DNA of 64,000 nucleotides from Knoellia sp. S7-12 (GTDB lineage Bacteria; Actinomycetota; Actinomycetes; Actinomycetales; Dermatophilaceae): NCBI RefSeq assembly GCF_040518285.1, contig NZ_CP155449.1, positions 1,612,001-1,676,000 on the forward strand, given 5' to 3'. Below the pieces are notes generated by a model. It made no database searches and was not told where the DNA came from. It worked only from the letters and a program-made list of their open reading frames with translations. Shown piece by piece: positions 1 through 64,000 of the stretch. How positions within the stretch are numbered: the first letter of the stretch is position 1; each line of letters begins with the position of its first letter. A program made the position numbers and the translations under genes.

Positions 1-861
1 ATGCTTGGCCGCACGCCCGACTCGGTCAGTGCCATCCGCCCGCTACGTGACGGAGTCATCTCCGACGCCGACGTCACCGAGCGGATGCTGCGCTGGTTCG
101 TCGACCAGGTGTCGCCGTCCAAGATCTTCCGCCCGCGCATGGTCGTGTGCGTGCCGAGCGACATCACGAGCGTCGAACGTCGTGCCCTCGAGGACTCCAC
201 CCTGCGTGCTGGTGCGCGGCGAGTCCATGTCATCGAGGAGCCGATGGCGGCTGCGATCGGAGCCGGCCTCCCCATCGAGGAGACCAACGCCTCGATGGTC
301 GTCGACCTCGGTGGTGGCACGACCAACGTCGCCGTCATCAGCCTCGGCGGCATCGTCACGTCACGTTCGATCCGCATCGGTGGTGATGAGGTCGACGAGG
401 CGATCATCGCGCACGTGAAGTCCGAGTACTCCCTGCTCATGGGCGAACGCAGCGCCGAGCAGATCAAGGTCGCGGTCGGCTCGGCGTTCCCGATGCGCGA
501 GGAGCTCAGCGAGCGGGTGCGCGGTCGTGACCTCGTGACCGGTCTGCCCAAGACGGTGTCGATCTCGTCGGTCGAGGTCCGCCGTGCCATCGAGACGCCC
601 GTGCTGCAGATGGTCGAGTTGGCGCGGGCCGTCCTCGACGTGTGCCCACCCGAGCTCGCGGGCGACATCCTCGACCGCGGAATCACTCTCACCGGCGGTG
701 GTGCGCTGTTGCGCGGGCTCGCCGAGCGGATGCACCACGAGCTGGGTGTCCCGGTCGTCGTCGCCGACGACCCGCTGCGCGCCGTCGCCCGGGGTGCGGG
801 CAAGTGCATCGAGGAGTTCGACACCCTGCACCGCGTCCTCGTCGACAACCGTCGGCTGTGA
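1..861 (+). CDS. mreB: Rod shape-determining protein MreB (5' end outside window)
   Basis: MreB is the bacterial actin that polymerises on the inner membrane face and guides the lateral-wall synthesis complex. The 286 codons present carry the actin-fold nucleotide motifs: a phosphate-binding loop DLGGGTTN at in-window residues 102-109, the following GGDEVDEAI helix, and an adenosine-loop TGGGALLRGL near the end. MreB proteins are about 340 residues, and the first codon here aligns to the interior of the family, so the true start lies upstream of base 1. The stop overlaps the mreC start as GTGA, so the two are translationally coupled. Confidence 0.96.
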   Translation: MLGRTPDSVSAIRPLRDGVISDADVTERMLRWFVDQVSPSKIFRPRMVVCVPSDITSVERRALEDSTLRAGARRVHVIEEPMAAAIGAGLPIEETNASMVVDLGGGTTNVAVISLGGIVTSRSIRIGGDEVDEAIIAHVKSEYSLLMGERSAEQIKVAVGSAFPMREELSERVRGRDLVTGLPKTVSISSVEVRRAIETPVLQMVELARAVLDVCPPELAGDILDRGITLTGGGALLRGLAERMHHELGVPVVVADDPLRAVARGAGKCIEEFDTLHRVLVDNRRL

Positions 862-1697
862 AGGGCGACGCGTCCGACCGTCGACGCCGTCGGTTCGTCG
901 CGCTCGCAGTGCTCGTGACCCTGGCGCTCGTGCTCGTCGACCTCGTCGGTGGTCCGGGGCCGGGACTGCTGCGGCGCGGCGCTGCCACCGTCCTCGGTCC
1001 GCTCGAGCGCGTGCTCGCTCCCGGAGGTCGCCCCGGTGAGGAGGACCTGCGGCGCGAGAACGACCGTTTGGCCAGCGAGCTGCGTGAGGCCGAACTGGCA
1101 GGCGGCGATGCAGCTGCCCTGAAGTCTCTGCTGGCGGCACCGTCCACCGCTGGGGCCCGCGTCGTCCCGGCGCGGGTCGTCGGGGTTGGTGCACCCGGCC
1201 CTCAGGGCATCGTCCGCATCACCATCGATGTCGGTAGCCGCGACGGCGTCACCGCTGACCGCACCGTCGTCTCCGGCAACGGGCTGGTGGGCCGCGTGGC
1301 GGCGGTGGCGCCCTGGACGAGCGACATCTTCGTCGTCGGAGGGCCGGAGGTCTCTGTTGGTGTGCGCGTCGGGGCGTCAGGCGCGCTCGCCACCGTCGGA
1401 GGGACCGCCGCCTCAGCGGCCGAGCGGGACACCGGGGAGCTCGGGATCAGCCTCGTCCAGACTGGCGCGCTGCGCGTTGGCGACGAGGTGCGCACTCTTG
1501 GCAGCGTCGATGGCCGCCCGTTCGTCCCAGGTGTCCTCGTCGGCACCGTCAGTGCGGTCGAACCACGACGCGGCCGGCTCGCGGCGTCGGGCACCCTGCG
1601 ACCTGCCGTCGACGTCGGTGCGCTCTCGGTCGTCGGCGTGCTTCTCACCGGACCGCGTGCCACCCCACGGGCGACGGTCACCGGGGGAGCGCCGTGA
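858..1697 (+). CDS. mreC: Rod shape-determining protein MreC
   Basis: MreC is a membrane-anchored periplasmic-side scaffold linking MreB to the wall synthases. The 279-residue product has one N-terminal membrane segment (about residues 10-28), then a Glu/Arg/Leu-rich coiled coil (about 55-90), then the beta-barrel region typical of MreC. The GTG at 858 was chosen because it overlaps the mreB stop by 4 bases (GTGA), the same junction seen at mreC/mreD and mreD/mrdA. A longer in-frame reading would run far into mreB. Confidence 0.94.
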   Translation: MKGDASDRRRRRFVALAVLVTLALVLVDLVGGPGPGLLRRGAATVLGPLERVLAPGGRPGEEDLRRENDRLASELREAELAGGDAAALKSLLAAPSTAGARVVPARVVGVGAPGPQGIVRITIDVGSRDGVTADRTVVSGNGLVGRVAAVAPWTSDIFVVGGPEVSVGVRVGASGALATVGGTAASAAERDTGELGISLVQTGALRVGDEVRTLGSVDGRPFVPGVLVGTVSAVEPRRGRLAASGTLRPAVDVGALSVVGVLLTGPRATPRATVTGGAP

Positions 1698-2182
1698 CCG
1701 TGTCGGGGGTGGCGCTGCGTGGCGCACTCCTGCTCGTTGGCGCCGTCCTCGCCGTGACCCTCGGCGCTCGGCACCTCGCGCCTCTGCCCGACCTCGTCCT
1801 CGTCGTCGTCGCGTCGGCAGCATTGCGCTCGGGGCCCCGGGTCGGCCTGATCACGGGCCTGGTCGGCGGTTGGCTTCTTGATCTCCTGCCGCCGGGCTCG
1901 GCCGTGCTCGGCACCCAAGCCCTCCTGTATGCCGTGTGTGGCCTTCTCGTCGGCCTCGCCCGGCGTCCCGGTCACGTGTCGTTGGTGTGGGTCGTCGCCG
2001 TGATCGCCGCCGCCGGGTGCGGACTCGAAGTGGTGCGGGCCCTGCTTGCGCTGGCCCAGGGTGTGCCCGTTGAGGTGGCGTCGTCCTTGGGGCGGGTGCT
2101 CGCGACGGCAACGGTGGCCCTCGTCGTCGTGCCGCTCGTCACCGCTGTCGAGCGCCGCGCCGACCAGCGGAGGTTCGCGTGA
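1694..2182 (+). CDS. mreD: Rod shape-determining membrane protein MreD
   Basis: This 162-residue protein is almost entirely hydrophobic, with about five predicted membrane segments, as expected for MreD, the integral membrane partner of MreC. Sequence conservation in MreD is weak, so the call rests on size, topology and its place between mreC and mrdA. It starts at a GTG that overlaps the mreC stop by 4 bases and ends in the same kind of overlap with mrdA. Confidence 0.9.
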   Translation: MTVSGVALRGALLLVGAVLAVTLGARHLAPLPDLVLVVVASAALRSGPRVGLITGLVGGWLLDLLPPGSAVLGTQALLYAVCGLLVGLARRPGHVSLVWVVAVIAAAGCGLEVVRALLALAQGVPVEVASSLGRVLATATVALVVVPLVTAVERRADQRRFA

Positions 2183-4197
2183 CGAACGTCGGGATCCGGC
2201 CTCGCGACGGGTCCGCGCACCAGGGCCGATTCCTTGCTGCCGGGGCGGTCGTCACATTGCTCTTCGTCGTCCTCTTCGGCCGCCTCGGGCAGGTGCAGCT
2301 CACCGAACACGCCGACTACGCCGCTGCGGCTGCCTCGCTCAACACTCGCGAGATCATCGTGCCTGCCGTGCGTGGGCGCATCCTCGATCGGACGGGAAAA
2401 CCGTTGGCGGACAACACCTCTGCCACGGTCGTGACGCTTGAACGCCGGATCGTTGCCGAGAGCGATGATGGTGCTCGGGCAGTGCTGACGCAGGTGGCCG
2501 CCGTGCTCGAACGCCCGGTGGACGAGCTGCTGGCCAGGACCCACCTGTGTGGTGAGGCAGACGCCCCGCCGGCACCGACCTGCTGGGCCGGCTCGCCGCA
2601 GGTGCCGATCCCAGTGGCGAGTGGAGTCGACCCGCAGCGGGCGCTCAGCCTCGTCGAGCGACCGGACCTCTATCCGGGGGTGGCCGTGGAAGCGGTGCCG
2701 GTGCGTCGCTACCCCGCGCCGCTCGGCGTCAACGCCGCCCACCTCCTCGGCTACCTCGGCCGCGCCACCGACAAGGAGGTCGCGGCGCCGGACGGTGTGA
2801 TCACGGCCGACGACCTCGTGGGGCGTGCAGGACTGGAGCAGCAGTACGACACAGTGCTGCGCGGCACTCCCGGCCGCACGACCGTGTCGGTCGACCCTCG
2901 GGGCCTCGTCACCGGCGTCGTGGCGCAGACCGACCCTGTGCCCGGGCGGGACCTGGTGACGAGCATCGACGCCTCCGTCCAGGCGGCCACCGAGAAGTCA
3001 CTGGTCCGCGAGATGACGGCGGCGCGCCAACGCGGCCAGCCGGCCGACTCTGGTGGCGCCGTCGTCCTCGACATCACGACGGGGCAGGTGGTGGCCTCGG
3101 CGAGCGCTCCCACCTATGACCCCAACGTGTGGACCGGTGGCATTTCGGCAAAGGAGTACGCCGCGCTCACCGCACCGACGGCTGGGACGCCGCTGCTCTC
3201 ACGTGCCACCGGGGCGGCGATGCCACCGGCGTCGACGCTCAAGGCGCTGAGCGTGCCGGCCGCCGTGGCTGCCGGCAACCCGCTGACGGGCATCTATCAG
3301 TGCGGTTCGAGCTATCGGATCGGCAACCGGTCATTCCAGAACTTCGAGTCGCGTGCCTACGGTCCGATCACGTTCCACCGAGCACTCGAGGTCTCGTGCG
3401 ACACCGTCTTCTATGACGTCGCCTACCGGTCGTGGCTCGCGCTCGGTGGGCTCAGGGGGGCTGATGCCAAGGACCCCTTCATCACGACGGTCCGTGACTT
3501 CGGGCTCGGCAAGCGCACGGGCATCGACCTGCCGGGGGAGAGCGCCGGCCGCATTCCTGACCGGGCGTGGAAGCGCGCTGTCTGGGACGAAACCAAGGAC
3601 GAGACGTGCACGCGGGCCAAGTCCGGCTATCCGGAGGTCGCCAAGGACGACCCGGCGCGGGCGGCATACCTCCTGTCCCTGGCCAAGGAGAACTGTGCGA
3701 GCGGTGCCCAGTTCCGGGCCGGTGACGCAGCGAACTTCGTGATCGGTCAGGGAGATGTCGCGACGACGCCACTGCAGATGGGAGTCGCGTATGCCGCGAT
3801 CGCCGGTGGGGGTGTCGTGCGCACCCCGCGCGTCGGGGTGAAGACCGTTGATCCGGTTTCCGGTGTGGCACAGACGATTCCGGCCGGTCCCACGCACTCC
3901 GTCACCCTTGCGAAGGACGTTGCGTCGTACGTCCAGAGCGGACTGCGAGCGGTGGTCGTGAGTGGGACGGGAGCGCGGGCCTTCGCTGGAATGCCGACGG
4001 ACTGGCCCGTCTCCGGCAAGACCGGGACTGCCGAGGTCTTCGGGAAGAGGGACACAGCGTGGTTCCTGTCCTATGCGCCGACGACCAAGCCCCGGTATGC
4101 CGTGTCAGTGGCCGTGAGCCAGGGCGGTCACGGCGGCGAGACCGCCGCGCCGATCGCCCGCTCCATCCATGAGGCACTGCGCCTGCTGCCGCGGTGA
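2179..4197 (+). CDS. mrdA: Penicillin-binding protein 2, elongasome transpeptidase
   Basis: PBP2 cross-links peptidoglycan during cell elongation. The 672-residue product has one N-terminal membrane anchor (about residues 14-35), a dimerisation/pedestal region, and a C-terminal penicillin-binding domain with all three motifs: SxxK as STLK with Ser352, SxN replaced by SCD at about 406, and KTGT at 614-617. Asp in the third position of SxN is known in PBP2 homologues. The start is a GTG in a 4-base overlap with mreD. The last 277 bases recur at 10432-10708. The glycosyltransferase partner rodA, normally next, is absent from this window. Confidence 0.95.
   Translation: MTNVGIRPRDGSAHQGRFLAAGAVVTLLFVVLFGRLGQVQLTEHADYAAAAASLNTREIIVPAVRGRILDRTGKPLADNTSATVVTLERRIVAESDDGARAVLTQVAAVLERPVDELLARTHLCGEADAPPAPTCWAGSPQVPIPVASGVDPQRALSLVERPDLYPGVAVEAVPVRRYPAPLGVNAAHLLGYLGRATDKEVAAPDGVITADDLVGRAGLEQQYDTVLRGTPGRTTVSVDPRGLVTGVVAQTDPVPGRDLVTSIDASVQAATEKSLVREMTAARQRGQPADSGGAVVLDITTGQVVASASAPTYDPNVWTGGISAKEYAALTAPTAGTPLLSRATGAAMPPASTLKALSVPAAVAAGNPLTGIYQCGSSYRIGNRSFQNFESRAYGPITFHRALEVSCDTVFYDVAYRSWLALGGLRGADAKDPFITTVRDFGLGKRTGIDLPGESAGRIPDRAWKRAVWDETKDETCTRAKSGYPEVAKDDPARAAYLLSLAKENCASGAQFRAGDAANFVIGQGDVATTPLQMGVAYAAIAGGGVVRTPRVGVKTVDPVSGVAQTIPAGPTHSVTLAKDVASYVQSGLRAVVVSGTGARAFAGMPTDWPVSGKTGTAEVFGKRDTAWFLSYAPTTKPRYAVSVAVSQGGHGGETAAPIARSIHEALRLLPR
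3921..4197 (+). repeat. Direct repeat copy 1: 3' end of mrdA
   Basis: These 277 bases, ending at the mrdA stop codon, recur in the same orientation at 10432-10708. By eye there are three mismatches in the first 244 bases and seven in the last 33. Identity ends at the stop codon in both copies, and the bases before the repeat differ. The repeats bracket 6.2 kb of apparently foreign DNA. Confidence 0.95.
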
Positions 4198-4312
4198 CCG
4201 CTCCGGGTTTGGACATCCGCAACAACTCGTTCAGGGCCGAGTGGCGGAGGGGGACCCCGAACACGCGGGGACGCGAGCCTGTCTCGACCTCGATTGGTTT
4301 GCCGCCGACACC

Positions 4313-5086
4313 CTAAGCCCGGGGTGCTTCGGGTAGCGAGCTGGCTTCGGTGGCAACAAAGGCCGCAGAAATCCGAGACGTCATCTCCTCTGCTTCGCCT
4401 GGCCCGTAGGTGAAAAGGCCCGCATTGACCTTCGCACCCAGACGGCCCTCGGCGACAAGGCCTCTGAGCCCGTCCGGAGCCGTCCTTCGGCCGTCAAGGT
4501 CAGGGAAGAGTTGAGTGCACAGCATCTCGAAGACGTCGAGGCCGCCGAGGTCAGCGGTGCGGAAGGGGCCTGCAACGGCCCAGCGAGGTCCCAGGCTGTC
4601 TCTCACGATCGCGTCCAATTCCTCGACGCCGACAATGCCTCGTTCCACCAGAGCGAACGCCTCTCGCAGCAAAGCAGCCTGCAGTCGGTTCGCGACGAAC
4701 CCAGGGCATTCCTGACTGAGGACCACGGGGCGCTTGCCGAGCGCCTGCATGAGCGTGACCATGTCTTGGACGAGTCCAGGCGAGGTGAGGGGGCCCGGCA
4801 CCACTTCCACCAACGGGACCACGTCGGCTGGGTTGAAGAAGTGGGCGACCAAGAGGCGCTCGGGCACGGTGATCAGCGCCTGCAGCTCACTGGGCTGATA
4901 GGTCGAGGTATTTGATGCGATCGGTACAGCTTGGTTAGTGCTCGAGATCTCCCGGAGAACGGCGGCCTTGACGTCCAGCCGTTCGGTCACTGCCTCGACG
5001 ACCAGGTCGGCTCCATCCATTGCTGGGCCGAGGTCCAGCGTGCGCGCTCGTTTACCCATCTCATCGGCTCCCTTCTGTTGTCAACC
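4313..5086 (-). pseudogene. 3-hydroxyacyl-CoA dehydrogenase, C-terminal fragment (split by IS110)
   Basis: This reads as the C-terminal four fifths of a FadB/PaaH-type 3-hydroxyacyl-CoA dehydrogenase. It has an EAVTERLDVK segment ending the NAD domain, the substrate motif SNTSTY, HFFNPADVVPLVEVV, and the helical C-terminal domain with PGFVANRLQ. The GxGxxG NAD loop is missing here and is found in the same orientation at 6512-6691, beyond the IS110 element. In frame, the fragment begins right after the transposase stop codon (CAA CAG AAG...). An internal ATG at 5059 could give a 248-residue product, but it would lack the NAD loop and should be inactive. Confidence 0.88.
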
Positions 5087-6292
5087 GGCCGGTTCTAGGT
5101 GCTTAGTGGGCTCGGTCTTTCGCAGCGCGGCTGTCGCGCGTAGCGTCCTTGGTGCGGGTCCGGGAAGTGGCTGATCCGAAGTGCCGGTGTGCGGGTGCGA
5201 GCCGGTCGCGCTGGATGTATGAGACGCCCCGCGTTGCCCTCCCGGGCCCGCCTCTTTGCCCGTGGCTTGGGCGGGTGAGGCATCGGCGACCAGCTGTCGA
5301 TAGATGACGTCGGAGATCCTTCGCTTGAGGCAGCGCAGTGCCTCGAGGGGTTTCTTGCCCTCGGCGCGCTTGCGCCGGTAGTAGGTCCGCCCGTCGGTGT
5401 CGAGCCGGAGCTGGGTGATCGCGGCGATGTGGATCATGTGGTTGACCCGGCGGTTACCCGCTCGGGAGAGACGGTGCCGGTTGTTCTCCCCGGAGGAGGC
5501 GTCCAGCGGTGCGGTGCCGGTCCAGGACGCGAACCGGTTGCGGTCAGCGAACCGGGCGATGTCGCCGACGTCAGCCAGGACACGGGCGGCGACCACAGGT
5601 CCGATGCCGGGGATGTCCGTCAGGTGTGAGCCGCGGGCCTGGATGATCGCCTTCAGCTCGGCGGTGGCCTTCTTCATCTTGGCCTCGACCGCGACCAGTT
5701 CGGCGAGCTCCTCTGCTGCTATCCGGCGGCGGGTCTTGCCGGCGACGTCACGCGGGCGAACTGAGGCGAGCATGCGCTTGGCCTGACCGGTGGTGATGTC
5801 CTTCTTCGCCTGCCCGGGAAGCAATTCCGCGAGCAGGGCTTGGAGCCGATCGACGCTCTGGACCCGTCGCCGGGTCAACGCCTCACGGCGGTCCACGAGC
5901 AACCTGAGCGCCTCCAGCTCACCGTCGACCTGCAGCACCCGAAGGCCCGAAGTGCGCACCGCGACCATCGCGATCGAGTGTGCGTCGTGGGCATCGGTCT
6001 TGCGGTTGTGGCCGGTGTCGAAGAGCCGGACCCGGGCGGCGAGCTTGGCCGGGACGTCCACGACATGCTCCCCTGATTCCAGGAGCCGCTGCGCCAGGGG
6101 GCGTCCGACACCGTTGGCGCCCTCGACCGCCCACACCCGGTCCGGCCACGCCTTGGCGTAGGTTCGCATCGCGGTGTAGCCGGCCCGGTCGGTGGTGAAC
6201 CGGCCCGAACCGAGACGCCGTTCATGATCGTTAACGACCTCGATCGTCGCCGACAGCTTGTGGGGATCGACCCCGATGACAACACGTTCCAT
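5081..6292 (-). CDS. IS110-family transposase (DEDD type)
   Basis: The 403-residue protein has the IS110 layout: an N-terminal RuvC-like DEDD domain (GVDPHK with Asp9, VEGANG with Glu near 58, KTDAHDAHS near 98), a coiled-coil linker, and the C-terminal Transposase_20 domain with the helix-hairpin-helix IPGIGPVVAARVLADVGD and the serine region GTAPLDASSG. These enzymes recombine DNA guided by a bridge RNA made from the element's non-coding end. The gene reaches almost to the downstream element end, while about 210 bases lie upstream, the arrangement of the IS110 rather than the IS1111 subgroup. The reading frame is intact. The last 60 residues are low complexity and may be element-specific. 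Confidence 0.95.
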   Translation of the reverse strand: MERVVIGVDPHKLSATIEVVNDHERRLGSGRFTTDRAGYTAMRTYAKAWPDRVWAVEGANGVGRPLAQRLLESGEHVVDVPAKLAARVRLFDTGHNRKTDAHDAHSIAMVAVRTSGLRVLQVDGELEALRLLVDRREALTRRRVQSVDRLQALLAELLPGQAKKDITTGQAKRMLASVRPRDVAGKTRRRIAAEELAELVAVEAKMKKATAELKAIIQARGSHLTDIPGIGPVVAARVLADVGDIARFADRNRFASWTGTAPLDASSGENNRHRLSRAGNRRVNHMIHIAAITQLRLDTDGRTYYRRKRAEGKKPLEALRCLKRRISDVIYRQLVADASPAQATGKEAGPGGQRGASHTSSATGSHPHTGTSDQPLPGPAPRTLRATAALRKTEPTKHLEPAG

Positions 6293-6511
6293 GTGCCGCT
6301 CCTACCTTGCTCGTACCCGATGTGGACGGCGAGGTGGGCAGTGCTACTACGAGCAGGGCAGTCCCTTCTTGAGCCACGCCTCGTCACGGCGCCCGGCGGG
6401 CAGCAGTCCGATAGTGAGCCACACCGACAAAGCGGTGGGCAGCCCAATAGAGAGCGTCCCGCCGAGCACCTGGACCGAGTCTGGCCAGACGCCGGCCCTA
6501 CCAGCAATCGT
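5084..6511 (-). mobile_element. IS110-family insertion sequence (ends approximate)
   Basis: A roughly 1.43 kb element defined by the two halves of the interrupted dehydrogenase gene: coding homology stops near 6512 on one side and resumes near 5086 on the other. IS110 elements usually lack clear terminal inverted repeats and long target duplications, and none is obvious here, so the ends are good to perhaps 10 bases. It contains one transposase gene and about 210 bases of non-coding DNA upstream of it. Confidence 0.85.
6293..6505 (-). ncRNA. Candidate IS110 bridge RNA region
   Basis: About 210 non-coding bases lie between the element end and the transposase start. In IS110-subgroup elements this end encodes the bridge RNA, whose two loops pair with target and donor DNA. 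The transposase-sense strand holds several short self-complementary GC stretches, for example GCCCGCCGGGC. I could not fold it or identify the loops, so location is inferred from family architecture only. Confidence 0.4.
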
Positions 6512-6691
6512 CTAGTAGCCCAGACTGTTGCGCAGACCTTCCACGGCGCATGAGGCAAGGGTGACGTCCGCGTCCACGAAGGTCACTGCAGCCCCGCCAC
6601 GGGCGAACAGCCGACCGATCCTGCTACCCATGAGGCCAGCACCGACGATCACGATGTCGAGGTCCTTGATGGGTCTGCCGGTCAGAGCCAC
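6512..6691 (-). pseudogene. 3-hydroxyacyl-CoA dehydrogenase, N-terminal fragment
   Basis: Read on the minus strand from a GTG at 6691, 59 codons give DLDIVIVGAGLMGSRIG followed by GGAAVTFVDAD. This is the NAD-binding Rossmann loop missing from the fragment at 4313-5086. The frame then reaches a TAG at or just inside the IS110 end. Together the two pieces make a nearly complete gene of the family's usual length, so the disruption looks recent. No strong ribosome-binding site was seen ahead of the GTG. Confidence 0.8.
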
Positions 6692-6734
6692 TGTGCGCAG
6701 CTGCTGTGAGGATGGAGGCGGACCACGACGAACA

Positions 6735-8393
6735 TCACCGCGAGGTCACGCAGGTGAAGCTCGCGGCGTCATTGGGACTTCCGGTGCCGCTGTATCGCGG
6801 CCACGCCGGATACTGACACAGCGGTCTGGTTCGCCCGGCACCGGTGAGGCTGGCGTCCTTGACCACAGGACTGACGGGAGCCTTGCGGTTCTGCGACCAC
6901 GTCTCGAGTGCCGTCAGCGAGTCCCAGCTGGCGGCGAACTGCGCGCCGCGGTTGACATGGTTGGCTCCGGGGACCACATAGAACCGAGCGAAGTCCGCGG
7001 TCTGTCGCGGCCCGACGACGTCGCGGACACGCTCGTAGTACTCCGCGGTGGAGCGGTGGCTGACCAGCTCGTCGGCTGCGCCGTGGAGGATCAGCAGCTT
7101 TCCGCCAGCGCGCGCGAATGGCCTGAGGTCGGCGTCGTTGACATCCTGCAGACCGCTCAGCTCACTGACCCGATGCTTCCACTTGCGTGGGTTCAGCGGG
7201 TCGACGGCGAGCGGATCGTGGGACGGATCCCGGGTGACGAAGTAGCGAACCCACTGGTCCCAGAACTGAACCCCGTAGCCGCTTGTCTTTGGCATGGGGT
7301 TGGCTGGCGCGGCCGATCCGAACCCGAGCAGCGGTGTGGACATCTTGGCTCCGGACAGGAAGGGGAAGCCCGGATATCCTCGTTCGCCGCTCTTCAGGTG
7401 GTACTTCCAGTGCAGGGGCGACGAGACCGCTCGCACAGCGGTGATCTGGGCATCCGAGAGACAGGCCGAACCAGCGTCGGCACCGAGGGGGCATCGCAGC
7501 GTCCGCGGGTCGAATTCACAACCGGGCTCGTTGGAGATGATGTTGTCGCTCAGACCATCGCGCGCGTCGCACGCACGCATGACGCTGGTGTGAAGGAGGG
7601 TCTGCTCGTTGGGCTCCAGAAACGCGCCGGGCTGGGACATCACCTTGGCGATGTGACCGAAGTACAGGTTCAGGCTCGCAGCGTTCCATGCAGGATAGAC
7701 AGCGATGACTCCGTCAAAGTCCCGCGGCCATCGCTGCGCGACGGCGAGGGCCTCGCGTCCGCCGGTGGAGCCGCCGGCGAAGTACTTGTGCGCCGGCTCC
7801 CGTCCGTAGTGCACCGTGACCAGGTAGGCAGCGGCATCGTGGGTCTTCTTCAGGGCGTCACCCGCGAAGTTGCGCACCGCTTCGTCGTTGGCACCGAACG
7901 TGCCGTCGAGGGTGGTGGTAGGGACGAACGCCGGGTCCGCCTGATGTCCCGAGTCGCTGCCGAACGTGGCATATCCGCGTTGCAACGGGGTCGGTTGATC
8001 GGTCGGTCCGAAGAGAACGTTCCCGGCCACGTTGGGGATGGTGCCGTCGTAGCCGCCGCCTCCGAACATGAAGGCATTCCCGTTCCACGTCGTCGGCAGC
8101 GCCAGGCGGAGCCTGATGTCAGGTGCGGTGGCGTCGATCGGCGATATGGCCGCCTCCACCTCGCAGTAGGTCTGCGGCACGGTTCCCCCCAAGCTCTTCT
8201 CCTGGGCGGTAGTGACGCGGGCACCCGAGGTGGGCAACGAGATTCGGTGAGCCGATATCTCGGTATCGACCAAGGAAGAACACCGGGACCCGCTGTCCGT
8301 CAATTCGCCTGCGGCTCCCGAGGTCGCCCCAGCGACGGCAAACATCGCAGCCGCCGCCGTCAATGCGGCGCTGGTCCCCAGCAACATCCTCAT
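6735..8393 (-). CDS. Secreted tannase/feruloyl esterase family hydrolase
   Basis: The 552-residue product starts with a signal peptide (MRMLLGTSAALTAAAAMFAV and a run of small residues), and the rest matches the tannase and feruloyl esterase family of serine hydrolases that cut ester bonds of plant phenolics. Visible triad elements are the nucleophile loop GGSTGGREAL, the acid region HGAADELVSH and the histidine loop GANHVNRG. The family's CS-D-HC motif has cysteines next to the Ser and His; here they are Gly and Val, so that disulfide is absent. The ATG at 8393 was chosen because it begins the signal peptide and follows GGAG. It is divergent from the PucR regulator. The substrate cannot be told from sequence. 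Confidence 0.85.
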   Translation of the reverse strand: MRMLLGTSAALTAAAAMFAVAGATSGAAGELTDSGSRCSSLVDTEISAHRISLPTSGARVTTAQEKSLGGTVPQTYCEVEAAISPIDATAPDIRLRLALPTTWNGNAFMFGGGGYDGTIPNVAGNVLFGPTDQPTPLQRGYATFGSDSGHQADPAFVPTTTLDGTFGANDEAVRNFAGDALKKTHDAAAYLVTVHYGREPAHKYFAGGSTGGREALAVAQRWPRDFDGVIAVYPAWNAASLNLYFGHIAKVMSQPGAFLEPNEQTLLHTSVMRACDARDGLSDNIISNEPGCEFDPRTLRCPLGADAGSACLSDAQITAVRAVSSPLHWKYHLKSGERGYPGFPFLSGAKMSTPLLGFGSAAPANPMPKTSGYGVQFWDQWVRYFVTRDPSHDPLAVDPLNPRKWKHRVSELSGLQDVNDADLRPFARAGGKLLILHGAADELVSHRSTAEYYERVRDVVGPRQTADFARFYVVPGANHVNRGAQFAASWDSLTALETWSQNRKAPVSPVVKDASLTGAGRTRPLCQYPAWPRYSGTGSPNDAASFTCVTSR

Positions 8394-8575
8394 CGATTTC
8401 TCCACTCCCGTGACCTGCCTGATGCGAGAAATCGTCGTCCGGTTGCGATCGCAGGTATATGGACCACGTCCCCATAATTGGGCCAGAATCGATGTTCCTC
8501 TGCCGCATACCGCACGGTCGCACCTCACGATCAACTCGGGATGACGAGTCGCCACGCAGAAAGGTCGGATTGACC
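8394..8575. promoter_or_regulatory. Divergent promoter region, tannase-like gene / pucR-like gene
   Basis: These 182 bases separate the two divergent starts and should hold both promoters and any regulator site. The sequence is noticeably less GC-rich than the flanks. I did not find a convincing inverted repeat for the PucR-type protein. Confidence 0.5.
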
Positions 8576-10408
8576 ATGGAAGGGGTCGCATTGACTTCGG
8601 AGTATCTGGCTCTCTTGCTGAACGACGCGGCACGGGAGGAACTGGAGGCCGTCGCCAGCCCAGCGCATGACCAACGCGTGCCAGCAGCTGACCTGGCTGA
8701 ACTCCGGGAACAGCAGAGCCTTGCCCTCCTCTTGCACGAGCGGTTGGCCCGACATCGTTTCAATGAGTCAGCTCTGCAGTTGCTCAACGACTCCGCCAAC
8801 GACCTGGCCACCCTGCGCGATCTCGAACAGATTCTGCAGGCCATCGTTGAGCGCGCTCGGCGCCTCGCGTCCTGCGACCTGGCATACATCAGCCTGAGTG
8901 ACGAGAGTCGCGGGGACAGCTACATCAAGGCGGCGGTGGGCAACGTGTCCGAGGCGCTCCTCGAGCTTCGCCTTCCGGCGGGAACCGGTCTGGGTGGGCT
9001 GGTGTCACGTAGCGGCGAGCCGTCCACTACTGGCCACTATCTGGCCGACGACGCACTCGTGCACACCTCGGACATCGATGCGACGGTCGAGCTCGAGGGC
9101 ATCCGTTCGCTGGTCGGTGTGCCACTGAAGCTAGAGAACGAGATCATCGGTGTGCTCATGGCGGCTCATCGCAACGAACGGACGTTCGCGGAGCAAGAAG
9201 TCAACATGCTCGAAATGCTGGGAGCGCACGCAGCCGTAGCGATTGACAACGCCCGCCTGCTCCAGCAGATCCAGAACCACAGCGACATGTTCGAACGAGC
9301 CGCTGAGATCCATGAGCGACTGACCCGGGTGGTCCTGAAGGGAGGAGGACTTGAGGAAGTGGTCGCTGCGACCGCCGACAGCCTTCGTGGTCCGGTCGTC
9401 CTGCTGGACGAGAACGGAAAGGTCGCGGCGAGAGCCGGTTACGGTGACATGCCTGACGAGAAACATCTCGCCATGGGTTGGCGCGACGCCAAGGCGTGCG
9501 GCGCCACGGTGTGGATCGACGCCCTGTGCCTTGTCCCGATGCTCACGGAAGCGGGCTTTCTTGGCGTCCTGGCACACCCTTTCGGCGGGGATGTCATCGA
9601 GACCGATCTGCGCATACTTGAACGTGCAGCCCTGGTTGCCTCGCTGGTCGAAGTGACTCGGCGCCGTTTGTCTGAGGCCGAGGCGCGTGTGCGGGGAGCG
9701 GTCTTGGAGGATCTCCTGGACTCAGAGACGGCAGATGTGGAGGACCTCGTCGAACGCGCGAGGCTCCTCGGTGTGGACATCACTGCCACGAACGTTGTGT
9801 TGGTGGCACGTGTGGAGCATGAACCGCGCGAGCGACTCTATGCCGCAGCCGCCGCGCTTGCCCGCCGAAGTTCGGGGCTCGTCGCGACCAAGGGGCAGGA
9901 CGTCGTGGTCGTGCTGCCCGACGGACCCCAGGTTGTGTCGAACGTCGTACGTGACTTCAGGGGCGCTACTGGCGCCCCCGTGACGATCGGTCACGCGATC
10001 ACCATGAACGCGGGCATGGTCAGGCCCGCCTATCGGGAGGCCTCACGCTGCGTCCAGGCATTGCTGAGGCTTGGGCGCATCGGAGACATCACCGAGGCGG
10101 CCGAGCTGGGATTCGTCGGGCTGCTTCTGGGAAACGAGCCGGACACTGCTGGTTTCACGAGGTCGATCCTCGGGCCCCTGATCGACTACGACCGCAAACG
10201 AAGGACTCAGCTGGTCAACACGCTGGAGGCCTACTGCGCATCCGGGTTCTCCAACATCCTGACTGCCGAAGCGCTTCACCTGCACCCCAACACGGTCCTG
10301 CAACGGTTCGACCGCATCGCTCGACTCCTGGGCGAAGACTGGCGTCAACCGGAGCGGCTCCTGGAGTGTCAGGTGGCATTGCGTGTCCTGCGGGTGGGAT
10401 CTCAGTAG
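8576..10408 (+). CDS. PucR/CdaR-family transcriptional regulator with GAF domain
   Basis: A 610-residue regulator with a GAF-like ligand domain (about residues 75-240, including LPAGTGLGGLVSRSGEP and GVPLKLENEIIGVLMAA), a middle region, and the C-terminal PucR helix-turn-helix ending LEAYCASGFSNILTAEALHL followed by HPNTVLQRFDRI. Regulators of this family commonly control adjacent catabolic genes. It is divergent from the tannase-like gene across 182 bases, so it probably controls that gene. The ATG at 8576, preceded by AGAAAGG, starts the conserved region; an upstream in-frame start at 8459 would add 39 unlikely residues reaching towards the neighbour's promoter. Confidence 0.88.
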   Translation: MEGVALTSEYLALLLNDAAREELEAVASPAHDQRVPAADLAELREQQSLALLLHERLARHRFNESALQLLNDSANDLATLRDLEQILQAIVERARRLASCDLAYISLSDESRGDSYIKAAVGNVSEALLELRLPAGTGLGGLVSRSGEPSTTGHYLADDALVHTSDIDATVELEGIRSLVGVPLKLENEIIGVLMAAHRNERTFAEQEVNMLEMLGAHAAVAIDNARLLQQIQNHSDMFERAAEIHERLTRVVLKGGGLEEVVAATADSLRGPVVLLDENGKVAARAGYGDMPDEKHLAMGWRDAKACGATVWIDALCLVPMLTEAGFLGVLAHPFGGDVIETDLRILERAALVASLVEVTRRRLSEAEARVRGAVLEDLLDSETADVEDLVERARLLGVDITATNVVLVARVEHEPRERLYAAAAALARRSSGLVATKGQDVVVVLPDGPQVVSNVVRDFRGATGAPVTIGHAITMNAGMVRPAYREASRCVQALLRLGRIGDITEAAELGFVGLLLGNEPDTAGFTRSILGPLIDYDRKRRTQLVNTLEAYCASGFSNILTAEALHLHPNTVLQRFDRIARLLGEDWRQPERLLECQVALRVLRVGSQ

Positions 10409-10431
10409 GGGCAGTGCGCGAGCGCTCGCAG

Positions 10432-10708
10432 TGCGTCGTACGTCCAGAGCGGACTGCGAGCGGTGGTCGTGAGTGGGACGGGAGCGCGGGCCTTCGCTGG
10501 AATGCCGACGGACTGGCCCGTCTCCGGCAAGACCGGGACTGCCGAGGTCTTCGGGAAGAGGGACACGGCGTGGTTCCTGTCCTATGCGCCGACGACCAAG
10601 CCCCGGTATGCCGTGTCAGTGGCCGTGAGTCAGGGCGGTCACGGCGGCGACACCGCCGCGCCGATCGCCCGCTCCTTCCACGAGGCGCTGCGCCTCCTTC
10701 CTCGCTGA
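10432..10708 (+). pseudogene. Orphan duplicate of the mrdA 3' end (direct repeat copy 2)
   Basis: This encodes the last 91 residues of PBP2, including the KTGT box, in frame to a stop at 10706-10708, but no upstream part of the gene. Two residues differ from the complete gene (Glu to Asp, Ile to Phe), and the last 33 bases hold seven of the ten mismatches, mostly silent. A GTG inside could yield about 81 residues, but the catalytic serine is missing. It marks the far end of the inserted segment and is followed directly by vapBC instead of rodA. Confidence 0.93.
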
Positions 10709-10726
10709 GCGTCGACTCCGGCAGCA

Positions 10727-10756
10727 ATACACCATCGGTGTGTATGGTTGGTGTAT
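10727..10756 (+). promoter_or_regulatory. vapBC promoter-operator, leaderless start
   Basis: ATACACC (10727-10733) is exactly inverted as GGTGTAT (10750-10756), with a third related half-site GGTGTGTAT at 10737-10745, the usual layout of a VapB-VapC autoregulatory operator. A -10 hexamer TATGGT (10743-10748) lies six bases before the vapB ATG, implying a leaderless message and that repressor binding would cover the promoter. Confidence 0.7.
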
Positions 10757-10988
10757 GACGCGAACGAACATTGAGATCGATGACGACCTGGTCGCTGAGG
10801 TGATCCGCAAGTACGCCTTGTCCTCGAAGCGAGAAGCCGTTGACCTTGCCCTGCGCAAGGCCGCCGGGTCGTCGATCACCCCCGACTTTGCCTGGAGCCT
10901 CAAAGGCATCGGCTGGGAGGGGGACCTCAACGAGATGAGGGGTGCGGAAGCTCAGGACGAGCCGCGAACTGAGACCTCGCATCGGTGA
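10755..10988 (+). CDS. vapB: VapB-family antitoxin
   Basis: A 77-residue protein whose N-terminus MTRTNIEIDDDLVAEVIRKY is a ribbon-helix-helix DNA-binding domain of the VapB type II antitoxin class (AntTox VapB-like, 'KREAVDLALRKA' helix). The C-terminal third is charged, as expected for the toxin-binding tail. It overlaps vapC by 4 bases (GTGA), giving coupled translation. ATG 10755 is used instead of the GTG 15 bases upstream because the -10 box and the operator end exactly there. Confidence 0.9.
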   Translation: MTRTNIEIDDDLVAEVIRKYALSSKREAVDLALRKAAGSSITPDFAWSLKGIGWEGDLNEMRGAEAQDEPRTETSHR

Positions 10989-11398
10989 ACGAACTCTTCG
11001 ACACCTCTGTGTGGATCGAGTTCCTGCGAGGGACCGAATCGACTGCCTCCCGTTACGTCGGGTCACGACTCGTCTCCGATCCCTCGACGATTGCGATCAC
11101 GGAGCCAGTGACCATGGAACTCCTGGCCGGCCCCACCAATGAACTGGCCCTCGTCAAGATCGCTCAACTCGTCGACAGTCTCGCTCTCGTCCGGATCGTC
11201 CCTGCTCTTGACTTCCCTGCCGCGGCGGCGCTTCATCGGGCGGCTCGTCAGAACGGCCGAACCGTCAGAAAACTCAACGACTGCCTGATCGCCGCGGTGG
11301 CGATCCGGACCGATTCGGTCCTCGTCCATCGCGATGCGGACTTCGATGTCGTGGCGTCCATCTCAGATCTGCGGACCCGGTCGTTCATCGAGCCGTAG
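10985..11398 (+). CDS. vapC: VapC-family toxin, PIN-domain ribonuclease
   Basis: The 137-residue PIN-domain protein cuts RNA (often tRNA) when released from VapB. The conserved acidic residues are visible: Asp6 in FDTSVW, a Glu in the MELLAG helix, Asp near 98 in LNDCLIAAVA, and Asp in the VLVHRDADFD motif near 115. Together they bind Mg2+/Mn2+. The set looks complete, so the toxin should be active. A toxin-antitoxin pair next to the duplication scar could help keep the rearranged locus. Confidence 0.92.
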   Translation: MNELFDTSVWIEFLRGTESTASRYVGSRLVSDPSTIAITEPVTMELLAGPTNELALVKIAQLVDSLALVRIVPALDFPAAAALHRAARQNGRTVRKLNDCLIAAVAIRTDSVLVHRDADFDVVASISDLRTRSFIEP

Positions 11399-11463
11399 GT
11401 GGCGGCCAACTCACCTTGGACGCAAGTGGCGGGGGAGCGCGACGGGAGCGGACGGCATACAAC

Positions 11464-11475
11464 TAGTCTTGCCGT
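11464..11475 (+). promoter_or_regulatory. lpdA promoter, leaderless
   Basis: A -10 hexamer TAGTCT at 11464-11469 stands six bases before the lpdA ATG, with no Shine-Dalgarno between, so transcription would begin at or next to the start codon. Confidence 0.6.
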
Positions 11476-12873
11476 ATGGCTGATTTTGATGTTGTCGTCC
11501 TCGGTGCCGGTCCCGGCGGATACGTCGCGGCGATCCGCGCCTCGCAGCTGGGCCTCAGGGCCGCTGTCGTGGAGTCCAAGTACTGGGGTGGCGTCTGCCT
11601 CAACGTCGGGTGCATCCCGTCCAAGGCGCTGATCAAGAACGCCGAGCTGGCGCACACCCTCCAGCACGACAAGGCAAAGTTCGGCATCGAGGGAGACGCG
11701 ACGATGTCCTACGGCCCGACGCACAAGCGTTCGCGTCAGGTGTCCTCCGGCATCGTCAAGGGTGTCCACTTCCTCATGAAGAAGAACAAGATCGAGGAGA
11801 TCGACGGCTGGGGCACGCTCACCAGCTCGACCTCGATGGATGTCGCGCTCAACTCGGGGGAGAAGCGCACCGTCACCTTCGACAAGCTGATCATCGCTGC
11901 TGGCGCCGTGACTCGCATGCTGCCCGGTGTGCAGGTGTCGCAGAACGTCGTCACCTATGAGGAGCAGATCCTCGACGAGAACCTGCCCGGGTCGATGGTC
12001 ATCGCCGGCTCGGGTGCCATCGGTGTCGAGTTCGCCTACGTCATGAAGAACTTCGGCGTCGACGTCACGATCGTCGAGTTCCTGGAACGCATGGTGCCGA
12101 CCGAGGACGCGGACGTGTCCAAGGAGCTGCTCAAGCACTACAAGAAGCTCGGGGTCAAGGTCCTGCTGTCAACCAAGGTCGAGGGGGTCGAGGACACGGG
12201 CTCCGGCGTCAAGGTCACGGTGTCGCCCGCCGCTGGCGGAGACTCCCAGGTCCTGGAGGCAGACAGGTTCCTCTCGGCGATCGGCTTCGCTCCGCGCACC
12301 GAGGGCTACGGGCTCGAGGCAGCCGGCGTCAAGCTCACCGACCGTGGCGCCATCGAGATCGACGACTTCTGCCGGACCAACGTCGACAACGTCTATGCCA
12401 TTGGCGACTGCACCGCCAAGGTGATGCTCGCGCACGTGGCCGAAGCCCAGGGCATCGTCGCCGCCGAGACGATCGCGGGCGCTGAGACCATGCCGATCGA
12501 GTACGACTTCATCCCGCGAGCGACCTACTGCCACCCGCAGATCGGCTCGTTCGGCTACTCCGAGGCGCAGGCCAAGGAAAAGGGCTACGACGTCAAGACG
12601 GCGACGTTCCCGTTCAGCGCCAACGGCAAGGCGATGGGTCTCGGCGACGCTGTCGGCTTCGTCAAGATCGTGGCTGACGCCAAGCACAACGAGATCCTCG
12701 GCGCCCACATGATCGGCCCCGACGTCACCGAGCTGCTCCCGGTGCTCAACCTCGCGCAGAAGTGGGACCTCACCGCTGACGAGGTCGCCCGCAACGTCTT
12801 CGCGCACCCGACCCTGTCCGAGGCCGTCAAGGAGTCGGTCCACGGCATCGCCGGCCACATGATCAACCTCTAG
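11476..12873 (+). CDS. lpdA: Dihydrolipoyl dehydrogenase
   Basis: LpdA reoxidises the dihydrolipoyl groups of 2-oxoacid dehydrogenase complexes, passing electrons through FAD to NAD+. The 465-residue sequence has the FAD loop GAGPGGY at the N-terminus, the redox pair C41/C46 in [13 protein letters not shown], the second nucleotide loop [11 protein letters not shown], the FAD-contact GDCTAK, and the catalytic His in [11 protein letters not shown] near 443. It is full length. The IS481 element inserted exactly over its stop codon; the target duplication preserved TAG, so the protein is unchanged, though any native terminator has been moved away. Confidence 0.97.
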
Positions 12874-12874
12874 C

Positions 12875-13978
12875 TGTACTGACCCGGGACGTTGGTTGAG
12901 TGATTGCGATCCGCTGATCTGATCAGTGGCGCGGGAAGGGCCTCCCGCGGTGGAGTGGAACTGCCAAGTCACCACTGCCACACACAGGAGGCCCTCATGT
13001 CCCACGCTAACGCTGCCCTGACGGTTCGTCACCGTCTTAAGGTTGCCCAACTTGTCGTCGATCAGGGCGTGCCGATCAGTGAGGTCGCGGCACGATTCCA
13101 ATGTTCGTGGCCGACGGTGAAGCGGTGGGCTGACAGGTATGCCGCCGGTGAGCCGATGAGCGACCGCTCGAGCCGCCCGCACGTGATGCCGGCCAAGACC
13201 TGCGTGTCGACGACGAAGCGGATCGTGTCGTTGCGGCTGCGCAAGCGCCTGGGTCCGGTCCAGCTCGCTGCACACGTGGGTGTTGCACCCTCGACAGTGC
13301 ACCGGGTGCTCACCAGGTGTCACCTGAACCGGTTGGCGCACGTCGATCGCGCCACCGGTGAGCCGGTGCGCCGCTACGAGCATGAGCATCCCGGGGACAT
13401 GCTGCACGTGGACGTCAAGAAGTTCGGGAACATCCCCGACGGTGGCGGGTGGCGCTTCGTGGGCCGAGCTCAGGGCATGAAGAACCGGACAGCCACCCCG
13501 GGCAAACCGAAGAGCAAGAACCACAACCCGAAGATGGGCCACGCATTCGTGCACACCGTCATCGATGACCATTCCCGAGTCGCCTACGCCGAGATCCACG
13601 ACAACGAGACCGCCGCCACCGCCACCGCCGTCCTGCGCCGAGCCGTCGCCTGGTACGTCGCCCGCGGCATCACCATCCGCAGAGTCCTGTCCGACAACGG
13701 GTCCCCGTACGTGTCACACCTGTGGCGGGACGTCTGCGCAGAGCTCGGCATCAAACACTCACGCACCCGGCCCCGCCGCCCACAGACCAACGGCAAGGTC
13801 GAACGCTTCCACCGCACCATGGCCGACGGATGGGGATACGCCCGCTGCTACACCTCAGAGACCGAACGACGCCAAGCTCTGCCAGCATGGCTCCACGAGT
13901 ACAACCACCACCGACCCCACACCGCCTGCGGGAACAAGCCACCCAACACCCGCTTGATCAACCTGTCAGGTCAGTACA
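12875..13978 (+). mobile_element. IS481-family insertion sequence, intact
   Basis: The ends are inverted repeats that start TGTACTGACC at 12875 and finish GGTCAGTACA at 13978. A 6-base target duplication TCTAGC flanks it (12869-12874 and 13979-13984). This fits the NCTAGN target preference known for IS481. The element is about 1.10 kb with one transposase gene. The target lies on the lpdA stop codon. Confidence 0.95.
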
Positions 13979-13983
13979 TCTAG
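12997..13983 (+). CDS. IS481-family transposase (DDE)
   Basis: The 328-residue transposase has an N-terminal helix-turn-helix (residues about 10-60, VPISEVAARFQCSWPTVKRW), a second winged-helix segment, and an rve/DDE core with HVDVKKF, VLSDNGSPY and the Glu in TNGKVERFHRTM. The ATG at 12997 follows AGGAGG closely. Its last sense codons run to the element end, and the TAG stop at 13981-13983 is supplied by the duplicated target, not by the element. The frame is intact, so it should be functional. Confidence 0.95.
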   Translation: MSHANAALTVRHRLKVAQLVVDQGVPISEVAARFQCSWPTVKRWADRYAAGEPMSDRSSRPHVMPAKTCVSTTKRIVSLRLRKRLGPVQLAAHVGVAPSTVHRVLTRCHLNRLAHVDRATGEPVRRYEHEHPGDMLHVDVKKFGNIPDGGGWRFVGRAQGMKNRTATPGKPKSKNHNPKMGHAFVHTVIDDHSRVAYAEIHDNETAATATAVLRRAVAWYVARGITIRRVLSDNGSPYVSHLWRDVCAELGIKHSRTRPRRPQTNGKVERFHRTMADGWGYARCYTSETERRQALPAWLHEYNHHRPHTACGNKPPNTRLINLSGQYI

Positions 13984-14013
13984 CTCAGCAACCCTGCGCT
14001 GCAGCACTTTCCG

Positions 14014-14047
14014 GTATGCCGTTCGCCCACCTGGGCGAGCGGCATAC
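14014..14047 (+). terminator. Hairpin built from inverted GTATGCC words
   Basis: Two 16-base arms (14014-14029 and 14032-14047) pair with one G-T wobble around a 2-base loop; the outer ends are GTATGCCG and CGGCATAC. There is no T run. It probably ended lpdA transcription before the IS481 insertion separated them. Its right arm overlaps the likely -10 (CATACT) of the next gene. Confidence 0.7.
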
Positions 14048-14054
14048 TGCGTTC

Positions 14055-14471
14055 ATGGCTGCGTCCGAGATTGAGGCACCGAAGGGCAGGGCGCCGTGGC
14101 TCGCGCTGGGCCTCGTCGTGCTGGCGGTTGTCAGCATTGCCATTGCCATGGGTATCTCTTTCGCAAAGGGCGACGACCCGACGAATGTCGCTGTCTACGA
14201 CGCGAATGGCGATGGGATGGATGCCTTGCTCACAGGGATTGTCGAGGTGACGCCTTCCTGCGTGAAGGTCTCCGTGGGTGACGAAGCCTGGACACCGGTG
14301 TTCCCGCGAGGGAGCACCCACATGGCCAATGACACTCTCGTGTGGGGCGGCCGGGAGTTCTTGTCGGGTGACCCGATCGAACTGGGCGGCGGGGAGGTCA
14401 GCCCTGATGGTGACTTGGTCATCCCGGCCGGATGTCCGCGCAGGCATCTGTGGTTGGTCGCGCCACGCTGA
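14055..14471 (+). CDS. Hypothetical membrane-anchored protein
   Basis: A 138-residue protein with a short polar N-terminus, one strong membrane helix (about residues 16-37, LGLVVLAVVSIAIAMGI), and an extracellular domain with two cysteines (VTPSCVKV and PAGCPRR) that may form a disulfide. No family is recognised. ATG 14055 is preceded six bases upstream by CATACT, a possible -10, so it may be leaderless. It is set off from lpdA by a hairpin. Confidence 0.65.
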   Translation: MAASEIEAPKGRAPWLALGLVVLAVVSIAIAMGISFAKGDDPTNVAVYDANGDGMDALLTGIVEVTPSCVKVSVGDEAWTPVFPRGSTHMANDTLVWGGREFLSGDPIELGGGEVSPDGDLVIPAGCPRRHLWLVAPR

Positions 14472-14521
14472 GGGGTGCGTGGAGGTGGTGCCGACGTGAA
14501 TGGGAGCCTCGAAGCGTCGGG

Positions 14522-14914
14522 TCAGTTCATGCCGGAGCCGAGGTTGAGGATGTTGCCGTCGGGGTCCGTGAACCAGACGCTCTTGAAGGCGCCGTCGCCG
14601 GCGCTTGCGACTCCGTCGTTCCACTCCATGCCCTCGGCGTCGAAGGTCTGGAACGTCACGCCCTTCGAGCGCAGATCCGCCACGGCTGTGTCGAACGCGT
14701 CGCCGGGCAGCTCGAACATCATCGCCGTCGCCTTGTTCGTGCCGGCGAATTCGGACGTATAGACGAAGAAGGCGCTCGAGCCCGACTGGTAGGTGATGCC
14801 CTGATCCATCGTCTCGGTCCCTGGTTCGAAACCGAGGACCCCCTCATAGAAGTCGCGGGCACGCTGCAGGTCCGAGACTCCGAGGGTCGTGACAGGGGTG
14901 TGGTCGCCGATCAT
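14522..14914 (-). CDS. VOC-family (glyoxalase/bleomycin-resistance fold) protein
   Basis: The 130-residue protein has the paired beta-alpha-beta-beta-beta modules of vicinal-oxygen-chelate proteins: TTLGVSDLQRARDFYEGVLG at the start of module 1 and SVWFTDPDGNILNLGSG ending module 2. Members bind metals or small ligands with varied functions, and the substrate here is unknown. The start ATG at 14914 follows GGAG at good spacing; an in-frame upstream start at 14935 is less likely. It stands alone, convergent with the gene at 14055. Confidence 0.82.
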   Translation of the reverse strand: MIGDHTPVTTLGVSDLQRARDFYEGVLGFEPGTETMDQGITYQSGSSAFFVYTSEFAGTNKATAMMFELPGDAFDTAVADLRSKGVTFQTFDAEGMEWNDGVASAGDGAFKSVWFTDPDGNILNLGSGMN

Positions 14915-15081
14915 GACTTCTCCAAGGCGGACCAAACGACCTTCGCCAGGTCGGCCACCCCGAGCCTAGGAGCGAGGCCTGCCTTGGAGCAATGGGTCGA
15001 TTCACCCCCCGTGGGGGTCCCGGTGGGCCAACCCGCAGCGCGAGGACCGGGCCAGGCAGTCAACCGCTGTGGAGCCAACAG

Positions 15082-15384
15082 CTAAGAGACCAACCGCCGG
15101 CGCGCTCTGCGACCGGACTTCATCGGCTCGACGTCACCCACTGGCGGGTTGATCTCTGCCCACACCGCGTCGAGCGAGAGGCCGAGGACTCCGGAGATGG
15201 CCGCGATTGTCGGGAAGGCCGGAGTACCCACGCGACCGGACTCGATCTTGCGGAGGGTCTCGGGTGAGAGGCCTGCGTCCAGGGCGGTGTCGAGCATTGG
15301 GCGATCGCCCCTGGCTCGACGCAGGAGGGCGCCGAGGCGCTGACCGCGCTCGATCTCGGCGGGGGTGAGTGGCAACCTGACCAT
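15082..15384 (-). CDS. Xre-family helix-turn-helix regulator
   Basis: A 100-residue DNA-binding protein with a Cro/C1 fold: LGALLRRARG, then DTALDAGLSPETLRKIESGR as the helix-turn-helix, then PTIAAISGVLGLSLDAVWAEI. The basic tail (SGRRARRRL) may also contact DNA. It is divergent from the map-like gene, with direct repeats in the shared promoter. A TAGAGT -10 box lies six bases before the ATG, suggesting a leaderless message. Confidence 0.85.
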   Translation of the reverse strand: MVRLPLTPAEIERGQRLGALLRRARGDRPMLDTALDAGLSPETLRKIESGRVGTPAFPTIAAISGVLGLSLDAVWAEINPPVGDVEPMKSGRRARRRLVS

Positions 15385-15390
15385 GGCCGC

Positions 15391-15421
15391 ACTCTAGCCG
15401 GGATAGTCTTACCGGGATAGT
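15391..15421 (-). promoter_or_regulatory. Divergent xre/map-like promoter with direct-repeat operator
   Basis: On the minus strand TAGAGT (15391-15396) is a -10 six bases before the xre-like ATG. Two copies of CCGGGATAGT lie at 15398-15407 and 15412-15421 (14-base period). They sit at the core promoter of the regulator and upstream of the aminopeptidase gene, so autoregulation is likely. Confidence 0.6.
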
Positions 15422-15448
15422 TATTGGACTGGGGCCGGGAGGCATTGC

Positions 15449-16228
15449 GTGATCGAGATCCTGAACGCCACCGAGTTGGAACGAGCCAGAGCCACCGGCG
15501 CCCTCGTCGCCGACATCCTGCAGTCGCTCAAAAGCCGCGCCACGGTCGGCACGAACCTGTTGGACATCGACTGGTGGGCCAAGGCCATGATCGTCGAGGC
15601 TGGTGCCGTGTCCTGCTACGTGGACTACGAACCGTCTTTCGGGAGAGGGCCGTTCGGCCACTACATCTGCACGTCGGTCAACGACGCCGTCCTCCACGGG
15701 CTCCCGCACGACTACATATTGGCGGACGGCGACCTGCTGTCGCTCGACCTCGCTGTCTCCCTGCGGGGCGTCGTGGCCGACTCCGCGATCAGCTTCGTGG
15801 TGGGCGACTCGGCGTCCCCGGAGGACGAGGCAATGATCGGAGCGACCGAGCGTGCGCTGGCCGCCGCGATCGCTGTGGCGGGCCCGGGTGCCCGCATCGG
15901 TGATCTCTCCCATGCCATCGGCTCGGTCCTCACCGGAGCGGGTTATGCGGTCAACACGCAGTTCGGCGGACATGGCGTCGGCTCGACGATGCACCAGGAT
16001 CCGCACATCTCGAACACGGGGCGGCCCGGCCGTGGCTATCGACTCCGCCCAGGGCTTTTGCTGGCGATCGAGCCGTGGGTCATGGCCGGCACCGACGAGC
16101 TCGTCACGGACAACGACGGCTGGACCCTGCGCAGCGCCACCGGCTCCCGGACGGCACATAGCGAGCACACGATCGCCATCACCGACGACGGAGCCGAGAT
16201 CCTCACGCTGCCGAGCAGGCGCGACTGA
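15449..16228 (+). CDS. Methionine aminopeptidase, type I-like
   Basis: The enzyme removes the initiator methionine from new proteins. All five metal ligands of the family are visible in order in the 259 residues: Asp in LSLDLAV, Asp in VVADSA, His in GGHGVGSTMHQDP, Glu in AIEPWVM and Glu in SEHTIAI. It starts at GTG 15449 behind GGGAGG. It lies away from the secY-adk-map locus typical of the housekeeping gene and beside an Xre regulator, so it may be a second, regulated copy; the main map would be elsewhere in the genome. Confidence 0.88.
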   Translation: MIEILNATELERARATGALVADILQSLKSRATVGTNLLDIDWWAKAMIVEAGAVSCYVDYEPSFGRGPFGHYICTSVNDAVLHGLPHDYILADGDLLSLDLAVSLRGVVADSAISFVVGDSASPEDEAMIGATERALAAAIAVAGPGARIGDLSHAIGSVLTGAGYAVNTQFGGHGVGSTMHQDPHISNTGRPGRGYRLRPGLLLAIEPWVMAGTDELVTDNDGWTLRSATGSRTAHSEHTIAITDDGAEILTLPSRRD

Positions 16229-16314
16229 AGCAACACACTCGGGGGTTGCTCATCCAGCGGCCGCCGCGATCTGCGCGAAGTGGACCCGATTGGGGTGGTC
16301 GTGCCAGCGGGTCA

Positions 16315-16326
16315 TACGCTTCCGCG
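16315..16326 (+). promoter_or_regulatory. Leaderless promoter of the amidohydrolase gene
   Basis: TACGCT at 16315-16320 is a -10-like hexamer exactly six bases before ATG 16327, with no ribosome-binding site. Confidence 0.5.
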
Positions 16327-17841
16327 ATGACGTCGTTGGTGCTCCGCCGGGTGCGGATCGTTCCGGTCGGTGATGGTCCCGCTCCCACGGGAGAGGTCGA
16401 CCTGCGCATCGTCGGTGATCGGGTTGTTGAGTTGGGGCCCGACCTGCGCCCTGACGCCGCCGATGAGGTGCTCGACGCCGAAGGCCGATGGCTCATCCCC
16501 GGCCTGTGGGACCAGCACGTCCACCTCGGACAGTGGGCCGCCACGGCGGGTCGGCTCGACCTCTCATCAACGACCAGCCCGGAGGACGCCGTCCGCCGCA
16601 TCAGCGCCGAGGTCGGTGCTCGTCGCGGGGGAGCGCCCGGCACGGTGATCCAGGGTTTCGGTCACCGCGCGGCCGCCTGGGACCGCCAGCCAACGGTCGC
16701 CCAGCTCGACGCCGTCAGTGGCGACACCCCGGTCGTCCTCATCAGCGGCGACGCCCACCACGGCTGGCTCAACTCCGCAGCGTTGCGCCTGCTCGACGTC
16801 CCACCACGTGACGGCGTCATCGAGGAGAACGAGTGGTTCCCCGTCTTCGCCCGCCTCGACGAGGCGACGATGACCGCGGAAGGCAGGCGGACGGCATACG
16901 CCAAGGTTCTCGACGCTGCCGTGCATCGCGGAATCGTCGGCGTGCGCGAATTCGAGTGGGCTGACAACGCCACCGACTGGGCTGAGCGTTCCGACTCCGG
17001 TCTCGCCGTGGTCCGGGTGCGCACAGCGACGTATGCCGCCGGGCTGGCTGACACGATCGCCGCCGGTCGCCGCAGTGGTGATGTCCTCGACCGCGCCGGG
17101 CTCATCACCATGGGGCCGCTCAAGATCATCAGCGACGGGTCGCTCAACACACGCACGGCCTTCTGCCACGACCCCTACGTCGGCGACGACGTCCTCGAGT
17201 TCCCGCGAGGGCGCGCCAACAACTCACCCGAGGAGCTCGGCGAGCTGCTCGCCCGGGCGACGCAGAACGGCCTGGACGTCGCGGTGCACGCCATTGGCGA
17301 CGCTGCGGTCGGGATCGCGCTGGATGCCTTCTCGCGCACCGGTGCTCGCGGAACGATTGAGCATGCCCAGCTGGTCGCTCCTGCCGACGTGACGCGCATG
17401 GCCGCGCTGGGTGTTGTCGCCAGCGTGCAGCCAGCTCACCTGCTCGACGACCGGGACGTCACCCATCAGTGCTGGCCCGATCGCGTCGACCGCTGCTTCG
17501 CCCTCCACTCGATGCTCGCAGCGGGTGTCACGCTCTCCCTGGGCTCCGATGCACCTGTCGCGCCGCTCGATCCGTGGGAGGCCATGGCGGCGGCAGTCCA
17601 CCGCACCGCCGATGAGCGCGAGGAGTGGAACGCTGCCGAGACGATCACTGTCACGCAGGCGCTCGCGGCCAGCGTGGACCGAGCCCCGACCGTCGGCGTC
17701 GGCAGCCTGGCGGACTTCGCGCTCGTCGAGTCCGATCCCCGGGCTGCGGGGGAGTCGGGCGCCGAGGTCGCCGCGCACTTGCGGGCGATGGTCGTGGGCG
17801 CCACCGTCATCGGCGGTCAGGTCGCTCAGCGAAGTTACTGA
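16327..17841 (+). CDS. Amidohydrolase family protein (YtcJ-like)
   Basis: A 504-residue metal-dependent hydrolase of the amidohydrolase_3 (YtcJ) type. Visible are the N-terminal strand domain, the HxH metal motif in DQHVHLGQW, KIISDGSLNTRT, a His in VAVHAIGDAAV, EHAQLVAP, and the late Asp in GSDAPVAPLDPW. Members hydrolyse C-N bonds of formamides or cyclic amides, but the substrate cannot be inferred. ATG 16327 begins the conserved strand domain. No partner genes are linked, so it is probably monocistronic. Confidence 0.86.
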   Translation: MTSLVLRRVRIVPVGDGPAPTGEVDLRIVGDRVVELGPDLRPDAADEVLDAEGRWLIPGLWDQHVHLGQWAATAGRLDLSSTTSPEDAVRRISAEVGARRGGAPGTVIQGFGHRAAAWDRQPTVAQLDAVSGDTPVVLISGDAHHGWLNSAALRLLDVPPRDGVIEENEWFPVFARLDEATMTAEGRRTAYAKVLDAAVHRGIVGVREFEWADNATDWAERSDSGLAVVRVRTATYAAGLADTIAAGRRSGDVLDRAGLITMGPLKIISDGSLNTRTAFCHDPYVGDDVLEFPRGRANNSPEELGELLARATQNGLDVAVHAIGDAAVGIALDAFSRTGARGTIEHAQLVAPADVTRMAALGVVASVQPAHLLDDRDVTHQCWPDRVDRCFALHSMLAAGVTLSLGSDAPVAPLDPWEAMAAAVHRTADEREEWNAAETITVTQALAASVDRAPTVGVGSLADFALVESDPRAAGESGAEVAAHLRAMVVGATVIGGQVAQRSY

Positions 17842-17995
17842 TCAGTTGGGACTAGGTCTGAATAGTCAGTGTGGCCACGATTTCTGTCCCTTGGGCGGAC
17901 TTCTCAGAGTTCATCGCTCACGTGCACAGGCACCGCCCTAGCGTCCTTTCTGTCGCCATGTCATTGACGACTTGACAGCATTTCAGGGGTGCCGG

Positions 17996-19810
17996 ATGAC
18001 GAGGTCGCAGATCTTCGCAAGGCGATCGGTCATGATCGGCTGGGATGCTGGCTCATGGCTGCTCGCACTCCTGGGGTTCCTGCTGGTTCGGCACGAATTC
18101 TCGCTCAGTGAGCGGATGTGGGTCATCGCCTGGGCCTATGTCGTGGCGGCGATCGCGCTCCAGGTCATCGGTGGGTTCTGGACTCACCTCTACCTCGGTC
18201 GTTCCAAGGTCGGCAGCTTCGACGAGGTGACCTCGCTCGGCCAACTCGTCCTCGCGATCAGTGTCGTCCTCGGTTCGACCTTCTACATCGCTGCGCCACT
18301 GTTCTCTCGGGGCATCGCCTTCGTCATGCCGGCGCTGGCCTTCCTCTTCATGACCGCGGGCCGCTGGGTGTTCCGCATGTCCCGCACCCGTGGCCGTCGC
18401 AACGGCGAGGCAGCCGGGGTCCCGGCCCTCATCTTCGGTGCAGGCGACGCCGGCCACCAACTCGCGGCCCTCGTTGACAGCTCGCCGGACTCGCCCTACG
18501 CGATCGTCGGGTTCATCGATGACGACCCCAGGCTGCGGTTCCTGCGTGTTCGCGGCTATCGCATGCTCGGCCAGGGGAGCGACCTCGTGCGTGCGGCCCG
18601 CGCCACCGGTGCCCAGGTCGTCGTGCTCGCCATCAGCCAGGCAAGCCCGCAGCTCATCCAGAAGGTCTCTGACCACTGCACGGAGGCTGGCCTCGAACTC
18701 GTCGTCGTCCCGCCGCTGCGCGAGATGATCTCTGGTCGCCTGGAGCTCGACACCCTGCGCGCCTTCAACGTCGCCGACCTGCTCGGACGCCGCCCGATCG
18801 AGACCGATCTCTCCGGGATCGCGGAGCACATCACCGGCAAGGTCGTGCTCGTCACCGGGGCGGGCGGTTCCATCGGCTCCGAGCTCGCTCGACAGGTGCG
18901 ACAGCTAGAGCCCGCCAAGCTCATCCTCCTCGACCGCGACGAGTCCGCCCTGCACGCGACCCAGCTTTCCATCGACGGCAACGGACTGCTCGACAGCGAT
19001 GACACGGTCCTGTGCGACATCCGGGACAGGGACGCCGTGTGTGCGGTCTTCACCCGGCTCGCCCCCGAGGTCGTCTTCCATGCTGCCGCCCTCAAGCACT
19101 TGCCCATGCTCGAGCGCTTCCCCGAAGAGGGCTGGAAGACCAACGTCCTCGGCACGCTCAACGTCCTTGAGTGCGCTGCCACCAACGGTGTCGAGCACTT
19201 CGTCAACATCTCGACCGACAAGGCCGCCGACGCGACAAGCGTTCTGGGACAGACCAAACGCGTCGCGGAGCGACTCACTGCCTGGTATGCCGCCGAGTCC
19301 GGTCTGCACTTCCTCTCGGTGCGCTTTGGCAACGTGCTCGGTTCCCGTGGGTCCGTCCTCGACACCTTCCGTGCCCAGATCGACCGTGGTGGCCCGGTGA
19401 CGGTCACCGACCCCGAGGTCAGCCGCTTCTTCATGACGATCCCCGAGGCGTGCGAGCTGGTGCTCCAGGCCTCGGCGATCGGTGACCCGGGCGACGTCCT
19501 CGTCCTCGACATGGGCGAGCCGGTGCGCATCATCGATGTGGCCCGTCGCCTCATCGAGGAGTCCGGCAAGGACGTGCAGGTCACGTTCACCGGCCTGCGT
19601 GAGGGGGAGAAGCTCCACGAGGTGCTCCTCAGTGCCGCAGAGAGCGGCAGCTTGACGGCGCACCCCCTCATCACGCAGGTGTCCGTCCCTCACGTCCAGC
19701 CGTCTGATGTGCTCGCCGGCCACCTTGACCGTCTCGACAACGTCGACTTCGAACGACTCGGTGCCTCCGCACCGAATCGCCGCACCACCACCGGGAGGGG
19801 ATCTCGATGA
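17996..19810 (+). CDS. Membrane NDP-sugar 4,6-dehydratase (WbpM/CapD-like)
   Basis: First gene of the polysaccharide block. The 604-residue protein has about four N-terminal membrane helices, a Rossmann-like domain with FGAGDAGHQ near residue 145, and a C-terminal extended SDR domain with [10 protein letters not shown] near 286. The family converts UDP-GlcNAc to 4-keto-6-deoxy sugars. The SDR YxxxK motif, MxxxK in WbpM, reads LGQTK here, so the catalytic-Tyr position is Leu. The start follows AGGGGT. It overlaps the next gene by 4 bases (ATGA). Confidence 0.9.
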
Positions 19811-21132
19811 CCACGTTCACGAAGCCCTTGACCTCATTTGCTCCGGCCTTCCCAGCGCTGCCGGGTGGGGTTCGCCTCGCGGTTGTCGGCCTCGGTTACG
19901 TCGGGCTGCCGCTCGCGGTCGAGTTCGGCAAGACGATGGACGTCGTCGGATTCGACATCAACGGAGCTCGCGTCAAGGAGCTGAGCGCCGGCACCGACTT
20001 CACCCTTGAGGTCAGTGACGAGGAGCTCGCTACCGCGACCGGATTGACCTTCACCGAGGACCCGTCGGACATCGCGCGCTGCAACGTCTTCATCGTCACG
20101 ACGCCGACGCCGATCGACACCGCGAAACAGCCGGACCTGACACCGGTCCTCTCCGCGACCGAGACCATCGCCAGGGTCCTGCTGCCCGGCGACGTCGTCA
20201 TCTACGAATCCACGGTCTACCCCGGCGCGACCGAGGAGCAGTGTGTGCCGGTCCTCGAGGACCTGTCCGGGCTCCTGCTCAACGTCGACTTCTTCGTCGG
20301 CTACAGCCCCGAGCGGATCAACCCCGGCGACAAGGAGCACCGCCTTCCGACGATCGTCAAGGTGACCTCCGGGTCGACGCCCGAGGCCGCGGACTTCGTC
20401 GATGATCTCTATCGCTCGATCATCACCGCCGGCACGCACCGGGCGTCCTCGATCCGCGTCGCCGAGGCGGCAAAAGTCATCGAGAACACGCAGCGTGACG
20501 TCAACATCGCCTTGATCAACGAGCTCGCCATCCTCTTCAACCGGTTGGACATCGACACCGAGGAGGTGCTGCAGGCGGCCGGCTCCAAGTGGAACTTCCT
20601 CGGATTCCGCCCCGGTCTAGTCGGCGGCCACTGCATCGGCGTTGACCCCTACTACCTCACCCACAAGGCGCAGGCCGTGGGCTACCACCCGGAGATCATC
20701 CTGGCCGGGCGTCGCCTCAACGACCAGATGGGTTCCTACGTCGCCTCGCAGCTCGTGAAGCGCATGACGAAGGAGGGCATCCCGGTGCGAGGTGCACGCG
20801 TGCTCGTCCTGGGGCTCACCTTCAAGGAGAACACCCCCGACCTGCGCAATTCGCACGTCGTCGACATCCTCACCGAGCTCGCTGAGTACGACATCGCCGT
20901 TGACGTCCACGACCCCTGGGCGCGCCCCGAGGAGGCGAACCGGCACTACGGCATCGACCTCGTGCAGAACCCCGAAGCTGGTTCGTATGCCGCGGTCGTC
21001 ATCGCCGTGGCGCACCGGGAGTTCGTCGAAATGGGCGCCAAGCAGATCCGCGCCTTCGGCGACCCGAACGGCCACGTGCTCTATGACCTCAAGTACATCC
21101 TCGACAAGTCCGACTCAGATCTCCGTCTGTGA
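19807..21132 (+). CDS. tviB: UDP-N-acetylhexosamine dehydrogenase (TviB/WbpA type)
   Basis: A 441-residue nucleotide-sugar dehydrogenase that oxidises C6 of a UDP-N-acetylhexosamine to the uronic acid, using two NAD+. It has the NAD loop [12 protein letters not shown] near residues 25-36, TPTPID, the catalytic cysteine in [11 protein letters not shown] near 275, and [15 protein letters not shown] in the C-terminal UDP-binding domain. Choosing between TviB (GalNAcA/GlcNAcA) and close relatives is by resemblance only. It is coupled to the dehydratase upstream and the epimerase downstream, making a sugar-precursor operon. Confidence 0.88.
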
Positions 21133-22151
21133 TGGGAAATGATGTGGAGAGACATTCCTATTTGGTGACGGGCGCTGCAGGGTTCATTGGACATGCGGTC
21201 TGCCTGCGACTTCTTGCCGATGGCTATGCGGTCGTTGGCGTGGACAGCCTGAATGACTATTACGATGTTAGTCTGAAGCAGGCTAGGTTGCGGTTGATTG
21301 TTGACGACCCTAATTTCACCTTCGTGCAAGCTGACGTTGCCGAGCACAGCGAAATTTTCGAGGTATTCGAACAAGGCTCACCCTCACACGTGATCCATTT
21401 GGCTGCCCAAGCCGGGGTGCGCTATTCACTGGAGAACCCGAACGCTTATCTGCAAAGCAACCTCATTGGTTTCTTCAATATTCTTGAGTGCTGTCGCCAC
21501 TTCGGTATCGAGCATCTCGTTTACGCATCATCTAGTTCGGTCTACGGCCGCAATGTGAAGACCCCATTCGAAGAAGGGGATCGCGTCGATTGCCCTGTCT
21601 CACTCTATGCGGCCACAAAGAGATCAAACGAACTCCTGGCCTATGCATATAGTTGTAGTCATTCTCTCCCCGCCACAGGTTTGCGCTTCTTTACGGTCTA
21701 TGGGCCGTTGGGGCGACCTGACATGGCTTACTTCGGATTCACGGACCGGTACTTTGCCGGCAAGCCAATCACCATATTCAACAATGGGGATGTTATCCAA
21801 GACCTTTACCGAGATTTCACGTATATAGACGATGTCGTCGACGGGGTTGTGGCTGTTTCCACCCATATTCCTGGGGGTGAGGTGCCTCACGCGCTCTTCA
21901 ACATCGGAAACGAAAGCCCTGTTCGCCTGATGGACTTTATCGCAACCCTTGAAAAGGCGTTGTCCAATTCATTGGGACGCCCGATTGAGTTCGACAAGGT
22001 GTTCGAAGGGCTCGTTGCCGGTGACGTGCCGGCAACGTATGCATCGACGGACAAACTGGAGCAAGCTGTGGGTTTCCGTCCAACTACGCCACTTGCCGAA
22101 GGTCTCCGGCGATTCACTGACTGGTACGTTGCCTACAACGGGGTCTCATGA
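21132..22151 (+). CDS. NAD-dependent sugar epimerase, UDP-glucuronate 4-epimerase-like
   Basis: The 339-residue extended SDR interconverts UDP-hexuronic acids at C4. It has TGAAGFIGHAV at the N-terminus, HLAAQAGVRYSLENP, the SSSSVYG catalytic Ser region, YAATK and TVYGPLGRPDMAYF, the last typical of CapI/GAE glucuronate epimerases. It starts at ATG 21132 (TGATG with the previous stop) or at GTG 21129. From here the DNA becomes clearly less GC-rich than in tviB, marking the start of the acquired part of the locus even though the gene is operon-coupled. Confidence 0.87.
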   Translation: MGNDVERHSYLVTGAAGFIGHAVCLRLLADGYAVVGVDSLNDYYDVSLKQARLRLIVDDPNFTFVQADVAEHSEIFEVFEQGSPSHVIHLAAQAGVRYSLENPNAYLQSNLIGFFNILECCRHFGIEHLVYASSSSVYGRNVKTPFEEGDRVDCPVSLYAATKRSNELLAYAYSCSHSLPATGLRFFTVYGPLGRPDMAYFGFTDRYFAGKPITIFNNGDVIQDLYRDFTYIDDVVDGVVAVSTHIPGGEVPHALFNIGNESPVRLMDFIATLEKALSNSLGRPIEFDKVFEGLVAGDVPATYASTDKLEQAVGFRPTTPLAEGLRRFTDWYVAYNGVS

Positions 22152-22378
22152 CGCGGCGGTATCGAGGCGTCGCTCTGATGGTGATCTGACCTGAAAGAGC
22201 CAAGATCCGAGATCGCCAGGGGTCCTGGGCACGCCGTGTGAGTGTTGTCGGGCACGGTCTGACTCGTCGATTTAGGGTACTGATTCGCCAGTTTCACCTA
22301 GAGTGTTCGTAACTGCCTCGGGCTTGGGGTATGGGTGCGGTTGCAGAGATCGGCAGAGCGAACTAGGGAGCATCAATC
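22152..22378. other. Intergenic region in the polysaccharide locus
   Basis: These 227 bases between the epimerase and the first methyltransferase contain no convincing ORF. AT-rich patches such as TTTAGGGTACT and TTCACCTAGAGT near 22270-22305 could hold a promoter for the downstream genes. Confidence 0.35.
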
Positions 22379-23236
22379 TTGTCAGGCAGGGAGTGGGGCC
22401 GAATTGCACGGCACAGCATTCCGTATCACGTCAAAAACGGGACGCTACTCAAACGAGTCAGGCGTGAAGTCCGGCCTCGAGTGATGTCGGCTGATCCTGA
22501 AGGCGCTGGGGGAACGCACAGTTCGAGGCGGCTCAATGCTATCTACGCAGGAATGCCGAACTGTAGCGGGTACCTCGAAATAGGCGTGGACTGGGGCGAT
22601 ACTTTCGAGGGCGTTCGTGTTCCGTTCCGATGGGGCGTGGATCCCTATCCGAACTTCAATCTGCGCAGGCTGCCGGCCGGCGCCCGGTTCAGTCCCATGG
22701 CATCGGACGACTTCTTCCGTGGGCTCCCTCCGCAGCACTCCTTTGACCTTGTTTTTGTGGACGGTCTCCACGAGTGGAGACAGACATACCGGGACGTCAT
22801 GGCTTCCCTGCTTCACATTCCACCGCATGGTGTCATTGTTCTCGACGACGTCGTGCCTGACGATGAGTTCGCTTCCCTGCCCGATCAGTCTTTGGCCCTC
22901 GAGCTTCGTCGGGCTGCGGGCAACTTCAGCACCCGATGGCAGGGCGACGTCTACAAGGTGCTCTTGGCCATTCTGGAGACCCACCCCGAGATCGAATTTC
23001 GTGTTATCGACGGACCGCATGCCCAAGCGGTGCTGTGGAGGCGGGACTCATCCACTGTCGCTCCAGACGGGCAAGTGGAGGAGCGCTTGTCAGTGATCGA
23101 TGCACTCAAGTATGCCGATGTGTTCGTGGAGGGGAATACTCCTGAGGCCTTTCGAGTCGTTGGCGAGACCGAAGCGATAGAGACCGCTCTGGCGGTGAGT
23201 CAAGCCACATGGAAACGCCGGAACACTGGGCCTTAG
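22379..23236 (+). CDS. Class I SAM-dependent methyltransferase (Methyltransf_24-like)
   Basis: A 285-residue methyltransferase with the SAM pocket in YLEIGVDWGDTF, WGVDPYPN as the acidic strand, and FDLVFVDGLHEW followed by GVIVLDDVVP, a pattern seen in sugar or antibiotic O-methyltransferases. It probably methylates a repeat-unit sugar. The start is TTG 22379 with AGGGAG about ten bases upstream; there is no better in-frame start ahead of the conserved region. Codon use is of the lower-GC block type. Confidence 0.8.
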   Translation: MSGREWGRIARHSIPYHVKNGTLLKRVRREVRPRVMSADPEGAGGTHSSRRLNAIYAGMPNCSGYLEIGVDWGDTFEGVRVPFRWGVDPYPNFNLRRLPAGARFSPMASDDFFRGLPPQHSFDLVFVDGLHEWRQTYRDVMASLLHIPPHGVIVLDDVVPDDEFASLPDQSLALELRRAAGNFSTRWQGDVYKVLLAILETHPEIEFRVIDGPHAQAVLWRRDSSTVAPDGQVEERLSVIDALKYADVFVEGNTPEAFRVVGETEAIETALAVSQATWKRRNTGP

Positions 23237-23386
23237 ACGAAGTCTCGACTGCGCAGGTGCCGCCAGCTTGAACACATCAGGGTCGAACGCACCTGGGCGA
23301 CGGTCATCAGTCGATCGCCTCGCGGAGATCGGCATGGAGCATGACATGACTGCGGCCAAATTGAGTCAAGGAACACTGGAGGCGTG

Positions 23387-24268
23387 ATGCGACACAGCAG
23401 ATCTGACGAGTTCGACCATGCGCTTAGTTCGGCTTCCACGCCAGGCTCGCACTGGAGTGAATTCGCCGACGATCCCAATGCAGCCGCAGCGCTGTCGCAC
23501 CGGGCAGCGACACTGCGCGCCGCTTGGCGTCCTCAGATCCCTGATCGATCTGAGTTCATCCTTGAGCGAGCACGCGGTCGACGTGTCCTTGACATCGGCT
23601 GTGTCGCACATGACATCGAGCGGATGAGGGCACCCCAGTGGCTGCACAGGCGTATCGCCGGGGTCGCCAGCAGTTGTTTGGGAGTTGATGTCCTCCCCGA
23701 CGGGATAGAGCACATGCGAAAGCTCGGCTTCGAGGCGGTGTGCCACGACCTCTCGACAGGGCCAGGTCCGATCGAAGGTATGGGCAAGTTTGACGTTATT
23801 GTTGCGGGGGAACTCATTGAGCACGTTCCGTCCATGGACATGCTGTTTGAATCAGGTAAACAGCTTTTGGCCGACGACGGCGAACTGATCGTCACAACCC
23901 CCAATCCCTGGGCGCCGCACCGGGTTCGTGCCGGTCAACGAGGTGAGTGTTGGGAGAATGCGGACCACATCCTCTTCGCGTTCCCTAGCGGGATGGCGGA
24001 ATTGGCGGATCGCCACGGTCTCGTGTTGTCGGAAGCGGCCACTACGACGCCGGAGCCCTTGGTTCCAAGCAAGCCTCGTGAGTTCGCCAAAGAGGTGCGT
24101 CGTCGTCTCCTCGGTCGGGCGTGGGTTCGTAGTGGATTCGCAACCAAGGGCACCCCGCGTACGCTGTCGGTTCCGGCGCGAGGTAAACTCCGGCGGACAC
24201 TGCGACTTCCGGGACGTCCGTTCGTTGGTGAGACGTTCGTCTACGTGTTGCGTCCCCCTAAGGCATGA
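23387..24268 (+). CDS. Class I SAM-dependent methyltransferase (UbiG/Methyltransf_23 type)
   Basis: The 293-residue product has the SAM motif VLDIGCVAHD, the Asp of LGVDVLPDG binding the ribose, FDVIVAGELIEHV (motif II with IEH), and LIVTTPNPW (motif III). This is a small-molecule or sugar methyltransferase. GGAGG at 23378-23382 sets the start at ATG 23387 rather than GTG 23384. The C-terminus is basic. The ABC exporter gene follows after 49 bases. Confidence 0.82.
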   Translation: MRHSRSDEFDHALSSASTPGSHWSEFADDPNAAAALSHRAATLRAAWRPQIPDRSEFILERARGRRVLDIGCVAHDIERMRAPQWLHRRIAGVASSCLGVDVLPDGIEHMRKLGFEAVCHDLSTGPGPIEGMGKFDVIVAGELIEHVPSMDMLFESGKQLLADDGELIVTTPNPWAPHRVRAGQRGECWENADHILFAFPSGMAELADRHGLVLSEAATTTPEPLVPSKPREFAKEVRRRLLGRAWVRSGFATKGTPRTLSVPARGKLRRTLRLPGRPFVGETFVYVLRPPKA

Positions 24269-24317
24269 GAATGAGCGTCGAGCAACTTCACTTTCGGGCT
24301 TTTTGGGGGAGGCGGCG

Positions 24318-26078
24318 ATGGGCATGACTGTTCCTCACCGCCGAGTTGGTGGAAGTGTGATCCGTTCACTGACTCAAGGGCACCGTCGTTTGATCAGTGT
24401 TCTGGGTGTCGTCAGCTTTGTTGGTGCTCTGACCGAGGCCGCCTTCCTCGTCCTCATCACCACAAGTCTTGTCGGGCTGGCCAACGGGCGCAATGAGACT
24501 GGGCCGGTACTGGGTGGGATGACTCTCACGATTCCGAGTGCTCTGGGCTTGGGGGCCGCAGCGGTCACGGTGAGGCTCCTGCTCAGCGTGGCGAGCGTGC
24601 GGATGTCCTCTGCCCTGACCACCGAGGTGGGTGTGGCATTACGTCATCGTCTGGCTCGCTCGTACTTCCGTGCGAGTTGGCCCATGCATCAATCAGAGCC
24701 TGCGGGCAGGCTTCAAGAGCTGTTGACCTCGTTTGTGTCGCGCGTGTCAATGGCTGTGGTCGCTATCACGCAAGGCCTGATCGCGCTCCTCAGCCTCTTG
24801 GCGCTGCTAGGTACGGGGTTCATCGTCCAACCTCTGGCGACTGTGGCCATGCTGGTCGCGCTCTCATTGTTCGCCTTCGTGCTGATACCGCTCCGGCGCC
24901 GCATACGCGCGCGCGCAAGGTTTTGGGCGCGCTCGAATGTCGAGTTCGCCAGTAGCGTCTCTGAGCTTTCCTCGCTGGGACAGGAGTTGCACACGTTCGG
25001 CGTACAAGGCGAGGTGAACAAAAGGGTGGAGGCGCTGACGGTCAGTAACGCGGAGGAGCAGAGGGCAGTTCAGACACTCAATGGGTTGTTGACCCCTCTG
25101 TACACATCCCTGGCCTACATCGCCATCATGGCCGGCCTCGCAGGTCTGAGCGCAATCGGTGTTGGTGATGTTGCTGCAGTGGGTGCGGTGATGTTGTTGC
25201 TCCTTCGATCGCTGACCTACGGCCAGCAGTTGCTTGCCGTCGCAGGACAGCTCGCGAGCAGCGTTCCATTCGTGGAGGGCCTTGAAGAGGCCACCGTCCG
25301 CTACGAAACTCACCAGGCGCTTGGCGGGAAACTCACGCCTCATGCTGCAGCCCCTCTCGAGCTCGACTCCGTGACGTTCGCATACACGGACGACCGAGAG
25401 CCCGCGCTCAAGGACGTCTCTCTCACTATCGGTCGTGGCGAGACGGTGGGCGTCATTGGCCCGTCTGGCTCAGGCAAGTCGACGCTTGCCCAGCTCATTC
25501 TCGGACTTCGCAAGCCACTCACCGGCGCAGTTCGGGCCGGTGGTGCGGATCTCCTCGAAGTCGATCGAGAGTGGTGGGCGCAGCATGTGTCCTACGTCCC
25601 CCAAGACCCCATACTTATCACCGGAAGCGTCGCCGAAAACATCAGGTTCTTTCGTGACGGAATTGGAGACGCCGCGCTGGCCGACGCAGCCCGTCGCGCC
25701 AATATTCTCGCCGACATCGAGGCGCTTCCTCGAGGATTCGAAACACATCTAGGTGAGCGCGGTAACCGACTGTCGGGTGGACAGAGGCAACGATTGTCGA
25801 TCGCGCGGGCACTCGTCGGGCAACCCGACCTGCTCGTTTTGGACGAGCCGACCTCGGCGCTTGATGGACAGAGCGAGATGCTCATCCGTGACACTCTTGC
25901 GGACCTTCACGGCAGCGTGTCCATGGTTATCATCGCCCATCGGATGTCAACACTGAACTTGTGCGACCGGATCGTCGTGATCGAGCGCGGACGTGTGACC
26001 GCTGACGAACACCCTGAAGTTTTGCGGATGCGGAGTGACTTCTACCGACGAGCCCTGGCGGTGGCAGGCATGTCTTGA
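24318..26078 (+). CDS. ABC exporter, fused membrane and ATPase domains (lipid-linked sugar flippase-like)
   Basis: A 586-residue half-transporter with six membrane helices in the first 310 residues, then a nucleotide-binding domain with Walker A GPSGSGKST near 381, Q-loop YVPQDP, signature LSGGQ near 484, Walker B LLVLDEPTSALD near 503 and the switch His in IIAHRMST. As the only exporter in a block of glycosyltransferases, its likely role is flipping the lipid-linked repeat, like PglK/WlaB. No Wzx-type flippase is visible. The start follows GGGGGAGG. Confidence 0.86.
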   Translation: MGMTVPHRRVGGSVIRSLTQGHRRLISVLGVVSFVGALTEAAFLVLITTSLVGLANGRNETGPVLGGMTLTIPSALGLGAAAVTVRLLLSVASVRMSSALTTEVGVALRHRLARSYFRASWPMHQSEPAGRLQELLTSFVSRVSMAVVAITQGLIALLSLLALLGTGFIVQPLATVAMLVALSLFAFVLIPLRRRIRARARFWARSNVEFASSVSELSSLGQELHTFGVQGEVNKRVEALTVSNAEEQRAVQTLNGLLTPLYTSLAYIAIMAGLAGLSAIGVGDVAAVGAVMLLLLRSLTYGQQLLAVAGQLASSVPFVEGLEEATVRYETHQALGGKLTPHAAAPLELDSVTFAYTDDREPALKDVSLTIGRGETVGVIGPSGSGKSTLAQLILGLRKPLTGAVRAGGADLLEVDREWWAQHVSYVPQDPILITGSVAENIRFFRDGIGDAALADAARRANILADIEALPRGFETHLGERGNRLSGGQRQRLSIARALVGQPDLLVLDEPTSALDGQSEMLIRDTLADLHGSVSMVIIAHRMSTLNLCDRIVVIERGRVTADEHPEVLRMRSDFYRRALAVAGMS

Positions 26079-26130
26079 GGAGGTGACAGCCGGGAGCGAT
26101 GCCCCCCGGGGAACAGTCAGATAGTCGCAG

Positions 26131-26970
26131 CTAATCATCGGCTCCGAGGTGTGCGTTCCTCCGCCAAACAGTGGCGATCTCTGGATGGTGCTCAGCAAGT
26201 GCGGCGTCGAACATCACGCGTGCGTCGCTGTGACCACGTCCTTGGGTGGCGTACAGGTTGTGATAAACGAGGTTCCCGAAGACCGCTCCCGCCAAGCCCG
26301 GACCGCGGACCGAGGTGGGCTCAAAGAAGTGCAGAGCAGAACTCGTCCCATGAAACTTGATGATCGCTCGCTGGCTGAGTGCCTCACCCACGTCCATGAA
26401 GAGTGGAGCCGGTTTGCCAACCCGTTTCATGTAGCCAACGGGACGGAAGGTGAGGCCTAGTTCGTGCAGCAACTTGGTACGGGTGACCAAGAAGCTGGGG
26501 TGGACAAAGTTGCGGTGGAGGCGAGCTCCGGCGATGCGCGGTCCAGCGTCCAGAGCACTGATGCTTGCTTCGATCCACCTGGGTGAAACAGGGAACGCAT
26601 CCACGTCCAACACCGCCACGAACTCCGTGTCGATTCTGGGAATCGCAAGGTCCAGAGCCAGGCCATGGCCCACATTGACAGGTAGCTCAAGCGAGCCAAC
26701 GCCTGCCCGTTCCCGAAGGAACTCCCGGGATCCATCGGTGGAAGCGTTGTCCACCACCAGAATCTCTGTCCCTTTAGGCGACATCGACTCCACGACATCC
26801 AGCATCGGGCCCAAGAAGTACATGGAGTTCCAGTTGACCGTGACGACCGTGAGGCCAGCCCTGTATTTAGCGGGGGGGCGAAGTCGCAACGATGCAGCGG
26901 TCGCAGCCCCAATCGTACGGATTCCTCTGAGCTTGAGCGACGAAAGCAAGCCTGCTGGCGTTCGGTTCAT
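26131..26970 (-). CDS. Glycosyltransferase family 2
   Basis: A 279-residue GT-A-fold glycosyltransferase: LTVVTVNWNS at the nucleotide site, ILVVDNASTDGSREFL, and the metal-binding DxD in VAVLDVDAF. It probably adds one sugar of the repeat unit. It is transcribed towards the ABC exporter (convergent, 52-base gap). ATG 26970 was chosen after a GGGGGCG; an in-frame GTG at 27039 is possible. Confidence 0.83.
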   Translation of the reverse strand: MNRTPAGLLSSLKLRGIRTIGAATAASLRLRPPAKYRAGLTVVTVNWNSMYFLGPMLDVVESMSPKGTEILVVDNASTDGSREFLRERAGVGSLELPVNVGHGLALDLAIPRIDTEFVAVLDVDAFPVSPRWIEASISALDAGPRIAGARLHRNFVHPSFLVTRTKLLHELGLTFRPVGYMKRVGKPAPLFMDVGEALSQRAIIKFHGTSSALHFFEPTSVRGPGLAGAVFGNLVYHNLYATQGRGHSDARVMFDAALAEHHPEIATVWRRNAHLGADD

Positions 26971-27189
26971 CGACGCCCCCGAACCAACGCAGCACTCTCC
27001 ATGTCGCAATACTGACAGATCAACCGGGCGTAGGTTCACGCTTCCACGTGACGATGAGGCCGCTCTTATGTTTGCACCGGGCGCCGAGTCGCGCCACGAC
27101 TTCCCTCACCGCCAGACGGCGTAAGCCATCACTCACGCTCCGGCGATAGGGTGGAGTCTCTCTTGACTGCGCGGCCGAACTGAGGACAC
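26971..27189. promoter_or_regulatory. Divergent intergenic region
   Basis: About 219 bases between a leftward glycosyltransferase and a rightward acetyltransferase, so it should hold two promoters. No repeat or clear operator was seen. TTGACT at about 27160 may be a -35 for the acetyltransferase. Confidence 0.35.
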
Positions 27190-27804
27190 ATGAGGAAATA
27201 CGTTCTGCGTGTACAGAGCTCGGCTCGTCGTGCCGCCAAGGCGATTCTGAGGGCCAGTCTCCAGCCGACAATCCAAGAGAAGTATCCGCAGTTCGACATT
27301 GGGCGTGGGACCTATGGGGAGCCGCTGATCCGGAGCTGGAACGAGGGCACCGTGCTGCGCATCGGCTCGTTCTGCTCGATCGCAGCCCGCGTCCAGATAT
27401 TCCTTGGTGGTGAACATCGAGTCGATTGGGTCACCACTTATCCCTTCAGCCTGTTTTGGCCCTCCGCCCGAACCATCGAAGGCCATCCTCGCAGGCGCGG
27501 TGACGTCGTGATTGGAAACGATGTGTGGTTGGGCTCGGATGCGATAATCCTGTCGGGCGTTCGGATTGGTGATGGTGCGGTTGTCGGTGCTGGTGCCGTT
27601 GTGAGAATGGACGTGCCGCCGTACGCGGTGGTTGCCGGAAATCCGGCGCGTCTGGTGAGGATGCGCTTCTCCGAAGACGTGGTTCAACGGCTTCTGGAGC
27701 TTCAATGGTGGAATTGGCCTGATCGCGTGGTTGAGGAATATCTGCCGCTCATGCTGTCAACTGACATAGATGCCTTTCTCTCGGCCGCCGAGGCACGCAA
27801 GTAG
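27190..27804 (+). CDS. Left-handed beta-helix acetyltransferase (CatB/XAT-like)
   Basis: A 204-residue hexapeptide-repeat acyltransferase. The repeats are clear in VVIGNDVWLGSDAIILSGVR and IGDGAVVGAGAVV, and the family's catalytic His loop is GGEHRVDW followed by TYPF. The end AGNPARLV is typical. It likely O-acetylates a sugar of the polysaccharide using acetyl-CoA. It is the only rightward gene among leftward glycosyltransferases and is in the lower-GC block. Confidence 0.86.
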   Translation: MRKYVLRVQSSARRAAKAILRASLQPTIQEKYPQFDIGRGTYGEPLIRSWNEGTVLRIGSFCSIAARVQIFLGGEHRVDWVTTYPFSLFWPSARTIEGHPRRRGDVVIGNDVWLGSDAIILSGVRIGDGAVVGAGAVVRMDVPPYAVVAGNPARLVRMRFSEDVVQRLLELQWWNWPDRVVEEYLPLMLSTDIDAFLSAAEARK

Positions 27805-27867
27805 AGCAATTGGGCGTATACCTACGGCGCCGTGTGCTCGTGCGTCTTCGTCCAGTTGCAAGCGTCG

Positions 27868-28725
27868 TCACAACATGAAGGTGCGTTCGGATACAGAGCC
27901 CATTAGTTGCCCCGCGCGGTTGCCGGCGATCCACATCCATTGTGCGCGCCCGCGGCGGGTCAGGAGGGTTGGTGCACTGATCGCAAGCAGCATCCAGGAC
28001 CGGGCCCCAGCGAACCGAGCCGGGCGCGTCAGTCCGGCGTCGATGAGGATCCGGGCAATTCGCGGACGGCTTCGTCCGTATGCAAGACCTTGCCGCCAGA
28101 GAGCTCTGGGGGAGTCGCGATAGCGATAGTGGACCACGGCGTCGGGGACGCCGACGATCTCCACGCCCGATTGCCAGCACCTCAGGGAGAACTCGGCGTC
28201 CTCACCGGCACTGAAATCCTCTCGCACGCCGCCCACGGCATCCCACACCCGGCGGTGGGTCGCCCAGCTGGCACCCCGGATGCAGGGAAATATGCCGAAG
28301 AACGAACCCAGCGGTTCCTCGATTGACCGGCCACGAGAATCAGCGAGCCAAGGTGGGTTGAGTAGGTCAAGTTCATGGGGCCCCGTGACCACATCGTGGC
28401 TTGCGAGCCCTCCAACGAGCGCCGCCAGCCATCCAGGCGCGACGACGTCGTCAGCGTCGCAGAACACAATGAGGTCGCTATCGGCTGACCGGACGCCCAC
28501 CGCCAAGGCATAGCCTTTGCCCTTCCGTTCCTCTGCTTGGATGACTCGCAGTTTCGGGTGACGCTGCGCCATGCGTTTGGCGATCAAAGCGGTCTTGTCC
28601 GTGGATGCGTTGTCCACCACGATCAACTCCCATTGGCCGGGACACTCCTGCTCAATCAAAGCATTGAGCTGGGAAGGAAGGTGTTGCTCCTCGTTGTGAG
28701 CACACACAATGACCGAAACATCCAT
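27868..28725 (-). CDS. Glycosyltransferase family 2
   Basis: A 285-residue GT2 with VSVIVCAHNEE, LIVVDNASTDKT and the metal motif FCDADD, and a Glu-Asp pair GEDAEFSLRC as likely catalytic base region. The C-terminal basic, hydrophobic segment could associate with the membrane. It is the last gene of a leftward run of glycosyltransferases (from 33101), five bases after its neighbour, so it is probably co-transcribed. Confidence 0.85.
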   Translation of the reverse strand: MDVSVIVCAHNEEQHLPSQLNALIEQECPGQWELIVVDNASTDKTALIAKRMAQRHPKLRVIQAEERKGKGYALAVGVRSADSDLIVFCDADDVVAPGWLAALVGGLASHDVVTGPHELDLLNPPWLADSRGRSIEEPLGSFFGIFPCIRGASWATHRRVWDAVGGVREDFSAGEDAEFSLRCWQSGVEIVGVPDAVVHYRYRDSPRALWRQGLAYGRSRPRIARILIDAGLTRPARFAGARSWMLLAISAPTLLTRRGRAQWMWIAGNRAGQLMGSVSERTFML

Positions 28726-28730
28726 TGCGC

Positions 28731-29837
28731 TCAGGTCTCCTGCGAAATGAGATTAACAACCAATTTCTCGAACGAATCTGTGATTCGTTCGGGGTCCACT
28801 TCAGGGCGCTTTGCGTGTGACGTCGCCGCGGCGCACAGCGATGAATAGAGGTGTTCGTCCGTCCACATACTCGTAAGGGCTTCAACCCAAGCGTCCAGGG
28901 AGCCCAACGGTACGCATATTCCGCCCGGTCCCGTGGCCTCCACGAGCGCGGGAACATCTCCGGCGAGAACGGGGATTCCGTTGGCCTGTGCCTCAAGTAT
29001 CACGCGTGGGCGGTTGTCGACCCGATAGGGCACCAACAGCACCCGAGCGTCTGCGTAAATGCCAGGGCCCGGCTGTTGGGCGCGTCGGAACTCGACGTTG
29101 GCAAGGGTTGCTGCGGCTCCCTCGACCTCGGCAAGGGCGGTCCCGGCCAGCCGCCACGATTCCTGGACAACGAAATCCACTTCGGGAAGCGCTCGCGCAA
29201 GGTTCCAGACGATGTCTCCACCCCTGGACTGGCTGGGATTTATGGCCAGTGCCACGGTCCGAGTCGGAATGGTTGCCGTGACGTGCACGTCGACGACTGA
29301 AGGGATCGTGGAGCACTCAAAACCCTTGGACCGTAGGGATTGGGTTAGCGAGTGCGCATTGGCGATCAGTAGATCGGGGTACGACTCGGGGCTCACGTGC
29401 CCAAGCGAGTCGTCCTCCCTCACGTACAGAACGGCTGGGACGCCGGCGCGGGCACATGTGGCGCGAATCAGCCGCCATGCCCAGCGTTCGACGCTATTCA
29501 CCACCACTACGTCGGGCAACCAGGCCCTTATGACGTCCTTCAGTGCATTCTGTGGCTTGACCGATGCCCAATGCGTTAAACCCTCGACGTCAAACTCCTT
29601 GACCCGTCGACCGACGTGGTTGCGCATCCATCGCAATAGAGGGGCAACATCCGAGGATTCGAATCGGACCGAGGCATCGGCCAAGTGCCCGTACCCCCAC
29701 CTGGACAACTTGGCGCTCTGTCCCGGGTCTACCAGGAATGTGACCTCATGGCCCCGCCGGACCAGTTGGTGCGCGAGCTCACGTTGGCTTCGGCCCGAGC
29801 CTCCGGTCGTCGTCCCGGATACGAACAGAAACTTCAT
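28731..29837 (-). CDS. Glycosyltransferase family 4
   Basis: A 368-residue GT-B enzyme: FVSGTTTGGSGRSQRELA at the acceptor side, VVVNSVERWAW mid-domain, SRGGDIVWNLARAL starting the donor domain, and VILEAQANGIPVLAGDVPAL with the conserved E-x7-E type loop. Its N-terminus is similar to the 32-residue remnant at 31862-31960, so the locus has had two copies of this subtype. It lies one base from the upstream GT2 stop. Confidence 0.84.
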   Translation of the reverse strand: MKFLFVSGTTTGGSGRSQRELAHQLVRRGHEVTFLVDPGQSAKLSRWGYGHLADASVRFESSDVAPLLRWMRNHVGRRVKEFDVEGLTHWASVKPQNALKDVIRAWLPDVVVVNSVERWAWRLIRATCARAGVPAVLYVREDDSLGHVSPESYPDLLIANAHSLTQSLRSKGFECSTIPSVVDVHVTATIPTRTVALAINPSQSRGGDIVWNLARALPEVDFVVQESWRLAGTALAEVEGAAATLANVEFRRAQQPGPGIYADARVLLVPYRVDNRPRVILEAQANGIPVLAGDVPALVEATGPGGICVPLGSLDAWVEALTSMWTDEHLYSSLCAAATSHAKRPEVDPERITDSFEKLVVNLISQET

Positions 29838-29838
29838 C

Positions 29839-30720
29839 TCACCACCACAGCACGTTGTATCGCACAGATCCCTCGAGTCGGCCCACTTGTTGTCCGGCCC
29901 TGCGCACCCAAGCGCCGCGGCGGCCTGGGTCGATGGCGAAAGGGAACCGGGTCAGCATCCACCATGCCTCCAAGAAGGGTGCCCGTGTCGGTCGCCGGGC
30001 CAGCCCGGAGGCCGCGAATTTCTTGTATAGGTGCGCCTCCGCTGCACCGTATGCGCGTGACTGCTTGTACAACTTGGACAACGAGGGGCGCAGTCGGTAG
30101 TGAACGACCGCGTCGGGGACCGTCTCCAAAGCGGTCCCCGACAGTTGAGCGCGCCAGCAGAATTCGATATCCGGTCCACCGAACTCAAAGGCCTCGTCAA
30201 ATCCAGAAAGGCGCTTCCACAGATCCTTGGAGAATCCAAGATTCGCACCGTGACCCGATTCGAGGAAGTTCATGATGATGCCGGTGGACGCCCGGTCGGC
30301 GCCGCGCCACCTTCGCACGTGGGGAGGGTTGAGACGCTCGTAATCGATGGGTCCGGCGACAAGTTCGTAGCCTCCGTCGAATGCTCGGCACATGGCCGTG
30401 AGCCAGCGCGTGTCGACTTGGTCATCACCGTCACACAGGAGAATGCGGCCATATCGCGCGGCAGCGATGCCACAGTTCCGCGCGTAGTTGCTGCCGGGGG
30501 CTGCTCCGGCATCGATGATCCTGACCGGTATTTGCGTTGCGAAGCTCTCGGCGATCGTCACAGTGTCATCAGTCGAGCCGTTGTCGGCGATAATGACTTC
30601 AAAGCCCCCGGAAGGGGATTCTGCCGCGGCAAGCGCATCAAGTTGCTCCGCGAGCGTCGAGGCCGCATTTCGTACGGGGATAACCACGCTGATTCCGCGA
30701 GCATCGACTGGTTGGCTCAT
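29839..30720 (-). CDS. Glycosyltransferase family 2
   Basis: A 293-residue GT2 with ISVVIPVRNAA, VIIADNGSTDDT, the DxD in LLCDGDDQ and FGGPDIEFCWRAQL as the acceptor/catalytic loop. It resembles the product of 27868-28725 in layout and probably arose by duplication within such loci. It overlaps the upstream gene (30717) by 4 bases. Confidence 0.85.
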   Translation of the reverse strand: MSQPVDARGISVVIPVRNAASTLAEQLDALAAAESPSGGFEVIIADNGSTDDTVTIAESFATQIPVRIIDAGAAPGSNYARNCGIAAARYGRILLCDGDDQVDTRWLTAMCRAFDGGYELVAGPIDYERLNPPHVRRWRGADRASTGIIMNFLESGHGANLGFSKDLWKRLSGFDEAFEFGGPDIEFCWRAQLSGTALETVPDAVVHYRLRPSLSKLYKQSRAYGAAEAHLYKKFAASGLARRPTRAPFLEAWWMLTRFPFAIDPGRRGAWVRRAGQQVGRLEGSVRYNVLWW

Positions 30721-31865
30721 GAGCAGCCCGTTTCAACGTCATGGCCATTGGCCGATGTGCGTGCTGCGTGGCCGAGTTCATGAACAGTGTTGCTGCGCCA
30801 CTTCGATGTCGCCAAGTTTCGAACTGCGGCAGCGAGGGCGTAGTCGTCCGGCGTGTCGGACTTCATGAAGCGGGCGATCCTTTCCGCTGTGCTCTTTGGA
30901 CTTTCCTCCCAGTTCACGAGGACTCCCACGCCATGGTCCCTTACCAAGTGTTCGATGTCCCAACCGCAGCGACTCACTGCGACAGGCACGCCAGCTGCCA
31001 AGTACTCACCAAACTTCATCGGCCAAGCGACTTCATTGACGAGGCCCGGCGCTCGGTACAGAAAACCGAGGCGGGCTTCGTGGAGCCATTTAGCGACATC
31101 ATGTGGATCATCCGACGCAACCATCTCTACGGACTTCTCGGGCAAGCCCTGGAGCAAGACGGCCGCACGTGGGTCGCGGCTGATGACACGAAACTTGAGA
31201 TCGGGGTCCAGTTCGTGGAGCTCTCGCCATACGAGACTCAACCTCTCCAAACCCTGCCACGGCGAGCCACCCCCCACGTACGTCAGATGCGTTCGGCCCG
31301 ACCCGGACCGCACTCCGAAGACCTCGGTGTCGACGGTGTTGGGAACGACCATGATCCGCCGGTCTCCAAGGCGAAGTCGAATGAGCCGGGCCATCGGCTC
31401 TGAAACTACGATTGCAAGTCGAGCTTGGACACGACGTCCCGCGGCCCAAGCGAAGCGGGTCGCCAAGCGCGACGCAACCGTGTTTTTGGTCAGCAGTCGT
31501 TCCTCGGGGATTCCGTTGATGCACCACACGTCGCAGCGCTGAGTCGGGACAAATGCAGCAACGCTAAAGCCGACAGCGACTACTGTGGCGTCGTCGCCCA
31601 CAACCTTCTCGATGTGACGCCGGACCCGCAGTGCGTCGCGGAGGCGCGCGGGAACCTGCTGGACGCTCCTGATCTGTTCCCGACCGCTGGTGAGCGATGT
31701 CCATCCGTCGGCAGAGGAGCCCCGTCCAGGAGTGAGGTGCAGGATGTCCACTTGGTCAAACGCTCGGCACGTCACGTCGATCAGGAACTCAATGCGAGAG
31801 AGCTCGATCCCCAACTGGCCCCGATAGACAAAGATGGCACGTCCTTGTGACCCGGACTGGCTCAT
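30717..31865 (-). CDS. Glycosyltransferase family 4-like
   Basis: A 382-residue GT-B-type protein. The N-terminal domain is divergent (AIFVYRGQLGIELSRIEFL), while the donor domain is recognisable: VPNTVDTEVFG, THLTYVGGGSPWQGLERL and MKFGEYLAAGVPVAVSRCG, the nucleotide-sugar binding loop. ATG 31865 overlaps the stop of a 32-residue glycosyltransferase remnant by 4 bases. It is the first fully lower-GC gene of the leftward operon. Confidence 0.8.
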   Translation of the reverse strand: MSQSGSQGRAIFVYRGQLGIELSRIEFLIDVTCRAFDQVDILHLTPGRGSSADGWTSLTSGREQIRSVQQVPARLRDALRVRRHIEKVVGDDATVVAVGFSVAAFVPTQRCDVWCINGIPEERLLTKNTVASRLATRFAWAAGRRVQARLAIVVSEPMARLIRLRLGDRRIMVVPNTVDTEVFGVRSGSGRTHLTYVGGGSPWQGLERLSLVWRELHELDPDLKFRVISRDPRAAVLLQGLPEKSVEMVASDDPHDVAKWLHEARLGFLYRAPGLVNEVAWPMKFGEYLAAGVPVAVSRCGWDIEHLVRDHGVGVLVNWEESPKSTAERIARFMKSDTPDDYALAAAVRNLATSKWRSNTVHELGHAARTSANGHDVETGCS

Positions 31866-31960
31866 CCTTGACTCTCGATGTTCAGGGCCAGTTGCCGTTG
31901 ACTCTGTCCAGCACCGCCAGCCGTGGACCACGACGCGAACAGCAAGCGCAGGCTAGGCAT
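31862..31960 (-). pseudogene. Truncated N-terminus of a family 4 glycosyltransferase
   Basis: A 32-codon ORF, LRLLFASWSTAGGAGQSQRQ then LALNIESQG and a stop. It resembles the start of the GT4 at 28731-29837 (FVSGTTTGGSGRSQRELA), then ends abruptly. Its ATG overlaps the stop of the upstream GT, and its TGA overlaps the ATG of the next gene. It lies exactly where the DNA changes from host-like to lower GC and looks like a recombination scar. Confidence 0.7.
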
Positions 31961-33101
31961 GGGTGGCCCCTGAGTCGTGGAACTCTTGCCGTCGGCCGAA
32001 GCCACGAGAACCAGAGGCGGCATAGACGGCCAAGGATCGATACGCGATCTCGCGCTGGTCGAACTCGTCCCGCGCTCTCGCGGCGGCGGCGTCACCGAGT
32101 CGCGTGCGCAAAGGAGCGCTGTCGAGAAGTCTCTGCACGGCATACCCCAAAGCCGTGGCGTCACCGGCTGGCGCCAGGAGCAAGTGTTCCTCGTGGGTGC
32201 CGATCTCACGACAGCCGCGGATGTCGGTGAGCACCATGGCGACGTCGCAGGCGGCGGCTTCCATCGACGCCCGAGAGAAGCCTTCGCGGTGTGACGCGAG
32301 GACGAAGACGTCGAGGGCTGAATAGATGGCGTCCATGTCGGTGCGCTCACCGAGGAAGCGCACAGCGTCCTCGTGGGGGACCGGGGTGCGGGCGTCGCTC
32401 CCGTCCTCAGGACCGACCCACACGAACGTCGCTCGGTCACCGAGCCGGTGAGCCACCTCAGCGAACTCGGCAAGGCCCTTCTCACGCACCTGGCGGCCGA
32501 TCGTGCCGACGAGCAGGTCGTCGTCCGACACACCAAGTTCTTCACGCACCCGACGGCGGCCCTCAGGGTCAGGTTGGAAGCGCTCGAGGTCGACCCCGTT
32601 GCCCACGACCTCGTGGCGTCCAGGCTTGAGGAAACGCCGCATGGTGTCGCGATCCGCGGCGTTCTGGAAGAGCTCGTAGTCGGAGAAGCGGATCGCCAGC
32701 GCCTCAGCGCCATAGACGAACGCCCGCTTGCGCAGCCTGTCCTCGGGGCGCGCCCAGAGTCCGTGGCAGGTGTTCACGACGACGGGTATGCCGGCCAGCC
32801 GGCCAGCGATGCGTCCCATGACTCCCGTCTTGGGGTTGTGCGTGTGGAGGACGTCGAGGTCGAGCGACCGGAGAGCGTGGATGAGGTCGCGGAACGCCTC
32901 AAAGTCCTGGCGGGGATTCCACGAGCGCGTCAACGCGGGCAGCGGAACGTGAGTCACGCCCAGCATCTCGACCCTGGGGACGTAGCGACCGGGCGCGCTG
33001 ATCCCGAAGACCTCGTGGCCTTCGCTGACGTCGACCTCGAGCTCGGTCGACAGCAGGAGGGCCAGGCTCATGTCCACAGTCGTGAGGTGGGCAATGCGCA
33101 C
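31953..33101 (-). CDS. Glycosyltransferase family 4
   Basis: A 382-residue GT-B enzyme like those adding early sugars of capsular repeats: DVLHTHNPKTGVMGRIAGRL in the acceptor domain, VVGNGVDLERF at the linker, GTIGRQVREKG starting the donor domain, and the E-x7-E loop REGFSRASMEAAACDVAM. GC and GTATGCC word content are host-like, unlike the genes downstream in the same operon. GTG 33101, preceded by AGGGGG, was chosen as it begins the conserved strand RIAHLTTVD; ORF extension to 33155 is possible. Confidence 0.86.
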   Translation of the reverse strand: MRIAHLTTVDMSLALLLSTELEVDVSEGHEVFGISAPGRYVPRVEMLGVTHVPLPALTRSWNPRQDFEAFRDLIHALRSLDLDVLHTHNPKTGVMGRIAGRLAGIPVVVNTCHGLWARPEDRLRKRAFVYGAEALAIRFSDYELFQNAADRDTMRRFLKPGRHEVVGNGVDLERFQPDPEGRRRVREELGVSDDDLLVGTIGRQVREKGLAEFAEVAHRLGDRATFVWVGPEDGSDARTPVPHEDAVRFLGERTDMDAIYSALDVFVLASHREGFSRASMEAAACDVAMVLTDIRGCREIGTHEEHLLLAPAGDATALGYAVQRLLDSAPLRTRLGDAAAARARDEFDQREIAYRSLAVYAASGSRGFGRRQEFHDSGATHA

Positions 33102-33307
33102 GGGTGCCGCACCCCCTTTCCCGGTTGGCCAATGGCGATTGACCCATCGTGACAAACGTTCCTGTCAGCGGTGGCAGGTTCGGGCAAAGAGCCCGCGACG
33201 TTCAGGTCCGACGGATACAGTTCGAGCCTGACTGTCCCACCGAGCGGAAGGTGTTGTTGCATGCTGACGCGGGGGGACGCACAAGGCTGCAGGCAGGGAG
33301 TGACGGC
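33102..33307. promoter_or_regulatory. Divergent promoter region, GT operon / BY-kinase
   Basis: These 206 bases separate the leftward glycosyltransferase operon from the rightward Wzz/kinase gene and should hold both promoters. TTGACC at about 33138 is a -35-like hexamer on the plus strand. No clear operator was identified. Confidence 0.4.
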
Positions 33308-34870
33308 GTGACGCTGCAGGACTACATCAAGGTGTTCAAACACCGCTGGATCGTGATGGTGATCTGCACTGCCGTGGCAGCAGGTGTGACGTGGTTGGTG
33401 ACGCCCGCGAGCGCCGACACCACCAGGAAGATCGGCTCCTACACAGCCACCGCGACGATCCTGGTGAGCTCCAGCGACCCTGAGAGCGGAGGGACCAATC
33501 TCGGACGCATCGCGCTGTACCTGACGACGGGCGAGGTGCCCAAGCGAGCCGCCGCAGTGGTGAAGTACGACGGCGATCCCGCACTGCTTGCCTCAGGCCT
33601 CACCGTGACACCGGACGGCGTTTCGCAAGCGTTGACGGTGGCGGCGGCGGCGTCCGATGGTGACCGGGCGGCCGCGGTGGCCAACGCCTTCGCCGACGAG
33701 ATCGTCAAGTTCACCGCCGAGGCGCAGCGTCCAGGGGTCGAGAACGCCAAGTTGTCCGTCCTCCAGCGGGCCACCCCCATCCCGAACGCTGCATCCGACA
33801 GCGGTTTCGTCGTGCCTCCCGGGCGAGGCCCACGCACGGCGATGGCCGCACTCCTTGGCCTGCTCGTCGGCATGGGTGCAGCTCTCGTCCTCGATCGCCT
33901 CGACTCGCGGCTGCGCACCCGCAGTGACATCCACTCCGCACTGGGGATGCCGATCATCGCCGAGGTGCCGCGACTCAAGCGCTCTCAGCGCAATCGCAAC
34001 ACCTTGGGCGTCCTTGAGGATCCACTCAGCCTCTATGCCGACGGCTACAGGGCCGCCCGCACGGCGCTCGTCCACACCGCCGGTCAGGTCATGCCCGGGG
34101 ACTACTCGCCGCGGCGCTCCGCTGTCGAGCCCCGTCGGTCCGCCAACTCTGGACGACTGATCCTCATCACCTCTGCCCACGCCTCCGAGGGCAAGACGAC
34201 CAGCGTGGCCAACCTCGCCGCGAGCTTCGCCGAGACCGGGCAGCAGGTGCTCGTGCTCGATGCCGACCTGAGGTCCCCGGACATCCACAACGTCTTCGAC
34301 GTGCCTCAGGGCGCCGGAATCTCGGACTACCTCACCGACCCGGGCGATGCGTCACTCGATGCGGTCGTGCGGCCGACAAGCGTGTCCGGCGTGCGGATCA
34401 TCACCGCCGGCACGAGCCTCGCGCACCCGGCGTCGTTGGCCAGCCGCATGGGTCACCTCCTCGAAGAGGCCCGCGAGATGGCCGACGTCGTCCTCATCGA
34501 CACCGCCCCTCTTCTCGAGGCCAGCGACGTCTTCGACATCCTCCCGATGGTCGACACCCTCCTCCTCGTGGTGCGCCACGGTCGTCTCACCGAGGTCTCG
34601 GGCAATCGGGTGGCCGAACTCGTTGGTCGTTTCCAGGTCCCCGTGAGCGGCGTCATCATCGTCGGCGCCAAGGCCAAGCTCGGCGACACCTACGGCTACG
34701 GCTACGGCTACGGCGACGCGCGCAAGACCAAGAAGAAGGTCAAGCGTGGCCGCAAGCTGGCCGAGCAGCGGCGCCCCGAGCCGCAGCAGGCTGCCGACTC
34801 GCCGCCGGAGAATCTCGACGACGAGGTCACCCGCGAGAGTCGCCGCACGCGGCGCGCCTCGTCGGCCTGA
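33308..34870 (+). CDS. Wzz-type chain-length regulator fused to BY-kinase
   Basis: A 520-residue fusion. The N-terminal Wzz domain has membrane helices at about 18-37 and 178-200. The cytoplasmic domain is a bacterial tyrosine kinase: Walker A ASEGKTT near 293, Walker A' VLVLDADLRSPDIH and Walker B VVLIDTAPLLE. The tail has three YG repeats ending YGYGYGYGDARK near 462-470, then a Lys/Arg-rich stretch; the tyrosines are probable autophosphorylation sites. These proteins set polysaccharide chain length through phosphorylation cycles, and the LMW phosphatase at 44467 is the likely partner. GTG 33308 follows AGGGAG. Confidence 0.9.
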   Translation: MTLQDYIKVFKHRWIVMVICTAVAAGVTWLVTPASADTTRKIGSYTATATILVSSSDPESGGTNLGRIALYLTTGEVPKRAAAVVKYDGDPALLASGLTVTPDGVSQALTVAAAASDGDRAAAVANAFADEIVKFTAEAQRPGVENAKLSVLQRATPIPNAASDSGFVVPPGRGPRTAMAALLGLLVGMGAALVLDRLDSRLRTRSDIHSALGMPIIAEVPRLKRSQRNRNTLGVLEDPLSLYADGYRAARTALVHTAGQVMPGDYSPRRSAVEPRRSANSGRLILITSAHASEGKTTSVANLAASFAETGQQVLVLDADLRSPDIHNVFDVPQGAGISDYLTDPGDASLDAVVRPTSVSGVRIITAGTSLAHPASLASRMGHLLEEAREMADVVLIDTAPLLEASDVFDILPMVDTLLLVVRHGRLTEVSGNRVAELVGRFQVPVSGVIIVGAKAKLGDTYGYGYGYGDARKTKKKVKRGRKLAEQRRPEPQQAADSPPENLDDEVTRESRRTRRASSA

Positions 34871-34877
34871 GCCCTTC

Positions 34878-36218
34878 ATGACGACCCTCCGGATGCGGCT
34901 GGCCACCGTATGCCTCGCTGTGCTCGCTGGGCTCGGCGTCGCGGCCGGGTTCAGGTTGGCGGTGAGCACGAACTCCTACAACTTCTGGGGTGCGGCGATC
35001 GTCGTGCCGATCGTCATCGCCGTCAACGTCGTCCTCATTCGACGGGTGAGCAGGGGCGGGGAGGAGGCGTGGCTTCCGGGACTGCTGGGAACTGCCTTCG
35101 CCCTCAAGATGGTCGGTGCGCTGGCTCGGTACTACATCGCGTACATCGTCTACGCCGGTGCTGCGGACGCCCAGCGCTACAACCTGTACGCAGCGTCCTA
35201 CTACAAGCTGTGGCGTGACGGGACGATCACCTTTGAGCTCGGCGGCAAGCAAGGCACGCAGTGGATGGAGGTCATCACCACAGCCCTGTACACAGTCATT
35301 GGTCCGTCACCTCTCGCGGCGTTCTTCGTCTTTGCCGCATTCGCCTTCTGGGGCCAGTACTTCCTGTTCAAGGCATTTCGAACGGCCCTCCCTGAGGGCA
35401 ATCAGAAGAGGTATGCCGCCCTCGTCCTCCTCCTTCCATCGCTTCTGTACTGGCCGTCAAGCATCGGCAAGGAGGCCTGGTTGATGTTCTTCGTCGGTGT
35501 GACCGCGCTGGGCGCTGCCTACCTTTTCGCTCACCGGCCCCGCGCGATCCCGCTCCTGCTCCTCGGTGCGGCAGGGACGACTCTCCTGCGACCGCACCTG
35601 GCTGTCCTGCTGTTCGCGGCGCTCTTCGTCGCTCAGCTCTTCAGGCCCACCGCGGCACGAAGCATTGGGATCCTCAGCAAGGTCGCAGGAGTGATCGTTC
35701 TGGGTGCTGCAGCCTTCGTGCTCACGTCCCAATCGGCGAGCTTCCTGGGTATCGATGATCTTTCGTACCAAGCGGTCTCTGACTCGGTCAATGCTGCGAG
35801 CGAGCAGGCGAGCGAGGGGAGCTCGGCGTTCGAGTCCAGTCCGATCCAGTCGCCGGCTGACATCCCCAGTGCCGTGATCACGGTCTTGTTCCGACCGTTC
35901 CCATTCGAGGCGCGCAACGCCCAGATGCTCTTGCAGGGCCTTGAAGGGCTGGTCTTGGTCGTGCTCGTGATCCGTTCGTGGCCACGCCTGCGTCACCTTC
36001 CCAGCCTCCTGAAGCGCAACCCCTATGTCACCTTCTGCATGATCTATACGGCGGCTTTCATCTGGGCCTTCTCGGGCTTCGGCAACTTCGGCATCCTGGC
36101 GCGGCAGAGGGTGCTGATGATCCCGTTCTTCGTCATCTTGTTGGCACTGCCCGAGGTCGGGCGATGGCGCGCACCAACCGACCGCACTGTATGGGAGTTG
36201 TCCCGTGCCCGCCGCTGA
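34878..36218 (+). CDS. Polytopic membrane protein, probable polysaccharide polymerase (Wzy-like)
   Basis: A 446-residue protein with about ten membrane helices and a long loop around residues 290-345 rich in Ser and acidic residues. Wzy polymerases are poorly conserved, so the call rests on topology and position: seven bases after the Wzz/BY-kinase gene, before a polysaccharide deacetylase. A transporter or oligosaccharide ligase remains possible. The next gene overlaps by 14 bases. Confidence 0.65.
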   Translation: MTTLRMRLATVCLAVLAGLGVAAGFRLAVSTNSYNFWGAAIVVPIVIAVNVVLIRRVSRGGEEAWLPGLLGTAFALKMVGALARYYIAYIVYAGAADAQRYNLYAASYYKLWRDGTITFELGGKQGTQWMEVITTALYTVIGPSPLAAFFVFAAFAFWGQYFLFKAFRTALPEGNQKRYAALVLLLPSLLYWPSSIGKEAWLMFFVGVTALGAAYLFAHRPRAIPLLLLGAAGTTLLRPHLAVLLFAALFVAQLFRPTAARSIGILSKVAGVIVLGAAAFVLTSQSASFLGIDDLSYQAVSDSVNAASEQASEGSSAFESSPIQSPADIPSAVITVLFRPFPFEARNAQMLLQGLEGLVLVVLVIRSWPRLRHLPSLLKRNPYVTFCMIYTAAFIWAFSGFGNFGILARQRVLMIPFFVILLALPEVGRWRAPTDRTVWELSRARR

Positions 36219-37017
36219 CCGTCAGGGCCCCCGTCGCCGCTTCAAGGATGCGCTGGCCCGGCTCGGAGGCGCGGCGCCTGCGAGCGGTGCCACTCTCCTC
36301 ATCTACCACCGCATCGGCGGGGGCACGCCCGACGAACTGGACCTGCCCACGAGTGACTTCGAGCGGCAGCTCGACGTCCTGGCGTCACACGACGTCGTGT
36401 CCCTCGACACCGCGCTCGATCGGCTCGACGCGGCTGACACCAGTCCGTCCGTGGTGCTGACCTTCGACGACGGCTTCGACGACGTCCACGCCAACGCCTG
36501 GCCGTCGCTGCGCGAACGAAAGCTGCCGTTCACGATCTACCTCGCGTCGGGCTACGTCGGTGGCTCGATGCTGTGGGAGGGCTCGACGGCCAAGGGCGCC
36601 ACCGGGCGGGGGATGAGCTGGGACCAGCTGGCCGAGTTCGTGGACTCAGGCTTGTGCACCATCGGCAACCACACTCACGGACATATCCGACCAGAGGTGT
36701 TGACCGTGTCGGAGCTAGACGCCTGCACCGAGGCCGTCGAACGACACCTCGGCGTGACTCCGCGCCACTTCACCTATCCGTGGGGGATCCCGGTGCCCGC
36801 CATGGAGGACGATCTGCGCGAGCGCTTCCGCAGCGCCTCCACCGGCGAGCTGGGTCGCAATCTGCCTGACAGCAACAGGATGCGGCTCAGCCGAGTGCCG
36901 GTGCGTCAGTCAGATCCCGAGGCTTTCTTCGCTGCCAAGCTCACCGGAGCGCTCGGGCCAGAACGCGCGTATGCCGCTGCCGTCCGTCTCGGGAAGGCCG
37001 CCGGTCTGCGGGGCTGA
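36205..37017 (+). CDS. Polysaccharide deacetylase (NodB/CE4 domain)
   Basis: The 270-residue enzyme removes N- or O-acetyl groups from polymeric sugars. It has the CE4 motif 1 VLTFDDGFDD with catalytic and metal Asp near 88-89, motif 2 GNHTHGH with metal His near 155 and 159, and motif 3-like YPWG. It lacks a signal peptide, so it may act on lipid-linked intermediates or be exported otherwise. Starts at GTG 36205, overlapping the membrane protein gene by 14 bases. Confidence 0.87.
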   Translation: MPAADRQGPRRRFKDALARLGGAAPASGATLLIYHRIGGGTPDELDLPTSDFERQLDVLASHDVVSLDTALDRLDAADTSPSVVLTFDDGFDDVHANAWPSLRERKLPFTIYLASGYVGGSMLWEGSTAKGATGRGMSWDQLAEFVDSGLCTIGNHTHGHIRPEVLTVSELDACTEAVERHLGVTPRHFTYPWGIPVPAMEDDLRERFRSASTGELGRNLPDSNRMRLSRVPVRQSDPEAFFAAKLTGALGPERAYAAAVRLGKAAGLRG

Positions 37018-37035
37018 CGTGTGGCGCTTCGTGGC

Positions 37036-38187
37036 TCAGGCGTGTGGCGAACGTGACACCAGCGCGGCATACACCTGCTCCTGGGCCGCGACGGCGCGGC
37101 GAATGTCGTAGTCCGCGGCGCGCGCGCGAGCAGCGGCACCCATGCGCTGCCGCAGGTCGTCATCACGTGCGACCGTGACGAGGGCGGCGGCGAGGGCGTG
37201 GGAGTCGCCAGGCGGGACGAGGAGTCCTTCGACGCCATCGGTGACTTGGTGGGGGAGGCCTCCCACTGCCGTGGCGACAACTGGGAGTCCACCTGCGAAG
37301 GCCTCCATCACCGCGACCGGCAGTCCCTCGTGGGCGGAGGCGAGGGTGAAGACGTCGGCCGCCGCCATGAGGTCGTGGACGTCGCGCCGGAAGCCGAGGA
37401 GCTGGAAGCGGTCACCGAGTCCGAGCGACGTGTGGAGTGCGGCCACCTCGTCCACGAGTGGGCCCTGACCCACAGCAGCGAACCGGAGCCGCGGTTCGAG
37501 GTCGAGGGCCAGGCGGGCGGCACGCAGAAGGTTCGGATAGTCCTTGTTGCTTCGCAGGTTGGCCACCGTGAGGGACAACACCTCGTCGGTGGCAACACCG
37601 AGCTCCGAGCGGAGGCGGCCGCGCGCGTCAGGGCCCGGGTTCACCGCCTCGGGGTCGATGCCGTGGATGAGGACGTCGTAGCCCTCACGCCGTGAGGTCC
37701 ACACCGTGTCCTTGACTTGGTCGGACACGGCCCAGTGATGGGCGTCGAGTGGCGCAGTGAAGCCGTTGAGCACCCGGGTCGGGGTGCGGTGACTCGTCCA
37801 CTCGTTGTGCTCGGTCGTCACGACAACCGGTCTCCGGGACCGGGGCAAGGTGCGCGAGACGAGTCGTGCGGCCGAGGCGAGGACGGGGGAGTGGGCATGG
37901 ACGATGTCGACGTCTGACATCGCGCGGCGCAGGTCCGCGATCCAGGGCGCACGCAGGGCAGGACCCGAGGTGTTGGCTCCAAGTCGCTGTGGGACAAGGC
38001 CGTTGGCCTCGAACTCCGGAACGAGGTGGGTCTTGTCCGGCCGCACATAGGCGACCCGGTAGTCGAAGCGACTTCGGTCGACCACTCCCGCGGCAAGGAG
38101 GAGGAGTTGCTCGGCGCCGCCCGGCCCCAGACCCTTGACGAGCCAGAGAACTCGGACCCGCTCAGTGGGTGGCCGTGGAGTCCCCAT
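37036..38187 (-). CDS. Glycosyltransferase family 4
   Basis: A 383-residue GT-B glycosyltransferase: VLWLVKGLGPGGAEQLLLL as the acceptor-side glycine loop, VTTEHNEW, LTVANLRSNKDYPNLLRA in the donor domain and the loop AHEGLPVAVMEAFAGGLPVV. ATG 38187 follows GGAGGGG at good spacing; the longer in-frame ORF is not needed. GC content is host-like, outside the acquired block. It is divergent from the GNAT gene at 38286. Confidence 0.88.
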   Translation of the reverse strand: MGTPRPPTERVRVLWLVKGLGPGGAEQLLLLAAGVVDRSRFDYRVAYVRPDKTHLVPEFEANGLVPQRLGANTSGPALRAPWIADLRRAMSDVDIVHAHSPVLASAARLVSRTLPRSRRPVVVTTEHNEWTSHRTPTRVLNGFTAPLDAHHWAVSDQVKDTVWTSRREGYDVLIHGIDPEAVNPGPDARGRLRSELGVATDEVLSLTVANLRSNKDYPNLLRAARLALDLEPRLRFAAVGQGPLVDEVAALHTSLGLGDRFQLLGFRRDVHDLMAAADVFTLASAHEGLPVAVMEAFAGGLPVVATAVGGLPHQVTDGVEGLLVPPGDSHALAAALVTVARDDDLRQRMGAAARARAADYDIRRAVAAQEQVYAALVSRSPHA

Positions 38188-38285
38188 CCTGTCCCCTCCA
38201 GATGCTCGCGTTGCTGAACGCCGACGGAGCATCCGGGCGCGCCCTAAACTCGCTCGAGAGTACCAACGACGACGGGGGCACACGG

Positions 38286-39266
38286 ATGAGCTCGGTGAAG
38301 CCGGAAGACCTTGTCATCAGGGCCGCCGAGCCGCAGGACGATGCGACGGCAATGCCGATGCTTCGAGCCTCGCTGGGCAAGGTCGACGACCCGCACTACG
38401 AGGCGTTCCTGAAGTGGAAGCACCGCGACAACCCGTTCGGGGTCTCGCCCGCGTGGGTGGCTCTGCACGAGGGTGTGGTCGTCGGCTATCGCACCTTCCT
38501 GCGCTGGGAGTTCCTGACCGAGGAAGGACGCGTCCTGCGGGCGGTGCGCGCAGTCGACACGGCAACCGACCCGGCATACAGAGGGGTGGGAATCTTTCGG
38601 ACTCTCACGTTGCAGGGGGTCAGCGAACTGACCCTCGCCGGTGACGGCATCGTCTTCAACACACCCAATGACCAGAGCCGACCCGGCTACCTCAAAATGG
38701 GCTGGACCCTGGCCCGCCAGCTCCCGGTCGGAGTGATGCCGCGGGGCCCGAGGTCGCTGCAGTCCATGCTGACCTCGCGCGTCCCAGCCACGCTGTGGTC
38801 GGAGGCCACCGACGTCGGGCTCGACGCCGCGGCTGCTCTGGCCGATCGTGGGGTCGCGCAGCAGCTCATTGAACACGCACCGACTGCAGGCGTCCGGACG
38901 AACCGCACCCCCGAGTACCTCGCTTGGCGCACGGCGTTCGGACCTCTGCACTATCGCCTGCTCCTCGCCAAGGAAGCCGACCCCAGCCGTGGCGGTGTGT
39001 TCTTCCGACTCCGTCGTCGGGGCGAGGCCGTGGAAGCCGCGATCATCGAACAGCTCGTGCCCGACCGCCGCACCGGAGCATCCCTCGTGCGCCGCGTTCT
39101 CAGGGAGACCGGAGCCGACTACGCGATAGGGCTGCGGACCGGGCCGTCAGCGGGCCTCCTGCCCTTGCCCCGGCAGGGGCCGCTGCTCACGACCCGGCCA
39201 CTTGCTGCCTCACCGCCGTCACCCGGCAAATGGGCGCTCACGCTCGGCGACGTCGAGCTGTTCTGA
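38286..39266 (+). CDS. GNAT-family acyltransferase
   Basis: A 326-residue N-acyltransferase. The acetyl-CoA loop is TDPAYRGVGIFRTLTL in the first third, with VFNTPNDQSRPGYLKMGW after it. The long C-terminal half resembles proteins in polysaccharide loci that acylate amino sugars. Its 3' end overlaps the convergent ligase-like gene by 48 bases. The substrate is unknown; an amino sugar made via the WbpM-like dehydratase is a reasonable guess. Confidence 0.75.
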   Translation: MSSVKPEDLVIRAAEPQDDATAMPMLRASLGKVDDPHYEAFLKWKHRDNPFGVSPAWVALHEGVVVGYRTFLRWEFLTEEGRVLRAVRAVDTATDPAYRGVGIFRTLTLQGVSELTLAGDGIVFNTPNDQSRPGYLKMGWTLARQLPVGVMPRGPRSLQSMLTSRVPATLWSEATDVGLDAAAALADRGVAQQLIEHAPTAGVRTNRTPEYLAWRTAFGPLHYRLLLAKEADPSRGGVFFRLRRRGEAVEAAIIEQLVPDRRTGASLVRRVLRETGADYAIGLRTGPSAGLLPLPRQGPLLTTRPLAASPPSPGKWALTLGDVELF

Positions 39267-40271
39267 GTCGAGCTGTTCGGGGTTGACCGATCCTGAGGTG
39301 CGGGTCGCGGCGGCCCATCCAAGGACAAGTCCGGCGGTGAGGACGACGGGGGCGAACTCCAGCAGGTGGTCGGCATAGGAGTGCACGACCAGAGCGGTCC
39401 AGGCGGCGACGGCAACGATGGCCTGGGGTGCCTTGCCCCGGGCCGCCCAGAGCATGCCAGTGAGCACGATCAGACCAAAGAGGGCGACTCCGATCCAGCC
39501 GGTCTCGGCACCGATCTGAAGCACCGACGAATGTGCGGTCGACGTGTCGGGGTCGATCGACAACGCAGTGGCGTCACGGAACGACCCCGGCCCGGCACCC
39601 GTGAGGGGTCGTCGCTGCCACAGCGCCACCGCGTCGTGCCAGAGCCGCTCCCGGACGGTGTCAAAGATGCCCCCCGCCCAGGACGGGAAGGTCGGACCCT
39701 CCGCGAGGCGCCGGATGACCGCGGCGCCGGTGCCTGCCACAAGAACTCCGAGGACGACGGCCCACCAGCGGTGAGTGGGTCGCCGCCACATGACGCAACC
39801 GATGGCGGCCACCACGGGCACGGCGACTGCGAGTCCGGCGGCGGAACGGTTGAGCGCCACCGCAACCACGCCGAGGATCAGGGCGGCGACGAGGGTCCGA
39901 CGCCGCCCGGGCGGCGTGGCGAGCAGCGCCAGCCCGCAGAGCCCCACGAGCTGCACCGCCAGGGCCGCGTTGGCATTGGCATAGCCCAGAGGCTCCTTTC
40001 CCGGCTCGCTGGTGAGCAGCACTCCAAGGATGAGGAGCCCACACACAACGGCGAGGGCGACATGCAGACGGGAGTCACCGGCATACCGGACCAGTGCCTG
40101 TCCGCCCGCGACTCCGAGCACGAGAACGATCGGTGCCACCAAATAGGGGGACGTCAGCGAAAAACCCTGGTCCAGGCGGATGCCCACCGCGGCTGACCAC
40201 GACACCCACACGGCCAGCAGCGCGAGCCCACACAGGCCGGGCCACCCGACTCGGTCGAGGTGGCGTCGCAC
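39219..40271 (-). CDS. O-antigen ligase/polymerase-like membrane protein
   Basis: A 350-residue protein with about ten membrane helices and the Wzy_C/WaaL hallmark loop RERLWHDAVALWQRRPLTGA followed by GPGSF, then HSSVLQIGAETGWIGV. Members join or polymerise undecaprenyl-linked glycans outside the membrane. With the protein at 34878 the locus has two candidates for polymerase and ligase. Transcribed leftward just after the epimerase gene (14-base gap). Confidence 0.82.
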   Translation of the reverse strand: MRRHLDRVGWPGLCGLALLAVWVSWSAAVGIRLDQGFSLTSPYLVAPIVLVLGVAGGQALVRYAGDSRLHVALAVVCGLLILGVLLTSEPGKEPLGYANANAALAVQLVGLCGLALLATPPGRRRTLVAALILGVVAVALNRSAAGLAVAVPVVAAIGCVMWRRPTHRWWAVVLGVLVAGTGAAVIRRLAEGPTFPSWAGGIFDTVRERLWHDAVALWQRRPLTGAGPGSFRDATALSIDPDTSTAHSSVLQIGAETGWIGVALFGLIVLTGMLWAARGKAPQAIVAVAAWTALVVHSYADHLLEFAPVVLTAGLVLGWAAATRTSGSVNPEQLDSEQLDVAERERPFAG

Positions 40272-40285
40272 GTCGGCCGCCGAAC

Positions 40286-41230
40286 TCAGGCGCGGTAGTC
40301 GGGCAGCGTGCGGAACCAGTCAACGGTCGCCTGCAGGCCTTCGCGCAGTGGGACCGGGGCGACATCAGGGAAGTGCCCCCGCAGACGCGAGTTGTCGGCC
40401 TGGGAGTCGCGGACGTCTCCGGCCCGGGTCTCGACGTGTTCCACGGCAGGGCGCTCGCCGAGGATGTCGGCGAGTTCGTCGACCACGACGTTGAGCGACG
40501 TCCGGCTGCCGAACGCGAGGTTGATGGCTTCGAGGTCGCTGACCTTGCGGACGACCGCGTCGGCGATCACTCGCGTCACGGTGCCGACAAAGGTGAAGTC
40601 GCGGGTCTGCTCACCGTCGCCGTGGACGGTGAGGGGAACCCCGCGCAACGCCGCGTCGATGAACGCAGGCAGGACTGCGGCGTACGCATGGCCGGCGGCC
40701 TGAAGCGGTCCGTAGACATTGAAGAAGCGGAAGGCGAGGGTCGGCATGCCGTAGGTGTGGCCGAACGACAACGTGTAGGCCTCGGTCGCCTGCTTGCTCA
40801 CGGCATACGGAGAGATCGGTGCGGTGCGCATGCTCTCGCGCTTGGGGAGCTCACGGTTGGCGCCGTAGACCGAGGACGATGACGCCGAGATGACGTGCAG
40901 GTCGCCCGCCCGGCGAGCCGCCTGCAGCACTTCGAGGGTGCCGGTGGCATTCGCGTGATGCGAGGCGAGCGGGTCGATGACGGAGCGCGGGACCGAGGGG
41001 AGCGCGCCGAGGTGCACGATGGCGCTGGCACCAGCGCAGGCCTCGTCAAGGGCAGCAGGATCGAGGATCGTCCCCTCGAGCAAGGTGATGCCGGTGCCCT
41101 CGAGGTTGGCTCGGGAACCGGTCGACAGGTTGTCGATCGCGACGACCTGGTCGATCTCGGGCCGGCCGAGCAACTCGCGCCCGAGGTTGGATCCGATGAA
41201 CCCGGCCCCGCCGGTCACCACGACCTTCAC
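40286..41230 (-). CDS. NAD-dependent nucleotide-sugar epimerase
   Basis: A 314-residue extended SDR similar to UDP-glucose or UDP-GlcNAc 4-epimerases: KVVVTGGAGFIGSNLG, VHLGALPSVPRSV, ASSSSVYGANRELP with catalytic Ser, YAVSKQATE with Tyr/Lys, and FRFFNVYGPLQ. GTG 41230 was chosen because it begins the Rossmann strand and follows GGGGGA. It is distinct from the glucuronate-type epimerase at 21132 and is in host-like DNA. Confidence 0.88.
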   Translation of the reverse strand: MKVVVTGGAGFIGSNLGRELLGRPEIDQVVAIDNLSTGSRANLEGTGITLLEGTILDPAALDEACAGASAIVHLGALPSVPRSVIDPLASHHANATGTLEVLQAARRAGDLHVISASSSSVYGANRELPKRESMRTAPISPYAVSKQATEAYTLSFGHTYGMPTLAFRFFNVYGPLQAAGHAYAAVLPAFIDAALRGVPLTVHGDGEQTRDFTFVGTVTRVIADAVVRKVSDLEAINLAFGSRTSLNVVVDELADILGERPAVEHVETRAGDVRDSQADNSRLRGHFPDVAPVPLREGLQATVDWFRTLPDYRA

Positions 41231-41320
41231 GTGTATCCCCCATGTTGAGGCGGTGGCGCACGCAGTTGCACCCGTTTTCCGCACGCTACCACCGGGCGGA
41301 CAGGGGTATCCGTGACTGGG

Positions 41321-41332
41321 TAGGGTCGGGCT
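41321..41332 (+). promoter_or_regulatory. Leaderless promoter of the nucleotidyltransferase/PqqD module
   Basis: TAGGGT at 41321-41326 is a -10 box six bases before GTG 41333, with no ribosome-binding site between. The module's first two genes overlap, so they share this promoter. Confidence 0.6.
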
Positions 41333-42208
41333 GTGCATGCCGCGACGATGCCTTGGTCAGTGGGGATTCGCTTCTCCCACGCGGCTCTTCAGGCGCTTGC
41401 TGATGACCACGACGTGGACCTCCTCCACATCAAGGGACCTGCCGTCGACGACACCCTCGGCGGGGGCACGAGGCAGAGCATCGATGCGGACGTCCTGGTC
41501 CGACCCACGCACGTCGACCGCCTCATCGCGGCGATGCACAGTCACGGGTGGACGACTCAGTTCCTCTTCGAGGATGGCTCGGCCTTCGAGCACGCGTCGA
41601 CCCTGGTCCACCCGTTCCTCGCACCTGTCGACGTGCACCGCCGGTTCCCCGGCATGGACGGTGACCCGGCCGCGGCCTTCGACCGGCTCTGGAATGATCG
41701 GCACGTCACAGACCTTGCCGGTATGCCGTGTGCGGTCCCTTCGGTGACCGCGCAGCGTCTCGTCCTCATCGTGCATGCCGCCCGAGGGGGCAGGCTCCCC
41801 CACGCTGACATCGAGCGCAGCTGGACCAGCAGCACCCCCGACGAACGCGAGGCGGTGATCGCCCTGGCCGCCAACATCGGTGCCGGCGTCGCACTGGCCG
41901 CCGGCACGGGCCGGCTGGACGAGTTCGTCGGTCAGCCCGGCCATGAGCTGTGGCGGGTGCTGTCCACGGGGGAGCGGTCACGTGCCAAGATCTGGGCGGC
42001 CAGGGTCAGGTCGGCGCCCACGAAGCGCGCAGCTGTGAGGACCGCGATCCGCCTCATCGTGCCCAACCGCCATCGTATGCAAACCAGCCTCGGACGCGCC
42101 CCCACGACGCGTGAGGTGGCCACCGCCTATGTCGCCAGTGCCCGCAGTGGGGGCCGGGAACTGGCCGGCTTCCTCCGCTCCGTGGCGTCCGAGCGGCGCA
42201 GGCGATGA
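41333..42208 (+). CDS. Nucleotidyltransferase family protein (NTP_transf_5-like)
   Basis: A 291-residue protein of the uncharacterised nucleotidyltransferase family seen near lasso-peptide and polysaccharide genes. The core is HIKGPAVDD, then GGGTRQSIDADVLVRP, with the metal-binding DxD at Asp51/Asp53, then VDVHRRFPG. The C-terminal half is helical. It should transfer a nucleotide or nucleotide-like group to a small molecule or protein. It overlaps the PqqD-like gene by 4 bases (ATGA). Confidence 0.82.
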   Translation: MHAATMPWSVGIRFSHAALQALADDHDVDLLHIKGPAVDDTLGGGTRQSIDADVLVRPTHVDRLIAAMHSHGWTTQFLFEDGSAFEHASTLVHPFLAPVDVHRRFPGMDGDPAAAFDRLWNDRHVTDLAGMPCAVPSVTAQRLVLIVHAARGGRLPHADIERSWTSSTPDEREAVIALAANIGAGVALAAGTGRLDEFVGQPGHELWRVLSTGERSRAKIWAARVRSAPTKRAAVRTAIRLIVPNRHRMQTSLGRAPTTREVATAYVASARSGGRELAGFLRSVASERRRR

Positions 42209-42492
42209 CCAGCTACAAGGTGCCCGCACGCCTGGCCTTCGTCATCCCGGACGATTCCGAGGCCCCGCAGGTCTTCCTCATGGAGCTACCCGACGGACTG
42301 CCCGTCGTGCTGCACGACACCTCGGCGATCATCTGGGTGCTTGCAGCTGACGGCGAGTCCGATGTGGGGTCGGCAGTGCTCGACGTCGTCAGTGCTGATC
42401 GCGCCGAGGTCGAGGCTGAGGTCGAGGCTGAGGTCGAGATCTTCCTCGCCGACCTCGTGGGCAGAGGGCTGCTCGAACGCGTCGGTGACTAG
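42205..42492 (+). CDS. PqqD-like peptide-binding protein (copy 1)
   Basis: A 95-residue winged-helix protein of the PqqD/RRE type, which in RiPP pathways grips a leader peptide for a partner enzyme. It shows ELPDGLPVVLHDTSAIIWVL (beta strands, then helix) and IFLADLVGRGLLERV at the end. A run of EVEA repeats comes from nearly three 12-base copies at 42406-42438. It is translationally coupled to the nucleotidyltransferase and precedes the Tat-exported protein. Confidence 0.75.
   Translation: MTSYKVPARLAFVIPDDSEAPQVFLMELPDGLPVVLHDTSAIIWVLAADGESDVGSAVLDVVSADRAEVEAEVEAEVEIFLADLVGRGLLERVGD
42406..42438 (+). repeat. 12-base tandem repeat inside PqqD-like gene
   Basis: The unit GAGGTCGAGGCT occurs about 2.75 times and encodes the acidic EVEA repeats of the PqqD-like protein. 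Copy number could change in frame by slippage. Confidence 0.85.
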
Positions 42493-42629
42493 GCGATCCG
42501 TAGCCCCTTGGTGCTGGTCAAAGGCCGAAAATACGGTCCCTTGGAGTCCTCGATTCCTTCTCATGCCCTCTTCGCCCGCTGATACCTTGGGCACCGAATC
42601 CGAATAAATCTATGCAAGGGGAGAGTCCA

Positions 42630-43307
42630 ATGACTGAGCAGCGCGAGGACCGGCGTATTTCGCGTCGCACCATCGCCAAGGGAGCGGCTTGGGCGATTCC
42701 CGCAGTGCCCCTCGTGGTGGCGACGCCGGCGTATGCATCGTCTGGTGGCGGACCCACCGGCGTCTTCATCGATGCCTGCAAGCAGCCTGGCGCCAGTTGC
42801 AGAAACGACTTCGGCTTCATCAAGGGCTACACCTTCACGTTCAGCATCACGAACCCGACAGCTGAAACCATCTACATCTACCCGACCATCAACAATGTCG
42901 ACAACCCGGACAGCGCCAACCCGGCCGATCGTCTCAACCCCCTCTTTTCCTTGGTCTCTAACCCGGCGAAGAACTTCTCCTACGAGACGGCGCGCAAGTT
43001 CGTGGGTGGCGCCATCGGCGTGCCGCTGCAGCCGGCCGAGCCGATCCTGCCGGGCCAGACCATCCAGATCATCATCAACGCGGGGGTGAACGGCAACAGT
43101 TCCAACATCTCCGGAGCAGGTTCGGTCTACATCGCTTATGGTCACACCCCGGTGATCGGTGCCGACCGCGACCACCCCTACGTCCCCGTCCCCCCGGCGA
43201 ACCCAGCGGGTGAAGGATGGCTCAGGATCCCGATCGCCTTCGCCTCGACCCCGCCGTGTGGTACCGATTGCGCGCCTGGCGGCGACACCAGCGAGACAGG
43301 GCCCTGA
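42630..43307 (+). CDS. Tat-exported hypothetical protein
   Basis: The 225-residue product begins with a twin-arginine signal (SRRTIAKGA with Arg12-Arg13, hydrophobic stretch, cleavage after ATPAYA near residue 36). The mature part has an Asn/Thr-rich beta-type core (FSITNPTAETIYIYPTINNV) and four cysteines in two pairs, CKQPGASC and CGTDC. Tat export means it folds, or binds a cofactor, before secretion. The family is unknown. The start follows AAGGGGAGAG. Lying between two PqqD-like genes and beside a kinase-like gene, it is the natural candidate substrate of the module. Confidence 0.8.
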   Translation: MTEQREDRRISRRTIAKGAAWAIPAVPLVVATPAYASSGGGPTGVFIDACKQPGASCRNDFGFIKGYTFTFSITNPTAETIYIYPTINNVDNPDSANPADRLNPLFSLVSNPAKNFSYETARKFVGGAIGVPLQPAEPILPGQTIQIIINAGVNGNSSNISGAGSVYIAYGHTPVIGADRDHPYVPVPPANPAGEGWLRIPIAFASTPPCGTDCAPGGDTSETGP

Positions 43308-43333
43308 TCTCTCGCGATGCTCTAGCCGGCGGC

Positions 43334-43615
43334 TCATCCAGCCGTGGGACGCAGGATGCCGTGGTGGATCAATTCCGCCACGGCATCCTGCGTCGCGTTG
43401 ATCGTTGAGCGCCCCTCGGGTGCGCCGAACTCCTCTTCGAGTGGGGACACCAGCGCGTAGACATCGATCGGCTCCCGGGAGAGCGCATAGATCGCGGCGC
43501 TGAGCTCATTCAGCAGCACCACGGTGCCGTTGTCGAGGAGCAGGGCCGTCCGTCCGTGGCGCGTCAGTGTGTCAGTTGCCTCATTTCGCTGAACGATCAT
43601 AACGGACCCCGGCAT
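43334..43615 (-). CDS. PqqD-like peptide-binding protein (copy 2)
   Basis: A 93-residue PqqD-type protein: TALLLDNGTVVLLNELSAAI, YALSREPIDVYALVSPL and QDAVAELIHHGILRP. It is diverged from the copy at 42205. It overlaps the end of the kinase-like gene by 19 bases, so the two are co-translated, a pairing also known from lasso-peptide kinase genes. Its 3' end contains a perfect 17-base inverted repeat facing the convergent Tat-protein gene. Confidence 0.75.
   Translation of the reverse strand: MPGSVMIVQRNEATDTLTRHGRTALLLDNGTVVLLNELSAAIYALSREPIDVYALVSPLEEEFGAPEGRSTINATQDAVAELIHHGILRPTAG
43348..43394 (-). terminator. Intragenic 17-base-arm hairpin between convergent genes
   Basis: Arms 43348-43364 and 43378-43394 pair perfectly around a 13-base loop; each arm contains GCAGGATGCCGTGG or its complement. 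It lies in the last codons of the PqqD-like gene and 40 bases beyond the Tat-protein stop. It could end transcription of the rightward gene. There is no T run. Confidence 0.5.
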
Positions 43616-44361
43616 AGATCTTTCAGGACCTCTTGCGCCTCAGCTGCCTCGCTGTATCGCACACGGATCACAGGTCCTGTCCTGTCGATGAGCCCCGCAA
43701 TGCGGTGCAACGGTCGCGTGAGCCGCGGCAACGACGAGGACTGCTCGGCCAGCCCGACGACGGCGTCCAGGATCAACAGCTCCTCAAGCTCGACCCCATC
43801 GACGAGAGGCTGTCGATCCAGAAACACCACGCGTCCCACATGTGCTCGTTCGGGCGTGGCCAACAGGCCGAGATCGTCCGGGGAGACCTCGTCCTTGATG
43901 CTTACATCCGACGTGCGACGGATCGAGAGCGGTTTCGGGTACGGACAGATGACACCGGACTCATCAATACCCACAGTCTCATCCGTCAGGTAGCCCAGCC
44001 GCTGTCCGAGCAGTGCGCTCAGAGTCGTTTTGCCTGTGCCCCCCTTGGCAACGAAGACCACGCTTCGACCGGTCCTGGGGTCACTCACCGCGCCGGCATG
44101 GAACATGAGGAGGCCGCCAGCCCGCGCGAAGATGAGGGCGCGGGTCACCGCCTGCGTGGTGGTCATGAGTCGATACGGCAACATCGCGACGTCCTCGAGC
44201 TGCACCTCCAGCGGCTCGGCCCGCACGGGGGAGATGGCCGGCGCAACCCGGCAACGCGACCAGGCAGTGCGCATTGCCGCCGCGAGCTCGGCGGCGGCTG
44301 AACCCGTGCATCGCACCTCGACGACGGCACCGAGTCCGTGCAGCCGGAGCACTTCGCTCAC
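43597..44361 (-). CDS. HPr-kinase-like P-loop protein
   Basis: A 254-residue protein with a P-loop VAKGGTGKTT near residues 104-113, a His in LMFHAGAVS just before it, and LTDETVGIDESG as the Walker B-like region. The layout matches HprK-related kinases found beside PqqD-like proteins. Such kinases phosphorylate a serine or hydroxyl on a peptide in some lasso-peptide pathways. GTG 44361 was chosen over TTG 44385 because AGGAGG lies at proper spacing. It heads a two-gene leftward operon with the second PqqD-like gene. Confidence 0.75.
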   Translation of the reverse strand: MSEVLRLHGLGAVVEVRCTGSAAAELAAAMRTAWSRCRVAPAISPVRAEPLEVQLEDVAMLPYRLMTTTQAVTRALIFARAGGLLMFHAGAVSDPRTGRSVVFVAKGGTGKTTLSALLGQRLGYLTDETVGIDESGVICPYPKPLSIRRTSDVSIKDEVSPDDLGLLATPERAHVGRVVFLDRQPLVDGVELEELLILDAVVGLAEQSSSLPRLTRPLHRIAGLIDRTGPVIRVRYSEAAEAQEVLKDLCRGPL

Positions 44362-44454
44362 GGGCCATGCCTCCTGTCCGTGCAACGCCTGGGTGCGCGC
44401 TCGTCTGACCGCACCCTATCCAGCCGTTTGCCAAGGCGTGGGGGTCTGCGCGAT

Positions 44455-44466
44455 TAGCCTGAGCGA
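44455..44466 (+). promoter_or_regulatory. Leaderless promoter of the tyrosine phosphatase gene
   Basis: TAGCCT at 44455-44460 lies six bases before GTG 44467; no ribosome-binding site separates them. Confidence 0.5.
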
Positions 44467-45048
44467 GTGAGAGTCAGAGCCAAGCGAGCCGACGAGCCGT
44501 TGCGCGTGCTCTTCGTCTGCACGGCCAACATCTCTCGTTCTCCCTACGCCGAGCGACGGGCTGCTCATTTCTTCACCGGCGCCACCGAGCCCAATGTGCG
44601 CTTCGCGAGCGCCGGGGTGCCAGGTTTTCCCGGTCGCGGCATGGACCCGCAGATGGCCGCCCAGCTCTCGAGGCGGGGTATCGAGCCCAATGGCCACGTG
44701 AGTCGCTCGGTCTCGGTCGGTATCCTCGCCGACGCAGACGTCGTCGTCACCGTTGAACTCGCGCATCGGCTGCGCATCGCCGAGATCTGGCCGGAGCACG
44801 CCGCCAAGGTCTTCGGCCTGCACCAGCTCGCCGACGCCTTCGAGCGGATGCCCCCTTCGGCCGGAGGGCTCGAGGCCTTGGACGCAGCTCTCACCGTCAC
44901 TCGCCCCGACAGCATGGCGTGGGACGTCGTGGACCCCTACAAACGGGGCGCCGCCGCCGCCAAGGCCTGTTCCGATGAGATCGACGGGGCGCTCGCCGTC
45001 ATCGTGCCGGGACTGGCCGGCACCTCAGTTCGCTCCGCTCCACGCTGA
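44467..45048 (+). CDS. Low-molecular-weight protein tyrosine phosphatase
   Basis: A 193-residue phosphatase with the P-loop CTANISRS (Cys18, Arg24) and the general-acid loop VVDPYKRG. It is longer than the usual 150-160 residues of Wzb-type enzymes, mainly through an insertion before the DPYKRG loop. It closes the polysaccharide locus and is the probable partner that dephosphorylates the BY-kinase at 33308. It could also act on products of the neighbouring kinase-like gene. Confidence 0.9.
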   Translation: MRVRAKRADEPLRVLFVCTANISRSPYAERRAAHFFTGATEPNVRFASAGVPGFPGRGMDPQMAAQLSRRGIEPNGHVSRSVSVGILADADVVVTVELAHRLRIAEIWPEHAAKVFGLHQLADAFERMPPSAGGLEALDAALTVTRPDSMAWDVVDPYKRGAAAAKACSDEIDGALAVIVPGLAGTSVRSAPR

Positions 45049-45075
45049 CCATCGGTGGCCAGCGACCCCGACGCA

Positions 45076-46530
45076 CTATTCGATGTCGAGGGCGGCCTCG
45101 ACCGTCGTCTCCCAGGCAACGTCACTGGTGCGCTCGTCGATGATCGACAGGAGTCTGTCGCCGTCCTTGAGGTGCTTGGCCCACAGCGGCCCGCTCGCCC
45201 CGTCAGCGAAGTGGAGGAAGCGGAAACCTTGCGCCCGAGCCACGCCGACGACCTCGGGCCACGAGCCTCCGATCGTCGTCCCATCGGCAGTCACGGTGAT
45301 GCCCTCGGGGCTCGCGTGCACCGCGAGATCGCGCGGCGGCACGACTGCGGTCAGTCGACGCTTGAAGAGTTGCCCGGGGACCGGTTCACGGCTGGGGAAC
45401 TCCCAGTCCGTGCGGTCCGCGATGCCTCGCAGCGGGTTCTTCGGCAGCTCGGGTACACCGATGACCGCGCTCTCCTGTGCAGCCCGAGCCCAGTCGCGCA
45501 CCTGGTCGGCCGTCACGGCGTTGTAGGCATCGCGCAGCTCATGGCGATCGCGGACGCGCCCCTCGCGCAGGAATCGGATGGCTTCGACATCGAGGACGGC
45601 CATCGTCGCCCGCGGGTCTGAAAGGAATGCCGTAAAGCCCGCCTTCTCGTGAGCGAGCTCCTCCTCACCAGGCCCGTGCGTCGCGAGGTCCGTCAGCGCG
45701 GACCACACGACATGAACGATCTCGTCACTGTCCTCCTTCGCGCCGTCGGTCGCGATGCTCACCAGGCCGAGGTCGGAGGTGAGCCCGCTACCGTCGTCGC
45801 TGACCTCGTAGGTCAACCCGAGGTTGTGGCGAGCCTGGTCCTCGATGCGTTGGACAAGAATGTGAGTCATGGTGAGTGCTTCGTAGAGGCGCGGCTGAAG
45901 GTAGGACAAGGCCACGACAGGGATCTGTCCGGCGATCAGGGCAGGCGTCTCGAACGGCGAGGGGCGCCACGCGGTGTCCGCTGCGCGCGTCCCTTCAAGC
46001 AGGTCGAGGTGCAGCCCGTCCGGCACGGGACCTGAAAGCACCAGCACCGCGTTGGCTGCCACGCAGTGGGTGCGCGCAAACTCGACCACATGCTCTGCGT
46101 TCGGTGCGCGCCCCTCCCGCTGGAGCTCGCCGAGCAGGCCTGGTCCGACAGGTCCCGATCGCACGGCCATGGCCCAGCCAAGGTGCGGTTCGCACGAGCT
46201 GCCGTCCTCGGCCGCAAGGACCTTAAGTTCGCGATCGAGGCGATCGAGGGGCAAAGAGGTGAGCGCTCGGCATACGCCGTGGAGGAAGGCGACCACCTCG
46301 TCACGCGGGCCGGTCGCATAGAAGCGCATGGCGTCGACGTCGACGGAGGCGTTCTTGTCGAGGTGGTCGCGGGGGAGTGTCGACATGACGAGGTGCTCGA
46401 CAAGGTGCGCCACGCCCCGGCTGCGGAAGGTCTCATGACGATCACCAGCGAAGAAGATCAGGGTGGCGCTGAACGGTTCTGGTCCCTGCTCCCAGAATGT
46501 GGGAACGCCGTTAACCTCGGTCTGCTGCAT
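45076..46530 (-). CDS. M16-family zinc metallopeptidase
   Basis: A 484-residue inverzincin with the HxxEH motif as AHLVEHLVMST near residues 41-48 and a downstream Glu in RELKVLAAEDGS as third ligand, followed by the inactive-like C-terminal half. It is shorter and more divergent than the PepR peptidase that in many actinobacteria sits between pnp and dapB. The upstream TACAGT, eight bases before the ATG, may be a -10. The substrate is unknown. Confidence 0.8.
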   Translation of the reverse strand: MQQTEVNGVPTFWEQGPEPFSATLIFFAGDRHETFRSRGVAHLVEHLVMSTLPRDHLDKNASVDVDAMRFYATGPRDEVVAFLHGVCRALTSLPLDRLDRELKVLAAEDGSSCEPHLGWAMAVRSGPVGPGLLGELQREGRAPNAEHVVEFARTHCVAANAVLVLSGPVPDGLHLDLLEGTRAADTAWRPSPFETPALIAGQIPVVALSYLQPRLYEALTMTHILVQRIEDQARHNLGLTYEVSDDGSGLTSDLGLVSIATDGAKEDSDEIVHVVWSALTDLATHGPGEEELAHEKAGFTAFLSDPRATMAVLDVEAIRFLREGRVRDRHELRDAYNAVTADQVRDWARAAQESAVIGVPELPKNPLRGIADRTDWEFPSREPVPGQLFKRRLTAVVPPRDLAVHASPEGITVTADGTTIGGSWPEVVGVARAQGFRFLHFADGASGPLWAKHLKDGDRLLSIIDERTSDVAWETTVEAALDIE

Positions 46531-46703
46531 GGTGCCGGACTGTAGTGGACCGCGCCGCCCCAGCGAGCAGGGTTGAGGATTAGGGGTGGGACACGCCCGC
46601 TGCTAATCTTGTCTCGCCGTCACAACCGGCCGCGGATTCAGAGTGCCCCGGTGAACCAGCCCGGAAGCGCCGCGCAACCACCTCAGAAGGAGTCTCCTCG
46701 CCC

Positions 46704-46973
46704 ATGCCTTTGGACGCAGACGTCAAGCAGAAGATCATGACCGAGTACGCCACGGTCGAGGGTGACACCGGTTCGCCCGAGGTCCAGATCGCGCTACTCA
46801 CCCAGCGCATCCTCGACCTCACCGAGCACTCCCGTGAGCACAAGCACGACCACCACAGCCGCCGCGGCCTCCTCCTGATGGTCGGCCGTCGCCGCCGTCT
46901 GCTTCGCTACCTGGAGACGATCGACATCGAGCGTTACCGCTCGCTGATCAAGCGCCTCGGCCTGCGACGCTGA
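46704..46973 (+). CDS. rpsO: 30S ribosomal protein S15
   Basis: The 89-residue S15 binds 16S rRNA helices 20-22 in the small-subunit platform. The conserved core is complete: [36 protein letters not shown] and [20 protein letters not shown]. An AGAAGGAG site precedes the ATG. It is followed by a strong terminator, then pnp, the usual rpsO-pnp order. Confidence 0.98.
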
Positions 46974-46990
46974 CCCCACGATTTCCGTCG

Positions 46991-47022
46991 GAGCGGCTCT
47001 CCACTTGGAGAGCCGCTCTTTT
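46991..47022 (+). terminator. rpsO rho-independent terminator
   Basis: Perfect 12-base arms, GAGCGGCTCTCC (46991-47002) and its complement (47007-47018), with loop ACTT and a following TTTT. Confidence 0.93.
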
Positions 47023-47128
47023 CGGATGTGTTGGACAACTCCACAACGGAGAAGACCAACGAGAAAGTACGCCCGTGCACAACGACGATGCACGCGGACA
47101 GTAGACACTCAAGAAAAGGAGGACCTTC

Positions 47129-49570
47129 ATGGAGGGTCCTGAGATCACATTCGCCGAAGCCACCATCGACAACGGCTCACACGGCACCCGCACTGTCCGG
47201 TTCGAGACCGGACGCCTGGCCAAGCAGGCCGGTGGCGCAGTCGCCGCCTATCTGGATGAGGACACGATGCTCCTCTCCACCACCACCGCTGGGAAGCACC
47301 CGCGCGAAGGCTTTGACTTCTTCCCGCTGACCGTCGACGTCGAAGAGCGCATGTATGCCGCGGGCAAGATCCCCGGTTCGTTCTTCCGTCGGGAGGGCCG
47401 TCCCTCCACCGAGGCCATCCTCACCTGCCGTCTCATCGACCGCCCCCTGCGCCCGACCTTCAAGAAGGGTCTGCGCAACGAGGTCCAGGTCGTCATCTCG
47501 GTGCTCGCGCTCAACCCGGACGTCCAGTACGACGTCCTCGCGATCAACGCGGCGTCCGCCTCCACCCAGATCTCCGGTCTGCCGTTCTCGGGCCCGATCG
47601 GTGCGGTGCGCGTCTCGCTCATCGACGACCAGTGGGTCGCCTTCCCGCAGTTCTCCGACATCGAGCGCTCGACCTTCGACATGGTCGTGGCTGGTCGCGT
47701 TGCCGGTGATGACGTGGCAATCATGATGGTCGAGGCCGAGGCCACCGAGCAGACCTGGAACCTCGTCAAGAACGAGGGCAAGACCGCTCCCACCGAGGAC
47801 GTCGTCGCGCAGGGCCTCGAGGCCGCCAAGGGCTTCATCAAGGTCCTCTGCGAGGCGCAGGCCGAGCTGGCCACCAAGGCCGCGAAGCCCGTCCAGGAAT
47901 TCCCCGTCTTCCTCGACTACGAAGACGACGTGTATGCCGCAGTCGACGCTGCCGCTTCCTCCGACGCTGCCGCTGCACTCCAGATCGCCGGCAAGTCCGA
48001 GCGTGAGGACCGCCTCGACGAGATCAAGTCGGCGCTGCACCTGAAGCTCGTGGGTGACTTCAACCCCGAGTCGTCCGAGGGCAACGCCGGTGACTTCGCC
48101 GGACGCGAGAAGGAGGTCTCGGCGGCCTATCGCGCCGTGCAGAAGAAGCTCATCCGTGAGCGGATCATCACCGACAAGGTCCGCATCGACGGCCGTGGCC
48201 TCGCCGACATCCGCGCGCTCAGCGCCGAGGTCGAGGTCCTGCCGCGTGTGCACGGCTCCGCGATCTTCGAGCGTGGCGAGACCCAGATCATGGGTGTCAC
48301 GACGCTCAACATGCTCCGCATGGAGCAGCAGCTCGACACCCTGTCGCCGGTGACGCGCAAGCGCTACATGCACAACTACAACTTCCCGCCCTACTCCACC
48401 GGTGAGACCGGTCGGGTCGGGTCGCCGAAGCGTCGCGAGATCGGCCACGGAGCGCTCGCAGAGCGTGCGCTCATGCCGGTCCTGCCCACCCGCGAGGAGT
48501 TCCCCTACGCGATCCGTCAGGTGTCCGAGGCGCTCAGCTCCAACGGCTCGACGTCCATGGGCTCGGTCTGCGCCTCCACCCTGTCCATGCTCAACGCCGG
48601 TGTGCCGTTGCGCGCTCCGGTCGCGGGCATCGCGATGGGTCTGGTCACCGCCGAGGTTGACGGCAAGACGGAGTATGCCGCCCTCACCGACATCCTCGGC
48701 GCCGAGGACGCGTTCGGCGACATGGACTTCAAGGTCGCCGGCACGCGCGAGTTCGTCACGGCCATCCAGCTCGACACCAAGCTCGACGGCATCCCCGCCG
48801 ACGTGCTCGGTGGTGCGCTGACCCAGGCCCGTGAGGCCCGTCTGCACATCCTCGACGTCATGAACGAGGCCATCGACGTGCCCGACGAGATGAGCCCCTT
48901 CGCTCCTCGCGTCATCTCGGTGCAGGTCCCCGTTGACAAGATCGGTGAGGTCATCGGCCCGAAGGGCAAGATGATCAACCAGATCCAGGACGACACCGGC
49001 GCCCAGATCTCGATCGAGGACGACGGCACCATCTACATCGGTGCCACCGACGGTCCGTCGGCCGAGGCGGCTCGCGCGGCGATCAACGCCATCGCGAACC
49101 CGCAGATGCCCGAGCTCGGTGAGCGCTTCCTCGGGACGGTCGTCAAGACGACCACCTTCGGTGCGTTCATCTCCCTGCTGCCCGGCAAGGACGGTCTGCT
49201 CCACATCTCCGAGGTGCGCAAGCTCGTCGGCGGCAAGCGGATCGACGCAGTCGAGGACGTCCTCGCCGTGGGCCAGAAGGTGCAGGTCGAGCTCAAGGAG
49301 ATCGACCCGCGCGGCAAGCTCTCGCTCGGTGCGGTCCTCGCCGACGACGACTCTGCGGCTTCTGACGCGAACGACGCTCCGGCGGACGACGCCCCCGATG
49401 ACGATGCTCCCACCAAGGACGTCGCCACCGAGGGTGACGACGCTTCCGAGGCGACCGACTCGGCTGAGTCCGACACCGAGGGTGGCGAGCGCCGTCAGCG
49501 CAGCCGTCGTCGTGGCGGTCGCGGGCGCGGTCAGCGCTCGGACGCGGGCGACGCTTTCGGCGACGCGTGA
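47129..49570 (+). CDS. pnp: Polyribonucleotide nucleotidyltransferase (PNPase/GPSI)
   Basis: The 813-residue 3'-5' phosphorolytic exoribonuclease has two RNase PH domains (first from residue 10, second near 350 with [20 protein letters not shown]), [11 protein letters not shown], then a KH domain ([17 protein letters not shown]) and an S1 domain ([20 protein letters not shown]). The last 90 residues are an acidic Ala/Asp stretch followed by an Arg-rich tail ([17 protein letters not shown]), common in actinobacterial enzymes and likely RNA-binding. It starts behind AAGGAGG. Confidence 0.98.
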
Positions 49571-49597
49571 CCTGAGTCAGGAACGTACGCACGTACG

Positions 49598-49638
49598 GCG
49601 ACGGGGCGGCATACCTTTTCGGTTTGCCGCCCCGTCGC
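49598..49638 (+). terminator. pnp terminator with a GGCATACC-based stem
   Basis: Arms of 18 bases (49598-49615 and 49621-49638) pair with a single T-T mismatch around loop TTTTC, followed by TTT. The loop-proximal end of the left arm is the word GGCATACC; the right arm has GGTTTGCC in place of the exact complement. Confidence 0.9.
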
Positions 49639-49688
49639 TTTGTGGTTGCGTCATGATGGGCGTCGGCAGGGTCGAAGGGACGAGGCTC

Positions 49689-50543
49689 GTGGACACTCAG
49701 CAGGTCAAGCGCAGGATGCGGGGGCGCTTCGGCGGTCCGCTGCGGGTTGCCTATCGGAGCGCCGAGCGGGCGCAGGTCGCGGTCGTGCGCAGGCTCGACC
49801 GAGCGCAGTTCGGTCGGCTGACCATTGCGGAACGAGCAGAGGTGGCTCGTCGGGTCACGATGACCGTCAAGACCTTCGAGCGACCCGGTGTGCTGCTTCG
49901 TTGCCTCGCCAGTGCCCGCACCGTCTTCGACGGTCGGATCGTCGTCGCCGATGACTCACGGACACCGGTGCGCGACCTCGGCGCCGGCATCGACATCATT
50001 CCGATGCCGTTCAACAGCGGGGTGCCGGTGGGACGCAACGCGGCTCTGGACGCCGTGGAGACCGAGCTCGTCTTCGTGACCGACGACGACATCGTCTTCA
50101 CAGCGGCGAGCGACATCGTGGCCGCGATGAATTTCCTCGACGACCACCCCGACGTTGATCTCGTGGCGCTCACTCGCGTGGACCTGCCGCGTTGGCGCGC
50201 TGTCGCAGCCGGTATGGATGCTCTGTTCCCCGGGGCGGCCGCGCCCAAGGTCCCGTTCGGGATGCTCATCGACGGGCTGCCCGTGGTGCCCAAGACTCCG
50301 CAGCTCTACCTTGCGCGCACCGCGTCCATCCAGCGGGTGCGGTGGGACGAGCGATTGCGCATGGTCGACCACCGTGACTTCTTCTCGCGAGCGAGCGGGA
50401 CGCTGGTGTCGGTGCAGGCCGATTCCCTCCGGGCCTACCACATGCGCACTCCCTTCGACCCGTTCTACAACGCCTACCGCGAGGACGTCGCCGCCGACCT
50501 GCTGAGGCTCGCGACGATCTGGGGGACTCACCGCCCGACGTAG
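49689..50543 (+). CDS. Glycosyltransferase family 2
   Basis: A 284-residue GT-A enzyme: TMTVKTFERPGVLLRCLASA, RIVVADDSR, then the DxD in VFVTDDDIVF. It sits between pnp and dapB, a slot often holding the PepR peptidase in actinobacteria. GTG 49689 is chosen because GAAGGGA precedes it and the sequence upstream is not conserved-looking; ATG 49653 or 49656 are alternatives. The sugar donor is unknown. Confidence 0.78.
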   Translation: MDTQQVKRRMRGRFGGPLRVAYRSAERAQVAVVRRLDRAQFGRLTIAERAEVARRVTMTVKTFERPGVLLRCLASARTVFDGRIVVADDSRTPVRDLGAGIDIIPMPFNSGVPVGRNAALDAVETELVFVTDDDIVFTAASDIVAAMNFLDDHPDVDLVALTRVDLPRWRAVAAGMDALFPGAAAPKVPFGMLIDGLPVVPKTPQLYLARTASIQRVRWDERLRMVDHRDFFSRASGTLVSVQADSLRAYHMRTPFDPFYNAYREDVAADLLRLATIWGTHRPT

Positions 50544-50576
50544 GCGCCGTCACCCAGGACAGGAGTCTCACCCACA

Positions 50577-50612
50577 GAACTGCCCCCGCCGAATTCTTGG
50601 CGGGGGCAGTTC
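50577..50612. terminator. Bidirectional terminator
   Basis: Perfect 14-base arms, GAACTGCCCCCGCC (50577-50590) and its complement (50599-50612), around loop GAATTCTT. It lies between a rightward glycosyltransferase gene and a leftward small-protein gene, so it can serve both. Confidence 0.88.
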
Positions 50613-50630
50613 AGGGTGCAGTGGGATGGG

Positions 50631-50771
50631 TCAGGCGACCTGGGGCATGCGGCGAACCGTTGCGGGTGCGCTCCAGCGCATCTCCATCTGGGTGCGACCA
50701 TCCTTGGTGACCGGGACCCAACGCATCGTCAGGCAGGCCGGACCCGTGACGGTCGTGGCAACCTTTTTCAT
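50631..50771 (-). CDS. 46-residue small protein of unknown function
   Basis: This short ORF reads MKKVATTVTGPACLTMRWVP and continues with VTKDGRTQMEMRWSAP to a 46-residue end. AGGAG lies seven bases before the ATG, a terminator follows its stop, and a 57-base palindromic region lies 59 bases upstream, so it is a real, regulated gene. It has one Cys, two MRW triplets, a basic tail, and no signal peptide or membrane helix. I do not recognise a characterised family. It is transcribed alone. Confidence 0.75.
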   Translation of the reverse strand: MKKVATTVTGPACLTMRWVPVTKDGRTQMEMRWSAPATVRRMPQVA

Positions 50772-50829
50772 GGGTGACTCCTCTCGAGGACCTGCTGTGG
50801 TGTCGACACTGTCGGGGGGAACCCCGGTG

Positions 50830-50886
50830 GTCGTTCACCTTCTGTTCACCCAAAGGTACACGAAAGGTGAACAGAAGGTGAACGAC
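50830..50886 (-). promoter_or_regulatory. 21-base-arm palindrome, control region of the small-protein gene
   Basis: Arms 50830-50850 and 50866-50886 are perfect complements around a 15-base spacer. Each arm holds two copies of GGTGAAC (or GTTCACC) 11 bases apart, one helical turn, so the site offers four half-sites. Reading towards the small gene, TTCACC and TACCTT spaced 18 bases could be a promoter buried inside the palindrome. Confidence 0.75.
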
Positions 50887-50982
50887 TCGCCGACTGAGAA
50901 GCCCACTTGCCGATGATTCGGGCACCCCACTGACCCCATGGCATGCTCGGACCGCTAGTCCACTGACAGGGGGAAAGGCGCC

Positions 50983-51435
50983 ATGGCGCACGAGGAACAA
51001 CTGCCACAAGAACCACAGCGCGGGAAGTTTCGGATCAGCCCGGCCACGCTCATCGCTGGAGTCGCGGTCCTTGAACTGGTGATCGCCGTTTTCCTCTTCT
51101 GGATGGCGAGCGTGGCGTCGGGTGCGCCGGGGAACCACAGCCAGGCGTTCGTCCTCGGCGGCGCCATCGCTGTCATGGCAGGTGTCGTGGCGCTCGTGCT
51201 CTGGGTGGGCACCAGGTCGGATCCGGCCCGGATCACGACTGCGGTGTGGGTGGCGCGCCTGCTGCCTCTGATCGCCACGGGGGTCGCGCTCGTGGCCGCC
51301 AGCGGTGGCTGGGTTCCTTGGGTTGCGGTGCCGCTGGCACTGTTTGCTGCGGGTCCCGTCGCCGTGCTCGGCATGGTGCTGCCGCAGTACCTGAATTTCG
51401 CCAGGGCCGCGGACGCCGGTCGATCGAACGGTTGA
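50983..51435 (+). CDS. Hypothetical four-helix membrane protein
   Basis: A 150-residue protein with four predicted membrane helices (about 23-43, 54-76, 86-108, 112-134) and polar ends. Nothing identifies a function. AGGGGG precedes the ATG. It lies 22 bases before the dapB start, but dapB has its own -10, so linkage to lysine synthesis is not implied. Confidence 0.75.
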   Translation: MAHEEQLPQEPQRGKFRISPATLIAGVAVLELVIAVFLFWMASVASGAPGNHSQAFVLGGAIAVMAGVVALVLWVGTRSDPARITTAVWVARLLPLIATGVALVAASGGWVPWVAVPLALFAAGPVAVLGMVLPQYLNFARAADAGRSNG

Positions 51436-51445
51436 GGGCCGCCAC

Positions 51446-51457
51446 TAGAGTTCAGGG
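51446..51457 (+). promoter_or_regulatory. dapB promoter, leaderless
   Basis: TAGAGT at 51446-51451 is a -10 box exactly six bases before GTG 51458. No spaced Shine-Dalgarno is needed if transcription starts at the GTG. Confidence 0.6.
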
Positions 51458-52204
51458 GTGAGTCTCACCAAGGTTTCGGTCATCGGCGCATCCGGGCGAA
51501 TGGGTTCGGAGGTGTGTCGCGCAGTCGACGCGACCGATGACCTCGAATTGGTGGGCCGCTTCGACATGGGCGACGAACTCGGTGACCTGGCCGGAGCCGA
51601 CGTCGTCGTCGAGTTCTCGGTCCCTGACGCCTCGTCCAAGAACGTCGCCCACTGCGTCGACAACGGCATCCATGTCGTCGTCGGCACGACCGGGTGGAGC
51701 GACGACAAGCGCGCCGACCTCAGCACTCGCCTCGAGCAGCACCCCGAGGTCGGAGTCCTCATCGCTCCCAACTTCGCCATCGGCGCAGTGCTCATGATGG
51801 CTTTCGCGCAGAAGGCTGCCGAGTTCTACGAGTCTGCGGAGATCATCGAGCTGCACCACCCCGACAAGGTGGATGCCCCTTCCGGTACCGCGGCCCGCAC
51901 TGCGGAGCTCATCGGCGCCGCCCGCGAGCAGGCTGGTCTGGCCGACGTTCCCGACGCGACCACCAGCGATCCTGATGGGGCGCGCGGAGCGCGGGCACAC
52001 GGCATACCCGTGCACTCAGTTCGCTTGCGGGGACTTGTTGCTCACCAAGAAGTCCTCTTCGGGCAGACCGGCGAGATGCTGACGATCCGCCACGACTCGT
52101 TCGACCGGGTGTCGTTCATGCCCGGCGTCATCGCGGCTGTCCGCAAAGTCGACGAGCACCCTGGGCTCACGGTCGGGCTCGAGCACTACCTCGGTCTCGC
52201 CTGA
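51458..52204 (+). CDS. dapB: 4-hydroxy-tetrahydrodipicolinate reductase
   Basis: DapB carries out the second committed step of lysine/meso-DAP synthesis, reducing the DapA product with NAD(P)H. The 248 residues include the nucleotide loop IGASGRMG (9-16), GTTGWSDD, APNFAIGAVLMM and the catalytic/substrate loop HHPDKVDAPSGTA near 132-144. Full length. The Gly-Ile-Pro at 52001-52009 uses the rare codon ATA, part of the DNA word GGCATAC. Confidence 0.97.
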   Translation: MSLTKVSVIGASGRMGSEVCRAVDATDDLELVGRFDMGDELGDLAGADVVVEFSVPDASSKNVAHCVDNGIHVVVGTTGWSDDKRADLSTRLEQHPEVGVLIAPNFAIGAVLMMAFAQKAAEFYESAEIIELHHPDKVDAPSGTAARTAELIGAAREQAGLADVPDATTSDPDGARGARAHGIPVHSVRLRGLVAHQEVLFGQTGEMLTIRHDSFDRVSFMPGVIAAVRKVDEHPGLTVGLEHYLGLA

Positions 52205-52614
52205 GGTTCCGACCCTCGCGATTCGGGTGCCCTGATTGCCATTCCGGCAGGTCAGGGCCTTTGGTCGGATCTGCTCCTCATAGGCGTCGACGTTCTGCGA
52301 CACCTGCCCAGCCCGACGTGATCCAACGGGCGGGCAGCTACACAACCGCGGCAAGGATGCTCACCCGCCTGGCCTTCACGAGGCCCCCACGAGCGAACCG
52401 ACCACGCCCGTGACCTCGGTGGCATCTCGGTAGCGCGAGAGTCGGGAGTCCTGTGTGGTCGGGGTCGCGGTCGAGGACCACCACGGCAGTTGCGCACCGG
52501 TCCGGGACCAGGGGCCTTCAGGTGGAGCGAAGCAGGTGCCCGAGTGAATGCACGCGCACAGGTGTCTGGCCCGCTCGCCCATGACGGGGAAACGGGCCAG
52601 ACGCGACTGGCGGC
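52205..52614. other. Long intergenic region after dapB
   Basis: Some 410 bases without a supported gene. A minus-strand frame ending near 52376 has protein-like composition (RYRDATEVTGVVGSLVGAS) but no start signal or recognisable family, so it may be a decayed gene. The right end holds a hairpin (52564-52602). Confidence 0.5.
52564..52602. terminator. Hairpin terminator of the secreted-protein gene
   Basis: Arms GTCTGGCCCG (52564-52573) and CGGGCCAGAC (52593-52602) pair perfectly around a 19-base loop. It lies 12 bases beyond the stop of the leftward gene at 52615. Confidence 0.65.
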
Positions 52615-53637
52615 TCAGGGGATGGCAGCCAACCGCGGTACGAGTCGGCTTCCGGCCGGTACTGGGAAGGGGTGTCCCAGATTGGCGAGGCGACCGCGTA
52701 CCTGGTTCTGCGCCTGACAGTTGCTGACGCAGTCTGTAGGCGGGTTGGCCACCTCTGTGGCGTCTTCACCGGTGACGAAGCCCATCCGTCCGCCGCTGGC
52801 TACGTCCCACACCGACATCCCGCCGCAGTGCCGGATGCTCGGAGTCGTGGGGGTGGCTGTGTTGCATGCGGCCTGAGGCACACGGGTCGCCACCTGGGCG
52901 CTGTCCCTGGCGACGAAGCGCGGCGACAGGTCGTTGGCAATGTTGATCCGCGGGCTGACCTGCACACAGAACTGCCCGGGGGGTCCTGTCTGCACGCTGG
53001 TGCAACCCGAACCGAGGAACTGGCCTGTGCGTGCCCGGAAGTTCGGGTTGTCGAAGTAGAACGGCGTCAGCCTGGCCGTCGTGGACTGGGCCAGTGTGTG
53101 CGTGATGCGAGTCCTCGTGCCATCCGACCGTTCGGGCTCCATCTGGAAGATTCCGCCCTGTGCGCAGTCCTTGGCCTGGATCTTCATCGAAAGTCCGGTG
53201 CCGGTGCGCTGCAGCGAGAGCACTTCCTCGTCGAGCTCGACAGAGATGGAACTGCTCAGCGCCAGGCCACGGTGGTTGGGGACCTTGCTCGCGAACACCG
53301 GTGTGAACCGGCCGCCCGTGATGTCGAGCTCGTTGGGTGCACCCGTGAACGCCTGGCTGAGGACGGCGAAGTCGGAGGCGCGGACGTTGAACTGGGCGTA
53401 GCGACCACGCACCGCGAAGGTGGCGCCCAACCGCGTTGCCGGGATCGTGGTGACGATCTGGTCCTCACCCGCACTGGCGACTGTGGCACCGGTTGCCAAG
53501 TTGACCAACCGGAAGCCGCCGTTCTCGCAGCCCTTGGATGACGCGGCCTGGGCGGGGCCTGCAGCGGTGAATAGGGCGGCGGCCACGAGTGTGATCGTCA
53601 CCAACCCCGCCCGGACCAAGTTCGTTCTTGAGGACAT
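52615..53637 (-). CDS. Secreted protein of unknown function
   Basis: A 340-residue protein with a clear Sec signal peptide (RAGLVTITLVAAALFTAAGP, cleavage after AQA near residue 31) and at least ten cysteines in the mature part, probably disulfide-paired outside the cell. The first segment, GCENGGFRLVNLATG, starts a beta-rich region; there is no known catalytic motif. AAGGAG precedes ATG 53637. It stands alone between hairpin and azlD. Confidence 0.75.
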   Translation of the reverse strand: MSSRTNLVRAGLVTITLVAAALFTAAGPAQAASSKGCENGGFRLVNLATGATVASAGEDQIVTTIPATRLGATFAVRGRYAQFNVRASDFAVLSQAFTGAPNELDITGGRFTPVFASKVPNHRGLALSSSISVELDEEVLSLQRTGTGLSMKIQAKDCAQGGIFQMEPERSDGTRTRITHTLAQSTTARLTPFYFDNPNFRARTGQFLGSGCTSVQTGPPGQFCVQVSPRINIANDLSPRFVARDSAQVATRVPQAACNTATPTTPSIRHCGGMSVWDVASGGRMGFVTGEDATEVANPPTDCVSNCQAQNQVRGRLANLGHPFPVPAGSRLVPRLAAIP

Positions 53638-53801
53638 GGTGCTCCTTCGTGTGGGCGGGCCCCCGTGCACGAGCCACCCTGCCTGCGCTGCGAACTGAGC
53701 GCTATTGGACATTGGTTTTAAGACCAGGCCCGGCCGGGCCAGAAGCGGCCTGCGGTCAGACGATCTCGGCCACGCGGGGCACGCGCGGGAGCGGTCCATG
53801 T

Positions 53802-54116
53802 TCAGCCCCAGCCGAGGGCCCTCAGGCCGGCCGCCACGGCCGCGGCTCCGATGACGACGACGAGGAAGTTCGCGCGCAGGAGCAGCAGCACGATCGCGGT
53901 GCCGACGGCCGCCAGTCGGGCGTCGACGTGCAACGAGCCGCCGTCACCACCGAACGTCTGGATCGCCACGAGCCCTGCCAACAGTGCGACGGGGAGCAGC
54001 GTCAGCACCCGACTGCGCTTGGGTCCCTCGACCCAGGACTCCGGCACGAGGTAGCCCGCGAGCTTGGTCGCATAGGCCAGCCCGGATGCGAGCAGCACGA
54101 TCGTCCAGGAGCTCAT
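53802..54116 (-). CDS. azlD: AzlD-family small membrane subunit
   Basis: The 104-residue protein has three to four membrane helices (LLASGLAYATKLAGYLVPES, VLTLLPVALLAGLVAI, ANFLVVVIGAAAVAAGL) and is the partner of AzlC in branched-chain amino-acid export. It overlaps azlC by 4 bases. Confidence 0.88.
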   Translation of the reverse strand: MSSWTIVLLASGLAYATKLAGYLVPESWVEGPKRSRVLTLLPVALLAGLVAIQTFGGDGGSLHVDARLAAVGTAIVLLLLRANFLVVVIGAAAVAAGLRALGWG

Positions 54117-54880
54117 GGCACGTCCTCGGGCGCGACCTTTTCGTGCCGGCCCCCGCCGCTGAGCCCGATGACCACAGCAGCGAGAACGGTGAGGATGACC
54201 GGCACACCGACGGGCAGCACGGGGGAGGTGAGCAGGGCGATCGCGACAGCCAGCACCATCGTCGCCGCCGCATCACGACTGCGCAGACGCGGCCAGAGCA
54301 ACGCCGTGAAGGCGGCAGCGGCCGCAGCGTCGAGCCCCCATCGCTGGGGTTCGCCGAGGGCGTTGCCGACCAGCGCCCCGACCAAAGTCATGAGGTTCCA
54401 GAAGACGAAGACGGCAATGCCCGTCACCCAGAACCCGAGCCGCCCGGCGCGCCGGTCCTCCTGTCCCACAGCCACAGCGGTCGACTCGTCGATCGTCACG
54501 TGGGCAGAAAGCAACCGCCGCAACCCGTGGACCTCGAGGATCCGTGAGGTCTGCAGGGCATAGAGCCCGTTGCGCACACCGAGCAGCGTCGAGGTCGCGA
54601 TCGCTGCCGACCCGGTGCCGCCAGCCCCGAGGATGCCGACAACGGCAAACTGCGATCCGCCACTGAAGAGCAGGATCGACAGGGCCACCGTCTGGAGGGT
54701 GCTCAGGCCGGATGCGACACCGAGCGCACCGAAGCTGATGCCGTAGGCGCCGGTCGCGATGCCGACCGAAAGCGACTGTCGCACAATGGCTTTGCGGCAT
54801 TCGCTGTCAAGCGGAGGGTATGCCGCGTGCTCGTCTCGCGCGACGTCCTCACCTCCCGGGTCGGCCGCCGACGTCGTCAC
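54113..54880 (-). CDS. azlC: AzlC-family branched-chain amino-acid exporter subunit
   Basis: A 255-residue membrane protein with the AzlC hallmarks GISFGALGVASGLSTLQTV, LLFSGGSQFAVVGILGAGG and LLGVRNGLYAL, then SAHVTIDESTAVAVGQ. With AzlD it exports valine, leucine or isoleucine analogues. The start overlaps the end of the GNAT gene by 4 bases, so echA-GNAT-azlC-azlD form one leftward operon. Confidence 0.92.
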   Translation of the reverse strand: MTTSAADPGGEDVARDEHAAYPPLDSECRKAIVRQSLSVGIATGAYGISFGALGVASGLSTLQTVALSILLFSGGSQFAVVGILGAGGTGSAAIATSTLLGVRNGLYALQTSRILEVHGLRRLLSAHVTIDESTAVAVGQEDRRAGRLGFWVTGIAVFVFWNLMTLVGALVGNALGEPQRWGLDAAAAAAFTALLWPRLRSRDAAATMVLAVAIALLTSPVLPVGVPVILTVLAAVVIGLSGGGRHEKVAPEDVP

Positions 54881-55527
54881 TCCGCCGTCTCCGTCCCTTC
54901 GGGCTCCGTCCCCTCGGGCTCGGTGCCATCGACATCCGAGTCCTCGAGGGCGAGCGAGGCGACGAGGCGAACCTCGCGCAGGGTGTCCCCGTCGGGCGAG
55001 ACGACTCGGTCGCGGTAGGCGCCGTCAGGTCCGAGGCCGGAGTCGACGAGGAAGGCGCGGGTGGACTCGTCGTCGGCGAGGACCCAGGTGGCGAGGTCTT
55101 CGGCGCCGAAGCCACGCAAGGTGTCGACGCAGGCGTTGAGCAACCGGGATCCGTGACCCATCCGGCGGGCGCCGGGGTGCACGCCGATCGCGGTGACCTC
55201 GCCGCAGGCCTGGCCGGTGTCGGGGTCCTGGCTCGGACCGATCGCGGCGAAGCCGACGACCTGCTCACCGGCGCGCGCGACCAGCAGTCGGTGCACACCC
55301 TCCGGCGGGCTCTCGAGCGACTGGCGCCAGGCCTTTGCGAAGGCGGGCGCCTCGAAAAGGGCGACGACCTCCTCGGGCAGACGGCCGGCAAACGCCTGCG
55401 TCCAGACCGCGGCCTGGACGACTCCGACGGCGGGGGCATCGGTGGGCTTGGCCGTGCGGACGCTCGCATCGGCCGTCGGGCCCATGGCGTGGGCGTGGTC
55501 GGCTCCGTCGCCGTGGTCGTGGCTCAT
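54877..55527 (-). CDS. GNAT-family N-acetyltransferase
   Basis: A 216-residue acetyltransferase with the acetyl-CoA motif VTAIGVHPGARRMGHGSRLL and LVDSGLGPDGAYRDRV. The N-terminus is His/Asp-rich (HDHGDGADHAHAMG), which might bind metal. The C-terminus carries near-identical TEPEG repeats. The substrate is unknown. Coupled upstream to echA and downstream to azlC by 4-base overlaps. Confidence 0.85.
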   Translation of the reverse strand: MSHDHGDGADHAHAMGPTADASVRTAKPTDAPAVGVVQAAVWTQAFAGRLPEEVVALFEAPAFAKAWRQSLESPPEGVHRLLVARAGEQVVGFAAIGPSQDPDTGQACGEVTAIGVHPGARRMGHGSRLLNACVDTLRGFGAEDLATWVLADDESTRAFLVDSGLGPDGAYRDRVVSPDGDTLREVRLVASLALEDSDVDGTEPEGTEPEGTETAE

Positions 55528-56252
55528 CGGCCCTGGAACTGTGGCGTGCGTCGCTCGCGGAAGGCTGAGCGTCCCTCGGTGAGGTCATCGCTGGACCAGG
55601 CCTCGGCGAACGCTGCTTCATAGCGTGCGACCTCGGCATGGTCACCGCCGTGGGCGTCGAAGCCGAGCTTGGACCCGGCCTGCGTCATGGGCGCGAGGTC
55701 GGCCGCCCTGGCGGCCAGCTCGAGGGCGGCATCGAGGTCGCCACGCACCTGCGAGAACCCGAGACGCCAGGCATCGTCGGCCGTGAGGACCGTGCCGGTG
55801 AGGACCATGTGACGGGCCGCGCCCTCCCCCCAGAAGCGGGTCACCCGCTCGAGAGTCCAGTGGTTGACCATGAGACCCAACTTGGCGACCGGGACGGCGA
55901 AGCGAGCGTCATCGGTGACGACCCGGAGGTCACAGGAGACAGCGAGCTGCATACCCAGTCCCATGCACGACCCGGAGATGGCAGCGACCGTCGTGATCGG
56001 CGCCTGCGCGAGGCGCGCGAGCACCTCGGCGAGACGGTCGGTGAAGCCCACGTCCTCGAGCTCGGTCAGGTCGGCACCTGCGCAGAAGTGCCCACCCTCG
56101 CCGGTGATGACGAGGGCCCTTGAGGACTCGACCGCCGCCGCGATGGCGTCGTCCAGCTCCTCGAGGGCGTCATGGTTGAGAGCATTGCGTCGTTCCGTCC
56201 GGTCGATCGTGAGGACGGTGACCCGGTCGGAGGTGCGTGAGTGAATCGCCAC
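55524..56252 (-). CDS. Enoyl-CoA hydratase/isomerase family protein
   Basis: A 242-residue crotonase-fold protein: ALNHDALEELDDAI, the oxyanion-hole segment GGHFCAGADLTEL, and ISGSCMGLGMQLAVSCDLRV. Glu at the first catalytic position of hydratases is not obvious in GSCMGLG, where Met occupies the usual Ala-x-x-Gly context, so the reaction is uncertain. First gene of the echA-GNAT-azlCD operon. Confidence 0.87.
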   Translation of the reverse strand: MAIHSRTSDRVTVLTIDRTERRNALNHDALEELDDAIAAAVESSRALVITGEGGHFCAGADLTELEDVGFTDRLAEVLARLAQAPITTVAAISGSCMGLGMQLAVSCDLRVVTDDARFAVPVAKLGLMVNHWTLERVTRFWGEGAARHMVLTGTVLTADDAWRLGFSQVRGDLDAALELAARAADLAPMTQAGSKLGFDAHGGDHAEVARYEAAFAEAWSSDDLTEGRSAFRERRTPQFQGR

Positions 56253-56265
56253 GCGGTCGAGCCTA
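56253..56265 (-). promoter_or_regulatory. Leaderless promoter of the crotonase-family gene
   Basis: On the minus strand TAGGCT (56260-56265) lies seven bases before GTG 56252, with no ribosome-binding site. Confidence 0.5.
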
Positions 56266-56293
56266 ACGGGGAGTCGTTTGTGAGGATGGAGGC

Positions 56294-57097
56294 GTGTCCC
56301 TGCTCCGTCGTCCCTCGAAGCCGCATCCGGTCTTCCGCCCCCTCGCCGTGGCCGAGGTCGATCCCGTCGCGGAGCATGCGGTGTCGATCGGGTTCGACGT
56401 GAGCGAGATGCCGGCCTTCCTCGACTATCGCGCCGGGCAGTACGTCACGTTGCGTGCTCTCGTGGGTGGTGAGGACGTGCGCCAGTCGTATTCGATCTGG
56501 GTGCCGCCGAGCCGTGCTCGTCGCGAGGGCATCATCCGCGTGGCAGCTGCTGCCGTGCAGGGTGGGCGCATGTCGCCGTGGCTCGCGTCCGAGGTGGAGG
56601 TCGGCGAGGTCATGGGGGTGCTCCCACCGCTGGGGGAGTTCACCCTCGACGAGGCTGCGGGGCCTCGGCACCACGTCGGCGTCGTCGGTGGCTCCGGGAT
56701 CACTCCGGTGCTTGCGATCACCGCTGCCGCGCTGGAGCAGCACTCGGAGTCGACGTTCGACCTCATCATCGCCAACCGCACTCGTGCGTCGACTGTCCTT
56801 GGCCGCGAGGTGGCAGACCTCGAGGCGGCCTCCGGTGGGCGCCTGCGCGTCGAGCACGTGATGAGTCGTGAGGCTGTCGATGGCGTGCGCCACGGCCGCA
56901 TCGACCCGTTGGTCATCCGCGCCGTTCTCGACGACGTCGGTGGACCCGCAGACGTCGACGACTGGTGGTTGTGTGGACCCGAGGGCCTCATCGCCGATGT
57001 CGAGGCCTGGCTGGCCGGCTCGGGCGTCGGGGTCGAGCACATCCACCGCGAGCGGTTCACCTCAACCGGGCCAGTCGACCCGCTCAAGAAGCCCTAG
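56294..57097 (+). CDS. FAD/NAD(P)-dependent oxidoreductase lacking a ferredoxin domain
   Basis: A 267-residue ferredoxin-NADP reductase-type protein with the FAD motifs YRAGQYVTL and RQSYSIW, the NAD(P) loop VGGSGITPVLA and CGPEG near the end. It resembles the reductase half of PaaE-type proteins, but stops before where the C-terminal 2Fe-2S domain would be. It would therefore need a separate electron acceptor. No oxygenase is adjacent. GTG 56294 follows GGAGG closely. Confidence 0.85.
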   Translation: MSLLRRPSKPHPVFRPLAVAEVDPVAEHAVSIGFDVSEMPAFLDYRAGQYVTLRALVGGEDVRQSYSIWVPPSRARREGIIRVAAAAVQGGRMSPWLASEVEVGEVMGVLPPLGEFTLDEAAGPRHHVGVVGGSGITPVLAITAAALEQHSESTFDLIIANRTRASTVLGREVADLEAASGGRLRVEHVMSREAVDGVRHGRIDPLVIRAVLDDVGGPADVDDWWLCGPEGLIADVEAWLAGSGVGVEHIHRERFTSTGPVDPLKKP

Positions 57098-57558
57098 CGC
57101 TCGTAGGTCACCCAGGCGAAGCCGTCGCGCTCCTCACGAGCCGTCTCGTGCCACTGGGCCGGGTCGATCGCCGGGAAGCGCACGTCACCATCAGGCTCCT
57201 GGTCGACCTCGGTGATGAGCAGCCGGTGAGCAAACGGCATCGCCTGTGCATAGACGTCACCACCGCCACAGACGAACACCTCGTCCGCCGGCCCGGCCAC
57301 ACCGAGCGCGTCGTCGAGCGAGTGCACCGTCTCGACATCGGCGTGGTGCCAGTCCTGCTGGCGGGTGATGACGATCGTCCGACGGCCGGGCAGGACCCGC
57401 CCGATCGAGTCGAAGGTCTTGCGCCCCATGACCATCGCGTGCCCCATGGTCGTCCGCTTGAAGAACGCGAAGTCCTCGGGCAGGTGCCACGGCATGTCGT
57501 TGTCGGCGCCGATGACGCCGTTGCGTCCAACCGCTGCGATGAGCGTCACCTGGGTCAT
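57094..57558 (-). CDS. folA: Dihydrofolate reductase
   Basis: The 154-residue enzyme regenerates tetrahydrofolate after ThyA uses methylene-THF. Conserved parts: LIAAVGRNGVIGADNDMPWH, the substrate Asp/Glu equivalent in LPEDFAFFKRTT, MGRKTFDSIGRVLPGR and VFVCGGGDVYAQAM. It is in the same orientation as thyA, 115 bases downstream of it, but has its own -10, so separate control is likely. It overlaps the convergent oxidoreductase gene by 4 bases. Confidence 0.96.
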   Translation of the reverse strand: MTQVTLIAAVGRNGVIGADNDMPWHLPEDFAFFKRTTMGHAMVMGRKTFDSIGRVLPGRRTIVITRQQDWHHADVETVHSLDDALGVAGPADEVFVCGGGDVYAQAMPFAHRLLITEVDQEPDGDVRFPAIDPAQWHETAREERDGFAWVTYER

Positions 57559-57571
57559 GCCGCTCACCCTA
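57559..57571 (-). promoter_or_regulatory. folA promoter, leaderless
   Basis: Minus-strand TAGGGT (57566-57571) stands seven bases before the folA ATG at 57558. Confidence 0.6.
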
Positions 57572-57594
57572 TTGCCGTCGGAACCACAGCGGCG

Positions 57595-57653
57595 GGTATG
57601 CCGCACGCTCGCGGGTGAGCGCGGGTCCCACGCTCTGCGTGGGCCGGCATACC
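57595..57653 (-). terminator. Cloverleaf-like inverted repeat with GTATGCC ends, thyA-folA spacer
   Basis: The outer stem is GGTATGCCG (57595-57603) with CGGCATACC (57645-57653). Inside are a perfect hairpin CCCACGC-TCT-GCGTGGG (57627-57643) and a second pairing CGCTC/GAGCG near 57607-57621. It lies just after the thyA stop and may terminate thyA or process the message. Confidence 0.7.
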
Positions 57654-57673
57654 GGATCGTTGTTGGTCCGGTC

Positions 57674-58465
57674 TCAGACCGCGATCTGAGCCTTGATGCC
57701 CGGGTGCGGGTCGTAGCCGACCAGTTCGAAGTCGTCGAGGTCGTAGTCGTCGATCGCCCCCTTGGGCGTGATGCGCATCGTCGGCAGCGGTCGCGGCTCA
57801 CGGGTCAGCTGGAGCCGGGCCTGCTCGAGGTGGTTGGAGTAGAGGTGCGCGTCGCCGAGCGTGTGGACGAACTCGCCCGGCTCGAGGTCGGTGAGCTGCG
57901 CGACCATCATCGTGAGCAGGGCGTAGGACGCGATGTTGAACGGCACACCGAGGAAGACGTCGGCCGAGCGTTGGTAGAGCTGGCACGACAGCTTGCCGTT
58001 GCTCACATAGAACTGGAAGAGGGCGTGGCACGGCGGCAGCGCCATGTCGTCGACGTCGGCGACGTTCCACGCGCTGACGATGTGCCGGCGGCTGTCCGGG
58101 TTGGTGCGGATGCCCTCGATCACCTTGGCGATCTGGTCGACCTGCCGTCCGTCGGGTGTGGGCCAGGACCGCCACTGGTGGCCGTAGACCGGGCCGAGGT
58201 CGCCGAGCTCGTCGGCCCACTCGTCCCAGATCGAGATGCCGCGCTCCTGCAGCCAGCGCACGTTGGTGTCACCACGCAGGAACCAGAGGAGCTCGCCGAT
58301 GATCGACTTGAGGTGGACCTTCTTGGTCGTGACGACCGGGAACCCCTCTGCGAGGTCGAAGCGCATCTGGTGCCCGAAGACCGAGCGCGTGCCGGTCCCG
58401 GTGCGGTCGGACTTGTCAACGCCCTCGTCGAGGATTCGGTCGAGGAGATCGAGGTACTGGCGCAT
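57674..58465 (-). CDS. thyA: Thymidylate synthase
   Basis: The 263-residue enzyme makes dTMP from dUMP and methylene-THF. It has the catalytic Cys146 in [52 protein letters not shown] and HLYSNHLEQ. Length and the Cys position match the classical ThyA. The start ATG at 58465 lies eight bases after TACGCT. Linked with folA, its metabolic partner. Confidence 0.98.
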
Positions 58466-58547
58466 GGTTCCAGAGCGTAGTCGCGACCACCGACGAAGCT
58501 GAGCCGACGCAGGGACGACGCCGGGACGACGTCCGGATCGCAACGAC

Positions 58548-58560
58548 TACCCTGAGGGTC
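58548..58560 (+). promoter_or_regulatory. dapA promoter, leaderless
   Basis: TACCCT at 58548-58553 is a -10 box seven bases before the dapA ATG at 58561. Confidence 0.6.
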
Positions 58561-59448
58561 ATGACGACGAACCCCTTCGGCCGGGTCATCACGGCCATGG
58601 TCACACCAATGAAATCCGACGGATCCGTGGACGAGCAGGGCGTTCGAGCGGTCGTCGAGCACCTCATTGCCAACGGTCACGACGGCATCGTCGTCAACGG
58701 AACGACGGGGGAGTCTTCGACACTCACCGACGACGAGAGCATCGACATCATCCGCCTCGCCAAGGAGATCGCGGGGGAGCGTGCAGCCGTCACGGCTGGC
58801 ATCGGGTCCAACGACACCGCGCACAGCATCCACATGTCGTCGCGCGCTACTGAGGTCGGAGCCGACGCCCTGCTCCTCGTGTCGCCTTACTACAACAAGC
58901 CGCCGCAGGCCGGACTGTTGGCGCACTGCCGCGCGGTTGCCGACTCGACCGAGCTGCCGATCATGATCTACGACATCCCGGCACGCACCGCCACACCCTT
59001 CGAGACCGAGACCCTGGTCGCGCTCGCGGAGCACCCGCAGATCGTGGCCGTCAAGGACGCCAAGGGGCAGCCCTGGGCGGCGACGAAGGTCCTGGCGAGC
59101 ACCGACCTGCTCTGGTTCTCCGGCGCCGATGAGGACACCCTCGGCCTGCTCGCGCTGGGAGCGGTCGGCACGGTCAGCGTCGTGGGTCACGTCGCGGGCA
59201 AGGAGTATGCCGCGATGCTCGCCGCCGTCGACGCCGGGGACCTCGCCACCGCTCGAGACATCCACCGCCGACTCATCCCGGCCGTCGACGCGATCATGTC
59301 GACCTCGCAGGGCGCCATCATGGTCAAGGCCGCGCTCGTCGAGTTGGGTGTCATCGAGTCGGCCTTCGTGAGGTTGCCGCTGGTCGAGTCGCCACCGGAG
59401 CATCTCGAGATCCTCCGCAAGGGTCTCGCGCAGGCAGGTCTGCGTTGA
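58561..59448 (+). CDS. dapA: 4-hydroxy-tetrahydrodipicolinate synthase
   Basis: The 295-residue class I aldolase condenses pyruvate with aspartate semialdehyde. Visible active-site parts are NGTTGESSTL (Thr48-Thr49), VSPYYNKPPQ, IYDIPARTA with Tyr137, and the Schiff-base Lys165 in VAVKDAKGQ. It precedes rnj with a 4-base overlap (TTGA), the order typical of actinobacteria. Confidence 0.97.
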   Translation: MTTNPFGRVITAMVTPMKSDGSVDEQGVRAVVEHLIANGHDGIVVNGTTGESSTLTDDESIDIIRLAKEIAGERAAVTAGIGSNDTAHSIHMSSRATEVGADALLLVSPYYNKPPQAGLLAHCRAVADSTELPIMIYDIPARTATPFETETLVALAEHPQIVAVKDAKGQPWAATKVLASTDLLWFSGADEDTLGLLALGAVGTVSVVGHVAGKEYAAMLAAVDAGDLATARDIHRRLIPAVDAIMSTSQGAIMVKAALVELGVIESAFVRLPLVESPPEHLEILRKGLAQAGLR

Positions 59449-61130
59449 GCCACCCGCACCCCGAGCTCTCCCTGCCCCAACCCCTCGCAGACGGGGGTGT
59501 CCGCGTCGTCGCTCTCGGCGGTCTCGGTGAGGTCGGCCGCAACATGGCCGTCATCGAGCACCAGGGCCAGCTGCTCATCATCGACTGCGGCGTCCTCTTC
59601 CCGGACGACCACCACCCCGGCATCGACCTGATCCTCCCGGACTTCAGCTACATCGCCGACCGGCTCCACGACGTCCAGGCGATCGTCCTGACCCACGGTC
59701 ACGAGGACCACATCGGCGCCGTGCCGTTCCTGCTGCGCCTCAAGCCCGACCTCCCGCTCGTGGGCTCCAACCTGACCCTGGCCCTCATCGAGGCCAAGCT
59801 CAAGGAACACCGGATCAAGCCCTACACGCTGGCCGTGAAGGAGGGTGGCCGCGAGACCTTCGGAGTCTTCGACTGCGAGTTCGTCGCCGTCAACCACTCC
59901 ATCCCCGACGCGCTCGCCGTCTTCGTGCGGACCTCGGGCGGGACGATCCTGCACACCGGCGACTTCAAGATGGACCAGCTGCCCCTCGACGGACGCCTCA
60001 CCGACCTGCGCGCCTTCGCGCGGTTGGGGGAGGAGGGCGTCGACCTGTTCATGACGGACTCGACCAACGCCGAGGTCCCGGGTTTCACCACACCCGAGAA
60101 GGACATCGCGCCGGCGATCGACCGCGTGTTCCGTGACGCCCAGAGGCGCGTCATCGTGGCCTGCTTCTCCTCGCACGTGCACCGCGTCCAGCAGGTCCTC
60201 AATGCCGCCGAGAAGTCGGGTCGCAAGGTCGCCATGGTCGGCCGCTCGATGGTCCGCAACATGGGGATCGCCGCAGACCTCGGATACCTCCACGTCCCCG
60301 ACGGCATCCTGATCGACTTCAAGAAGCTCGGGAACCTGCCCGACAACAAGGTGACGCTCATCTGCACCGGCTCGCAGGGCGAGCCCATGGCGGCCCTGTC
60401 GCGCATGGCCAACCGCGACCACCAGATCGAGGTCGGTGACGGTGACACCGTCCTCATGGCCTCCTCGCTCATCCCCGGCAACGAGAACGCCGTCTATCGC
60501 GTCATCAACGGGCTCATGCGGCTCGGCGCCGACGTCGTGCACAAGGGCAACGCCAAGGTGCACGTCTCGGGCCACGCCAGTGCTGGTGAGCTCCTCTACT
60601 GCTACAACATCGTCAAGCCCCGCAACGTCATGCCGGTCCACGGAGAGTGGCGCCACCTGCGCGCCAACGCGGACCTGGCCCTTGCAACCGGTGTGCACCC
60701 CAAGGGTGTCGTCGTGGTCGAGGACGGTGTGGTCGTCGACCTCATCGACGGCAGGGTGCGGGTTGCGGGTGCTGTGCCCTGTGGCTATGTCTATGTCGAT
60801 GGCTCGTCGGTTGGTGAGGCTGATGAGGGCCTGCTCAAGGACCGTCGGATCCTGCGCGACGAGGGGTTCATCTCCGTCATCGTCGTCATGGACTCGACCA
60901 CCGGCAAGATCGTCGCCGGTCCGGAGATCGCGGCCCGCGGCTTCGTCGAGGGAGACATGGTCTTCGACGACGTCATGCCGAGTCTGGTCAAGGCGCTCGA
61001 CGACGCCACCGCCCAGGGCATGAACGACAGCTATCAGCTCGAGCAGGTCATGCGGCGCTCGGTCGGTGGCTGGGTCGGCCGCAAGATCCGCCGTCGCCCG
61101 ATGATCATTCCCGTCGTCATCGAGACCTGA
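59445..61130 (+). CDS. rnj: Ribonuclease J
   Basis: The 561-residue metallo-beta-lactamase/beta-CASP nuclease matures and degrades RNA. The metal motif is THGHEDHIG (His84, His86, Asp88, His89), with HTGDFKMDQ, the beta-CASP TDSTNAEVPG, HVSGHASAGEL and MPVHGEWRHL. The start is TTG 59445, overlapping the dapA stop by 4 bases; no other start fits the coupling. Confidence 0.97.
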   Translation: MSHPHPELSLPQPLADGGVRVVALGGLGEVGRNMAVIEHQGQLLIIDCGVLFPDDHHPGIDLILPDFSYIADRLHDVQAIVLTHGHEDHIGAVPFLLRLKPDLPLVGSNLTLALIEAKLKEHRIKPYTLAVKEGGRETFGVFDCEFVAVNHSIPDALAVFVRTSGGTILHTGDFKMDQLPLDGRLTDLRAFARLGEEGVDLFMTDSTNAEVPGFTTPEKDIAPAIDRVFRDAQRRVIVACFSSHVHRVQQVLNAAEKSGRKVAMVGRSMVRNMGIAADLGYLHVPDGILIDFKKLGNLPDNKVTLICTGSQGEPMAALSRMANRDHQIEVGDGDTVLMASSLIPGNENAVYRVINGLMRLGADVVHKGNAKVHVSGHASAGELLYCYNIVKPRNVMPVHGEWRHLRANADLALATGVHPKGVVVVEDGVVVDLIDGRVRVAGAVPCGYVYVDGSSVGEADEGLLKDRRILRDEGFISVIVVMDSTTGKIVAGPEIAARGFVEGDMVFDDVMPSLVKALDDATAQGMNDSYQLEQVMRRSVGGWVGRKIRRRPMIIPVVIET

Positions 61131-61173
61131 GGCTGCGGCTGCCGCTGAGCGACCCGCGTGGTGCTCTTCCCAT

Positions 61174-61206
61174 GTGCTGGCTTTTCTACCAAGGTGTAGC
61201 CAACAC
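61174..61206 (+). promoter_or_regulatory. Inverted repeat upstream of sdh operon
   Basis: GTGCTGGCT (61174-61182) and AGCCAACAC (61198-61206) are inverted repeats with one mismatch, ending right before the AAGGAGG ribosome-binding site of the first sdh gene. It could be an operator or a leader hairpin controlling translation. Confidence 0.4.
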
Positions 61207-61220
61207 AAGGAGGTGTGGCG

Positions 61221-62018
61221 GTGGCGACTCCGGAGCTGACCGGCGTACGAGGACCGACGCGGGCCGGAATCGAGGCCCGCACCCTTCGCGAGGACCGCTG
61301 GTGGTTGTCGCCCCTGGTGACTTTCGTGGTGTTCGCGGCCTTCGTGGTCTACGCGACGGTCCGGGCGTTCATGGGGCGGGACTACTACGCCTCGCCCTAC
61401 CTGTCGCCCTTCTACTCGCCCTGTCTGGGCGACTGTGTCGAAGGGGCATCGGACTTCGGGCAGCCCTTCAAAGCGTTCCCGTTGTCCGCGGCGCTGATCA
61501 TCCTGATCTTCCCGCTGGGCTTCCGGATGACCTGCTACTACTACCGCAAGGCCTACTACCGGGCGTTCTGGCTCTCGCCACCGGCCTGCGCCGTGGCCGA
61601 GCCGCACAAGGCCTACTCCGGTGAAACGCGCTTCCCGCTGATCCTGCAGAACCTCCACCGCTGGTTCTGGTACGCGGCCGTGCTCGTCGCCATCGTCCTG
61701 ACCTTCGATGTGGTGCTGGCCTTCCGCAACGCCGAGCACGAGTGGGGGCACATGGGTCTCGGCACGGTGCTGATGATGATCAACGTCGCCTTCATCTGGC
61801 TCTACACGCTGTCGTGTCACTCGTGTCGGCACACCGTGGGTGGCCGGCTGCGGCACTTCTCGAAGCACCCAGTGCGCTACAAGCTCTGGACCTGGGTCTC
61901 GAAACTGAACGTCAACCATGCCCGCTATGCGTGGGTGTCCCTGTTCTCCGTGGCCCTGGTCGACCTCTACATCTGGTTGCTGGCGGCAGGCGTGATCGAC
62001 GACGTGAGGTTCTTCTGA
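61221..62018 (+). CDS. Succinate dehydrogenase membrane-anchor subunit (actinobacterial SdhC-like)
   Basis: A 265-residue protein with five to six membrane helices and His residues suitable as haem ligands (NLHRWFWYA, CHSCRH, NVNHARYAW). It precedes sdhA and partial sdhB, where actinobacteria of this group encode a long fused anchor instead of separate SdhC and SdhD. GTG 61221 has AAGGAGG at seven-base spacing; GTG 61215 is too close. It joins sdhA as TGATG. Confidence 0.85.
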   Translation: MATPELTGVRGPTRAGIEARTLREDRWWLSPLVTFVVFAAFVVYATVRAFMGRDYYASPYLSPFYSPCLGDCVEGASDFGQPFKAFPLSAALIILIFPLGFRMTCYYYRKAYYRAFWLSPPACAVAEPHKAYSGETRFPLILQNLHRWFWYAAVLVAIVLTFDVVLAFRNAEHEWGHMGLGTVLMMINVAFIWLYTLSCHSCRHTVGGRLRHFSKHPVRYKLWTWVSKLNVNHARYAWVSLFSVALVDLYIWLLAAGVIDDVRFF

Positions 62019-63883
62019 TGACTGAGACCTCCGCGCCCGGTGAGGGTCGGCACCCGATGACCGGCAATGCGATGTCCGGCGACGCCCGGGGCGGCATGGA
62101 GCGCCACAGCTACGACGTCGTGGTGGTGGGCGCCGGCGGTGCCGGGCTGCGCGCAGCGATCGCAGCCCACGACTCCGGCGCCCGGGTCGCGGTCGTCTGC
62201 AAGTCGCTGCTCGGCAAGGCCCACACCGTGATGGCCGAGGGCGGCATCGCCGCGTCGATGGGCAATGCCTACCCCGAGGACAACTGGGAGGTGCACTTTC
62301 GCGACACCATGCGCGGAGGCAAGATGCTGAACAACTGGCGGATGGCCCAGTTGCACGCCCAGGAGGCGCCCGAGCGGGTGATGGAGCTCGAGGACTGGGG
62401 TGCGCTGTTCGACCGCACCGAGGACGGGCTGATCAGCCAGCGTGACTTCGGCGGCCACAAGTACGCCCGCCTCGCTCACGTCGGTGACCGCACCGGACTC
62501 GAGATGATCCGCACACTGCAGCAGCGCGCGGTGGCCCTCGGCATCGACGTCTTCATGGAGTGCACGGTCACCGACCTCTTCAAGGCCGACGGCAAGATCG
62601 CGGGCGCCTTCGCCTACTGGCGCGAGTCCGGCCGCTTCATCGTCTTCGACACCCCCAGCGTCATCCTCGCCACCGGAGGCATCGGCAAATCCTTCAAGGT
62701 GACCTCCAACTCCTGGGAGTACACCGGCGACGGCCATGCGCTGGCCATGCGGGCCGGCGCCAGCCTGATCAACATGGAGTTCGTGCAGTTCCACCCCACG
62801 GGCATGGTCTGGCCGCCCTCGGTGAAGGGCTTGCTCGTGACCGAGTCGGTCCGCGGTGACGGCGGGATCCTGAAGAATTCCGAAGGCGAGAGGTTCATGT
62901 TCGACTACATCCCGGACTTCTTCAAGGACGAGACGGCAGACACGATCGAGGAGGCCGATCGTTGGTACGACGACAAGAAGAACAACCGGAGACCGCCCGA
63001 GCTGCTGCCCCGTGACGAGGTCGCGCGCGCCATCAACTCCGAGATCAAGGCAGGTCGAGGCACACCGCACGGCGGCATCTATCTCGACATCGCCTCGCGG
63101 CGTGCGCCCGAGTTCATCCGCAAGCGGCTCCCGTCCATGTATCACCAGTTCAAGGAGCTGGCCGACGTCGACATCACCGCCGAGCCGATGGAGATCGGCC
63201 CGACGTGTCACTACGTCATGGGTGGCGTCGAGGTCGACGCCGACACCCAACAGAGCGAGGTGACCGGTTTGTACGCCGTGGGTGAGTGCTCGGGCGGGAT
63301 GCACGGCTCCAACCGACTCGGCGGCAACTCGCTCGGTGACCTGTTGGTCTTCGGCAAGCGGGCGGGCGAGGCCGCGACGGCATACGCCAATTCGCTCGGC
63401 GACACACGACCCCAGGTCGACGAGGCCGACGTGAAGGCAGCCCAGACGAGTGCACTGGCGCCGTTCGAGGTGGAGGGTGGGGAGAACCCCTACACGATCC
63501 AGTCCGACCTCCAGCAGTCCATGAACGACCTTGTGGGAATCATCCGCACGGCCTCCGAGCTGGAGGAGTCACTCAGCGAGATCGAGGCGTTCAAGGCGCG
63601 GGCGAAGACGATGGTCGTCGAGGGGCACCGGCAGTACAACCCCGGCTGGCATCTGGCCCTCGACCTGCGCAACATGCTTATCGTCAGTGAGTGCATCGCC
63701 AAGGCGGCGCTCGCTCGCGAGGAGTCGCGCGGCGGCCACACCCGCGACGACTTCCCGGGGCCCAATGCGGAGTGGGGGACCAAGAACCTCGTGGTCAACC
63801 TCGACGCTGAAGGCACTGGCGTTGACCTCCACGAGAAGCCGTTGCCCGAGATGCCCGATGAGCTGAAGGGGTACTTCGCATGA
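62018..63883 (+). CDS. sdhA: Succinate dehydrogenase/fumarate reductase flavoprotein subunit
   Basis: The 621-residue flavoprotein oxidises succinate to fumarate in the TCA cycle and respiratory chain. It has the FAD loop VVVVGAGGAGLRAAIAAHDS, the covalent-FAD region KAHTVMAEGGIAAS, the substrate loop EFVQFHPTGM, catalytic Arg in SEVTGLYAVGECSGG-adjacent HGSNRLGGNSLGDL, and a C-terminal helical domain. The N-terminus has about 27 extra residues before the Rossmann strand, and internal Met codons could shorten it. Confidence 0.95.
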   Translation: MTETSAPGEGRHPMTGNAMSGDARGGMERHSYDVVVVGAGGAGLRAAIAAHDSGARVAVVCKSLLGKAHTVMAEGGIAASMGNAYPEDNWEVHFRDTMRGGKMLNNWRMAQLHAQEAPERVMELEDWGALFDRTEDGLISQRDFGGHKYARLAHVGDRTGLEMIRTLQQRAVALGIDVFMECTVTDLFKADGKIAGAFAYWRESGRFIVFDTPSVILATGGIGKSFKVTSNSWEYTGDGHALAMRAGASLINMEFVQFHPTGMVWPPSVKGLLVTESVRGDGGILKNSEGERFMFDYIPDFFKDETADTIEEADRWYDDKKNNRRPPELLPRDEVARAINSEIKAGRGTPHGGIYLDIASRRAPEFIRKRLPSMYHQFKELADVDITAEPMEIGPTCHYVMGGVEVDADTQQSEVTGLYAVGECSGGMHGSNRLGGNSLGDLLVFGKRAGEAATAYANSLGDTRPQVDEADVKAAQTSALAPFEVEGGENPYTIQSDLQQSMNDLVGIIRTASELEESLSEIEAFKARAKTMVVEGHRQYNPGWHLALDLRNMLIVSECIAKAALAREESRGGHTRDDFPGPNAEWGTKNLVVNLDAEGTGVDLHEKPLPEMPDELKGYFA

Positions 63884-64000
63884 GCTACACGTTGAAGCTG
63901 AGGATCTGGCGCGGCGACAGGTCCGGTGGGGAGATCAAGGACTATCCCGTCGAGGTCTCCGAGGGCGAGGTCGTGCTCGACGCGATTCACCGCGTGCAGG
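63880..64000 (+). CDS. sdhB: Succinate dehydrogenase iron-sulfur subunit (3' end outside window)
   Basis: The 40 codons present, starting SYTLKLRIWRGDRSGG and continuing with YPVEVSEGEVVLDAIHRVQ, match the N-terminal ferredoxin-like domain of SdhB. The cluster-binding cysteines lie beyond the window edge. The start overlaps the sdhA stop by 4 bases (ATGA). Confidence 0.9.
   Translation, partial: MSYTLKLRIWRGDRSGGEIKDYPVEVSEGEVVLDAIHRVQ

What the first reader, a model, noticed from the sequence alone, without database searches (positions are those of the whole stretch)
41333..44361. Two PqqD-like proteins, a kinase-like ATPase, a nucleotidyltransferase and a Tat-exported protein form one module
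Seen: a nucleotidyltransferase (41333) overlaps a PqqD-like gene (42205); then a Tat-exported 225-residue protein (42630); then, convergent, a second PqqD-like gene overlapping an HPr-kinase-like gene (43334-44361). Known: PqqD domains bind leader peptides in RiPP pathways, and HprK-like kinases and NTP_transf_5 proteins tailor some lasso peptides. Here there is no cyclase, no protease and no small precursor, and the module sits in a polysaccharide locus. Inference: two PqqD proteins may each guide one transferase (nucleotidyl and phosphoryl) to a shared target, perhaps the folded Tat cargo or a polysaccharide carrier.
Basis: partly seen in the sequence, partly recalled or inferred. Interest (0 to 1): 0.78.

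Follow-up and report, generated by a model that had tools for sequence, protein, structure and literature searches.

The report
Tat signals that double as leaders
In many actinobacteria a kinase and a nucleotidyltransferase-like enzyme, each with its own small peptide-binding partner, sit in sugar-coat gene clusters beside exported proteins whose export tag carries a docking motif known from peptide natural products, which suggests that folded surface proteins are chemically tagged before they leave the cell.

Summary
The five genes are real and recur together. Both PqqD proteins resemble the RREs (leader-binding domains) of lasso and LPP pathways in sequence; PqqD2 also in predicted fold. Of 132 distinct signals collected, 129 have WxxP. 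With the motif masked from the search model, 56 of 57 RR-signals within 5 kb of an HprK still show it; 1 of 41 control RR-signals does. Ser stands 17 residues after the Trp in 119 of 125. Outside the window's family, all 16 sampled genomes with both enzymes carry such signals, against 4 of 141 others. A capsule-type tyrosine-kinase gene lies near 60 of 80 named HprK loci and in 0 of 40 control stretches. Closest known: LPP/paeninodin pathways of Bacillota, with the same kinase, RRE, nucleotidyltransferase and capsule setting, but small peptides and no Tat signal. Best reading: Tat-exported surface proteins are docked through their signal peptides, phosphorylated and probably further modified before export. 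Against it: 36 of 80 loci have no such cargo nearby, and binding, chemistry and role are unmeasured.

The parts
41333..42208 (+). NT: PF14907 nucleotidyltransferase-like enzyme; D51, D53 and D100 invariant in 26 of 26 aligned relatives
42205..42492 (+). PqqD1: RRE-type partner of NT; profile matches TbiB1, LppB, PbaB1 and TfuB1
42630..43307 (+). Cargo: 225-residue protein with Tat-type signal; mature part predicted as beta-sandwich from residue 42, no clear PDB match
42663..42668 (+). twin arginine R12-R13 of the cargo signal
42690..42707 (+). proposed RRE-docking motif W21-A-I-P24-A-V26 in the Tat signal
   Evidence: motif from PMC13381572
42741..42743 (+). S38, 17 residues after W21: proposed modification site (inference)
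43334..43615 (-). PqqD2: RRE-type partner of HprK
43597..44361 (-). HprK-like kinase; H88, K111, D127 and E128 invariant in 27 of 27 aligned relatives
44467..45048 (+). low-molecular-weight tyrosine phosphatase (neighbour; a homologue lies in 27 of 80 named loci, 0 of 40 control stretches)
33149..34870 (+). polysaccharide tyrosine-autokinase-like protein of the surrounding locus (a homologue covering both halves lies in 60 of 80 named loci, 0 of 40 control stretches)

Best explanation
This is an RRE-guided tailoring system for Tat-exported surface proteins. The cargo is made with a Tat signal peptide that also acts as a RiPP-style leader: its W-x-x-P-x-V motif docks in the groove of the PqqD/RRE proteins. 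PqqD2 presents the cargo to the HprK-like kinase, which phosphorylates it, most likely on the Ser 17 residues after the Trp, beside the signal-peptidase site. PqqD1 presents it to the nucleotidyltransferase-like enzyme, which probably adds a sugar or nucleotide to that phosphate. The folded, finished cargo then goes to Tat, the signal is cut, and the tagged protein reaches the surface, where it works with the polysaccharide made by the surrounding genes. Shown by computation: recurrence, pairing, RRE relationship, presence and conservation of the motif. Inferred: binding, phosphorylation, target residue, second modification, order of steps, link to polysaccharide. My estimates: cargos are the substrates 0.75; docking through WxxP 0.7; kinase acts on cargo 0.65; Ser at W+17 is the site 0.4; NT adds sugar or nucleotide to it 0.4; the modification joins protein to polysaccharide 0.25.
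For: 80 of 80 named HprK loci have a PqqD within 2 kb, 49 an NT within 12 kb, 44 a cargo-type Tat signal within 5 kb. PqqD1 and PqqD2 profiles match leader-binding RREs of lasso and LPP pathways; PqqD2 model best matches TbiB1 with leader. 129 of 132 signals have WxxP; W+5 is V/I/L/M/F/A in 125 of 125, Ser at W+17 in 119 of 125. Masked-profile test: 56 of 57 with W..P, 54 with the Ser. Motif-blind detector: 52 of 89 near HprK, 1 of 41 in control DNA, 2 of 34 farther than 5 kb in the same loci. Outside the own family 16 of 16 genomes with both enzymes have the signal, 4 of 141 others. Beside HprK in 6 of 20 further loci from other lineages there is an RR-signal with WxxPx[VI]; in a seventh, picked for a weak signal hit, the Trp is Tyr, as the RRE motif allows. 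In LPP the RRE-bound precursor is phosphorylated by an HprK-like kinase on one Ser 18 residues after the motif Tyr. Catalytic-type residues are invariant in kinase and NT.
Against: 36 of 80 named HprK loci have no cargo-type signal within 12 kb, and the own genome has a second HprK-PqqD ORF with none within the 15 kb taken. 11 of 67 family genomes with HprK or NT lack the signal at E 1e-6; three genomes of the order (G420, G478, G503) have the signal without HprK or NT hits. Three signal hits lack the Trp. Ser at W+17 fails in 5 of the 7 distant signals. The signals match the generic Tat model weakly: 2 of 31 at E up to 1. LppN was inactive in its test host, and the review leaves open whether PsmN is the glycosyltransferase itself. 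Loci share ancestry, so counts are not independent. No binding or chemistry was measured.
Confidence: 0.62

Rival explanations
1. WxxP and the Ser belong only to Tat targeting and cleavage of one much-copied signal-peptide family; PqqD, HprK and NT act on another, unseen peptide.
For: The signal family is multi-copy and often far from the module (up to 16 hits in one genome); 36 of 80 HprK loci have no such cargo nearby; three genomes have the signal without HprK or NT hits.
Against: Genomes without HprK and NT almost always lack the signal: outside the own family 4 of 141 genomes without both enzymes have it. Other RR-signals lack WxxP (1 of 41 control). Distant loci keep [W/Y]xxPx[VI] while the RR-to-W spacing changes. 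No small precursor lies in the module's gaps.
Confidence: 0.2
2. The set is a degenerate or unrecognised lasso or LPP cluster that makes a small peptide.
For: Same kinase, RRE and nucleotidyltransferase families; RRE profiles match TbiB1, LppB and PbaB1; LPP clusters also lie in capsule loci.
Against: No cyclase, B2 protease or SipW-type peptidase among the 20 window proteins scanned and no small precursor in the gaps; the recurring partner is a Tat protein. The rest of the genome was not scanned for these.
Confidence: 0.06
3. HprK and NT act on the polysaccharide, its lipid carrier or a capsule regulator, and the Tat protein is a passive neighbour.
For: Polysaccharide tyrosine-kinase homologue in 60 of 80 loci against 0 of 40 control stretches; tyrosine phosphatase next door.
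Against: It leaves the RRE-type partners and the WxxP motif in the signals unexplained; HprK-like kinases of related pathways phosphorylate ribosomal peptides.
Confidence: 0.12

Closest known systems
LPP (linear polyphosphorylated peptide) RiPPs of Bacillota, PMC13381572 (sections 5 in part, 9 and 12 read)
   Same: Discrete RRE, HprK-like kinase, NTP transferase, [Y/W]xxPx[V/L] docking motif, a Ser about as far from the motif (18 there, 17 here), capsule loci
   Different: Small precursor of 35-200 residues without a Tat signal, SipW-type leader peptidase and MsbA-like transporter in the core set, Bacillota; here a folded Tat cargo, two RREs per set, no such peptidase found beside the module
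Paeninodin-like and pseudomycoidin lasso peptides (PadeK, PsmK, PsmN; review PMC9266682, passages)
   Same: Kinase of the HprK kind plus annotated nucleotidyltransferase that is needed for hexoses on the phosphate; WxxP leaders bound by B1 RREs
   Different: Lasso cyclase and B2 protease; modification on the C-terminal Ser of a small peptide
NCBIfam HPr-rel-A system (TIGR04352 kinase, TIGR04353 PqqD)
   Same: HprK-like kinase with a PqqD partner; 25 of 27 aligned kinases match TIGR04352 at E 0.001
   Different: Window proteins score far below both curated cut-offs (34.3 of 200; 14.9 of 35); the system's function is not described in the library
Bufferins and other MNIO RiPPs with Sec signal peptides (PMC12452194, passages)
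   Same: Precursors with a signal peptide that is probably part of the recognition sequence; authors also ask how early export is avoided
   Different: Sec, not Tat; other enzymes (MNIO), metal-related function
Tat maturation chaperones (REMPs; PMC3316669, start of abstract in search listing)
   Same: A cytoplasmic protein binds the Tat signal of a pre-protein during maturation
   Different: Serve cofactor insertion; different fold (recalled)

Membership tests
RRE (RiPP recognition element) | PqqD-like winged-helix fold related to leader-binding RREs | tested here: met
RRE (RiPP recognition element) | Binds a leader peptide | not testable with these tools
   No complex prediction or assay available
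LPP | Discrete RRE, HprK-like kinase and NTP transferase together | tested here: met
LPP | SipW-like (SpI) leader peptidase and MsbA-like transporter in the core cluster | tested here: not met
   None among the scanned neighbours at 36205-46530; an ABC transporter lies 15 kb away at 24318-26075; rest of genome not tested
LPP | Small precursor with conserved YxxPxVLxHQxIxFETxxS N-terminus, no Tat signal | tested here: not met
   Cargo has 225 residues, an RR-signal and WAIPAV; no small precursor in the gaps
Lasso peptide cluster | Macrolactam cyclase (protein C) and B2 protease | tested here: not met
   Absent among 20 scanned window proteins; rest of genome not tested
HPr-rel-A system | Curated scores of TIGR04352 and TIGR04353 | tested here: not met
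   34.3 bits of 200 and 14.9 of 35
Tat substrate | RR motif, hydrophobic stretch, AxA site | tested here: inconclusive
   RR and AxA present and conserved; TIGR01409 matches only 2 of 31 signal fragments at E up to 1, formate_TAT 13 of 31
Tat substrate | Export by the Tat translocon | not testable with these tools
   Needs experiment
[quoted passage not shown]
   H88, K111, D127 and E128 in 27 of 27; whether E128 stands for the last Asp was not shown; motif from the review

The most novel reading that the evidence does not exclude
A widespread actinobacterial protein-tagging system in which the Tat signal peptide is a dual-use leader: it recruits an RRE-bound kinase and an RRE-bound nucleotidyl- or glycosyltransferase to a Ser at the future N-terminus of folded proteins, and this phospho-linked tag tethers many different surface proteins to the capsule or exopolysaccharide made by the same locus. 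RiPP logic would then apply to folded, exported proteins.
Probability: 0.25. Interest if true: 0.93.

Novelty: new variant of a known kind. Interest (0 to 1): 0.8.

Why it matters
If right, leader-guided tailoring is not limited to small peptides: a Tat signal would be both export tag and docking handle for enzymes that decorate folded exported proteins. It would explain why HprK-like kinases, PqqD proteins and PF14907 enzymes sit in polysaccharide loci, give a function to a large set of unnamed Tat proteins, and offer a portable tag for modifying secreted proteins. It also makes the unknown role of the LPP and paeninodin pathways, which are also found in capsule loci, testable in a second phylum.

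Tried and rejected
Chance neighbourhood: rejected. Missed small precursor: only an antisense ORF inside the cargo carried the motif. Anti-phage system: no PADLOC match for the five proteins at E 0.001.

Circularity of the WxxP count: the seed signals (A1) came from a pattern that demanded [WYF]xxP, so their invariance proves nothing. I repeated the search with the motif columns masked and with a motif-blind detector and control DNA. In one search the single exception of 57 (L205) is a wrong RR picked by my script; its signal has W..P. With everything from the Trp on masked, 35 of 36 had W..P; the exception is L243. In one search two near signals (L200, L201) were counted as lacking W..P for the same reason; 52 becomes 54 of 89 with them. 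The detector also picks up membrane proteins in every set.

Loss of the twin arginine with WxxP kept: two cargos (L065, L070) first looked RR-less; one search showed RR 12 residues before the Trp, so I dropped that argument.

Ser at W+17 as a universal rule: dropped after (2 of 7 distant signals have it).

Phylum sample of 296 genomes: the signal profile is strong in 2 genomes, both of the window's family; HprK has hits in 51, mostly weak; NT in 7. One weak signal hit, G363, lay 0.7 kb from HprK and led to L320.

Papers: the searches in the held open library showed no listing of a Tat signal as RRE ligand; lists were capped and most subscription papers are not held. PMC13381572: outline, section 5 parts 1 and 2 of 4, sections 9 and 12, and passages. 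PMC9266682 and PMC12452194: passages. The original pseudomycoidin paper was not held. PMC3316669: start of abstract in the listing only.
Full report
WHAT IS THERE. The window lies in a 4.16 Mb genome, Knoellia-like by its closest named relatives (inference). The five ORFs are as described. Around them is a polysaccharide locus: Polysacc_synt_2 and UDP-sugar dehydrogenase genes, glycosyltransferases, a tyrosine-autokinase-like protein at 33149-34870 (best NCBIfam matches are polysaccharide tyrosine autokinases, below their cut-offs; Wzz half weak, E 0.027), a Wzy_C protein at 39219-40271, a polysaccharide deacetylase, an NAD-epimerase and an LMW tyrosine phosphatase.

IT IS A RECURRING SET. In 119 genomes of the family, HprK is found in 65, NT in 56, PqqD in 67 and the cargo query in 49. 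Cargo hits lie within 5 kb of HprK or NT in 23 of 92 cases, in 19 genomes, against 0.64 expected. A scan of named genomes with the HprK alignment found 232 relatives and kept the best 80. In these 80 a PqqD lies within 2 kb in 80 (in the same ORF as HprK in 36), NT within 12 kb in 49, and a cargo-type Tat signal within 5 kb in 44; 36 have no such signal within 12 kb. Positive loci include Knoellia, Phycicoccus, Humibacillus, Terrabacter, Pedococcus, Propioniciclava, Arthrobacter, Pseudarthrobacter, Demequina, Marmoricola and Frigoribacterium (titles). Several are close relatives (Arthrobacter, Demequina), so these are not 80 independent events. Each enzyme tends to have its own PqqD: 79 of 80 HprK within 200 bp or fused, 36 of 49 NT within 300 bp; in most of the other 13 the nearest PqqD is 1.6-1.8 kb off. 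A homologue of the window's tyrosine-autokinase-like protein, covering both halves, lies in 60 of the 80 loci and in 0 of 40 control stretches of 20 kb.

THE PqqD PROTEINS ARE RRE-LIKE. PqqD1's profile finds in the PDB the lasso RRE TbiB1 (1.1e-11), LppB of the LPP pathway (3.9e-6), PbaB1 (2.5e-5) and TfuB1 (1.7e-4); WD-40 proteins also appear, through repeated weak matches none of which passes alone. PqqD2's profile finds PbaB1 (3.5e-4), PqqD (6.5e-4) and TbiB1 (0.005). The AlphaFold2 model of PqqD2 (pLDDT 94.3) has the TbiB1-leader complex 5v1v as best Foldseek match (E 9.1e-4, TM 0.71/0.74), followed largely by RRE-bearing RiPP enzymes.

THE DOCKING MOTIF. Popov et al. 2026 (PMC13381572) show that lasso and LPP RREs bind [Y/W]xxPx[L/V/I/F/A] in leaders. 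The cargo's Tat signal reads SRRTIAKGAAWAIPAVPLVVATPAYASSGG: W-A-I-P-A-V. Among 132 distinct ORFs hit by the signal profile at E 1e-3 in the loci held then, 129 have WxxP and 3 do not. In 125 distinct signals with WxxP, the residue at W+5 is V 59, I 58, L 4, M 2, F 1, A 1; the RR starts 8 or 9 residues before W in 123 and 12 in 2; Ser stands at W+17 in 119. Mature parts differ widely.

CONTROLS. The seeds were biased, so I masked columns W, W+3, W+5, W+12 and W+17 and rebuilt the profile. It found 57 RR-signals within 5 kb of HprK in the named loci; 56 have W..P and 54 of these Ser at W+17; 47 of the 57 come from loci not shared with the seeds, 46 of them with W..P. A detector that knows nothing of the motif found 89 RR-like signals within 5 kb of HprK, 52 with W..P (54 with two mis-picked) and 50 with Ser at W+17; in 800 kb of control DNA 41 RR-like signals, 1 with W..P and none with the Ser; farther than 5 kb in the same loci 34, 2 with W..P, 1 with the Ser.

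PHYLETIC LINK. At E up to 1e-6 the signal profile hits 57 family genomes; 56 have HprK or NT, the exception being an 83% complete genome; 11 of 67 genomes with HprK or NT lack it. In 169 genomes of the order, 22 of 23 with both enzymes have it; 3 of 26 signal genomes have neither enzyme. Leaving out the 12 genomes of the window's family, 157 remain: 16 with both enzymes, all 16 with the signal; 4 of the other 141 have it. In 20 kb around the signal of G420, G478 and G503 no HprK, NT or PqqD was found; G491, around its NT hit, has weak HprK and PqqD matches. Fisher P values (1e-15 to 1e-21) ignore relatedness.

DISTANT LINEAGES. I took 20 further stretches around HprK hits of the phylum and order samples. 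Six (L325, L327, L330, L335, L341, L344) have, next to HprK, an RR-signal with WxxPx[VI], two of them with the classical RRDFLKR, and with RR 12-16 residues before the Trp. The other 14 showed none. A seventh locus, L320, was chosen because it had a weak signal hit; its cargo lies between PqqD and HprK and reads SRRALVGTAYAAPTILVLRPVAAFAQSG: Tyr in place of Trp, as the RRE motif allows, and Ser at +17. Ser at +17 is also in L344 but not in the other five. The cargos of L320 and L344 carry LATTG and LAYTG, then a hydrophobic stretch and charged tail, like sortase-anchored wall proteins (motif recalled, not searched).

MECHANISM. In LPP, LppK puts phosphates on one Ser, S3 of the core, 18 residues after the motif Tyr; S3T is not phosphorylated; a SipW-like peptidase cuts the leader; LppN showed no activity in the test host. 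In pseudomycoidin, PsmK phosphorylates and the annotated nucleotidyltransferase PsmN is needed for hexoses on that phosphate, though it may act indirectly (review). Here the same three enzyme kinds meet a Tat signal with the docking motif and a near-invariant Ser 17 residues on, just after the A-x-A site. Kinase residues H88, K111, D127 and E128 are kept in 27 of 27 and NT residues D51, D53 and D100 in 26 of 26, which fits active enzymes. Tat exports folded proteins, which leaves time for modification in the cytoplasm, and an RRE on the signal could hold the cargo back, as Tat maturation chaperones do (listing). These links are inference.

LIMITS. No complex was modelled and nothing was measured. 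In the 36 loci without a nearby cargo the cargos may lie elsewhere (up to 16 signal hits per genome) or the enzymes may have other targets. The own genome has a second HprK-PqqD ORF without NT or signal in the 15 kb taken. The link to polysaccharide rests on gene neighbourhood alone.

VERDICT. The inference that both PqqD proteins guide transferases to the Tat protein gains strong comparative support, with the Tat signal as docking site. It works like LPP tailoring but is not an LPP or lasso cluster by the features tested. I found no listing of a Tat signal as RRE ligand in the searches named under Tried and rejected.

Noticed in passing
G000:C1 about 162414-163667 (L077 7415-8668, - strand): Second HprK-like kinase in the same genome, in one ORF with a PqqD domain, without NT or cargo-type signal in the 15 kb taken.
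   Followed up: partly
L068 7738-9917 (genome G103): NT-PqqD beside a PqqD2 and a short HprK piece of 152 residues that looks broken, while an intact HprK-PqqD lies elsewhere in that genome.
   Followed up: no
L267, L276, L279 (Demequina): Four to six cargo-type Tat signals lie within 12 kb of one HprK, as if cargo genes had multiplied beside the module.
   Followed up: no
window 42630-43307 and relatives: 39 of 132 cargos share K-x-P-G near the start of the mature part, 33 of them K-x-P-G-x-S, in proteins otherwise very different.
   Followed up: no
L320 7253-7843 and L344 7459-7845: These cargos carry LATTG and LAYTG followed by a hydrophobic stretch and charged tail, suggesting sortase anchoring to the wall.
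   Followed up: no
L140 1255-1992, L194 2-1033 (genome G562): Signals of this type in which the Trp is Leu or Ile while the Pro and the next hydrophobic residue are kept, in a genome with HprK and NT.
   Followed up: no
window 5081-6292 (-) and 12904-13983 (+): Two transposase genes, IS110-type and rve-type, flank the start of the window's polysaccharide region.
   Followed up: partly
window 33149-34870: Best NCBIfam match is the XrtA-associated tyrosine autokinase model (below cut-off), a reminder of the PEP-CTERM polysaccharide loci.
   Followed up: no
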